Positions 1 through 35,508 of a DNA stretch of 35,508 nt are shown piece after piece. A model generated the notes under the pieces. That model was not told the DNA's origin. It searched no databases and saw nothing but the letters and a program-made list of their open reading frames with translations. This DNA comes from Gilvimarinus agarilyticus (GTDB lineage Bacteria; Pseudomonadota; Gammaproteobacteria; Pseudomonadales; Cellvibrionaceae). The DNA lies in assembly GCF_000832015.1 (NCBI RefSeq), contig NZ_JXCJ01000001.1:1165759-1201266 (forward strand), read 5' to 3'. The number at the start of each line of letters is the position of its first letter. Position 1 is the first letter of the stretch. A program made the translations under genes and the position numbers.

Positions 1-276
1 AAGTTCGAAGCCGAAGTGTACGTTTTGTCGAAAGACGAAGGTGGCCGTCACACGCCTTTCTTTAAAGGCTACCGTCCACAGTTCTACTTCCGTACTACCG
101 ACGTAACGGGCGCTTGTGAGCTGCCAGAAGGCGTTGAAATGGTAATGCCAGGCGATAACATTCAGATGAGTGTTACCCTGATTCACCCAGTAGCCATGGA
201 AGACGGTCTGCGCTTTGCGATTCGCGAAGGTGGCCGTACCGTTGGTGCCGGCGTGGTTGCAAAGATTATCGAGTAA
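1..276 (+). CDS. tuf: Elongation factor Tu, C-terminal part (5' end outside window)
   Basis: The reading frame is open from the first base and ends at the TAA at 274-276. The roughly 91 visible residues match EF-Tu domain 3: a GGRHTPF stretch, then [15 protein letters not shown], then MPGDN, and a [12 protein letters not shown] end. EF-Tu is the GTPase that delivers aminoacyl-tRNA to the ribosome. About three quarters of the gene, including the GTP-binding domain, lies outside the window. A strong terminator follows 20 bases downstream. The genes that normally follow tuf (secE/nusG with tRNA-Trp, or rpsJ) are absent, and a sugar-type regulator comes next. Confidence 0.97.
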
Positions 277-296
277 TTTTGACTCTTTGATCGCAC

Positions 297-325
297 AAAA
301 AAAACGCCCTCGTGGCGTTTTTTTT
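297..325 (+). terminator. Rho-independent terminator of tuf
   Basis: A CGCC/GGCG stem (305-308 with 314-317) closes a five-base CTCGT loop. It is extended by an A run at 297-304 pairing with a T run from 318. It sits about 20 bases after the tuf stop codon. Confidence 0.9.
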
Positions 326-382
326 GTTTTTGTGGTATCAAGAAGTTCTTCGCAAAATAGCGGAAGGCTCTGAGTACCTTCG

Positions 383-388
383 TATAAT
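383..388 (+). promoter_or_regulatory. Candidate -10 element for the LacI-family gene
   Basis: A perfect TATAAT lies 60 bases upstream of the regulator's ATG, between it and the tuf terminator. No convincing -35 hexamer is seen at the usual spacing, so this rests on the -10 match and position only. Confidence 0.3.
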
Positions 389-447
389 AATAAACGCCTT
401 CAGCGGTTTTGCTCTGAACCATCACCTACGAACGGAATAGTAGATTC

Positions 448-1503
448 ATGAGTACCAGAGAGCGCACGGGTAAAGCTAAGAAAGTCACCATGAAAGATGT
501 CGCCAGCCGCGCTGGGGTATCGATAATGACGGTGTCTAGAGTGCTCAATAACGACAAGGTGTCAGAGTCCACTCACGAGCGGGTAATGGAGGCGGTAAGC
601 GCCCTTAATTATCGCCTTAACGTTTCGGCGCGCAGTTTGTCTGGTTCGCAATCCTATGTTCTTGGCTTTTTTTACGATAACTCCTTAGGTAGCTACATCA
701 GTCAGTACTTGATTGGTGTTTTGCAGCGTTGCAATGAGCTGGGATACCACTTGGTACTGGAGTCTTGCTCATTTGGTGCCGACAATGTCGAAGAGACCGT
801 GAGTGAACTGACCAGCCGATATATGTTGGATGGTGTCATACTGCCGCCGCCAATGTGTGAGTTTTTACCCCTGCTCGATGCACTGGATGAGGCCGGGGTT
901 CGCTATGTAAGGGTGGGCCCGGGGCTGGATCTCGACCGCTCTGCTTTTGTCTCAATTGACGACTATCAAGCTACCTATGAGATGACCGAGTATTTGATTA
1001 ATGCTGGCCATAGGGATATCGGTTTTATTAAAGGCGATTGCCACCAGGGCGTTTCTGCTACTCGTTATCGCGGCTTTTGTGATGCTATGGCCGCGCATGG
1101 TCTTGTTACTAACGAGGCGCTGGTAACGGAAGGTGACTTTAACTTTGCGGGCGGCATGACCGCCTGTGAACAAATTCTGGACTCGGGAGAGCCGGTAACG
1201 GCGATCTTTGCCAGTAATGATGATATGGCCAGTGCGGTGATTGCGACTGTGCACCGACGCGGTTTGCGCGTGCCTGAGGATATTGCGGTGGCAGGGTTTG
1301 ATGATACCGCCATCGCTCGTTCTATATGGCCGGCGTTGACGACGGTGAAGCAGCCCATTGATCAAATGTCTACAGACTCGGTAGACCTATTAATTGAGGC
1401 TATCAGAGCCGACAGTTTACTGGGAATCAAGCTCAATAAGCGAGATATTTTACCGCACTCCATTGTCGTGCGCAGTTCAACAATGGGTGACAGATCTGAT
1501 TGA
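448..1503 (+). CDS. LacI-family transcriptional regulator
   Basis: A 351-residue protein with the LacI layout. An N-terminal helix-turn-helix lies at about residues 13-36 (VTMKDVASRAGVS, then TVSRVLNN). A hinge helix ends in ARSLSG near residues 60-66. A periplasmic-binding-like effector domain follows, with the usual FASNDDMA and VPEDIAVAGFDD motifs. Members bind palindromic operators and release them (or bind) on contact with a sugar or sugar acid. It stands alone between two terminators and directly precedes the TRAP/pectate lyase operon, so a local regulator of pectin or uronate use is the likely role. The ligand cannot be read from the sequence. The ATG at 448 is preceded by a GGAAT at a workable distance. 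No LacI-type palindrome with a central CG was identified in the adjacent intergenic regions. Confidence 0.9.
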   Translation: MSTRERTGKAKKVTMKDVASRAGVSIMTVSRVLNNDKVSESTHERVMEAVSALNYRLNVSARSLSGSQSYVLGFFYDNSLGSYISQYLIGVLQRCNELGYHLVLESCSFGADNVEETVSELTSRYMLDGVILPPPMCEFLPLLDALDEAGVRYVRVGPGLDLDRSAFVSIDDYQATYEMTEYLINAGHRDIGFIKGDCHQGVSATRYRGFCDAMAAHGLVTNEALVTEGDFNFAGGMTACEQILDSGEPVTAIFASNDDMASAVIATVHRRGLRVPEDIAVAGFDDTAIARSIWPALTTVKQPIDQMSTDSVDLLIEAIRADSLLGIKLNKRDILPHSIVVRSSTMGDRSD

Positions 1504-1596
1504 TCCCCCTCATGCCTCAGAGTGGCTTGATTGGCGTGTGCTGCTCCTGCGGCGCAGAACAACACTTGTGCACTGTCTATAGTGCGCATATACATT

Positions 1597-1624
1597 AACG
1601 GGCCACTTGTTGGCCCGTTTTTTA
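1597..1624 (+). terminator. Rho-independent terminator after the LacI-family gene
   Basis: A perfect nine-base stem, AACGGGCCA (1597-1605) with TGGCCCGTT (1611-1619), closes a five-base loop and runs into a T tract. It lies about 95 bases past the regulator stop codon. Confidence 0.93.
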
Positions 1625-1720
1625 TGCCAGCCTTTCCTTTCTTCATGTCGCCAGGTTATTGCCTGATTCTCTGGTGGCGAGCTTGTTTGTGTCTCCTTGC
1701 GGTCCTAATACTTAATAAAA

Positions 1721-1733
1721 GTGGTCAGCCACC
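1721..1733 (+). promoter_or_regulatory. Possible TGGTC-type operator site
   Basis: GTGGTCAGCCACC contains the inverted repeat GTGG-TCAG-CCAC. It shares TGGTCAG with the sites at 1772, 7696 and 7942. On its own it is short and could be coincidence. Confidence 0.25.
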
Positions 1734-1771
1734 TCTTGTTTTTGGTAGTCCAATATGCAACTATTGCCTTG

Positions 1772-1786
1772 ATTGGTCAGGCAGGT
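1772..1786 (+). promoter_or_regulatory. Candidate GntR/UxuR-type operator site
   Basis: ATTGGTCAGGCAGGT matches the site ATTGGTCAGGCCGGT at 7696-7710 at 14 of 15 bases, in the other large uronate-gene intergenic region. The TTGGT half resembles the TTGGT...ACCAA operators of FadR-subfamily GntR regulators such as UxuR/ExuR. The second half-site is weak here. Confidence 0.4.
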
Positions 1787-1851
1787 TGTTTGGCGGCTTG
1801 TGGCCTAGGAGTTGATGGTCTAGTCACTCCAAGGCTTTAGCATAACACTCT

Positions 1852-1865
1852 CTGGTCTGGCCAAT
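1852..1865 (-). promoter_or_regulatory. Candidate GntR/UxuR-type operator site, reverse orientation
   Basis: The + strand reads CTGGTCTGGCCAAT, so the - strand reads ATTGGCCAGACCAG. It is a near-perfect dyad (TGGTC-T-GGCCA, one mismatch), and its - strand reading is a variant of the ATTGGTCAGGCC sites. It lies about 165 bases upstream of the TRAP binding-protein gene. Confidence 0.45.
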
Positions 1866-2028
1866 TAATGTGGCTCTCCTAAGTCTTTGCTTAGGTTGTG
1901 CGGGCGATTCAGGGCTAGTAAAAAACTCTTATTGTCCTTTTGACTCTAATTCTGATAGCCCGCTCTTTTTATACTCTGTATGATTTCGGAGCCTACTAAA
2001 TAAATATAAAAACCTGTGAGATGTAAGA

Positions 2029-3006
2029 ATGGGTAAGAGCTGGATTAACGTAATTATGTTTTTGGCAGTCTCTGTGCTGCTTTCGGCCTGTGCCAAAGAG
2101 GCCGATGTTAAAACCCTAAAAATGGCCCATAGCCTGGATCAAACCCACCCGGTACACCGGGCAATCGTGTTTATGTCCGACCGGTTAGATAGCATCTCGG
2201 GCGGTAAAATGAGCATCGATATTTACCCCGGGGGGCAACTTGGCGACGAGCGTGAGCTGATGGAGCTGCTGCAAATTGGCTCGCTTGCTATGACCAAAGT
2301 CTCATCGAGTCCGATGGAGGGTTTTGTGCCCGCCATGAAGGTTTTTAATATTCCTTACGTGTTTCGCGATAATGACCACTTTTGGCGGGTGCTGAACAGT
2401 GCCGAAGGCGAGCGGTTGCTGCTGGCGGGCGATTCAGTAAATCTTCGTGGTTTAGGTTATTTTGATGCAGGTAGCCGTAGTTTTTACACGACTGATACCC
2501 CTGTACATTCGCCCGAAGACTTAAAAGGCTTAAAGATTCGTGTGCAGCAAAGCCAAACCGCATTGCGCATGGTACAGGCGTTGGGCGGCTCGGGTACGCC
2601 GATTTCCTGGGGCGAACTTTACACGGCGCTGTCCCAGGGGGTGGTTGATGGTGCTGAGAATAATCCGCCAAGCTTTTACACCTCTAAGCACTATGAAGTC
2701 AGTAAGTACTACACCTTAAATGAGCACACGTACGTGCCCGACATCGTATTAATCTCAAGTTACATCTGGAACAACCTTAGCGGGCAGCAGCGGCAATGGT
2801 TACAGCAGGCAATGGATGAGGCGGTTGTATACGAGCGCAAGCTCTGGGCTGAGTCTACCGCTGAGGCGTTGGCTGCAGTAGAGGCGGCCGGTGTAACGGT
2901 TATACGGCCCGATAAAAAACCTTTTATGGAGCGAGTGGAGCCGATGCACGACTCCTACAAAGGAACCGAGTTGTACGATTTGATCCAAACCTTTAAAGCG
3001 ATGTAA
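2029..3006 (+). CDS. TRAP transporter substrate-binding lipoprotein (DctP family)
   Basis: A 325-residue DctP-type receptor that would capture an organic or sugar acid for the TRAP permease encoded next. The N-terminus is a lipoprotein signal with lipobox LSAC, the acylated residue being Cys21. The mature protein shows the family pattern: a GGQLG segment (68-72), the conserved KIR with Arg171 that binds the ligand carboxylate, and a GVVDGAENN segment near 204-212. The family includes uronate-binding members, and the pectin/uronate genes around it make galacturonate, glucuronate or a keto-deoxy uronate the likely ligand; that is inference. A lipid-anchored TRAP receptor is uncommon in Gram-negatives, where these proteins are normally free in the periplasm. 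It is the first gene of the operon, 14 bases before the small permease subunit. Confidence 0.93.
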   Translation: MGKSWINVIMFLAVSVLLSACAKEADVKTLKMAHSLDQTHPVHRAIVFMSDRLDSISGGKMSIDIYPGGQLGDERELMELLQIGSLAMTKVSSSPMEGFVPAMKVFNIPYVFRDNDHFWRVLNSAEGERLLLAGDSVNLRGLGYFDAGSRSFYTTDTPVHSPEDLKGLKIRVQQSQTALRMVQALGGSGTPISWGELYTALSQGVVDGAENNPPSFYTSKHYEVSKYYTLNEHTYVPDIVLISSYIWNNLSGQQRQWLQQAMDEAVVYERKLWAESTAEALAAVEAAGVTVIRPDKKPFMERVEPMHDSYKGTELYDLIQTFKAM

Positions 3007-3020
3007 ACAAAGAGTCGACC

Positions 3021-3515
3021 ATGAAGCAGTTAACCGCAATGATTGAAAAGTTCCTGGGCGCCTTTTTAGGGCTGCTAATGGCCATTATGGTACTGGATGT
3101 AACCTGGCAGGTTGCCACTCGGTTTATCCTGCAGGAGCCAAGCTCATACACCGAAGAGCTTGCGCGTTTTTTATTGGTATGGATTGGGCTTTTAGGGGCC
3201 GCGTACGCCTATCGTAAAAAGGCGCACTTGGGGCTCGATATTCTCTCGCAAAAGTTAGAGGGCGAGGCCAAGCGCAAGTTGGATATTTTTATTAGCGTGG
3301 TCTGTGCGCTATTTGCCTGCGTGATCATGATTTATGGCGGTGCCAAGCTGATGTTTTTGACGCTCGATTTAGGGCAAATGTCAGCTGCACTGCAAATTAA
3401 AATTGGTTACCTCTACAGTGTCATCCCGCTTAGTGGTGTATTGATTGTGCTCTTTTCTTTTGATCGTATTGTTAACGGCGACCCTGAGCCAGATCACGTC
3501 GAGTTTTACGAGTAA
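3021..3515 (+). CDS. TRAP transporter small permease subunit (DctQ family)
   Basis: A 164-residue integral membrane protein with four hydrophobic segments, the size and pattern of DctQ. The FILQEPSSYTEELARFLLVWIG stretch is typical: the EE followed by an aromatic and hydrophobic helix is a family hallmark. It pairs with the large subunit to form the sodium-driven TRAP permease in the inner membrane. It starts 14 bases after dctP and is followed 56 bases later by the large subunit, so the three form one transcription unit. The short C-terminal tail is acidic. Confidence 0.94.
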   Translation: MKQLTAMIEKFLGAFLGLLMAIMVLDVTWQVATRFILQEPSSYTEELARFLLVWIGLLGAAYAYRKKAHLGLDILSQKLEGEAKRKLDIFISVVCALFACVIMIYGGAKLMFLTLDLGQMSAALQIKIGYLYSVIPLSGVLIVLFSFDRIVNGDPEPDHVEFYE

Positions 3516-3571
3516 CGCCGGGTTCAATTAGCGTTAAGCCAGACAAAATAAACATAATTTGAGGTAGAAAG

Positions 3572-4876
3572 ATGGATTGGTCCGTAATTGTCTTGCTAGT
3601 GACCTTTGTGGTCCTGCTGGTGTTGAATGTCCCGATCTCTATCGGTATCGGCATTGCGACCTTCGCGGCCATGCTGTTCACTATCGACTTTGGCCCGGCT
3701 GCGGTCACAGTCGCCCAGCGAATGGCGGGTGGTATTAATAGCTTCGCGCTCTTGGCGATTCCATTTTTTGTGCTATCCGGGCTGTTGATGGGGCGTGGTG
3801 GTATCGCCCATCGCTTAATTGAGTTCGCGAAAGTCTTAATTGGTATGCTCCCCGGCGGACTGGCTTTTGTGAATATTATTAGCTGCACATTGTTTGGTGC
3901 AATTTCAGGTTCTGCCGTAGCCGCTACTTCGGCTATCGGTGGCTTTATGATTCCGACGATGGAAAAAGAAGGCTACGATAAAGACTTTACGGCCGCCGTA
4001 ACGGTTGCCTCGTCAACCACCGGCCTGCTTATTCCGCCCAGCAATATTTTAATTGTGTATTCGCTCGCCAGTGGCGGGGTGTCTATCGCGGCGCTATTTA
4101 TTGCCGGTTACCTGCCTGGGATTTTAGTGGCCTTGAGCTTGATGGCTGTTTGTGCTGTTTATGCCAAAAAGCACGGCTACCCAGTGGGGCGTGTGCCGAC
4201 GATAAAAGAGCTGGCTAAAAAATCATTTGATGCGGTGCCCAGCCTGTTCTTAATTGTGCTGGTGATTGGCGGTATTGTTGGTGGCTTTTTTACCGCGACC
4301 GAGGCGAGTGTGATTGCCGTTCTCTACTCGTTGCTGCTATCGGTATTTGTTTACAAAGAGGTTAAGCTGCCAGAGCTGCCCGAGATTTTTATTAAGGCGG
4401 TCGAGACAACGGCCATTGTTATGCTCTTAATTGCCACCTCTACTGCTATGAGCTGGATGCTGAGCTACGAAAATATTCCGCAAAATATTAGCGCCGCCCT
4501 GATGGGCTTGAGTGACAATCCGTTTATTATCCTGCTCACTATTAATATCATTTTACTGTTGGTGGGGATCTTTATGGATATGACCCCAGCAGTACTTATT
4601 TTTACCCCAATCTTCTTACCGGTGGCGATGGAGTTGGGTATGTCACCCCTGCACTTTGGCATCATGATGGTACTCAACCTGTGTATTGGCCTTTGTACAC
4701 CGCCGGTAGGTGCGGTCTTATTTGTGGGCTGCGGTATTGCCAAAACCTCCATTGCCAGGCTGATTAAACCCTTAATGCCTATGTATGCCGCCATGGTAGT
4801 GGTTTTATTGTTGGTCGCCTATGTGCCAGCGATTAGTGAGTTCTTACCTACTTTCTTTGGCTTGTACGAAAAATAA
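3572..4876 (+). CDS. TRAP transporter large permease subunit (DctM family)
   Basis: A 434-residue, highly hydrophobic protein with about a dozen predicted membrane spans, the normal size for DctM. Characteristic stretches are FGAISGSAVAATSAIGG and the small-residue segment SSTTGLLIPPSN around residue 150, with the related GLCTPPVGAVLF in the second half; this internal symmetry is known for the family. It would move the ligand across the inner membrane using a sodium gradient. An AGGTAGAAAG element just before the ATG is a reasonable ribosome-binding site. The next gene begins 15 bases after its stop. Confidence 0.95.
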   Translation: MDWSVIVLLVTFVVLLVLNVPISIGIGIATFAAMLFTIDFGPAAVTVAQRMAGGINSFALLAIPFFVLSGLLMGRGGIAHRLIEFAKVLIGMLPGGLAFVNIISCTLFGAISGSAVAATSAIGGFMIPTMEKEGYDKDFTAAVTVASSTTGLLIPPSNILIVYSLASGGVSIAALFIAGYLPGILVALSLMAVCAVYAKKHGYPVGRVPTIKELAKKSFDAVPSLFLIVLVIGGIVGGFFTATEASVIAVLYSLLLSVFVYKEVKLPELPEIFIKAVETTAIVMLLIATSTAMSWMLSYENIPQNISAALMGLSDNPFIILLTINIILLLVGIFMDMTPAVLIFTPIFLPVAMELGMSPLHFGIMMVLNLCIGLCTPPVGAVLFVGCGIAKTSIARLIKPLMPMYAAMVVVLLLVAYVPAISEFLPTFFGLYEK

Positions 4877-4891
4877 TATTGGGGCCTTGTG

Positions 4892-5275
4892 ATGCGAATT
4901 GAACACTTTGCGTTTAATGTAAAAGATCCAATCGCGGTGGCCGAATGGTACTGCCAAAATTTAGGTTTTACGGTAAAACATAAATTTAATAAAGCGCCAC
5001 ATACTCACTTTTTGGCAGACAGCACCGATAACGTGATGATTGAAATTTATAACAATCCGCCCGGTGAGGTGCCTGATTACCCGTCGATGAATCCATTAAC
5101 ACTGCATTTGGCTTTTGTTTCGGCGGACCCCGAGGCTGATGCAGAGCGCCTGTGTGCGGCCGGTTGTAAAGTGGTAGATGATGTGCGCCTCAATGACGGC
5201 TCAGTGTTGTTAATGCTGAAAGACCCCTGGGGTTTTGCGATTCAGCTGTGTAAGCGCGGCAACCCTATGGTGTAG
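4892..5275 (+). CDS. VOC-superfamily (glyoxalase/dioxygenase fold) protein
   Basis: A 127-residue protein with the paired beta-alpha-beta-beta-beta modules of the vicinal oxygen chelate fold. It opens MRIEHFAFNV and has a second module at about residues 68-122. Likely metal ligands are His5, Glu51 and His72; the fourth position is Gln118 (FAIQL), where glyoxalases usually have Glu. An in-frame GTG lies one codon upstream (4889), but the ATG at 4892 has better spacing from the GGGG at 4881. It sits between the TRAP permease and the pectate lyase in what looks like one operon, so a role in handling uronates or their unsaturated or keto derivatives is plausible. The reaction is unknown. It is not a recognisable glyoxalase I. 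Confidence 0.85.
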   Translation: MRIEHFAFNVKDPIAVAEWYCQNLGFTVKHKFNKAPHTHFLADSTDNVMIEIYNNPPGEVPDYPSMNPLTLHLAFVSADPEADAERLCAAGCKVVDDVRLNDGSVLLMLKDPWGFAIQLCKRGNPMV

Positions 5276-5313
5276 CGTTGGGGGTGCAATTCTAAATTCG
5301 GTGAGGCAGTGTT

Positions 5314-6597
5314 ATGGCTCGGTCTGGATCTTGTTTTAAGCGAGCTCATTGCCTCGCGTTGTTGTTATTGTCGCTGTGTACGATGTCGGCGCATGGGATA
5401 GACCTCTCTGCCGTGGAAGGCTTTGGCGCTGATACGCCGGCAGGCCACGGGGGCGAGGTCGTTAAAGTGACTAGCTTGGCCGCCAGTGGGCCAGGCTCTC
5501 TACGAGCCGCGCTCGCTCAAACAGGCAAGCGAATTGTCGTCTTTGAGGTGGGCGGCGTTATCAATTTGGCTGGGCGTAGCCTCGAAGTCGCCGAGCCATT
5601 TGTTACGGTCGCCGGCGAAACCGCTCCAAGCCCCGGCATCATCATTATCCGCGGTGGTATTAGTATACGCACCCACGATGTACGCATTAGTCACATTGCT
5701 GTTCGCCCCGGCACCAACGATCAACCGGCGTTATCCGGCTGGGAGCCAGATGGGGTTGGCATCTCCCGGGCGAAAGCGCGGGACGTCCATATCGATCATG
5801 TCTCTACCAGCTGGGCGGTGGACGAAAACATGTCGGCCTCGGGCGAGCGCTACGAGGGGCCCGCGGCGACCTCGGGCAGGATAACCTTCAGTAACTCTAT
5901 TATTGCTGAGGCGCTGGACTACGCTACCCATAAAAAAGGTAAGCACTCAAAAGGTATTCTGATTCACGATTATGTTCAGGACGTGGCGGTAGTGGGCAAT
6001 TTGTTTGCTCACAACGATCGTCGCAACCCCTATTTTAAGGCGCATGCCACAGGGGTGGTGGTGAATAACCTCATGTACAACCCGGGCAATGCCGCCGTTC
6101 AGCTTGGCTATATCGACCATGAGTGGGAGGGACGCGAGCGGCAGCCCGGGAACCCTCAAGTGGCGGTAGTCGGCAATCAGCTTATTTACGGCAGAGATAC
6201 CTATTCCGATTTAGCATTGGTGGCCTATCAGGGGGATGTTTATCTAAGCGATAACCAAGTCCTAAACCTTGATGGCGGCGATATGGCACAGGTTCAGGGG
6301 GATATTAAACTACTGAAGAACGCGCCGGTTTGGCCGCAAGGTTTGCAGCCACTTGCACTCACTAAGACGTATGAGCATGTGTTGACTCATGCCGGCTCGC
6401 GACCCTGGGAGCGCGACCAAGTCGACCAAAGAATTGTGGATTCAGTGCGGCGCAAAACCGGGCGAATTATCGACTCGCAAGATGAGGTTGGTGGCTACCC
6501 TGATTATCCCGCTGTACGCCGGCCGTTAGAGGTGCCCGCCAATTCAGATGAGGTGGCAGGTTGGTTGCTGAGCTTTGTTCCGAAGGCGTATCGCTAG
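5314..6597 (+). CDS. Secreted pectate lyase, polysaccharide lyase family 1
   Basis: A 427-residue protein with a Sec signal peptide (hydrophobic core at about 13-24, cleavage near residues 26-28) and a right-handed beta-helix type sequence. PL1 landmarks are the N-terminal VEGFGADTPAGHGG, the IDHVSTSW strand at 160-167 followed by Asp170-Glu171 (probable calcium ligands), SNSIIAEAL at 193-201, and RRNPYFK at 236-242, which carries the Arg region used as catalytic base in the family. The enzyme would cleave polygalacturonan by beta-elimination, giving unsaturated oligogalacturonides. It is 38 bases downstream of the VOC gene on the same strand and is the last gene before a strong bidirectional terminator. 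Activity on pectate rather than another uronan is inferred from the family and the neighbouring genes. Confidence 0.9.
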   Translation: MARSGSCFKRAHCLALLLLSLCTMSAHGIDLSAVEGFGADTPAGHGGEVVKVTSLAASGPGSLRAALAQTGKRIVVFEVGGVINLAGRSLEVAEPFVTVAGETAPSPGIIIIRGGISIRTHDVRISHIAVRPGTNDQPALSGWEPDGVGISRAKARDVHIDHVSTSWAVDENMSASGERYEGPAATSGRITFSNSIIAEALDYATHKKGKHSKGILIHDYVQDVAVVGNLFAHNDRRNPYFKAHATGVVVNNLMYNPGNAAVQLGYIDHEWEGRERQPGNPQVAVVGNQLIYGRDTYSDLALVAYQGDVYLSDNQVLNLDGGDMAQVQGDIKLLKNAPVWPQGLQPLALTKTYEHVLTHAGSRPWERDQVDQRIVDSVRRKTGRIIDSQDEVGGYPDYPAVRRPLEVPANSDEVAGWLLSFVPKAYR

Positions 6598-6614
6598 CGT
6601 GGGCTTTAATGAAT

Positions 6615-6647
6615 AAAAAAAACGGCGCCGATGGCGCCGTTTTTTTT
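6615..6647. terminator. Bidirectional terminator between pectate lyase and kdgK
   Basis: ACGGCGCC (6622-6629) pairs with GGCGCCGT (6633-6640) around a three-base GAT loop. It is flanked by an A run (6615-6621) and a T run (6641-6647), so it works on both strands and serves the two convergent genes. Confidence 0.95.
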
Positions 6648-6659
6648 ACAGTGGCTTTA

Positions 6660-7610
6660 TTACTGACTTGCCAGTTCGCTAAGGTAAAGCTCACGATCAA
6701 TAACGCCGCCGCGGTGCTGAATAATAACTCGCGCACAGCGACAAGCTTGCTGAGCGGCGGCCTCGGCAGATTCGCCGGCACTGCGCGCTGCCAGATACCC
6801 GGCATTAAACGTGTCGCCTGCAGCCGTGGTATCGACGATGTTTTCTACCTTGGGTACCGCTACACGCGTTTGTTGTTCACCGTTTAAGATAATCACATCT
6901 TGGGCGCCGCGCTTGAGTACAATCTCTTCGATATTGTAAGCGGCGTAGCGCTCTTTTACCGCCTCGACCGAATCGGCCTCTTCATCGCCCCACAGCAGCT
7001 CTTCGTCATCGAGTGTTAACAGCGCCAGATCAGTGACAGAGAGTAACTCACTCATGGCGTCTTGCGCCTGCTCCGGGGTTTGCCAAAGTCGCGGGCGGTA
7101 GTTGCTGTCAAAGGCAACTTTCCCGCCTCGTTCTTTAAAGCGGCGTAAAAAAGCCAATAAATGCTGTCTGGCGTCCGCGCTGATTATGGCCAGGGTAATG
7201 CCCGAAAGGTAGATCATATCGTAGTCGCTGAGGGCGTCTTCGAGCATAACGATCTCTTGCTGCTGGCTAAATAAGGCTCGGGCCGGTGCCTGTGAGCGCC
7301 AGTAAAAAAATTCGCGTTCGCCATCGGGGCTGTTGTGAATCATGTAAAGGCCCGGCACGGTGCTCTCTTGATGGACAATGGCCTGGGTGTCGATTTGTTC
7401 GGCTTGCAGGCGCGCGACGATCGCGTCGCTGTAGTGGTCGTCACCCAGCCGGGTGATATAAGCGGTGCCGGTACCGAGGCGGGACAGTGTGACCGCTGTA
7501 TTGTAGGTGTCACCCGCGTAGGACAGGGCTTTAAATTCGCGACCATCGCTGCTGGGCTCGCTAGCGGCAAGCTCGATCATAACCTCGCCGATACAGGCAA
7601 TCTTTGCCAT
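6660..7610 (-). CDS. kdgK: 2-dehydro-3-deoxygluconokinase (PfkB family)
   Basis: A 316-residue sugar kinase of the PfkB/ribokinase family. It shows the N-terminal GEVMIEL and the YAGDTYNTAVTLSRLG signature (31-46), and the C-terminal DTTAAGDTFNAGYL signature (260-273), with Asp266 as catalytic base inside the AAGD anion-hole motif. It phosphorylates 2-keto-3-deoxygluconate (KDG) to KDPG, the step where both the saturated and unsaturated uronate routes in this window converge. It is transcribed toward the pectate lyase gene and away from uxaC. The CAT at 7608-7610 is the start, with an AGAGAG stretch upstream. The assignment to KDG rather than another sugar rests on overall similarity plus the uronate genes next door. 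Confidence 0.92.
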   Translation of the reverse strand: MAKIACIGEVMIELAASEPSSDGREFKALSYAGDTYNTAVTLSRLGTGTAYITRLGDDHYSDAIVARLQAEQIDTQAIVHQESTVPGLYMIHNSPDGEREFFYWRSQAPARALFSQQQEIVMLEDALSDYDMIYLSGITLAIISADARQHLLAFLRRFKERGGKVAFDSNYRPRLWQTPEQAQDAMSELLSVTDLALLTLDDEELLWGDEEADSVEAVKERYAAYNIEEIVLKRGAQDVIILNGEQQTRVAVPKVENIVDTTAAGDTFNAGYLAARSAGESAEAAAQQACRCARVIIQHRGGVIDRELYLSELASQ

Positions 7611-7695
7611 GGTGTCTACACTCTCTTATGTATTTTGGGCGCCAAAAAACAGGATGGGCGCTCTGGTTAAATGTATGCTTGCGTCGGATTTTACA

Positions 7696-7710
7696 ATTGG
7701 TCAGGCCGGT
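7696..7710 (+). promoter_or_regulatory. Candidate GntR/UxuR-type operator site, kdgK side
   Basis: ATTGGTCAGGCCGGT has an imperfect dyad centred on the A of TTGGTC-A-GGCCGG. It is almost identical to the site at 1772-1786 upstream of the TRAP operon. It lies about 86 bases upstream of the kdgK start codon. Confidence 0.42.
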
Positions 7711-7767
7711 GTGCAAGCGGAGGTTGGATTATGGGGCTAGTAGGCGTTGTTGGGTCTCCATATATGA

Positions 7768-7799
7768 TATAGTCCTAAAAACTATAAGGTTGCTTATAG
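7768..7799. repeat. Overlapping inverted repeats in the kdgK-uxaC region
   Basis: A perfect seven-base inverted repeat CTATAAG (7782-7788) and CTTATAG (7793-7799) is separated by four bases. It overlaps a second one, TATAGT (7768-7773) with ACTATA (7781-7786). The arms are AT-rich and have no T tract, so an operator is more likely than a terminator. Confidence 0.5.
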
Positions 7800-7876
7800 G
7801 CGTCGTATGATATTGCTTCAGTACGCGGCAGCCTTGCTCTGAATCCATTACGCCCGAGGGGTAATGAATGGCGCCA

Positions 7877-7908
7877 TTGACATAGGCGCAGACATTTGTA
7901 ACTATAAA
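7877..7908 (+). promoter_or_regulatory. Possible promoter of uxaC-uxuB-pectinesterase
   Basis: A perfect TTGACA (7877-7882) is followed by TATAAA (7903-7908). The 20-base spacer is longer than the usual 17. An alternative -10 (AACTAT, 7900-7905) gives 17 bases but matches poorly. The operator-like ATTGGTCATACC begins immediately downstream, where a repressor would block initiation. Confidence 0.35.
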
Positions 7909-7920
7909 TTGGTCATACCT
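7908..7920 (+). promoter_or_regulatory. Candidate UxuR/ExuR-like operator, uxaC side
   Basis: ATTGGTCATACCT is the closest match in the window to the TTGGT-N-ACCAA operators of hexuronate GntR regulators, with TTGGT and ACC spaced like the consensus. It abuts the proposed uxaC promoter, 72 bases before the start codon. Confidence 0.45.
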
Positions 7921-7941
7921 TAGTGCGTAAAAATCCTACAG

Positions 7942-7955
7942 CTGGTCAGGCTGAT
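7942..7955 (+). promoter_or_regulatory. Candidate TGGTCAGG operator half-site, uxaC leader
   Basis: CTGGTCAGGCTGAT carries the TGGTCAGG core shared with 1774-1781 and 7698-7705. It lies about 38 bases upstream of the uxaC start. The second arm is poor, so it may act only as an auxiliary site. Confidence 0.35.
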
Positions 7956-7992
7956 TTTTGCCCAACCTTTTAACAACGGTAATAATATCATC

Positions 7993-9408
7993 ATGAGTGC
8001 ACTGAATTTACACCCAGATCGTCTGTTTCCTGCCGATGAAACTACCCGCGCTATCGCGCGTCGACTCTATCAAGAAGTTAAGAGCCTGCCAATTGTTAGC
8101 CCGCATGGTCATACCGACCCGAGCTGGTTTGCTGAGAATCAGCCGTTTGGTAACCCGGCTGACTTATTAATCAAGCCTGACCACTACGTGTTTCGTATGC
8201 TCTACAGCTTGGGGGTATCGCTACCGTCACTGGGGGTGCCCAGTAAGTCCGGTATCGCGGTAGAGCAAGACCCACAAAAAATTTGGCGCTTGTTTGCCGA
8301 CCACTACTGGGCATTTCGCGGCACGCCTTCACGTATGTGGCTCGATTATGTTTTTAAAGAAGTCTTCGAGCTGGATCAGGTGTTAAGTGCTGATACGGCC
8401 GACACTTACTATGAGCGCATTAACAGCTACTTGCAAAAGCCCGAGTTTTTGCCGCGCTCGCTGATGGAAAATTTCAATATCGAATATCTGGCCACCACCG
8501 AGTCGCCACTGGACGACTTGCGCCACCACAAAAAAATCCGCGAGAGTGGCTGGGGAGGTGGCGTCATCACCGCATATCGCCCCGACCCTTTGGTTGACCC
8601 CGACTTTGAAGGCTTTGCTGTAAACGTGGCCAAGCTGGGGGAAATTACCGGTGAAGATACCAATACCTGGTCTGGTTATTTAGCGGCCTTGATGAACCGA
8701 CGTGAATATTTTAAATCGTTTGGTGCGACCTCCACCGATCACGGTCACCCGACGGCCACCACCTCAGATTTGTCGGTTGCCGAGTGTGAAGCGCTGTTTG
8801 CCAAAGCGTTGGCCGGTAAATGTACGGCGGCGGAGGCCGAGCAGTTCCGTGGGCAAATGCTGACAGAAATGGCCGGCATGAGCATCCAAGATGGCTTGGT
8901 GATGCAGATTCATCCAGGCTCGTTCCGCAACCACAATCCCAATGTGTTTCGCGATTTTGGCCGCGATAAAGGGGCTGACATTCCGTCGCAAACCGAGTAC
9001 GTCAACGCGTTAAAGCCCTTGCTGGATAAGTACGGTAACGATACCCGTTTGTCGATTATTGTCTTTACGCTGGATGAGACCGTATACAGTCGCGAGTTAG
9101 CTCCGCTGGCGGGGCATTACCCCGTGCTTAAGTTGGGCCCCTCGTGGTGGTTCCACGATAGCCCGGAAGGGATGCGTCGTTTCCGCGAGCAAATTACCGA
9201 AACGGCCGGCTTTTATAACACCGTTGGCTTTAACGATGATACTCGCGCATTTCTGTCGATCCCGGCGCGTCACGATGTGGCTCGTCGTATGGACTGTAAC
9301 TTTTTGGCGCGTCTGGTGGCCGAACATCGTTTACCAGAAGACGAAGCCCGTGAAGTGGCAATCGATCTAACGTACAAACTTGTTAAGCAAGCTTACAAGC
9401 TCGACTAA
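7993..9408 (+). CDS. uxaC: Glucuronate/galacturonate isomerase
   Basis: A 471-residue protein of normal UxaC length. The metal-binding SPHGHTDP motif (His38, His40) is near the N-terminus, followed by segments typical of the amidohydrolase-fold uronate isomerases (SGYLAALMNRREYFKSFGATSTDHGHPT, shown in part; QIHPGSFRNHN; LKLGPSWWF). It interconverts D-glucuronate with D-fructuronate and D-galacturonate with D-tagaturonate in the cytoplasm, the first step for saturated uronates. It opens an operon: the next gene starts nine bases after the stop, with AAGGA between them. Confidence 0.96.
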   Translation: MSALNLHPDRLFPADETTRAIARRLYQEVKSLPIVSPHGHTDPSWFAENQPFGNPADLLIKPDHYVFRMLYSLGVSLPSLGVPSKSGIAVEQDPQKIWRLFADHYWAFRGTPSRMWLDYVFKEVFELDQVLSADTADTYYERINSYLQKPEFLPRSLMENFNIEYLATTESPLDDLRHHKKIRESGWGGGVITAYRPDPLVDPDFEGFAVNVAKLGEITGEDTNTWSGYLAALMNRREYFKSFGATSTDHGHPTATTSDLSVAECEALFAKALAGKCTAAEAEQFRGQMLTEMAGMSIQDGLVMQIHPGSFRNHNPNVFRDFGRDKGADIPSQTEYVNALKPLLDKYGNDTRLSIIVFTLDETVYSRELAPLAGHYPVLKLGPSWWFHDSPEGMRRFREQITETAGFYNTVGFNDDTRAFLSIPARHDVARRMDCNFLARLVAEHRLPEDEAREVAIDLTYKLVKQAYKLD

Positions 9409-9417
9409 GGAATTTTC

Positions 9418-10890
9418 ATGCAGCGCTTAAATAATCAAACGCTCGCGAATATCGCGGGCGTAGCTAGCACACCCAGTTACGATCGAGCGAACAGCAACGC
9501 CGGAATTGTTCACTTGGGTATAGGCGCGTTTCATCGCGCCCATCAGGCGTGGTACACCGAGGCTTTGCTGAATAGGGGAGCCGCGGGTTGGCAGATCATC
9601 GGGGCGAGTTTGCGCTCGCCCACCGTTAAAGATCAGCTGGCCACGCAGGATGGTTTGTATACCATTGTTGAACGCGGCCCGGAGGGTGAGAAGTTTCAGG
9701 TGGTCGGCGCGGTTAAAGATGTGCTGGTGGGGCCCGAGTCTCCGGCGAGCTTGTTGTCAGTTATGGCTGATGCTCAGATTAAAATCGTGTCCTTAACCGT
9801 GACCGAAAAAGGTTATTGCCACGATCCGGCCAGTGGCAATCTAAATCTTAGCAATGCCGATATCAAACACGATTTGGCGAACCCTAACGCACCTAAATCG
9901 GCCATAGGTTTTATTGTTGCAGCACTCGATGCCCGGCGCCAAGCGGGTGTCGATAGCTTTACGGTATTAAGCTGCGATAACTTACCCAACAACGGCGAAG
10001 TGTTAGAGAAAGTCACTTTGCAGTATGCCGAGCAGGTCAGCGCTGAGTTGGCGGCTTGGATTCGCGCCAACACGACATTTCCGTGCACCATGATTGATCG
10101 CATTGTGCCCGCTACCACCGACGCCGATCGGCAGGAGCTGGAGGGTAAGCTTGGGCTGCGCGATGAAGGTATGGTGTTGGCCGAGCCCTTTAGTCAGTGG
10201 GTGATTGAAGATAAGTTTTGCTCTGACCGGCCCGCCTGGGAGGATGTTGGCGCGTTACTGGTAGACGATGTCCACGTCTATGAAATCATGAAGCTTCGGC
10301 TGCTAAATGGCAGTCACTCTCTGCTGGCTTACTGTGGTTATCTGGCCGGTTTTGATTACGTCAGCGAGGTTATGCGCGAGCCGGTGCTGGCTCAGCTGTG
10401 TCAACGCTTTATGGATCGAGAAGTGAGCCAAACTCTGACAGTGCCCGCGGGATTTGATATGGAGCACTACAAGGTAGAGCTGCGCGAACGATTTGCCAAC
10501 CCGGGTTTAAAACACCGCACCTGGCAAATTGCGATGGATGGCTCGCAGAAAATTCCCCAGCGCTGGCTGCAAACATTGCAGGCGCAGCTAGAGGGTGAAG
10601 GCAATATCGACCTTTTGTGTCTTGCGCTAGCGGCGTGGATTCGGTACGTATCTGGCGTTGATGAAAAAGGCGAAGCCATTGATGTGCAAGATCCACTCGC
10701 CTCTGAGTTAAAAGCGCTGTGCGACGCCAGTGATACACCGGAGGCAACCGTTCGCGCCGTCCTTAACGTCAAAGAGGTGTTTGGTGAGAGCTTGGCATGC
10801 AACGAGAAAGTACTGGCGGCTACCACCCAATGGCTGACGCGTATCAGCGAGCAGGGCGTTTTAGGTGCACTAAAAGCTGAGTTAGTCTAA
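9418..10890 (+). CDS. uxuB: Fructuronate reductase / D-mannonate oxidoreductase (UxuB-like)
   Basis: A 490-residue long-chain polyol dehydrogenase (mannitol dehydrogenase family). The Rossmann segment IVHLGIGAFHRAHQA is at 30-44. SLTVTEKGYCHDPASG (about 125-140), FPCTMIDRIVPATT (221-234) and MKLRLLNGSHS (291-301, with the conserved Lys292, Asn297 and His300) closely follow E. coli UxuB. It would reduce D-fructuronate to D-mannonate with NADH. The resemblance is to UxuB rather than to the tagaturonate reductase UxaB, which is notable because pectin yields mainly galacturonate. UxuA, the next enzyme, is not in the window. The stop codon overlaps the start of the pectinesterase gene (TAATG). Confidence 0.9.
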   Translation: MQRLNNQTLANIAGVASTPSYDRANSNAGIVHLGIGAFHRAHQAWYTEALLNRGAAGWQIIGASLRSPTVKDQLATQDGLYTIVERGPEGEKFQVVGAVKDVLVGPESPASLLSVMADAQIKIVSLTVTEKGYCHDPASGNLNLSNADIKHDLANPNAPKSAIGFIVAALDARRQAGVDSFTVLSCDNLPNNGEVLEKVTLQYAEQVSAELAAWIRANTTFPCTMIDRIVPATTDADRQELEGKLGLRDEGMVLAEPFSQWVIEDKFCSDRPAWEDVGALLVDDVHVYEIMKLRLLNGSHSLLAYCGYLAGFDYVSEVMREPVLAQLCQRFMDREVSQTLTVPAGFDMEHYKVELRERFANPGLKHRTWQIAMDGSQKIPQRWLQTLQAQLEGEGNIDLLCLALAAWIRYVSGVDEKGEAIDVQDPLASELKALCDASDTPEATVRAVLNVKEVFGESLACNEKVLAATTQWLTRISEQGVLGALKAELV

Positions 10891-12074
10891 TGGTTTGGGG
10901 GCGTCGATCACTAGGACAAGTTAACGTCGGCTGGTCTAGAGTTGCTCAGTTTGTGTTGGTGATTGCGGTGATGTTAGTGGGGGTGGACTTGGCGCGAGCC
11001 GAGCCCGCCTACCATGCGCTGGTGTCGCCTGTGCCTGCCTCTGAGTTGACTGAAATTTCGGATCAGTACCGTAACGTACCTCGCTATGAGTCGGTAACAA
11101 AGGCGCTAGCCGCTGCGCCCAAAGCGGGGCGTTATCGTGTGGCTATTTGGCCCGGTGATTACTACGAGAAAATTACCATTCAGCGTGACAGTGTATCGCT
11201 GATTGGAATTCCCGCGAAAGATGCACTGCCCCGTATCCACTTTGACGCCTATGCCGGAATGGCATCACAGTATCACCGCGATGAATGGGGTACGCCCGGT
11301 TCGGCAACGGTAACCGTTAATGCGCGCGGTACGGTATTAAGCAACTTGCATATCGAAAATAGTTTTGACTTTCTGGCTAACGATGCACGGCCCAAAGATC
11401 ATCCTAACCGGGTGCGCCACTCACAGGCCGTGGCCTTATTGCTCGATATTGATAGCGACTTGACCTACGTTGAGCACTCCAGGATCGATGGCTTTCAAGA
11501 CACGGTATTTGCCGATGGGGGCCGGAGTTATTTTTATCAATCGCTAGTCAGCGGCAATGTTGATTTTATTTTTGGTGATGGCGTAGCCGTGTTTGAACAG
11601 TGCGAGATCGTATCGCGCGTGCGAGGCAAACACTTTGATGCCGGCGACATTCAAGGGCATGTGACGGCACCGTCTACCAATATTCAGCAACCATTTGGCT
11701 TGGTGTTTTTAGATTCTAAGCTAATTCGTGAGGCGGGCGTGCCGGACCAGAGCACCTCCCTGGGGCGGCCTTGGCACCCAACCACCACCTTTTCTGATGG
11801 TCGCTATGCCGACCCTGATGCAATAGGCTCCGCAATTTACGTTAATACCTGGATGGATGCACACATAACGCCCGACGGCTGGGCGAGTATGAGCGGCACT
11901 GCCCGTGATGGCACCAAGAGCCGGGTGTTTACGCCGGCCGAGTCGCGCTTTTACGAGAGCCATTCAGCAGGCCCCGGGGCTCTTCAAAGCTCAGGGCGGC
12001 GCACCTTGCCTGATGACAATGCACAAGAATTAGAAGCGTTTCTAGTGCGCTTTAAAAGCGAGTTTGACTTTTAA
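10890..12074 (+). CDS. Secreted pectinesterase, carbohydrate esterase family 8
   Basis: A 394-residue pectin methylesterase. A long signal peptide ends at ARA (residues 35-37). The CE8 active-site series is complete: Gln179 in SQAVAL, Asp204 in QDTVF, Asp225 in GNVDFIFGD, Arg293 and Trp295 in LGRPW, and Trp321. The enzyme removes methyl groups from homogalacturonan, giving pectate that the PL1 lyase can cut and releasing methanol. The ATG shares a base with the uxuB stop, so its translation is probably coupled to that of a cytoplasmic enzyme. No clear terminator was found after it. Confidence 0.93.
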   Translation: MVWGRRSLGQVNVGWSRVAQFVLVIAVMLVGVDLARAEPAYHALVSPVPASELTEISDQYRNVPRYESVTKALAAAPKAGRYRVAIWPGDYYEKITIQRDSVSLIGIPAKDALPRIHFDAYAGMASQYHRDEWGTPGSATVTVNARGTVLSNLHIENSFDFLANDARPKDHPNRVRHSQAVALLLDIDSDLTYVEHSRIDGFQDTVFADGGRSYFYQSLVSGNVDFIFGDGVAVFEQCEIVSRVRGKHFDAGDIQGHVTAPSTNIQQPFGLVFLDSKLIREAGVPDQSTSLGRPWHPTTTFSDGRYADPDAIGSAIYVNTWMDAHITPDGWASMSGTARDGTKSRVFTPAESRFYESHSAGPGALQSSGRRTLPDDNAQELEAFLVRFKSEFDF

Positions 12075-12156
12075 TCTGGCGCATCGAGGCCCTCCGTTCA
12101 CTTTTTCAATCCTTTTGCCTACGCCGCTGGTGTAACCTCGCCACTCGTCATCCTCG

Positions 12157-12162
12157 TATAAT
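12157..12162 (+). promoter_or_regulatory. Candidate -10 element for the DUF2789 gene
   Basis: A perfect TATAAT lies about 58 bases upstream of the ATG. The matching -35 region is weak, so this is tentative. Confidence 0.35.
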
Positions 12163-12219
12163 AGGTTTACAGTAAGGGTAGTTATACTTACCTCTCGAAT
12201 CACCGTATAGGAGCCGTTT

Positions 12220-12456
12220 ATGGAGTCGCCCGTCCACCCTTTGTCTGCATTGTTTGATCAGCTGGGGTTGCCCAGTAACCCTGAAGCGATTGAGCAATTT
12301 ATCGCGAGCCACCGGCCAATGGCCGCGGACGTTAAACTGGCTGACGCCCCGTTTTGGAGTGACAGCCAGCAACGTTTTTTGCAGCAAGCGATAAGCGATG
12401 ACGCCGACTGGGCCGAAGTTGTCGATGAGCTGGACGCCTTGCTGCGCCACGGATAA
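12220..12456 (+). CDS. DUF2789 family protein
   Basis: A 78-residue acidic, cytoplasmic protein recognised as DUF2789 from its opening (MESPVHPLSALFDQLGLPS) and the APFWSDSQQRFLQQAI segment. The family is a small one found mostly in gammaproteobacteria, and its function is unknown. TAGGAG, a good ribosome-binding site, lies just upstream of the ATG. Nothing in its context links it to pectin use, and it marks the left end of the non-pectin segment. Confidence 0.88.
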   Translation: MESPVHPLSALFDQLGLPSNPEAIEQFIASHRPMAADVKLADAPFWSDSQQRFLQQAISDDADWAEVVDELDALLRHG

Positions 12457-12593
12457 CCCGATTTGCTTACTCTTGTGAAATAACATTCTCCCCGAATCTC
12501 ATGGCTTATTATTGCTAAAGGAACTTTGCGCGCCACGCTTGCAGTAACTATGGTTAAAGCGTTGGTATCGATCATTCGCGTGAGGTACGGGTT

Positions 12594-13214
12594 ATGACTA
12601 CAGCAACAGTAATGCGTTTTACGGCAATTCCCATGGGCATGCTGGCTACGGCTGGTTTGCTTTTGGTGATGGCCACCCTGATTCAAACGGACTATGTCGC
12701 TATGGAGCCGCCTGAGTCGGTGACCATTGGCAAGATTGTTATGCCGGAGGCGGAGATTATCGTGGATTACGAGTCGCCCCTGGCCAGGCCTGAAGCGCCC
12801 CCGGCACCTCCCGAAATGCCCCTGATATCGACTGAGGTTCAAGTGGACCCAGCCGCGCCCACGGGCACCGGGGTACAGTTTACTGACCCGGTCGATAACA
12901 CGCTTAGTGTTGGCCTGGTACAACCGGGCGATTACTTGCCCATTGTTAAAGTCGCGCCGCAGTACCCGCGCACGGCTATTCGCCGCGGTTTAGAAGGAGA
13001 GGTTGTGGTCTCCTTTACGGTAACCCGCACGGGTGCAACACGGGATATTGCGGTGATCAGTGCGCATACTCTCGATGGTAATCCAACCAGCGTATTTAAC
13101 AGCGCGGCGATAAAAGCGGCCGAGCGATTTAAATACAAGCCCCGCATTGAAAATGGCGTACCACTGGAAGTGCACGGTGTGCAAAATCGCTTTATCTTTG
13201 AATTAGCCGAATAG
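12594..13214 (+). CDS. Energy transducer TonB
   Basis: A 206-residue TonB-type protein. It has one N-terminal membrane span (about 13-31), a proline-rich acidic stretch (62-76), and a TonB C-terminal domain (about 113-206) with APQYPRTAIRRGLEGEVVVSF (shown in two parts: APQYPRTAI at 121-129 and GLEGEVVVSF at 132-141) and FKYKPRIENG (179-188). It would link the ExbB/ExbD motor to TonB-dependent receptors such as the two in this window. The exbB and exbD genes are not adjacent, so it is an orphan tonB; which receptors it serves is unknown. The periplasmic spacer is short for a TonB. A strong terminator follows. Confidence 0.9.
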   Translation: MTTATVMRFTAIPMGMLATAGLLLVMATLIQTDYVAMEPPESVTIGKIVMPEAEIIVDYESPLARPEAPPAPPEMPLISTEVQVDPAAPTGTGVQFTDPVDNTLSVGLVQPGDYLPIVKVAPQYPRTAIRRGLEGEVVVSFTVTRTGATRDIAVISAHTLDGNPTSVFNSAAIKAAERFKYKPRIENGVPLEVHGVQNRFIFELAE

Positions 13215-13239
13215 ACGGTATTAATACTCATACCCTCCT

Positions 13240-13266
13240 GCCGACCAATCGCTGGTCGGCTTTTTT
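13240..13266 (+). terminator. Rho-independent terminator after tonB
   Basis: A perfect eight-base stem, GCCGACCA (13240-13247) with TGGTCGGC (13253-13260), is followed by six T residues. Confidence 0.93.
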
Positions 13267-13420
13267 GTTTTCCCGCTTGGTTGAAATACGACGCTCCATT
13301 TATTTCTCCGCTCTTATTGTGTTTGCCCCTCCGGCTATTACGCGTACCGCTTTTCGTTAGATTGGGCTGGCAGGGCGACAGTACGGACATCACAGCCCGT
13401 TAATACTCGTTCTATTTGGT

Positions 13421-13426
13421 TATAAT
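13421..13426 (+). promoter_or_regulatory. Candidate -10 element for the giant dehydrogenase gene
   Basis: A perfect TATAAT preceded by TTTGGT. No good -35 is seen at 17 bases. If used, the mRNA would have a leader of about 360 bases. Confidence 0.3.
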
Positions 13427-13579
13427 TTGATCTCAGTAACGTCATGTAAAGCGTCGGGAATAAGGCTAATAAAACCGTCCGCGACTGAGCTTGTCTCTCG
13501 TTAATTGTTGTGTGAGCGGTTTCTCATTCTGGCCGATAAGCGGCCTTGGCTATTTTGTCAGGCGTAGGTGCTAAGTCTT

Positions 13580-13610
13580 TGAAACGGCCACGCTTTTAAG
13601 TGTCGTTTCA
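13580..13610. repeat. Inverted repeat in the leader of the giant gene
   Basis: TGAAACG (13580-13586) is mirrored by CGTTTCA (13604-13610). Inside these, CAC (13589-13591) is mirrored by GTG (13600-13602), giving a nested dyad about 180 bases before the start codon. It could be an operator or an RNA hairpin. There is no T tract, so it is not a terminator. Confidence 0.45.
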
Positions 13611-13791
13611 GTTCCGCTAGGGGTTGGTGCTGATATTTACCATGGCGGATATCGCAAAGCCGCTCGTCTTGAGTGTCAGGTCTATGCGCCCGGTTTTAGT
13701 GGGGCGCGACAAAAGCAATAACAACACTATTGCGCAACGAGTGAGAGCCACACAGGGAAGCGCGCAAAGCAATCGCACTGGAGAACACAAT

Positions 13792-16700
13792 ATGAAGAAG
13801 CCAGATAAATACTCTGACGCGACGGGGGCGCTGTCGCGTTGCAGTCGTATAGGATGGAAATCGTTGCTTGGCGCTTGTGCGCTTATGTCCCTAGGCGCCA
13901 CTACTGCATTTGCTCAGTCGTCGCCCACCGAAGATGACTTTCAGCGCCAGGTGGTTGCGGAAAACCTCGACCTGCCGATGGAGTTTGAAATCTCTCAGGA
14001 TGGGCGTGTGTTTATCGCCAGTAAATGTGGCGCTCTTTACGCGTGGAATATTGACAATGGCACGCCCACCCAAACCGATACAGTGCCCAATGTGCGCTGC
14101 GCGTTTGAAGATGGCTTGCTGAGTGTTGCGCTAGACCCTAACTTTACGCAAAACAATTACATTTACTTTCAGTACACCTCGCCCGGCAGTATCACACGGG
14201 TTTCACGCTTTACGGTTAACGCCGACAACTCGCTTGACCACAACTCCGAGTCGATTTTACTGCAGTGGATCACCGGCGATGAAGCGCACGGCCACATGGG
14301 TGGCTCCATGCAGTTTGATACAGCCGGAAATTTAATTATTACTACCGGCGACAATAAGGCCGCGGGTGGTTATTTTCAGCCCTCGGCACAGGGCACCTCG
14401 GGTAATACCAATGATTTACGCGGTAAAGTGCTGCGTATTACCCCCACTGCTAACGGGGGTTTTACCATCCCGGCGGGCAACTTATTTACAGGCGACGCGC
14501 TGCATCGGCCCGAAATTTACGCCATGGGTTTTCGCAACCCCTTTCGCTTGAATGTGGATCCGCAAACCGGTTGCTTGTACGTTGGCGACATTGGTCCAGA
14601 TGCTTCGGCCGATAGTGCCGAGGGCCCGGGCGGCTTAGATGAACTGAACGAGATATGCAGCTCGGGTAACTACGGCTGGCCTTATATTATCGGCTACAAC
14701 CAGCCGTACGCAGGGTTTGACCCCAATAATATTGTGAACAACGCCTCGGATAATACTGGCGCGACTAACTTGCCAAGCTCAACGGGTGCCATTTGGACTG
14801 TTCGCCACCAGGCCACTATGGCCGGCCCGGTATACCGCTACGATGAAAGCATCGAAAGCGAGTTTAAACTGCCTCCTTACTACAGCGGTAAATTGATTTT
14901 TTGGGACTTTAACAGCAGTCGCTTTTCGGTGCTCGACCCTGCATCTGGTAGCAATCCGCCGGTGGCCGAAGACTTCCCGTTGAATACCGCCGGGTTTCAG
15001 GGGGCGATCGATGTTGAGCTAGACCCGCGCACGCACCAGCTCTACGTGCTGCAGTGGGGCTCGGGCTGTTGTGATAAAGAGCCATATGGTGGCGGTGCGC
15101 TCTATCGCTTTGACTATGTGGGCGATCGTGATGACGGCCCTTTGCTGCCTGTGGTTAGCGCCTGGGCCAGCAGCGAAACCGGCGGCAACTTAGCGATGGA
15201 CGCGTTTGATGGCGATCTCGATGCCACCCGTTGGGAAAGTGAAGCCTCTGACCCGCAGTGGCTAAAAGCCGAGCTCGATCAAAGCTCTGTCATCAGTACC
15301 ATTAAAATTAAATGGGAAGGCGCTTACAGTGCGCGCTATGTGCTGGAGGGCTCAAACGATGACGTCAACTGGGATATGTTGGCGCAAGAGCTAAACGGTG
15401 TTGGCGGTACGGCATTGCATATTATTGAAAACACCAATGCCTATCGTTACGTACGTTTAACCAGCACCCAGCGTGGTACCGGCTATGGCCACTCGCTATT
15501 TGAAATGCAAATGTTCGGTGCCGAGGGCGATGAGCCCGAGCAATGCGAGCCGACAGGCTTTGCCTACCTGAATATGCCTTGCAAGTTGGACGCAAATTTT
15601 ACCAATGTGCCAACGCTGTTGTCGCAAACCGGTGTCTTTAGCGATACCGCCAATATGGTGCCGACACAAAATTTGATTTCATTTAAACCCAACACCAAAC
15701 TCTGGTCGGATCGAGCGCTTAAATCGCGCTGGATCTCACTGCCAACCGGCACACAAATTGGCTGGGATGAAAAAGAGTTTTGGGAGTTTCCGGCCGGTAC
15801 CGTGGCGGTGAAACATTTTGAGTTGCCGTTGGTGGGCGATGATGGCGCGGTGACCAAGCGTCTGGAAACACGTCTGATCGTGATGCAGCAAAACGGTAAG
15901 GTCTATGGCCTGACCTATAAATGGCGTGCCGATAACAGCGATGCTGACTTGCTGACCACCGAGGTGTTGGAAGACATCGATGTGGTTGATACCAACGGTA
16001 ATAGCTGGACGCAAACCTGGGCTTATCCAAGCCCGACTCAGTGTATTGATTGCCATAATGCCGGCTCTAGCCAAATCCTGGGTATGAGCACGCGTCAGTT
16101 AAACAGCGACTACGCTTACGCCGGCGGAAGTGAAAATCAGCTGGTTCACTTTAACAATATGAACCTCTTTAACCCGGGCTTTAATAATGCGCAGGTAGAT
16201 ACTTTTGATCGCATGGTGGCGATTGATGATACCAGTGCCAGCTTAGAGACGCGGGTCAAGTCGTACCTCGATGCTAACTGTGCCCATTGCCATGGTACCG
16301 GTAACGGTGGTTCGCAATGGGATGCACGCTTTAATACGCCGCTTGCCAATATGCAGGTTGTCAGCGAGTTAACCACCGGCATTCGCAACTACGAAAACTA
16401 TTATGGAATAGCCGATGCCGAAGTGGTTACCCCCGGTGCACCCCATCAGTCGGTATTGTTTATTCGCGATAAGAGCGAAGACCCGGATGATCGTATGCCG
16501 CCTATCGGGCGGGCGCTGGAGCACACAGCGTACATCGATGTGTTAGAACAGTGGATTAACTCGCTCGAAGGCGGCCAAGACACAGGCGTACGTTTGTTGT
16601 CCGACGGTGCAACCGCGCAGGCATCATCGGTACAGGACGCATTCGTTGCTGACTTTGCAACCGATGGCGACCCGACAACGCGCTGGTCGAGCCTGGCCGA

Positions 16701-19700
16701 AGACCCGCAGTGGCTTCAAATTGATTTAGGTGGTGTGTATGCCATCGATTCGATAACGCTCAACTGGGAAACCGCGTACGGCAGTGCCTACACCATCGAA
16801 GGCTCCACCGACGGTGTCACCTGGACTGAGGTGCTGGTCAATAATAACGATCAGGGCGGCGTAGAAGAGCTGTCCAACTTATCCGGAAATTATCAGTACA
16901 TTCGCCTGACGGGTACCGAACGCGGCACGCAGTGGGGCTACTCGTTGTTTGAAGTTGCAGTGTACGGCACAGACGCTGTGGCTACTGAGGCCGGCTTGCT
17001 GTCGCTTAATAAGCCCGCCAGCAGCTCTGATATTGAGGGCGACATGGTGGCGGCGAATGCCTTTGACGGCGACCCGGCAACGCGATGGGCCAGTGAGTTT
17101 GCCGACCCGCAGTGGTTGCAGGTGGATTTAGAGAAGGTGTCCACCTTAACCGCCGTTAACTTGAGCTGGGAGGCCGCGTACGGCAGCAGCTACACCATTG
17201 AAGGCTCGGTGGATGGCAGCAACTGGACCGTGCTCGCCAGCGTATCCGGCGGTAATGGGGGGAGCGAGTCGCTGAATGTCTCGGGTGATTACCGCTATGT
17301 GCGTATGGTTGGCACTGAGCGGGGCACCGAATGGGGCTACTCGCTGTTTGAAATGGAGGTGTGGGGCTACGGCGATGTTCAGGCGCCAACGGCCAGTGTC
17401 ACCATTCAGTCCCCAAGCGCGGGTCAGGCTCTGCAGGCTGGCCAGGCTGTTAATCTGGCGTTGTCAGTCAGCGATGCTAACTGGTTTACGGCCGGTGGCA
17501 GCGTGCGTTACAGCGTCGATGGTGGCCTTGATACGACGACTACCAGCTCGACGGTAAACCTTGGGGTACTGCCCGCCGGGGCACATAGCGTCACGGTGGT
17601 GTTGCTGGACGGCGCCGGTGATACCGTGGGCGCAACGCGCCGTGTGAACTTTACGGTGCAGGCCGGTGAGACGAATGATGCTGAACTTTTGAGCTTAAAC
17701 AAGTCGGCCACGTCGTCTGAGGTCGAAGGTCCGCACGTTGCCGGCAATGCGTTTGACGGCGATATGAATACCCGCTGGAGTAGCGAGCATACCGCGACTC
17801 ACTTTTTACAAGTGGACTTGGGTGCAAGCTACGCTATTGGCAGTCTTCAAATTGATTGGGAGCCGGCCTACGCCACCGCTTATACCATAGAGGTGTCAGA
17901 AGATGGCAGTGCCTGGTCGCCGGTTTACAGCACGACTAGCGGCGCCGGTGGCAACGAAACGCTCGAAGTTTCCGGCGTTGGTCGTTACGTGCGTTTAAAC
18001 GCAACGGAGCGTGCCACGGTTTACGGTTACTCCATTTGGGAGATGCGAATTTACAGCGAAGGCGATGTCGCCGTGGATGCTGGCATTGATATAACCGCCC
18101 CGTTTAACAATCAGGCCTTTATTGAGGGTGACGCTGTTAACTTATCGGTGGCTATCGATGACGCCGACTGGTTTAACAACGGTGGAAGCTATCGGTATTA
18201 CCTGGACGGTAACGGCGCGGTTAGTGTGGCTCAAACCGGCAGCGTAAACCTTGGTGTGCTAAGTGTTGGCAGCCACTCGGTAAGTGTCGACTTGTTGGAT
18301 GCCAATAACACGGTGGTGGGCGACGGAGACGCAGTTCAGTTTGTGGTAAACACCGATGGCGGTAATAACGGCGGCCCAACCGGTTCTCCCGAGCAGTTAA
18401 CGCCCATTGATGTCACCGCCTCTAGCATTGTTGGCACGGGTGTCGCCGCGAATGCCATTGATGGCAACGAGGCTTCGCGCTGGGAGAGTGAGCAAAGCGA
18501 TCCGCAGTACCTGCAACTGGATATGGGGGAGTTAACCTACTTTACCCGTATCTTGCTGGATTGGGAGGGCGCTTACGCCAACGTTTACACCATTGATGTT
18601 TCGGATGATGGCAACACTTGGACCACGGTTTACTCGACCGACAGCGGCGATGGCAATGTCGATGACATCACGCTCAATGGTGAGTCGGGGCGTTACATCC
18701 GTATGCACGGCACCGGTCGCGCTACCGGTTACGGCTACTCGCTATTTGAAGTGGCGGTATACGGTATGGCGGCCGACCCGGATCTGGCGCTGGTGAATAT
18801 TCTCTCGCCCGCAGCGGGAGCCAGTATTGCCGAGACGGACCCGGTGAATCTGCAGGTAAACATTACCGATAGCGGTTGGTTGGCGAACGGTGGGAAATAT
18901 CGTTACCGTCTTGATGGTGGCGCGCCGGTGGATGTCACTAACTTAAATACCGTTAATCTCGGTAATCTGGCCACCGGCCGGCATACTCTGCAGGTTACCT
19001 TGGTTGATGCCTCTGGTGCCGAAGTGAGTATTCCTCGCACGCGGGAGTTCTCGGTTAACTGCGGTAATGACTGCCCCAATGTGTTGGTGTTTTCAAAAAC
19101 ATCGGGCTTCCGTCATGGATCGATCCCCGCCGGTATCGCGATGGTTGAAGCGATCGCCGCCGACTATGGCTACGGTATTACCGCCAGCGAAGATGCGAGT
19201 CTGTTCAGTGCGGCTAACCTTGCGCAGTACAGCACCGTGGTGTTTATGAACACTACCGGTGATATTTTTACACCCGCGCAAAAAGCAGCCTTCCAAAGCT
19301 ATATCGAAAATGGCGGCGGTTTTGTCGGGACACACTCGGCCGCCGATACCGAACACGGTTGGGACTGGTATACCGATACTCTGATGGCCGGTGCGGAGTT
19401 TATTCACCACGGTGACGGCATCCCTTACGCCCGTGTCGAGATCGAGACGGTCAATGATCCTTTGGTCGATCATATCGGTTCCGATTGGTACCTGGCCGAT
19501 GAGTGGTACTTCTGGGAGGGAAACCCCCGTGGTGTGGGTAATGTTCAGGTATTAGCTAACCTCGATCGCGGTAGTTATAACTCAAACTACCCGGTAGAAG
19601 ATCACCCTGTGGTGTTTAAAAACACTGTAGGTGCCGGTCGTGCGTTCTACACCGCCGTCGGCCATGTGGATGAGAATTTCTCTGACCCCAATATGGTTGA

Positions 19701-19740
19701 GATGATCCGCAAGGCTATTGAATGGACGTCTGAAGACTAG
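13792..19740 (+). CDS. Giant secreted PQQ-type sugar dehydrogenase / diheme cytochrome / discoidin / ThuA fusion
   Basis: A protein of 1,982 residues. The ATG at 13792 is chosen over upstream in-frame starts because GGAG lies eight bases before it and a clean signal peptide follows (cleavage after AFA, residue 41). Order of domains: soluble PQQ glucose/sorbosone dehydrogenase beta-propeller at about 53-442 (HGHMGG with His168, LRGKVLRI, RNPFRLNVDP, YVGDIG); F5/8 C domain at 447-577; a diheme cytochrome module at about 583-927, resembling SO2930/HNE_0200-type proteins, with heme sites CIDCH (751-755) and CAHCH (830-834); F5/8 C domains at 933-1061, 1069-1196, 1298-1425 and 1534-1662; Ig-like spacers at about 1203-1291, 1430-1523 and 1665-1762; ThuA-like domain at 1763-1982 (GGGFVGTHSAADT). 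It probably oxidises a carbohydrate outside the cytoplasm and passes electrons to its own hemes while gripping a glycan through the discoidin domains. The substrate is unknown. Confidence 0.88.
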   Translation: MKKPDKYSDATGALSRCSRIGWKSLLGACALMSLGATTAFAQSSPTEDDFQRQVVAENLDLPMEFEISQDGRVFIASKCGALYAWNIDNGTPTQTDTVPNVRCAFEDGLLSVALDPNFTQNNYIYFQYTSPGSITRVSRFTVNADNSLDHNSESILLQWITGDEAHGHMGGSMQFDTAGNLIITTGDNKAAGGYFQPSAQGTSGNTNDLRGKVLRITPTANGGFTIPAGNLFTGDALHRPEIYAMGFRNPFRLNVDPQTGCLYVGDIGPDASADSAEGPGGLDELNEICSSGNYGWPYIIGYNQPYAGFDPNNIVNNASDNTGATNLPSSTGAIWTVRHQATMAGPVYRYDESIESEFKLPPYYSGKLIFWDFNSSRFSVLDPASGSNPPVAEDFPLNTAGFQGAIDVELDPRTHQLYVLQWGSGCCDKEPYGGGALYRFDYVGDRDDGPLLPVVSAWASSETGGNLAMDAFDGDLDATRWESEASDPQWLKAELDQSSVISTIKIKWEGAYSARYVLEGSNDDVNWDMLAQELNGVGGTALHIIENTNAYRYVRLTSTQRGTGYGHSLFEMQMFGAEGDEPEQCEPTGFAYLNMPCKLDANFTNVPTLLSQTGVFSDTANMVPTQNLISFKPNTKLWSDRALKSRWISLPTGTQIGWDEKEFWEFPAGTVAVKHFELPLVGDDGAVTKRLETRLIVMQQNGKVYGLTYKWRADNSDADLLTTEVLEDIDVVDTNGNSWTQTWAYPSPTQCIDCHNAGSSQILGMSTRQLNSDYAYAGGSENQLVHFNNMNLFNPGFNNAQVDTFDRMVAIDDTSASLETRVKSYLDANCAHCHGTGNGGSQWDARFNTPLANMQVVSELTTGIRNYENYYGIADAEVVTPGAPHQSVLFIRDKSEDPDDRMPPIGRALEHTAYIDVLEQWINSLEGGQDTGVRLLSDGATAQASSVQDAFVADFATDGDPTTRWSSLAEDPQWLQIDLGGVYAIDSITLNWETAYGSAYTIEGSTDGVTWTEVLVNNNDQGGVEELSNLSGNYQYIRLTGTERGTQWGYSLFEVAVYGTDAVATEAGLLSLNKPASSSDIEGDMVAANAFDGDPATRWASEFADPQWLQVDLEKVSTLTAVNLSWEAAYGSSYTIEGSVDGSNWTVLASVSGGNGGSESLNVSGDYRYVRMVGTERGTEWGYSLFEMEVWGYGDVQAPTASVTIQSPSAGQALQAGQAVNLALSVSDANWFTAGGSVRYSVDGGLDTTTTSSTVNLGVLPAGAHSVTVVLLDGAGDTVGATRRVNFTVQAGETNDAELLSLNKSATSSEVEGPHVAGNAFDGDMNTRWSSEHTATHFLQVDLGASYAIGSLQIDWEPAYATAYTIEVSEDGSAWSPVYSTTSGAGGNETLEVSGVGRYVRLNATERATVYGYSIWEMRIYSEGDVAVDAGIDITAPFNNQAFIEGDAVNLSVAIDDADWFNNGGSYRYYLDGNGAVSVAQTGSVNLGVLSVGSHSVSVDLLDANNTVVGDGDAVQFVVNTDGGNNGGPTGSPEQLTPIDVTASSIVGTGVAANAIDGNEASRWESEQSDPQYLQLDMGELTYFTRILLDWEGAYANVYTIDVSDDGNTWTTVYSTDSGDGNVDDITLNGESGRYIRMHGTGRATGYGYSLFEVAVYGMAADPDLALVNILSPAAGASIAETDPVNLQVNITDSGWLANGGKYRYRLDGGAPVDVTNLNTVNLGNLATGRHTLQVTLVDASGAEVSIPRTREFSVNCGNDCPNVLVFSKTSGFRHGSIPAGIAMVEAIAADYGYGITASEDASLFSAANLAQYSTVVFMNTTGDIFTPAQKAAFQSYIENGGGFVGTHSAADTEHGWDWYTDTLMAGAEFIHHGDGIPYARVEIETVNDPLVDHIGSDWYLADEWYFWEGNPRGVGNVQVLANLDRGSYNSNYPVEDHPVVFKNTVGAGRAFYTAVGHVDENFSDPNMVEMIRKAIEWTSED
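15130..18780 (+). repeat. Five repeated F5/8 C (discoidin) modules within the giant gene
   Basis: Modules lie at about 15130-15522, 16588-16972, 16996-17377, 17683-18066 and 18391-18780. Each has the pattern AFDGD-x-x-TRW-x-SE, then DPQWL-x-x-DL, then W-EAAY, then a GY-x-LFE end, and each carries a related DNA core such as GACCCGCAGTGG. The second and third copies are adjacent and the most alike, which suggests recent tandem duplication. The fourth departs from the pattern (ATHFLQVDLG). Confidence 0.85.
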
Positions 19741-19767
19741 CCGTGCTCTGATGGCCGCAAGGCAACC

Positions 19768-19806
19768 GAAAGCCCGCCGCCAGGTTCTGGTCGCGGGCTT
19801 TCTTAT
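19768..19806 (+). terminator. Likely terminator after the giant gene
   Basis: A perfect ten-base stem, GAAAGCCCGC (19768-19777) with GCGGGCTTTC (19793-19802), closes a 15-base loop and is followed by a short TTAT. The T tract is weak but the position, 28 bases after the stop, fits. Confidence 0.75.
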
Positions 19807-19844
19807 AGGGATTAATGGCCTTCTCTGTACAAGGCTTGTTTGTT

Positions 19845-20501
19845 TCAGCGGTTACGATTTCCGAGAGAGGTGATTTGGCTGAGGCTCTGAATAAGCTCTT
19901 GGCTAAATGACTCTATTGTGTCAGGCGCAACCGCTGTAGCTATCAACCAATATTGGCGCTCCTTTACGTTGAGTAAGTGATACAGCGCCTGATGCTTTAC
20001 GCCATCTTCCTGCCAGCTAATAAGCTGATAGCTGCCTTCGCTATCGGTCATGGTTTTAATCTGGTATCGCTTTGGGCGCTGCGGCCTAACGCTCACTCGC
20101 GAGTGTTGTTGTTTAATTCGCTGAACTAAATCCAACCACAGGCGCTGTTGATTAAGCGTTTCTTCTATTTGGATTACCTGCAGCAAATATTGGCTGTCTT
20201 TTTTCTCATCTTCTGTACCAGCGCTATTTTTACGGGCAAAAATTGTGACGTTAGCGGGTGTGTTGCTGGTGATAGGCCGTAACTGTATCGGCGCGGGAAA
20301 AGTGACACAGACCTCAGCTTGCACGCAATAAACGCCATCACTATTGCCACTTTGCGCAAAAGACAAACGTGGACTGATCAACGCCGAGATTATTGCTATA
20401 CCGATGCACAAGGATATCGATGGCGAACGCGCCAGCGGTTTGGCCGCTTTATTGTTAAGCCGCTTGCGTGATTTAAGGTCGTGTTGCCAATGGCTGCTCA
20501 C
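19845..20501 (-). CDS. Secreted or membrane-anchored protein of unknown function
   Basis: A 218-residue protein that I do not recognise. The start is a GTG at 20501, as no ATG is available until far into the protein. A basic N-terminus (many Arg and Lys up to about residue 26) leads into a hydrophobic stretch ending in SFAQS near residue 50, so it is probably exported with an unusually long leader. The mature part is about 170 residues, with two nearby cysteines (VYCVQAEVC) early on and a C-terminal half (RYQIKTMTDSEG onward) predicted to be mixed sheet and helix. It is transcribed away from the sigma factor gene, 127 bases apart, so the two may be co-regulated; a role in the same envelope signalling system is only a guess. 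Confidence 0.7.
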   Translation of the reverse strand: MSSHWQHDLKSRKRLNNKAAKPLARSPSISLCIGIAIISALISPRLSFAQSGNSDGVYCVQAEVCVTFPAPIQLRPITSNTPANVTIFARKNSAGTEDEKKDSQYLLQVIQIEETLNQQRLWLDLVQRIKQQHSRVSVRPQRPKRYQIKTMTDSEGSYQLISWQEDGVKHQALYHLLNVKERQYWLIATAVAPDTIESFSQELIQSLSQITSLGNRNR

Positions 20502-20503
20502 AG

Positions 20504-20514
20504 TGAGTCACTCA
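20504..20514. promoter_or_regulatory. Short palindrome upstream of the unknown secreted gene
   Basis: TGAGT-C-ACTCA is a perfect five-base dyad around one base. It lies immediately upstream of the GTG start of the - strand gene, in the divergent region shared with the sigma factor. It is short, so it may be coincidental. Confidence 0.25.
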
Positions 20515-20628
20515 GGTATCCAAAATATCGTTGGTGGAAATTGCGCTCGAATTCGTCATGGTAATTAGGCCAGAAGAATATTGCCAGCGGTCTCAACCGA
20601 GCGGCCCTAATAATAAGTACAGCCAGGT

Positions 20629-21177
20629 ATGAGCATGCACTATTCAAATGGTATGGAACGCATCTACTTTAAGGCCCTCGGATTAATGCGCCGCACTGTG
20701 GGCAGAGTGGTACCACCTGACGATGTGGAAGATATAGTGCAGGAAACTTATGTAAAAGCCTGTCAAATTCGGGATTTGGGGCACATACGCAACCCTCAGT
20801 CATTTTTACTCAAAATGGCGCGCAACCTTGCTTTAGATCACATAAAGCGAGCGGAATACCGTTTGGCTACATCAATCACTCAGCTATCCGGCGATAGTGA
20901 CTTTGAACTTGGCTCTGAGCACGACAGTACCCTTGACTGTGTTACCGGTGATCAGGAGTTTTCGCTTTTTTGTGAGGCCGTGCGGCAGCTGCCGCAACAG
21001 TGCCGGCGCGCCTTTGTGTTAAAAAAGGTCTACGGCTACAGCCAAAAAGATATCGCTGAGCGCTTGGGGATTAGTGAGAGCACGGTAGAAAAGCACATAG
21101 CCACGGGGCTGCTTAAGTCACGTCGGTTTATGCGGAATAAAATGGGTGCATCGCTGGAGCCGGGTCGCTATGAGTAA
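20629..21177 (+). CDS. FecI-like ECF RNA polymerase sigma factor
   Basis: A 182-residue sigma-70 family protein with the two ECF domains. Region 2 lies at about 10-77 (DDVEDIVQETYVKACQ, then NPQSFLLKMARNLALDHIKR). Region 4 lies at about 113-165 (LPQQCRRAFVLKKVYGYSQ, then IAERLGISESTVEKHI), the helix-turn-helix that reads the -35 element. The run AFVLKKVYGYSQKDIAERLGIS, seen here in two pieces, is typical of the FecI subgroup. It is paired with a FecR-like gene overlapping it by eight bases, and an STN-bearing TonB receptor follows, the classical surface-signalling trio. A second ATG at 20635 has better spacing from the AGCCAGG at 20621 and may be the real start. Confidence 0.93.
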   Translation: MSMHYSNGMERIYFKALGLMRRTVGRVVPPDDVEDIVQETYVKACQIRDLGHIRNPQSFLLKMARNLALDHIKRAEYRLATSITQLSGDSDFELGSEHDSTLDCVTGDQEFSLFCEAVRQLPQQCRRAFVLKKVYGYSQKDIAERLGISESTVEKHIATGLLKSRRFMRNKMGASLEPGRYE

Positions 21178-22228
21178 TGTATTGCGCTTTGAGAGCCGAG
21201 ATGACATTGACCAGCGCGCGTGTCGCTGGGTGGCCGCCATGGATCGCGGCTTGAGTGCCGCTGAGCGCAGCCAATTAAGCCGCTGGTTAAAGCAACACCC
21301 AGCCCATGAGCGAGCGCTGTATGAATGTGCCCAGCTGTGGGACAACATGGATCAACTGAGTCGATTGGCCGGGCTGTTCCCGGAGATGAACCCATCCCCC
21401 TGGCGCCGCCCGCTAATGTTGAGTGCCGCGGCTTCGGTGCTGCTCGTGGTTTGCCTGAGCATCGCCTTAATGATGACCGGTGTGGCGCAGCCCGGTTGGT
21501 TTAACCAGGCGCTACTGTCCTCCGCTCCGTCCAAGGGCGTACTGACCACGGCAAAAGGTGAGCGTCGCAGCATCGCCTTGAGTGACGGCAGTCGTTTAAC
21601 GTTAAACACCAACTCGCAACTTGAGTTGGATTTTAATGCCCGTTACCGCGATATTCTGCTGCGCCGTGGTGAGCTCAATGTCCAGGTGGCTCATGATAGC
21701 TCGCGCCCCTTGCGGGTTTTTGCCGGTGGTAAATTAGTCGAAGCGGTGGGTACAGCATTTAATGTGCAGCTTTTGGAAGGCAACCGTGTTGAGCTGATTG
21801 TTACTGAGGGTAAAGTGCTGGCGGCCCATGCACGTGCTGCGGATGCACCTCAAACCCGTGCGAATACAAATTACAGCCGTATCGACCCCGCGGTAAAGCC
21901 GGTTGGTGCGCGCGAGCGATTGGTGCTTGCCCAGGCGGATACTGACGTAGAGCGAATGAGTGACGCCGACGTTAATACCCTGCTGAGCTGGCAGCGCGGC
22001 GAATTAGTGTTTCGTGGCGAGACCCTGGCGCAGGCGATTGCCGAGGTAAGCCGCTATACCGATACCAGGATTACCTTTGCCGATCCGGAGCTAAAATCGA
22101 TACGTATTGCCGGGCTGTATCGCGCCGGCGATGTCGACGGCTTGTTGGCTGGATTACAAAATAATTTTTCAATTGGTCATCGCTACCTGGATGACAACTC
22201 CATTGAGCTTAATGCCCTAACCGACTAG
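21170..22228 (+). CDS. FecR-like anti-sigma factor / signal transducer
   Basis: A 352-residue protein starting at the ATG at 21170, which overlaps the sigma factor stop by eight bases (ATGAGTAA) and has GGAG ten bases upstream; a longer GTG start at 21146 is less likely. Domains: cytoplasmic DUF4880-type sigma-binding region (about 12-66, with Trp20), one membrane span (81-104), periplasmic FecR domain (about 126-217; GERRSIALSDGSRLTLNTNS, then VEAVGTAFNVQ), and a C-terminal STN-like/DUF4974-type domain (about 275-350). It would sense the loaded receptor in the periplasm and control the sigma factor. Confidence 0.93.
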   Translation: MSNVLRFESRDDIDQRACRWVAAMDRGLSAAERSQLSRWLKQHPAHERALYECAQLWDNMDQLSRLAGLFPEMNPSPWRRPLMLSAAASVLLVVCLSIALMMTGVAQPGWFNQALLSSAPSKGVLTTAKGERRSIALSDGSRLTLNTNSQLELDFNARYRDILLRRGELNVQVAHDSSRPLRVFAGGKLVEAVGTAFNVQLLEGNRVELIVTEGKVLAAHARAADAPQTRANTNYSRIDPAVKPVGARERLVLAQADTDVERMSDADVNTLLSWQRGELVFRGETLAQAIAEVSRYTDTRITFADPELKSIRIAGLYRAGDVDGLLAGLQNNFSIGHRYLDDNSIELNALTD

Positions 22229-22293
22229 CACCTAAGTAACCATCTTGCCTTGATCGACAATAAAACTCAGGCCAAACCGATGAGAAAATAATA

Positions 22294-25161
22294 ATGAAAG
22301 ATTGGTTTTGGGGGAAATTAAAAGCAGGTTCGTCTTTGACCTTGGTGAGAGTAATACTCGCCGGGATTACAAAAAGTGTTGCGTTTTTTTTGTTGGCGGC
22401 AATGGTGTTTGCACGCGCTTATGCTGTGAACCTTGACGAAAAACATCACTTTGATATCCCCGCAAGCCGAGCTGACATCTCTCTGACTGAGTTTGCTTTG
22501 CAGGCCAATATAACTTTGGTTTTTCCGTTTGATCGAGTGAAGGGCGTCACTACCAACCCGCTAGTAGGGACTTACAGTCTCGCCCGGGCACTGGATCAGA
22601 TTTTAGCCTATACGCCATTGACCTATAGCGTCAGCGAAGACGGTCAGCTCGCGATAATGAACGAGCCATCTACGCAAGAGAGCGATAATATGAATAAAAA
22701 GTATCTGTCTGTGGCGGTAGCTACCGCCCTTGGCACCTTAGCAAGCGCAGCCAGCGTTGCTCAGCAGGCCGCAGAGCCTGAAGCCCACGGCCTGGAGGTG
22801 GTTACTGTGACCGCCCGCCGTAAAGAAGAGAATTCACAGCAGGTTCCCGATACCGTTATTGCCTTTTCTGGTGATGCGGTAGAGCGTGCGAATATCCAGG
22901 CCGCACGGGATGTAACGGTTAGAATCCCCAATGTGGCTATCACCGAATCCTTAAGCCCGTCGTCAACGTTTTTAATTGTGCGCGGCATCTCGTCAGTACG
23001 TAACTCTGAGCCGGCGGTGGCCGTTGTTGTCGATGGTGTTCAGGTGGGTAGCGCGTCCGAAATTTCGCAGTCGTTTTTTGACGTAGAACAAATTGAATTG
23101 CTAAAAGGCCCTCAGGGCGCTCTGTATGGGCGCAATGCTTTAGGCGGCGCCTTGATTGTCACCTCAAAGAAACCCACTGAGGATTTCGAGGGCCGCTTTA
23201 GCGTGGGTGGTGGCAATGGCGATTTGTTTGAGGTGAACGGATCGCTCGCGGGCGCGATTACCGATGATTTAATGTTTCGCTTTGCCGGCAATCATCGCTC
23301 GTTTGGCGGGACCATCGAAAACCAGTACTTAAACGATGTCTACGAGCGAAATTCACGTGCGGTGACCGGAGATACCCCGAGCAGCAGCTACATGGATTTT
23401 GAAGAGAATCGCGATTTTCGTGCCCAGCTGCTCTGGGAGCCAACCGATCGCACCTCGGTGGATTTACGCTATTCGCAAAATGACCTCGAGTCGGGCGCCA
23501 TGTGGTATCGCAATATCTACCGCTTAGAGACAGACCCAAACGAGGTTTACGAGTTTCCGATTAACTCCAACGGCAATCCAACCGCGAATCGCACCATCAA
23601 TAGTGGCTCGTTAAAAATTGAGCATGGTTTTGATGATGTGACCTTAACCTCGATTACTGCTGCGACGGATACCAATGAGCGCTATGGCGTTGCCGGCGAA
23701 ACCCGTGGTAATGATCGCACCGGTAACGTGTTGTTTTTTACCGAGCCCTACGTCAACGCGTTTATCGACAGCCTTGATAGCGACATCGATCGCGAATTTT
23801 TTAGCACCACACTGGCAGACTGGGCCGCGGGTAATTTTGTCGGCTCCGATCAGTACTATGATGTACAAACCGTATCGCAAGAGCTGCGTTTGTCTGGCAG
23901 CTTCTCGGACGAGCTTGAGTACGTGGTTGGCGCCTACGGTTTGTTAACCGATCGCGCCGATACGCTGCGTACCACCTGGGAGCGGCCAGAGGGGCAACCC
24001 TTTGACTGTCAGCCAGCTTACCCCGGCGGCCCGATAAAAACCGACTTTAGTACCTGTAACGGTTTAATTGATGCCACCCAAAACGAGCAGGACAATACCG
24101 CCTGGGCGGTGTTTTTTAGCACTGATTACCACATGACTGACACCTTAACCCTGACCCTGGCCGGCCGTTACGATGAAGATAAGCGCGAAGTCACCCGTAT
24201 TGATGGGCCAACGGTGGACACCTTTGGTTTGGGAGTGGGCAGCTGTGATTCTGTCGCTGACCCAGAGAACTGTTCGCCCGCAGGCTCCACCATTAGCCGG
24301 ACTTTCTCGGCGTTTCAGCCGAAAGTTTCGCTGGCTTATACACCAAGCGATGACTGGACCTTTTACGGCACGGCGGCGCGTGGTTTTAGAAGTGGTGGCT
24401 TTAATGCCTCGGGCGCGTTATTGACGGACAGTTATGATCAGGAGACGCTGGATAGCTTCGAGCTTGGTTTTAAGTCAACTTTGTTGGGAAATCGATTGCG
24501 CGCCAACGGTGCGATCTTTCACCAGCGTTACGAGAACGCCCAGCAATTTGAGTTTGATGGTGCAATTTTTGTGCAGAGCCTGTACAACATTCCCAAAAGC
24601 GAAATCAATGGCGTTGAGCTGAGCTTAGACTTTGCCGCCACGGATAATCTATTGTTGAGCGCCGGTGTCGGTATTATGGAATCCGAGATTACCGAGTTCG
24701 ACTCGGGTATTCGCGATCGTATGCAATCGGAGTTGCTGGCTCGTACCGCTAACACCGTTAAATTGCCCGCCGGTACTCAGGCTTCATTTGACAATAATTT
24801 TCACGGCGAGAAAATGCCCAACTTTCCACATCAGTCCGCCAATGTGTCGGCGCGACACGACTTACCCATTGGCCGGGACGACAACCTGATCACGCAAATT
24901 GAGTACAGCTACACGGCTGACCGTTATTGGTGGATCGATGGTCAGGATGTGCAAGACGATGTGGGGTTAGTAAACGGCAGTATCGCCTACGTGTTTGACG
25001 ATAACCTTGAGTTTCAGTTGTGGTGTAAAAACTGTACCGACGTCGATTACGACTCTGAGTATGCTCCCACCGAGAAAGAACTCTTTGGCGGCGCGGCAAA
25101 AGATGTGGCCTATCAGGCCCGCGGCCGTACTTTTGGCTTAAAGGCAAAGTATAAGTTTTAG
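22294..25161 (+). CDS. STN-domain TonB-dependent outer-membrane receptor with an internal signal-peptide-like segment
   Basis: A 955-residue receptor. A signal peptide (cleavage after ARAYA, residue 44) leads to an STN signalling domain (about 53-123), a TonB-box-like LEVVTVTARR (167-176), a plug domain (about 183-300; GPQGALYGRNALGGA) and a beta-barrel ending in KYKF. STN domains let a receptor signal to FecR, so it fits the two genes before it. Odd feature: between STN and the TonB box, Met133 begins a complete signal-peptide-like stretch (MNKKYLSVAVATALGTLASA, then ASVAQQ). The ATG at 22690 has a purine-rich AAGAGAG before it, so a shorter receptor without STN could be made. The substrate is unknown; the convergent GH16 gene hints at a beta-glucan, though iron chelates are the other usual cargo of FecI/FecR systems. 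Confidence 0.9.
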   Translation: MKDWFWGKLKAGSSLTLVRVILAGITKSVAFFLLAAMVFARAYAVNLDEKHHFDIPASRADISLTEFALQANITLVFPFDRVKGVTTNPLVGTYSLARALDQILAYTPLTYSVSEDGQLAIMNEPSTQESDNMNKKYLSVAVATALGTLASAASVAQQAAEPEAHGLEVVTVTARRKEENSQQVPDTVIAFSGDAVERANIQAARDVTVRIPNVAITESLSPSSTFLIVRGISSVRNSEPAVAVVVDGVQVGSASEISQSFFDVEQIELLKGPQGALYGRNALGGALIVTSKKPTEDFEGRFSVGGGNGDLFEVNGSLAGAITDDLMFRFAGNHRSFGGTIENQYLNDVYERNSRAVTGDTPSSSYMDFEENRDFRAQLLWEPTDRTSVDLRYSQNDLESGAMWYRNIYRLETDPNEVYEFPINSNGNPTANRTINSGSLKIEHGFDDVTLTSITAATDTNERYGVAGETRGNDRTGNVLFFTEPYVNAFIDSLDSDIDREFFSTTLADWAAGNFVGSDQYYDVQTVSQELRLSGSFSDELEYVVGAYGLLTDRADTLRTTWERPEGQPFDCQPAYPGGPIKTDFSTCNGLIDATQNEQDNTAWAVFFSTDYHMTDTLTLTLAGRYDEDKREVTRIDGPTVDTFGLGVGSCDSVADPENCSPAGSTISRTFSAFQPKVSLAYTPSDDWTFYGTAARGFRSGGFNASGALLTDSYDQETLDSFELGFKSTLLGNRLRANGAIFHQRYENAQQFEFDGAIFVQSLYNIPKSEINGVELSLDFAATDNLLLSAGVGIMESEITEFDSGIRDRMQSELLARTANTVKLPAGTQASFDNNFHGEKMPNFPHQSANVSARHDLPIGRDDNLITQIEYSYTADRYWWIDGQDVQDDVGLVNGSIAYVFDDNLEFQLWCKNCTDVDYDSEYAPTEKELFGGAAKDVAYQARGRTFGLKAKYKF

Positions 25162-25202
25162 TGCTTGGAGTCCTCTGGCATGGGGTTTCGATACCCTCAC
25201 TT

Positions 25203-25229
25203 GGCGGGCCGTTATGGCCCGCCTTTTTT
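25203..25229 (+). terminator. Rho-independent terminator after the STN-type receptor
   Basis: GGCGGGCC (25203-25210) pairs with GGCCCGCC (25216-25223) around a five-base loop, then six T residues. Confidence 0.94.
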
Positions 25230-25261
25230 ATGCCAGTAGTGACATTATTTATCCGACATAA

Positions 25262-25290
25262 AAAAGCCCGCGAGGCTATCGCGGGCTTTT
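25262..25290 (-). terminator. Rho-independent terminator after the GH16 gene
   Basis: A perfect 12-base stem, AAAAGCCCGCGA (25262-25273) with TCGCGGGCTTTT (25279-25290), lies 14 bases beyond the stop of the - strand gene. On that strand the stem ends in a T run. Confidence 0.94.
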
Positions 25291-25304
25291 GGGTACGGTG
25301 GCTG

Positions 25305-27002
25305 TTACTGATAAACCCGAACGTAATCGACGTACATGCGCTGAGTGCTAAAGTTGGCGTGATCCGGATCACCCGGCCAGTTGCCACCAACCGCGACGTT
25401 AAGCAAGAACCAGAAAGGTTGGTCGTACACCCACTGGCCGTATTGCTCGACTTGCGCACGAGTCACACTGTAAAAATTAATGTCGTCTACGTACCAGCGA
25501 ATACCGTTTGCATCCCACTCGACCGCGTAGATTTTATAGGATTGCTCGATAGGTGTGGCATGATCGAGGTGTCCGGTGATAGGCGTGTTGCCTGAGTAAC
25601 CCGGCCCGTGCAGCGCGCCCGAGGTGATGTTGTTGGTGCCAACATGTTCCATAATGTCCAGCTCACCACCCTGAGGCCAGCCCTGAGTATTAAAGTTGTC
25701 ACCCAGCATCCAGAAGGCGGGCCAAATACCCTGTGCTTTAGGCAGCTTTAAACGAGCTTCCATCCGGCCGTATTTAAACGATTTTTTGTTGCGGGTGTTC
25801 ATCCGGGTTGAGGTGTAGCCGCAGTTGCCACCAAACCAGCAGGCGCCGCCAGTCTCTTGTCGAGCTTCCAGCACCAGTACATTGCTGCCGGCCTGCGGAT
25901 CGTACTGGATCGAGGCATTGTTGCCATTGGTGTAGTACTGCAGCTCATTGTTACCCCAGCCGTTGCCGCCGGTTTCAAAGTTCCAGGTGTTTAAGTCGAT
26001 GCTATCGAACTCATCGCTCCAGGTAACCGTTGGGTTGGGATTTGGGTTGCCGCCGCCATCGGTGGGTGTGGCTTTAATCCAGTTGAGGTTCCAGCCGCCA
26101 GTGGTGGCATACACCCCAAGGCTGTGGTTACCGGCCGGTAGGTACGCATCAAGCGTCACCGTTTGCCAGGTTTGCCAGCCGCCGGTTACCGGAATGGCGA
26201 CTTCGCCCAGTGACGTGCTGCCGCCGTTTACATCCAGCGACAGTACTCCGCCGCTGCCACTGGCGACTCGCACCTCAAATTGATAGTTGCCGGCGGTGGG
26301 GACATTGAAATCATTGTAGGCCAGCCACTCGCCGGATTCGGTCCAGCCAACATTGTAGCCGCCGCCCTGGTCACTGGTGGCTTCGATATCCACATCGCCG
26401 CTGCGATAAGTGCCCCCGGTGTTGCCTGGCGTGGTGTCGCTGGCGTTGTCGTAATCTTCGGCCTCAAAGGTTACGCTGCTGCCTCCGCCACCGGTGCTGC
26501 CCACGGGCTCGACTTCAATCCAGTTAAAGTTCCAGCTGCCAGTACTGGCGTAGACGCCCAGATTGTAGGTGCCGGCGCTCAAATCGACCTCTCGCTCTAC
26601 GGTTTGCCAGCTTTGCCAACCACCCGTGGAGGGTATGGCGAGCTCGCCGAGCAGGATCGAGCCGGCATTGAGGTCGACTGACATGGCGCCGCCTGTGCTA
26701 CTGGCGACGCGTGCCCGAACCACATAGCGGCCATTGGCGGGGATGTTAAGGCTGGCGTAGGTGAGCCACTCTCCGGCCTCTATCCAGCCCACATTATAGC
26801 CGCCGCCTTCGTCACTCGTGGCTTCAATATCGACGTCATCTGAGCGATAGGCGCCTCCGGTGTTGCCGGCGGAGGTGTCGGCAAAAGCGGTGTAATCTTC
26901 GGCCTGAAAACGCGCGGCCAGCGATGCATGGCTGCACAATATGGCGCTGGCACAGAGCGCGGCACTGAGCAAGCGTTTGGGATGTGAGTACTTTATTGTC
27001 AT
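25305..27002 (-). CDS. Secreted GH16 beta-glucanase (laminarinase-like) with two CBM6 domains
   Basis: A 565-residue extracellular enzyme. The signal peptide ends near SLA (residue 29). Two CBM6 carbohydrate-binding modules (about 31-167 and 177-312) are joined by a Gly/Ser linker, and a Gly/Asn/Pro linker leads to the GH16 domain (about 326-565). The catalytic motif is GELDIMEHVG, with Glu447 as nucleophile, Asp449 and Glu452 as acid/base, the beta-bulge arrangement typical of beta-1,3-glucanases; other landmarks are IWPAFWMLG and QPFWFLLNVAVGG. Laminarin or a related beta-1,3-glucan is the likely substrate; agarases and porphyranases of GH16 differ around this motif. It is convergent with the STN-type receptor gene, each having its own terminator. 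Confidence 0.93.
   Translation of the reverse strand: MTIKYSHPKRLLSAALCASAILCSHASLAARFQAEDYTAFADTSAGNTGGAYRSDDVDIEATSDEGGGYNVGWIEAGEWLTYASLNIPANGRYVVRARVASSTGGAMSVDLNAGSILLGELAIPSTGGWQSWQTVEREVDLSAGTYNLGVYASTGSWNFNWIEVEPVGSTGGGGSSVTFEAEDYDNASDTTPGNTGGTYRSGDVDIEATSDQGGGYNVGWTESGEWLAYNDFNVPTAGNYQFEVRVASGSGGVLSLDVNGGSTSLGEVAIPVTGGWQTWQTVTLDAYLPAGNHSLGVYATTGGWNLNWIKATPTDGGGNPNPNPTVTWSDEFDSIDLNTWNFETGGNGWGNNELQYYTNGNNASIQYDPQAGSNVLVLEARQETGGACWFGGNCGYTSTRMNTRNKKSFKYGRMEARLKLPKAQGIWPAFWMLGDNFNTQGWPQGGELDIMEHVGTNNITSGALHGPGYSGNTPITGHLDHATPIEQSYKIYAVEWDANGIRWYVDDINFYSVTRAQVEQYGQWVYDQPFWFLLNVAVGGNWPGDPDHANFSTQRMYVDYVRVYQ
26067..26912 (-). repeat. Tandem CBM6 coding repeat in the GH16 gene
   Basis: Two copies of about 410 bases encode modules sharing FxAEDY, GNTGG-x-YRS-x-DVDIEATSD-x-GGGYNVGW, GEWL-x-Y, GGWQ-x-WQT and a W-N-x-NWI end. 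The DNA is also clearly alike (for example the two stretches at about 26337-26440 and 26770-26870), which points to an internal duplication. Confidence 0.85.
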
Positions 27003-27094
27003 AGTGGTTTCTCTTGGTTTTAGTGCGATACCCCAGCGGGTGTAAGCGGGGCTGTGGCTTAGGCAGGCTAGTTGGCGCCAGTAGGGTGGGTCGC

Positions 27095-27121
27095 CACACT
27101 TTGCGACCGGGTGAAAGTGTG
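27095..27121. promoter_or_regulatory. Inverted repeat in the divergent GH16/solute-binding region
   Basis: CACACTTT (27095-27102) and AAAGTGTG (27114-27121) form a perfect eight-base dyad with an 11-base spacer. A second small dyad, GTCGC/GCGAC (27090-27094 and 27103-27107), overlaps it. It lies 93 bases upstream of the GH16 start codon. There is no T tract, so an operator is the better reading. The rest of the 303-base gap (27003-27305) shows no gene. Confidence 0.4.
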
Positions 27122-27305
27122 ACGTCTGAAAATCGGTAAGCTTTTACGCGAGCCCAGAGCCGGCAAGGCCTGGACCGGGTAGATGGGTTTGGAATATCGA
27201 AAAGGTGTTTTAATTTCAACAACCAGTGAAGCCTACGACGGCTATGGTATGATGGCTGCCACCTGTGGCGACAATAATAGACGATTGCGGATAACGGTGG
27301 GCGAC

Positions 27306-28187
27306 ATGGTAATGATCAAAAAAGCGGTAATGCGTTGGATGGGCGTCGCCTGCCTGCTAGTGGGCAGTGCAGTGCCAGCGTATGCGGCCCAGCAGAATTC
27401 AGCGGCCGATACCGTTGCGAGCTCATCAAACCCCGCTATACCCGAATATGTGTTGTGGGTTGGGGGTAATGCGCCGGGGCGCGCCGAGCACGAAGTCGAC
27501 GTGATTACTCGGGCACTGGAGCGTACTGAAGCAAAGTACGGACCCTATAAGTTAGTGGTGTCTCGCGAAAGCTCTCTCGGCGGCGATTGGCGCCACCTGC
27601 TCACCGCCGGGGATAAAATTCATATTGTCCCTACGTCGTACCTGAGCTTCCCGCCCGATGAAATAACACTGATTCCGGTGCCTATCGCAGGAGGCAAGTT
27701 GGGTTACCGCCATGTGGTGGTTAGACGCGATAGGCTAGCTGAGTTTGCCGGCGTGCAACACGCGCACGATTTGCGTGACAAGCTCGCCGGTCAAGGGCTG
27801 TATTGGCCAGACATGTGGGTCTACGAAGCCAATGAACTGCCGGTGGTGGGCAGTGAAGATTTACCCGCGTTACTAAAAGCGCTCGATAAAGGTGATATTG
27901 ATTACTTACCTCTGGGGGTAAATGAAACCGAGTCTATCTTGCAAAAATACGCCCCAAACCCAGAGCGCTTTGCCGTCGTCCCCAACCTGCTTATTTACTA
28001 TCCGTTATCCAGCACCCCCGTCGTGACGAGTAAGCGCCCAAAGCTTATTGCGCGTCTGAGTGAGGGGTTGGAGGCAATGCACGCCGACGGCAGTTTGCAT
28101 GGCATGGCGGCTGACAAGTACGCGCCAACTCGCTGTCGTATTATAAAACTCGAAAACCCCACAAGTCTGTTCCCGGTAATTTACTAA
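27306..28187 (+). CDS. Periplasmic solute-binding-like protein (type 2 PBP fold), orphan
   Basis: A 293-residue exported protein. The ATG at 27306 is chosen because a typical signal peptide follows (hydrophobic core, cleavage after AYA near residue 24) with GGTGGG a few bases upstream; the frame is open further upstream to 27183, but that part reads as leader. The mature protein resembles the transporter-substrate-binding superfamily: a first lobe strand near YVLWVGG, a central KALDKGDIDYLPLGVNE segment typical of the hinge and second lobe, and a C-terminal LSEGLEAMHADGSLHGM helix. No transporter genes are beside it, so it may act as a sensor or accessory protein rather than a transport receptor. 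Ligand unknown. Confidence 0.75.
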   Translation: MVMIKKAVMRWMGVACLLVGSAVPAYAAQQNSAADTVASSSNPAIPEYVLWVGGNAPGRAEHEVDVITRALERTEAKYGPYKLVVSRESSLGGDWRHLLTAGDKIHIVPTSYLSFPPDEITLIPVPIAGGKLGYRHVVVRRDRLAEFAGVQHAHDLRDKLAGQGLYWPDMWVYEANELPVVGSEDLPALLKALDKGDIDYLPLGVNETESILQKYAPNPERFAVVPNLLIYYPLSSTPVVTSKRPKLIARLSEGLEAMHADGSLHGMAADKYAPTRCRIIKLENPTSLFPVIY

Positions 28188-28264
28188 ACGGTGTTATACG
28201 CCTATATTTAGTTGCCTGGACTGAGCTTGGGCGTGTGCTTCGCAATCTACGTAGAGACGATAAT

Positions 28265-28615
28265 ATGGACTTTATCACAGCACCTGAAGCTGAGATCCTC
28301 GCTGTTGCAACCCCCATTATGGACAACCTGATGTCGGCCTCTGGTGACATCGATCACGCCCGCCACACGCGGGACTTTACTGATCGGCTTAAACAAATTG
28401 TAATGCCGGATTACTTGCGTAAAGTGTGCGAAAAATATCAGGCCGAAACAGGCTTTTTTGCCAAGCGCGAACTGGTTGCTGTGTTCCGCCGGCCAGACTC
28501 TGTCGCCATTGTGTGGCGGCAGTATTTTACCAAAGCCCCTGGCGAGTTTGTTGCCGAAATGGTTTTGGTGCAGCAGGACGGAAAATATTTATGTGATCAT
28601 GCGGCGTTATTTTAG
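28265..28615 (+). CDS. Small protein of unknown function
   Basis: A 116-residue protein, probably cytoplasmic, starting at the ATG at 28265, with AGAGAC before it. I do not recognise a family. Its layout is a helical N-terminal half (about 1-70, rich in Asp, His and Arg) and a C-terminal set of strands (RELVAVFRR, VAIVWRQYF, EMVLVQQDGKYLCDH), which would fit an NTF2-like fold, but this is a guess from pattern only. It lies 77 bases after the solute-binding-like gene and 27 bases before the STAS-like gene on the same strand, so the three may be one unit. Confidence 0.65.
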   Translation: MDFITAPEAEILAVATPIMDNLMSASGDIDHARHTRDFTDRLKQIVMPDYLRKVCEKYQAETGFFAKRELVAVFRRPDSVAIVWRQYFTKAPGEFVAEMVLVQQDGKYLCDHAALF

Positions 28616-28642
28616 CGCGCGTTTAATCTGGAGAATCATATT

Positions 28643-29011
28643 ATGTTGCAGATTGAGAAGATCGATAACCACTTAAACATTACCCTGTCAGGGCGCCTGA
28701 ATAAAGAGCAAATGAGCCAGGCGCTTGACGACTTGATGGTTAAAGCGCGCGGTGTAGATCACGGCACCATGTTGTACGATGTGGTGGACTTTAAATTACC
28801 TGAGCCCCGTGCGGTATTGGCAGAGTTTATGCGAATGCCATCAATGCTGGGCTTGATTCGAAAGTTTGACCGAGTTGCGGTGTTAGCTGATCAGTCATGG
28901 TTGCAAAAAATCAGCGAATTAGAAGGGATGTTGATTCCGGGGCTGGAGTTAAAAGCTTTTTCACGGGCTGACCGTGCTGCCGCAGAAACCTGGTTAAAAC
29001 GTTCGCCATAA
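28643..29011 (+). CDS. SpoIIAA-like / STAS-fold protein
   Basis: A 122-residue protein resembling the SpoIIAA-like (PF11964-type) family: an opening IEKIDNHLNITLSGRLNKEQ strand-helix, then MLYDVVDFKLPEP, VAVLADQSWLQ, and a FSRADRAAAETWL end. Related proteins have the STAS/SEC14-like fold. The function is unknown; they may bind lipids or partner proteins. GGAG about ten bases before the ATG supports the start. It is the last + strand gene before the convergent kdu operon. Confidence 0.82.
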   Translation: MLQIEKIDNHLNITLSGRLNKEQMSQALDDLMVKARGVDHGTMLYDVVDFKLPEPRAVLAEFMRMPSMLGLIRKFDRVAVLADQSWLQKISELEGMLIPGLELKAFSRADRAAAETWLKRSP

Positions 29012-29024
29012 GTCATTTAAAGTG

Positions 29025-29049
29025 GGCACAAGCCGAGCGGGCTTGTGCC
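29025..29049. terminator. Hairpin between convergent genes
   Basis: A perfect ten-base stem, GGCACAAGCC (29025-29034) with GGCTTGTGCC (29040-29049), closes a five-base loop, placed between the stops of the STAS-like gene and kduD. Neither side has a good T tract, so termination is likely but not certain. Confidence 0.6.
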
Positions 29050-29059
29050 GTGTTCCATT

Positions 29060-29854
29060 CTAGGTTTCGTTGGCAGGGCGGCCGATGGTGGCCAGGATGC
29101 CACCATCGACATAGACTATCTGCCCCGTGACAAAGTCCGATGCCCTGGACGCCAGAAAGACGGTGGCGCCTTGCAGGTCTTCCGGGTCGCCCCAGCGACC
29201 GGCCGGCGTGCGGCTGATAATAAACTCGTTCATAGGATTGCCATCTACCCGTATCGGTGCCGTTTGGCTGGTGGCAAAGTAGCCGGGGCCGATGCCGTTC
29301 ACCTGTACATTGTGTTTGGCCCACTCGGTGGCCATATTTCGGGTTAACATTTTTAGGCCGCCTTTAGCGGCGGCATAGGCACCCACCGAGTTGCGCCCGA
29401 GCTCGCTCATCATCGAGCAAATGTTAATGACCTTACCGCCGCCGCGCTGTACCATTCGGGCTGCTACGGGCTTGGTCATGGTAAACACGCCGGTGAGGTC
29501 GGTTTTAATAACGTTTTCCCACTCGTCCAGTTCCATTTCCAGCAGTGGTGTACGGCGAATAATGCCAGCGTTGTTTACTAAGATATCAATGGGGCCCACG
29601 TCGCTTTCAATTTTTGCAACGGCGTCGTTTACCTGCGCTTCGTCGGTCACATTAAATAAATAGCCGTGGGCGGTGATGCCCGCGTCGCGGTATTCTTTTA
29701 AGGCTGTATCGACTTTCTCTTGCGATGAGTGGCCATTGATAACAACCGTGGCGCCCGCCTTGCCAAGACCCATGGCCATAGCCATGCCCAGGCCGTGAGT
29801 GGCGCCGGTAACCAGCGCCACTTTGCCTTGTAGAGAAAATAATTCGGTAGACAT
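29060..29854 (-). CDS. kduD: 2-deoxy-D-gluconate 3-dehydrogenase / DKII reductase (SDR family)
   Basis: A 264-residue classical short-chain dehydrogenase. The cofactor site TGATHGLG lies at 16-23, NNAG at 93-96, and the catalytic Ser146, Tyr159 and Lys163 (YAAAK) are all present. In this context it would reduce 2,5-diketo-3-deoxygluconate to KDG, the last step of the unsaturated-uronate route before KdgK. Close relatives are often annotated as gluconate 5-dehydrogenase; the adjacent kduI, 22 bases upstream in transcription, favours KduD. It is the last gene of the - strand operon, ending at the hairpin at 29025. Confidence 0.9.
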   Translation of the reverse strand: MSTELFSLQGKVALVTGATHGLGMAMAMGLGKAGATVVINGHSSQEKVDTALKEYRDAGITAHGYLFNVTDEAQVNDAVAKIESDVGPIDILVNNAGIIRRTPLLEMELDEWENVIKTDLTGVFTMTKPVAARMVQRGGGKVINICSMMSELGRNSVGAYAAAKGGLKMLTRNMATEWAKHNVQVNGIGPGYFATSQTAPIRVDGNPMNEFIISRTPAGRWGDPEDLQGATVFLASRASDFVTGQIVYVDGGILATIGRPANET

Positions 29855-29876
29855 AATTGATCCTATAAAATTCGTA

Positions 29877-30716
29877 TTACTTCAAGGTATGAGGCTTGTG
29901 GAAGTCCATGTCGGTGTAGTCGAGATTTTCACCGGCCATGCCCCATATAAAGGTGTAGTTGGCGGTGCCTACGCCGGAGTGCATTGACCAGGGCGGTGAG
30001 ACGATGGCTTGTTCATTGCCAACCCAGATATGGCGGGTCTCATCGGCGGGGCCCATAAAGTGGCACACGGCTTGTTCTTCCGGAATATTGAAGTAAAAGT
30101 AGGCCTCCATGCGCCGACTGTGGGTATGCACTGGCATTGTGTTCCAGATGCTGCCTGGTTGCAGTTCAGTCATGCCCATTTGCAATTGGCACGTTTGCAC
30201 GACACCGCTAATCAGTAGCTGATTGATTTTTCGCTCATTGCAGGTCTCTGATGAGCCCATCTCTAGTACCTTAGCGTCGCTCATGCCAACCTTTTTATGG
30301 GGGTAGGCATGATGTGCCGGCGCTGAGTTCATATAAAACTTGGCCGGGTTGGCCGGATCATCACTTTCAAAAATGACCTCTTGAGCGCCTTGACCTAGGT
30401 AAAGCGCCTCTTTGGTTGCGATTTCAAAGCGCTCGCCATCGACTGTAATCGCCCCTTTACCCCCGACGTTAATGGCGCCAAGTTCGCGTCGCTCGAGAAA
30501 AAAGTTGGCCTTTTGTTGGTACACCGGTTCCAGTGGAATCGGTTTGTTAACGGGCATCGCGCCGCCGACCATGATGCGCTCATAGTGCGTGTATACAAAC
30601 AAGACTTCATCGGCCGCAAACACCTTTTCAATTAAAAAGTGTTTGCGGATTTTATCCGTGTCGTAATGTTTGTAGTCATCTAGGTGAACGGCAAAGCGTT
30701 CTTCAATAATGTTCAT
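29877..30716 (-). CDS. kduI: 5-dehydro-4-deoxy-D-glucuronate isomerase
   Basis: A 279-residue cupin-fold isomerase, full length for KduI. The zinc ligands His197, His199 and Glu204 (MPVHTHSRRMEAY) and His246 (WSMHSG) fall one residue from the E. coli numbering. It converts 5-keto-4-deoxyuronate, formed from unsaturated galacturonate after pectin lyase and GH105 action, to 2,5-diketo-3-deoxygluconate for KduD. It lies between the GH105 fusion and kduD in one - strand operon, 42 and 22 bases from its neighbours. Confidence 0.96.
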   Translation of the reverse strand: MNIIEERFAVHLDDYKHYDTDKIRKHFLIEKVFAADEVLFVYTHYERIMVGGAMPVNKPIPLEPVYQQKANFFLERRELGAINVGGKGAITVDGERFEIATKEALYLGQGAQEVIFESDDPANPAKFYMNSAPAHHAYPHKKVGMSDAKVLEMGSSETCNERKINQLLISGVVQTCQLQMGMTELQPGSIWNTMPVHTHSRRMEAYFYFNIPEEQAVCHFMGPADETRHIWVGNEQAIVSPPWSMHSGVGTANYTFIWGMAGENLDYTDMDFHKPHTLK

Positions 30717-30758
30717 GATTCATCCCGTTGACTGTCGGTGGTTACTGGTAATTAACGG

Positions 30759-33251
30759 TTACTTTAAAAGCTTATAAGTTTCGATACCTGCCAGAATAAA
30801 AGGCCCGGTACCTTTTGGATCGTTTTTAAATACGGGTTCGCTCATATAATAGTCGTAACTCCCGTCGCGCCCGAAGCCGAGACCGGCGACATAGCATTGA
30901 TTGGTCATGCTAATGCTGCCATCGGCACCCACGGTAACAAACTCTCGTATCAGGCCGTCGTAGGCTTTTTGCGCTGTTTCGGTAAAGTCGTCGCTTAGGT
31001 AACCTTTATTAATAGCTTTCGAGTAAAAGTAACTGAACATAGCGCTGGCGCTGGATTCGCGGTAGTTTCCGGGAGCTTCAGGCATATCCATGATTTGCCA
31101 CCAAACGCCGGTTTGTGGGTCTTGATAGCGCTGTAGATCCTCGGCCATTTCTTTAACCATGGCCAGTAGTGGTGCCCGTTGTTCGGTGTTCTCCTCTGGA
31201 ATGATTTCCAGTACGTCCACCAGTGCCATGGCCAGCCAGCCCATGCCCCGGCCCCAAAAGTGCGGTGACAAGCCGGTTTCCGGGTCGGCCCAGTCCTGCT
31301 GTTTCTTTTCATCCCAGGCGTGGTAATACAGGCCCGTTTCAGGGTCGCGTAGATATTTACGCGTTAATTCAAACTCTTTTACAACTTCGCCCAAGCTGGC
31401 GCCGTCTTCAAACATCACAGAATAGCCCGCCAGAAAGGGCATGCCCATGTACACGCCGTCCAGCCACAGTTGGCTGTCGTATTTTTTCTTGTGCCAGAAG
31501 GCGCCTTCGCTGGTTTTAGGATGATGCTCTAATTGCTCGCGGATGGTAGTGGCGGCAATCTTGTACTTTTCTTTGCCAGTTTCCTGGAACAGTGCGAGCA
31601 GGTTGCGCCCTGGTTTGACGCTGTCGATGTTGTAGTTGCTAACTTTATAACGGGCAATCTCACCTTTATCGTTGATAAAGCTACCTGTTACTTTGGGCAT
31701 TACCTCGGCGTAGCGCGGGTCCGGGGCGATCTTGTTGAGCTCGTCATAGGCTAGCGGCAGCAAGCCGATAATATCGTATTCAAATTTAGGGTCGCGCTCG
31801 CGGTTCACATCCCAGCCATTTACATGATAGCCCAGGGCTTTGCGTTCAAGCTCGTCATCGGCCAGGCGCTTGCTCCAGTTAAGTGCTTGTTCTGCACTTA
31901 CCGGAAAAGACTTTTCTGATTCGCCGAGACGCGTTTTAACTTGTTCGCGCGGTGGTACCGTGAGCTTTTGAGCCTCTGCGTTGAGGTATTCGATAAAAGC
32001 TTCTTTGGAGGTGATGCCATTAGCTTCGCCCTCCCACGCGGCCAGAAAATAGTAATCCAGATCTTCACCGGCGGCCTTCATTACAGATACATAGTTGTGC
32101 TCGTCTTCAGTTTGCTGCTCGCGATCGGATTTTCGAAACAATAACGCCATGCCTAATAGATCATTGTTGAGCGTTTGCTTCCCCCAGCTGGCGACATAGG
32201 TATAGGCTTTTCCGGTAATATCGATATCACCCTGAATGAACTCGGTGCCGGGATGCTTAACCAAGCCTATCGCAAAGTTGTCCAGTGATTTGTCGAGGCT
32301 CAGGCGTGTGTGGACCATCCTGCTGCCGCCATGCATGGAAAGTATGGCATTTAAGTTGACCGGCATGTCGTTAACCTGCCAGTTCTTATAATCGATACTG
32401 AGTGAGGAGTAGAGGTCGCCGTTGTCGAGGATTTTAGCGTCCCAGCCCTCAACGTCCTGTACCCGAACAACTTTTTCGCCGTCCCAAAATCCGTAGCCGC
32501 CGGCCCCAAGTGAGCTGCCAACCTTGAGTATATCCATGCCCCAGTCCGCCATATGGTGGTAGGAGTCATAGCCGTCTTGCCCTACGTTTTGCAGCGCCAT
32601 CGCCGGTTGGGTTTTACCAAAAATATCAAAACCGTTACGGCGGTCGAGATAAATACGATAACCCACCTTATCGGACTCAATCCCCGGGCCCTCGTAACGA
32701 ATATAGTAGGAGTGATCGTCATGCTGGGGCGGCGGTGTCAGCTGATCGACGTTCTCGAATGTTCCGCCAACGTAGATTTGTTTCCCTGGTTTTTCCGGGT
32801 CTTTTTGCCATTGCCCATCGACCTTGTGAGAAATTTCAGCCTGAGAGCGTTTGGCCGTGTCCACCGGCTCTAGCCCGCTTACCACGTTTAAAGACAGCGA
32901 CTCCGCCGGCTTAAAGTCCAATAAGGTAAACAGGCTATCATTGTCACCGTCGCCATCACGATCAATGAGTTGGCTGGCGATGGCCTCGCCGTCAAGTGAG
33001 ACACCGAGGTCATCGCCAGAGTTAACCCCAAGCTCGTTAAAATTAATAATATATGGCGTATCGGAGCGCTCTTGCTGGCTGGGGTTGCTCAAAGTGATGC
33101 TCGCCACAGCGGTTGGCTTGGGGGCGCTAGTCATCGACTTGGGAGAAGAGCTGGCCGAGCTGTTAGTTTGCGGCGTGCTGGATTCTTGGCAGCCGATAAG
33201 CGCCAGCGTGCTGGCAGCCAAGCCGATAACGAGAGCGTTCTTTCTATACAT
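30759..33251 (-). CDS. DUF4861-GH105 fusion lipoprotein (unsaturated rhamnogalacturonyl/galacturonyl hydrolase)
   Basis: An 830-residue lipoprotein (lipobox LIGC, acylated Cys21, Gln at the next position, which favours outer-membrane sorting). A Ser/Thr/Pro-rich linker leads to a DUF4861-type region (about 50-440), including a calcium-loop-like DRDGDGDND at 97-105. The C-terminal part (about 455-830) is a GH105/GH88-type alpha/alpha barrel: Asp543 (NIDSVKPGRNL) and Asp598 (QLWLDGVYMGMPFLAG) have the same 55-residue spacing as the catalytic Asp88 and Asp143 of YteR. Such enzymes hydrate and remove the unsaturated uronic acid left by pectate or rhamnogalacturonan lyases. The product feeds KduI, encoded next. 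DUF4861 is usually found as a separate protein. Confidence 0.9.
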   Translation of the reverse strand: MYRKNALVIGLAASTLALIGCQESSTPQTNSSASSSPKSMTSAPKPTAVASITLSNPSQQERSDTPYIINFNELGVNSGDDLGVSLDGEAIASQLIDRDGDGDNDSLFTLLDFKPAESLSLNVVSGLEPVDTAKRSQAEISHKVDGQWQKDPEKPGKQIYVGGTFENVDQLTPPPQHDDHSYYIRYEGPGIESDKVGYRIYLDRRNGFDIFGKTQPAMALQNVGQDGYDSYHHMADWGMDILKVGSSLGAGGYGFWDGEKVVRVQDVEGWDAKILDNGDLYSSLSIDYKNWQVNDMPVNLNAILSMHGGSRMVHTRLSLDKSLDNFAIGLVKHPGTEFIQGDIDITGKAYTYVASWGKQTLNNDLLGMALLFRKSDREQQTEDEHNYVSVMKAAGEDLDYYFLAAWEGEANGITSKEAFIEYLNAEAQKLTVPPREQVKTRLGESEKSFPVSAEQALNWSKRLADDELERKALGYHVNGWDVNRERDPKFEYDIIGLLPLAYDELNKIAPDPRYAEVMPKVTGSFINDKGEIARYKVSNYNIDSVKPGRNLLALFQETGKEKYKIAATTIREQLEHHPKTSEGAFWHKKKYDSQLWLDGVYMGMPFLAGYSVMFEDGASLGEVVKEFELTRKYLRDPETGLYYHAWDEKKQQDWADPETGLSPHFWGRGMGWLAMALVDVLEIIPEENTEQRAPLLAMVKEMAEDLQRYQDPQTGVWWQIMDMPEAPGNYRESSASAMFSYFYSKAINKGYLSDDFTETAQKAYDGLIREFVTVGADGSISMTNQCYVAGLGFGRDGSYDYYMSEPVFKNDPKGTGPFILAGIETYKLLK

Positions 33252-33301
33252 AGTGAATACCTGAGTCGTTATTGTTTGAGAGGCGGTGCTATTTAAGTAA
33301 C

Positions 33302-33310
33302 GTTATAGCA
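33302..33310 (-). promoter_or_regulatory. Candidate extended -10 promoter for the GH105-kduI-kduD operon
   Basis: On the - strand this reads TGCTATAAC, an extended -10 (TGNTATAAT) with one mismatch, 51 bases upstream of the lipoprotein start codon. The -35 region is poor, as is common for extended -10 promoters. Confidence 0.38.
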
Positions 33311-33361
33311 ATCCGAGCTACATTTTTATCCCACGATAAGGGTTGCAGTGTAAGTAATGGT

Positions 33362-33406
33362 AAAAAACTTTGGTTAGCAGCCGGAGGCCTCTAACCAAAG
33401 TTTTTT
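33362..33406. terminator. Strong bidirectional terminator hairpin
   Basis: Perfect 16-base arms, at 33362-33377 (AAAAAACTTTGGTTAG) and 33391-33406, enclose a 13-base loop. The A and T runs allow termination on either strand. It would back up the hairpin at 33422 for the receptor transcript coming from the right; no + strand gene uses it. Confidence 0.9.
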
Positions 33407-33421
33407 AGGCTATTAAAAGCA

Positions 33422-33442
33422 AGGGCTCTCAAAGAGAGCCCT
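33422..33442 (-). terminator. Terminator hairpin just after the right-end receptor gene
   Basis: AGGGCTCTC (33422-33430) and GAGAGCCCT (33434-33442) form a nine-base stem with a three-base loop, 17 bases past the stop of the - strand receptor. On that strand it is followed by TTGCTTTT. Confidence 0.8.
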
Positions 33443-33459
33443 GCAAATTTACCTAGGTT

Positions 33460-35508
33460 TTAGAACTTATACTGAGCGCCGACATAGAACTGACGGCCAG
33501 TAGAGTGGTAGTACGACAAGCGGTTACCGCTGGCGTCTACCCATTGATCTTCTACTTCGTCGGTCAGGTTCAGGCCTTCAAGACTTACAGAGAGGTGCTC
33601 GTTAAAGTCGTAAGAGATAGAGGCATCTATGTTGGTGGTGCCGTTGGTGCCTTCACGGTCATTGCCGTTACGCCCAGTCGCATTGGTTAAGTAGCCCGAG
33701 CGGTCGGTCATTGACACCCGTGCCTGGAATGAACCATCGTCGTAGTACAGTGTTGCACTCGAGGTGTCTTCCGACATGCCCAGCAAGTCCTGCGTAGCAA
33801 CTACTTCACCGTCGGAGTTCAGATAGTCCAGCTGCGCTTTAACGTAGGTGAAGTTACCAATAAAACCTAAGTTACTAAACGGGCCAGGCAAAAAGGTAAA
33901 CGGTTGTTGGTAGCTAACCTCAAAACCGTACAGTGGGCCGCCTGGTGCGTTGGTAGGAGAGGACACCTCCCAGTTAACATTTTCATCGCAACCTGAGGTG
34001 CCGCCGTAGCCTGGGCCGGCTTCACAGGCAGCAACAGCCAGGTCAATAGGCAGGCCGGTTTCGGTATATGGCTTAGTCTCACGAACGCTTTGCACCTGGC
34101 TCTCGATGTCTTTGTAGAACACCGCAAAGCTCATCATCGACTCGTTATCGAAGTAGAGTTCGGTAGACAAGTCGTAAGTTTTAGCTCGGGTTGGCTCCAG
34201 TGTCGGGTTACCACCGCTTACGCTACGTGAACCGCCTGATACAGAGACCGATACGTTTGGACGTAAGCTCGCAATGCCAGCACGTGCCATTACTTCGGCG
34301 TAACTGGCACGGATCAGCACGTCTTCGATGGGCTCGAATACGATGTTGGCCGACGGCAGGGTTTCGGTGTAGCTGTGCTCAGCGGTAATAAAGTCACCGG
34401 CCGAATTTGAGTAGGCGGTAGAGGATTGGTCGGTATCAACCCGGCGCACGCCGATGTCACCGCGTACCGGCGTATCACCGATTTGGGTGTTAAACACGAG
34501 CTGTGCGTAAACGCCCAGGCTCTCTTCCTCGGCCGAATAGTTGTCGACCAGACGGTTTTCTTCGCTGACTTCAAACTCACCGGTGTTGCTGTAAATATTA
34601 TTGGCGGCGTTGATGGCGTCAATGTCTGGTACTGCCCAGATGTTGCTGCCAAGGCCAGAGTCAATAACCATCATGCTGTTGGCATCCAGCACGACGCCGG
34701 CGTCGTTTTCAGAGGCGCGTCGCGCTTGATTGGTGGCGAACTGGAAGTCTTTGTACAACACGCCACCTTTTAAGGTGATGCTGTTGTTTAGGTCAAACTC
34801 TAAATCAACCGAGGCGCTGTCGAAGGTGTTGTCCGTGGTGATTGGGCGTAAGCGAATGCCGCCGTTTTCCCAGCCATTTACATCGCCCACTTCATTGCCG
34901 TAGGTTAATACTGGGTCGGTGCGGTTGGCGCCGCTGTAGTCGTACGAGAAGTCGATACCCTGCTTGCGGGCGATAATAGTGGTTTGAATCGGATTTTCAA
35001 AATTGGACTCAGACCGGCCAACCATACCGCTTAGGCGAGTGCGATCGCCTAAGTCTTGGCTGAAGTTCAGGTTAACCTGAGTAAATTCAGTAGACAGTTC
35101 ATCGTAGCGGTTTTCGGCCTGAATAGTGGCGTTCTCGAACGATGCGGCGGTCACGGTGTTGGTGTTGTCCAGCGTGTGACTTAACACGTTCATGGCGCCG
35201 GCGTAGGAGCTGTTATTTAGGGCCGCCAGCATAAAGGTTTCTTGGCGGCTTTGATCCAGCTTCGAGTAAAGCATGTCTAAGCTGATTTCGGTAGAGTCGG
35301 TGGGCAAGAACTCAATCGAGCCTGCCAGGCCGGTGCGCTCCATCTCGTGCTGATAAAAATCGTATCGTGGCAGACGAGGGCGGAAAGCGTCATTAACTTC
35401 CGTCAGGCGCGCGTCGTCGGCGCTGCCTTGGTAGGTACCAAAATCGTTGGAATTATCCCAGCGCACGGTACTGGCACCTTCATCTAACAAAGTGCGCTCC
35501 GAGTAGGA
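33460..35508 (-). CDS. TonB-dependent receptor, C-terminal part (5' end outside window)
   Basis: The frame is open to the right edge, so at least 683 residues are visible and the signal peptide, TonB box and most of the plug are missing. The visible part is a beta-barrel with alternating strands and acidic loops. It contains SLRPNVSVSVSGGSRS, then GNPTLEPTRAKTYDLSTELYF, a pattern of the large Caulobacter/Xanthomonas-type receptor family (TIGR01782-like) that imports oligosaccharides, and it ends FYVGAQYKF with the expected final Phe. It is followed on the same strand by the GH105-kduI-kduD genes, so uptake of oligogalacturonides is likely but inferred. Two terminators separate it from that operon. 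Confidence 0.92.
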   Translation of the reverse strand, partial: SYSERTLLDEGASTVRWDNSNDFGTYQGSADDARLTEVNDAFRPRLPRYDFYQHEMERTGLAGSIEFLPTDSTEISLDMLYSKLDQSRQETFMLAALNNSSYAGAMNVLSHTLDNTNTVTAASFENATIQAENRYDELSTEFTQVNLNFSQDLGDRTRLSGMVGRSESNFENPIQTTIIARKQGIDFSYDYSGANRTDPVLTYGNEVGDVNGWENGGIRLRPITTDNTFDSASVDLEFDLNNSITLKGGVLYKDFQFATNQARRASENDAGVVLDANSMMVIDSGLGSNIWAVPDIDAINAANNIYSNTGEFEVSEENRLVDNYSAEEESLGVYAQLVFNTQIGDTPVRGDIGVRRVDTDQSSTAYSNSAGDFITAEHSYTETLPSANIVFEPIEDVLIRASYAEVMARAGIASLRPNVSVSVSGGSRSVSGGNPTLEPTRAKTYDLSTELYFDNESMMSFAVFYKDIESQVQSVRETKPYTETGLPIDLAVAACEAGPGYGGTSGCDENVNWEVSSPTNAPGGPLYGFEVSYQQPFTFLPGPFSNLGFIGNFTYVKAQLDYLNSDGEVVATQDLLGMSEDTSSATLYYDDGSFQARVSMTDRSGYLTNATGRNGNDREGTNGTTNIDASISYDFNEHLSVSLEGLNLTDEVEDQWVDASGNRLSYYHSTGRQFYVGAQYKF

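Follow-up and report, generated by a model that had tools for sequence, protein, structure and literature searches.

A secreted Gilvimarinus protein joining a dehydrogenase-like propeller, a diheme module, five CBM32 domains and ThuA: a putative heme-linked glucan oxidase

Architecture, recurrence and locus

The marine bacterium Gilvimarinus agarilyticus encodes one very long secreted protein (residues 1-1982) at positions 13792-19740 of the window, the whole 35,508-nucleotide stretch of DNA that was analysed. The single uninterrupted frame reported in a preliminary description of this DNA is present in the open frame list (13624-19740); it and all features of the protein lie on the forward strand. 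ATG 13792, with GGAG 8 bases upstream, is the likely start. Residues 1-41 (13792-13914) form a Sec-type signal peptide, with the cleavage site placed by eye, without a predictor, between TTAFA and QSS.

Pfam and NCBIfam give the domain order as a GSDH propeller (residues 47-445; 13930-15126), a first CBM32 or discoidin copy (15166-15528), an SO2930-like diheme c module (residues 607-925; 15610-16566), four more CBM32 copies with three Ig-like spacers, and ThuA (residues 1763-1979; 19078-19728). The propeller, diheme module, five discoidin domains and ThuA end that had been described as joined each match their family, and both Pfam and the orthologue architectures confirm the first discoidin domain between dehydrogenase and heme module. 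F5_F8_type_C matches five stretches (E 3.6e-106); copies 2 to 5 lie at 16582-16977, 16984-17382, 17683-18066 and 18394-18777, the first four copies of the protein being placed by Pfam and sequence and the fifth by Pfam. Two of the three spacers described beforehand hold, since Big_7 matches two stretches, the better at residues 1202-1269: these are spacer 1 (17383-17682) and spacer 2 (18067-18381, positioned by our reading of the sequence). The third (18778-19059) has only a weak BiPBP_C match below cut-off. Profile searches of the host genome found CcmF/NrfE-type and type II secretin genes over cut-off. In line with the earlier view, the sequence supports a redox protein that is secreted, binds a polymer and carries a c-type heme module of its own. 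The domains are all known; what seems new is their combination on one chain, with a putative chemistry.

A survey of homologues, proposed in the same description, found the core order GSDH-CBM32-diheme-CBM32s-ThuA, among the matches listed, in four further genomes, three of them from the eight available for Gilvimarinus and one from a second genus (G001, G003, G004 and G018), giving five genomes in two genera. The orthologues are 61-75% identical along the N-terminal half or the entire protein, and 57-63% along separately listed C-terminal pieces. In G018 the N-terminus carries an additional CBM6 and CBM32, and the hemes are followed by two CBM32 copies instead of four. The core order recurs in other genomes, and the frame is therefore not an assembly chimera, a possibility that had been raised. 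Among 369 genomes of the class, the full architecture was found at E 1e-40 in the own genome alone, and none of the other open frames listed is longer than 1228 aa. None of the 315 plasmid records with a match covers 80% of the protein, and no ThuA relative in viral contigs was confirmed. A single match spanning ThuA and GSDH occurs in 2 of 398 genomes of the phylum, the own one included, a count that does not include a ThuA-matching frame of 986 aa from G442. By these counts, members of Pseudomonadota other than this family seldom have a ThuA-GSDH fusion.

Directly downstream lie genes for an ECF sigma factor, FecR and a TonB-dependent receptor (20629-25161, forward strand), kept in three of the four other loci examined, followed by a GH16 gene with CBM6 and CBM35 matches (25305-27002, reverse strand), present in two of the four, with a third locus ending short of its position. 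The nearest solved relative of CBM32 copy 5 is the discoidin domain 4zy9 of a glucanase/chitosanase. Nine proteins with sister CBM32 domains were scanned, picked from among the matches listed and leaving out a tenth frame (L125): five are GH16 or Glyco_hydro_cc enzymes, the latter being what we take to be GH128, one more has a CBM56, and four of the nine are not glycoside hydrolases. The proximity of copy 5 to a glucanase/chitosanase domain and the binding of several polymers by a related domain, as described in a passage of PMC2789033, make the target polymer uncertain. Beta-1,3-glucan is nonetheless more likely, judged from sequence, than the pectin proposed earlier, being favoured by the sister-CBM32 proteins and the downstream GH16. 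As to pectin itself, the uronate/pectin genes that lie upstream here adjoin the gene in one of four other loci (L025) and not in the remaining three (L026, L027 and L030), which reach only about 4-7 kb upstream.

The propeller pocket and the diheme module

Pfam GSDH matches residues 59-308 with E 1.5e-41 (143.3 bits against a cut-off of 25). An AlphaFold2 model of the propeller, built from 16 rows of which 13 are relatives from viral contigs, reached a mean pLDDT of 69.5 and a pTM of 0.78. Its C-terminal half is weaker, and pocket residues were therefore taken from alignments. A model of propeller, CBM32 and diheme module from three rows (mean pLDDT 30) was discarded. The top Foldseek matches of the propeller are soluble glucose dehydrogenase and HHIP, which is not known to be an enzyme, with E 6e-22 against 5min and with 1cq1 and 7cdy also among the best. 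The fungal AA12 enzymes CcPDH and TrAA12 are absent from the matches of three PDB sequence searches; their resemblance is confined to the fold (E 1e-10 to 5e-9), with identity near 10%.

The residue check on the propeller gave a divided answer. His168 (14293-14295) and Arg248-Asn249 (14533-14538) are equivalent to the catalytic His144 and Arg228-Asn229 of soluble glucose dehydrogenase, and this set is retained in all 48 rows of the pocket alignment, in which row L140 is gapped at four columns. The residues that hold PQQ are lost: Gly404-Ala-Ile406 (15001-15009) replaces Arg406-x-Arg408, the PQQ carboxylate arginines, and Asn374 (14911-14913) replaces Lys377. Asn, Gly and Ile take the places of Lys377, Arg406 and Arg408 in all five orthologues, and Gln76 is Glu in the protein. 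The arginine pair is intact in 12 of 12 stand-alone aldose dehydrogenases used as controls, among which Lys377 varies as well; L063, at first labelled as one of them, was counted as 'other' because it falls outside their clade in the propeller tree. Both Gly268-Pro269 and a second Gly-Pro can be aligned to the calcium-binding Gly-Pro loop, within a longer loop. His339 (14806-14808), in an H-x-A motif at the position of Thr348, possibly corresponds to His539 of fungal AA12, and the position of AA12 Arg621 is probably Gly here, as traced through Arg406 of the glucose dehydrogenase; the numbering is that given in PMC6881789, no AA12 sequence having been aligned.

The tree separates the propeller clade from the stand-alone aldose dehydrogenases. 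Profile searches found neither PqqC nor PqqE over cut-off in any of the eight Gilvimarinus genomes, and PqqC was absent, among the matches listed, from all 12 relatives that have a ThuA-GSDH protein. Since cells can also import PQQ, synthesis by the host is not strictly defining, and stand-alone aldose dehydrogenases with the intact arginine pair occur in six Gilvimarinus genomes without PqqC. Given the missing Arg406, Arg408 and Lys377, the separate clade and the lack of PqqC in the genus, the earlier label 'PQQ-type' applies to the fold only.

NCBIfam TIGR03806 aligns residues 607-925 with model positions 2-314 of 314 (E 7.9e-68); the score of 228.9 bits lies under the curated cut-off of 313.3, and the module is homologous yet below the family threshold. 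Its heme sites, CIDCH at 751-755 (16042-16056) and CAHCH at 830-834 (16279-16293), stand exactly where they had been described, two CxxCH sites are present in 21 of 21 rows of the diheme alignment, and RMPP at 902 offers a candidate Met ligand. Related propellers carry one heme (Cytochrom_C), two hemes or five CxxCH sites, and one from Haladaptatus has a plastocyanin-like end (E 2.1e-6).

Coupling of ThuA to the propeller

The ThuA domain (PF06283, E 1.4e-59, 202.3 bits against a cut-off of 33.4) keeps 17 of 17 invariant columns in a 22-row alignment, including the conserved His/Glu/Asp set. The propeller and diheme trees both place the protein beside ThuA-GSDH-diheme proteins (support 99/94 and 100/99), and on these trees the two modules are inherited together. 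Its ThuA, by comparison, groups with a stand-alone ThuA (99/97). A common ThuA clade with the ThuA-GSDH-diheme proteins was rejected (p-AU 0.0125), in a test whose groups were named after the propeller tree and a first ThuA tree had been seen. In that first tree L100 was a bad row, with a branch of 10, and some other rows were long; L100, L095, L101 and L103 were dropped before the final tree and the AU tests. The discordance between the trees indicates no fewer than two separate joinings of ThuA to the propeller lineage, one at either end.

In the wider propeller clade, 17 of 20 rows are linked to ThuA, one through adjacency only; three propellers of the clade come from genomes in which no ThuA match was found. 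ThuA-propeller fusions also occur in Bacillota, Actinomycetota and Halobacteria. As far as trees and gene context go, ThuA is a genuine partner of the propeller. We know of no clear, proven reaction of ThuA domains. The open-licence PMC literature gave no match for a combination of ThuA with a PQQ dehydrogenase and, among the matches listed for ThuA with 3-keto, no title on such a protein type.

A link to 3-keto sugars comes from the 3-keto-disaccharide hydrolase family PF06439, which the ThuA and propeller pair adjoins in two Streptomyces: the ThuA-GSDH gene of S. fungicidicus ends 23 bp before a PF06439 gene, and in S. chartreusis a ThuA-PF06439 frame adjoins a GSDH frame. Among the matches listed, 11 of the 12 relatives that have ThuA-GSDH also have PF06439, compared with 11 of the 46 that lack the fusion (p 2.9e-5); counted by genus, the figures are 5 of 6 and 11 of 45 (p 0.009, uncorrected for kinship). 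In the own genome PF06439 is fused to cytochrome c. Pfam found no PF06439 in the protein itself, nor was there a match at E 0.001 in the 20 neighbouring frames scanned, a set leaving out 24890-25459, 30759-33251 and 33460-35490. Across phyla it lies inside none of seven fused ThuA-GSDH frames and next door in only two of eight records; in two other cases ThuA and PF06439 are loose neighbours, separated by unrelated genes. Neighbours in unannotated plasmid records were tested only with a weak two-seed profile that recovered none of the eight PF06439 loci offered to it.

Proposed chemistry and relation to known systems

Our preferred reading, to which we give a probability of roughly 0.4, is a secreted sugar dehydrogenase that binds beta-1,3-glucan, is linked to hemes and leaves its oxidised product, probably a 3-keto sugar, to ThuA. 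The five CBM32 domains would anchor this multidomain enzyme on a glucan of algal or fungal origin, most likely beta-1,3-glucan. The propeller would abstract a hydride from one of the chain's sugars with a quinone-like cofactor bound unlike PQQ in soluble glucose dehydrogenase, and the electrons would pass to the built-in diheme module and then to an onward acceptor. ThuA would act on the oxidised product, most likely a 3-keto-glycosyl end, which would be opened or eliminated, and the whole would parallel the ThuB/ThuA 3-keto-disaccharide route in secreted form. The analysis establishes which domains are present, how they are ordered and conserved, the repeated separate coupling of ThuA in the trees and the differing carriers of related propellers; cofactor, regiochemistry and ThuA reaction are the parts of this reading that we infer. 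In the account of PMC6881810, characterised sGDH-type relatives oxidise C1, which counts against a 3-keto product. The odds lean towards the general scheme of a redox propeller with a heme outlet and a ThuA that acts on its product, and 3-keto chemistry as such is a tentative suggestion, somewhat against the odds. A fully specified single-chain glycan oxidase-lyase, secreted, using a non-canonical cofactor, making 3-keto ends on beta-1,3-glucan, discharging through the hemes and turning them by ThuA into a cleavable form, seems rather unlikely in all its details.

The chain could instead be an AA12-like PQQ pyranose dehydrogenase that scavenges PQQ and oxidises the reducing-end C1, its hemes passing electrons to an LPMO or the cell and ThuA being an accessory of other use. 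Fold and catalytic His/Arg/Asn agree with this, His339 stands where AA12 His539 may be expected, and the intact-arginine dehydrogenases of the six Gilvimarinus genomes likewise occur without PqqC. In CcPDH, an AA12 module shares its chain with a cytochrome and a CBM, although no eukaryotic PQQ synthesis is reported in the text on it (PMC6881789). We nevertheless consider such an enzyme unlikely: Arg406, Arg408 and Lys377 are all replaced in every orthologue, PqqC is absent from the 12 ThuA-GSDH relatives, among the matches listed, AA12 gives no sequence match in PDB searches and a weaker fold match, and the repeated coupling to ThuA is left unexplained.

Less probable still is a non-catalytic propeller, like HHIP or that of T. 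turnerae, in a glycan-bound electron shuttle or adhesin whose ThuA acts alone. HHIP ranks with the best fold matches, the residues that would anchor PQQ have been replaced, and the cytochrome-linked T. turnerae propeller pf08450-X173, whose nearest relatives are annotated as PQQ dehydrogenases, bound no PQQ and had no glucose dehydrogenase activity according to the passages of PMC10916295 on it. The joining of related propellers to several kinds of electron carrier, and repeatedly to ThuA, argues against an inert module, as does, though not decisively, the His/Arg/Asn set kept in all 48 tabulated rows, which do not include HHIP. Chance shuffling or an assembly chimera, making chain neighbours of domains without a common task, is very improbable. 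It could account for the varying CBM32 number and extra domains and for the rarity of an architecture found once in 369 class genomes at E 1e-40, but it is largely refuted already by the recurrence of one core order in five genomes from two genera (61-75% identical along the N-terminal half or the entire protein) and by the co-inheritance of propeller and heme module in the trees.

If true, the oxidase-lyase reading would add an extracellular 3-keto route to polymer breakdown and give ThuA a defined chemistry, and the fusions of Bacillota, Actinomycetota and Halobacteria would be versions of one machine that differ in carriers and binding modules. The link of ThuA, through two or more separate joinings, to a sugar-dehydrogenase-like propeller with several electron carriers, and in two Streptomyces to a 3-keto-disaccharide hydrolase, offers a defined, testable proposal for ThuA. 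Large proteins of such a class annotated as 'PQQ dehydrogenase' may not use PQQ in the known way.

With the soluble PQQ glucose and aldose sugar dehydrogenases (PF07995) the protein shares the propeller fold and the catalytic His/Arg/Asn; it differs in having Gly, Ile, Asn and Glu for Arg406, Arg408, Lys377 and Gln76, in its separate clade and in its fusion to hemes, CBMs and ThuA. The dehydrogenase of the ThuB/ThuA route, ThuB, is of the NAD type and works inside the cell, whereas here it would be a secreted heme-linked propeller. In that route, ThuA belongs to an operon that assimilates via 3-keto derivatives, as the title of Ampomah 2013 and a passage on thuA/thuB indicate. The fungal AA12 enzyme CcPDH (AA8 cytochrome, AA12, CBM1) likewise combines a propeller dehydrogenase with a cytochrome and a CBM, but its heme is b, not c, and the domain list in PMC6881789 contains no ThuA. 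TERTU_3803, TERTU_2913 and Cbp2D of cellulolytic relatives are also large, secreted proteins with CxxCH domains and, except TERTU_2913, CBMs, and TERTU_3803 has a propeller-like pair as well. Their parts differ, being a PF08450-X173 propeller, X183/X132 cytochromes and CBM2/CBM10, with no ThuA named in the passages on them (PMC10916295, PMC12542752). The relatives proper are the ThuA-GSDH-cytochrome proteins of Cellvibrionaceae and the ThuA-GSDH proteins of Paenibacillus, Streptomyces, Embleya, Nonomuraea and Haladaptatus, which share a propeller of the same clade or a match to the same profile, ThuA, often a CBM and in some cases a carrier. In the fused relatives ThuA comes first, whereas here it comes last, and CBM6, malectin or a ricin lectin takes the place of the five CBM32 domains.

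Architecture and conservation

The open frame encoding the protein runs without interruption from 13624 to 19740, and translation is likely to start at the ATG at 13792, which is preceded by GGAG and opens a predicted Sec-type leader. Pfam and NCBIfam searches bore out the domains and the order given in the preliminary description: a GSDH propeller, a CBM32 domain, an SO2930-like diheme module, two further CBM32 domains, then Ig, CBM32, Ig, CBM32 and Ig, and finally ThuA. The two CxxCH heme sites lie exactly where they had been placed, at residues 751-755 and 830-834. The SO2930-like match spans the whole diheme model at 228.9 bits, below the curated NCBIfam cut-off of 313.3 bits.

The closest named loci are those of Gilvimarinus algae and G. 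gilvus, with a best-segment identity of 71-72%. Among the matches listed, the core order occurs in five of 58 genomes: its own, three other Gilvimarinus genomes and one from a different genus; at E 1e-40 in 369 genomes of the class, it was found in its own genome only. The downstream ECF sigma-FecR-TonB receptor genes are retained in three of the four other loci and the downstream GH16 gene in two. A 334-residue frame adjoining GH16 (27183-28187) has no Pfam match.

Putative propeller active site and electron carriers

The proposal that the propeller is a PQQ enzyme is not supported. The domain model (mean pLDDT 69.5, pTM 0.78) has soluble glucose dehydrogenase, aldose dehydrogenases and HHIP as its top fold matches, and a profile alignment of the whole domain places Gly404, Ile406 and Asn374 at the positions of Arg406, Arg408 and Lys377 of soluble glucose dehydrogenase. 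In a 49-row alignment, all 12 stand-alone aldose dehydrogenases, taken from Gilvimarinus and related genomes, retain Gln76, Arg406 and Arg408; the five orthologues all have Glu, Gly and Ile at these positions. Arg406 is present in one and Arg408 in none of 17 other ThuA-linked or cross-phylum propellers, and neither occurs in 11 further rows, ten of them with a diheme module. His144, Arg228 and Asn229 are retained in every one of the 48 rows aligned at these columns.

Ten of 58 relatives have PqqC, which was found in none of the eight Gilvimarinus genomes and in none of the 12 relatives with a ThuA-GSDH protein among the matches listed; PqqE scored above cut-off in 11 of the 58, none of them Gilvimarinus. 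Genomes without pqq genes can use PQQ from outside, so the missing genes alone are weak evidence against its use. PQQ could bind in another pose, since His339 of the propeller may stand in for His539 of the fungal AA12 pyranose dehydrogenases (numbering of PMC6881789). The family of the protein described here also carries a Cys-Cys pair at 426-427 (GCCDK) close to the propeller end, and propellers with an N-terminal ThuA (loci L031-L034, L038, L064-L068) show Cys-Cys-His at the catalytic His.

The electron carriers joined to related propellers differ from one another, and this speaks for a redox role of the propeller. Of 208 plasmid records matched by another protein of the same genome, a ThuA-GSDH-cytochrome protein, eight cover at least 80% of it (Paenibacillus, Nonomuraea, two Embleya, three Streptomyces and Haladaptatus). 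The protein from Haladaptatus has a plastocyanin-like domain at its end (E 2.1e-6), and in two genomes with no ThuA match (G066, G219) GSDH-CBM32 is followed by five CxxCH motifs in frames of 1184 and 1192 residues. Built-in heme is not universal: the Paenibacillus, Nonomuraea and S. fungicidicus frames showed no CxxCH. In S. chartreusis, the ThuA and GSDH parts lie on separate frames; in a Gemmatirosa plasmid record the GSDH match is spread across two frames.

Propellers with a GGxVYRG-type motif, which we take to be HHIP-like, occur on contigs labelled viral (L104-L121) in frames of up to 2019 residues. A GGxVYRG-type propeller is also joined to a divergent diheme module in frames of 1992-2255 residues from Gilvimarinus and two other genera (L035, L036, L040, L045).

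Coupling to ThuA and a possible 3-keto link

The coupling to ThuA is the strongest new result on this protein. Its ThuA domain is intact at 17 of 17 invariant alignment columns, and 17 of the 20 rows of the wider propeller clade are ThuA-linked, one through adjacency only. Within Cellvibrionaceae, propellers of the same clade are further found in two forms with ThuA first, ThuA-GSDH-cytochrome c and ThuA-GSDH-diheme. In the propeller tree, ThuA-GSDH-diheme is the sister group of the protein plus its orthologues (99/94), and it takes the same place in the diheme tree (100/99), whereas in the ThuA tree the domain groups with a stand-alone ThuA (99/97). Constrained ThuA topologies were rejected, both for a common clade of this ThuA with that of the sister group (p-AU 0.0125) and for a single clade uniting every propeller-linked ThuA (p 2.6e-9). 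ThuA therefore joined this propeller lineage on at least two occasions, at opposite ends. Against the coupling, the genomes behind three of the clade's propellers gave no ThuA match, and the fusion is rare in Pseudomonadota outside the family (two of 398 phylum genomes, its own included).

ThuA/ThuB reportedly serve a route through 3-keto derivatives. PF06439, the 3-keto-disaccharide hydrolase domain, occurs in 11 of 12 relatives with ThuA-GSDH among the matches listed versus 11 of 46 without, or, counted by genus, in 5 of 6 versus 11 of 45, both uncorrected for kinship. It is found inside none of seven fused ThuA-GSDH frames. In S. fungicidicus a PF06439 gene begins 23 bp past ThuA-GSDH, and in S. 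chartreusis a ThuA-PF06439-lectin frame adjoins a GSDH-CBM6-lectin frame. The protein's own genome encodes PF06439 fused to cytochrome c (L156:1431-5033, 1202 residues) and, about 22 kb upstream of the window, a frame of 1102 residues that has a partial PF06439 and a single CxxCH (L157:2922-6224). The PVC-type heme dehydrogenase model also has a match in this genome, 212 bp away from one to PF06439.

Candidate polymer

Our best guess for the bound polymer is beta-1,3-glucan, because of the GH16 and Glyco_hydro_cc enzymes among proteins with sister CBM32 domains and the GH16 gene downstream. The nine such proteins scanned comprise five Glyco_hydro_cc (presumably GH128) or GH16 enzymes, two di-haem oxidoreductases, of which one has CBM6 and CBM56, and two that belong to none of these groups. 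A 1229-residue frame of the protein's own genome (L123:2846-6529; G000:C1:1823500-1830500), combining CBM32, CBM6 and CBM56 with a di-haem oxidoreductase, is predicted to be a second large glycan-binding heme protein. C3 of beta-1,3-glucan is free only on side chains and at non-reducing ends, so its oxidation would be end-acting. Among solved structures, CBM32 copy 5 is closest to discoidin domains from a glucanase/chitosanase, which we take to be the Paenibacillus-type enzyme that binds chitosan. For the related domain of LamA, binding has been reported to laminarin, chitin, lichenan and cellulose (PMC2789033).
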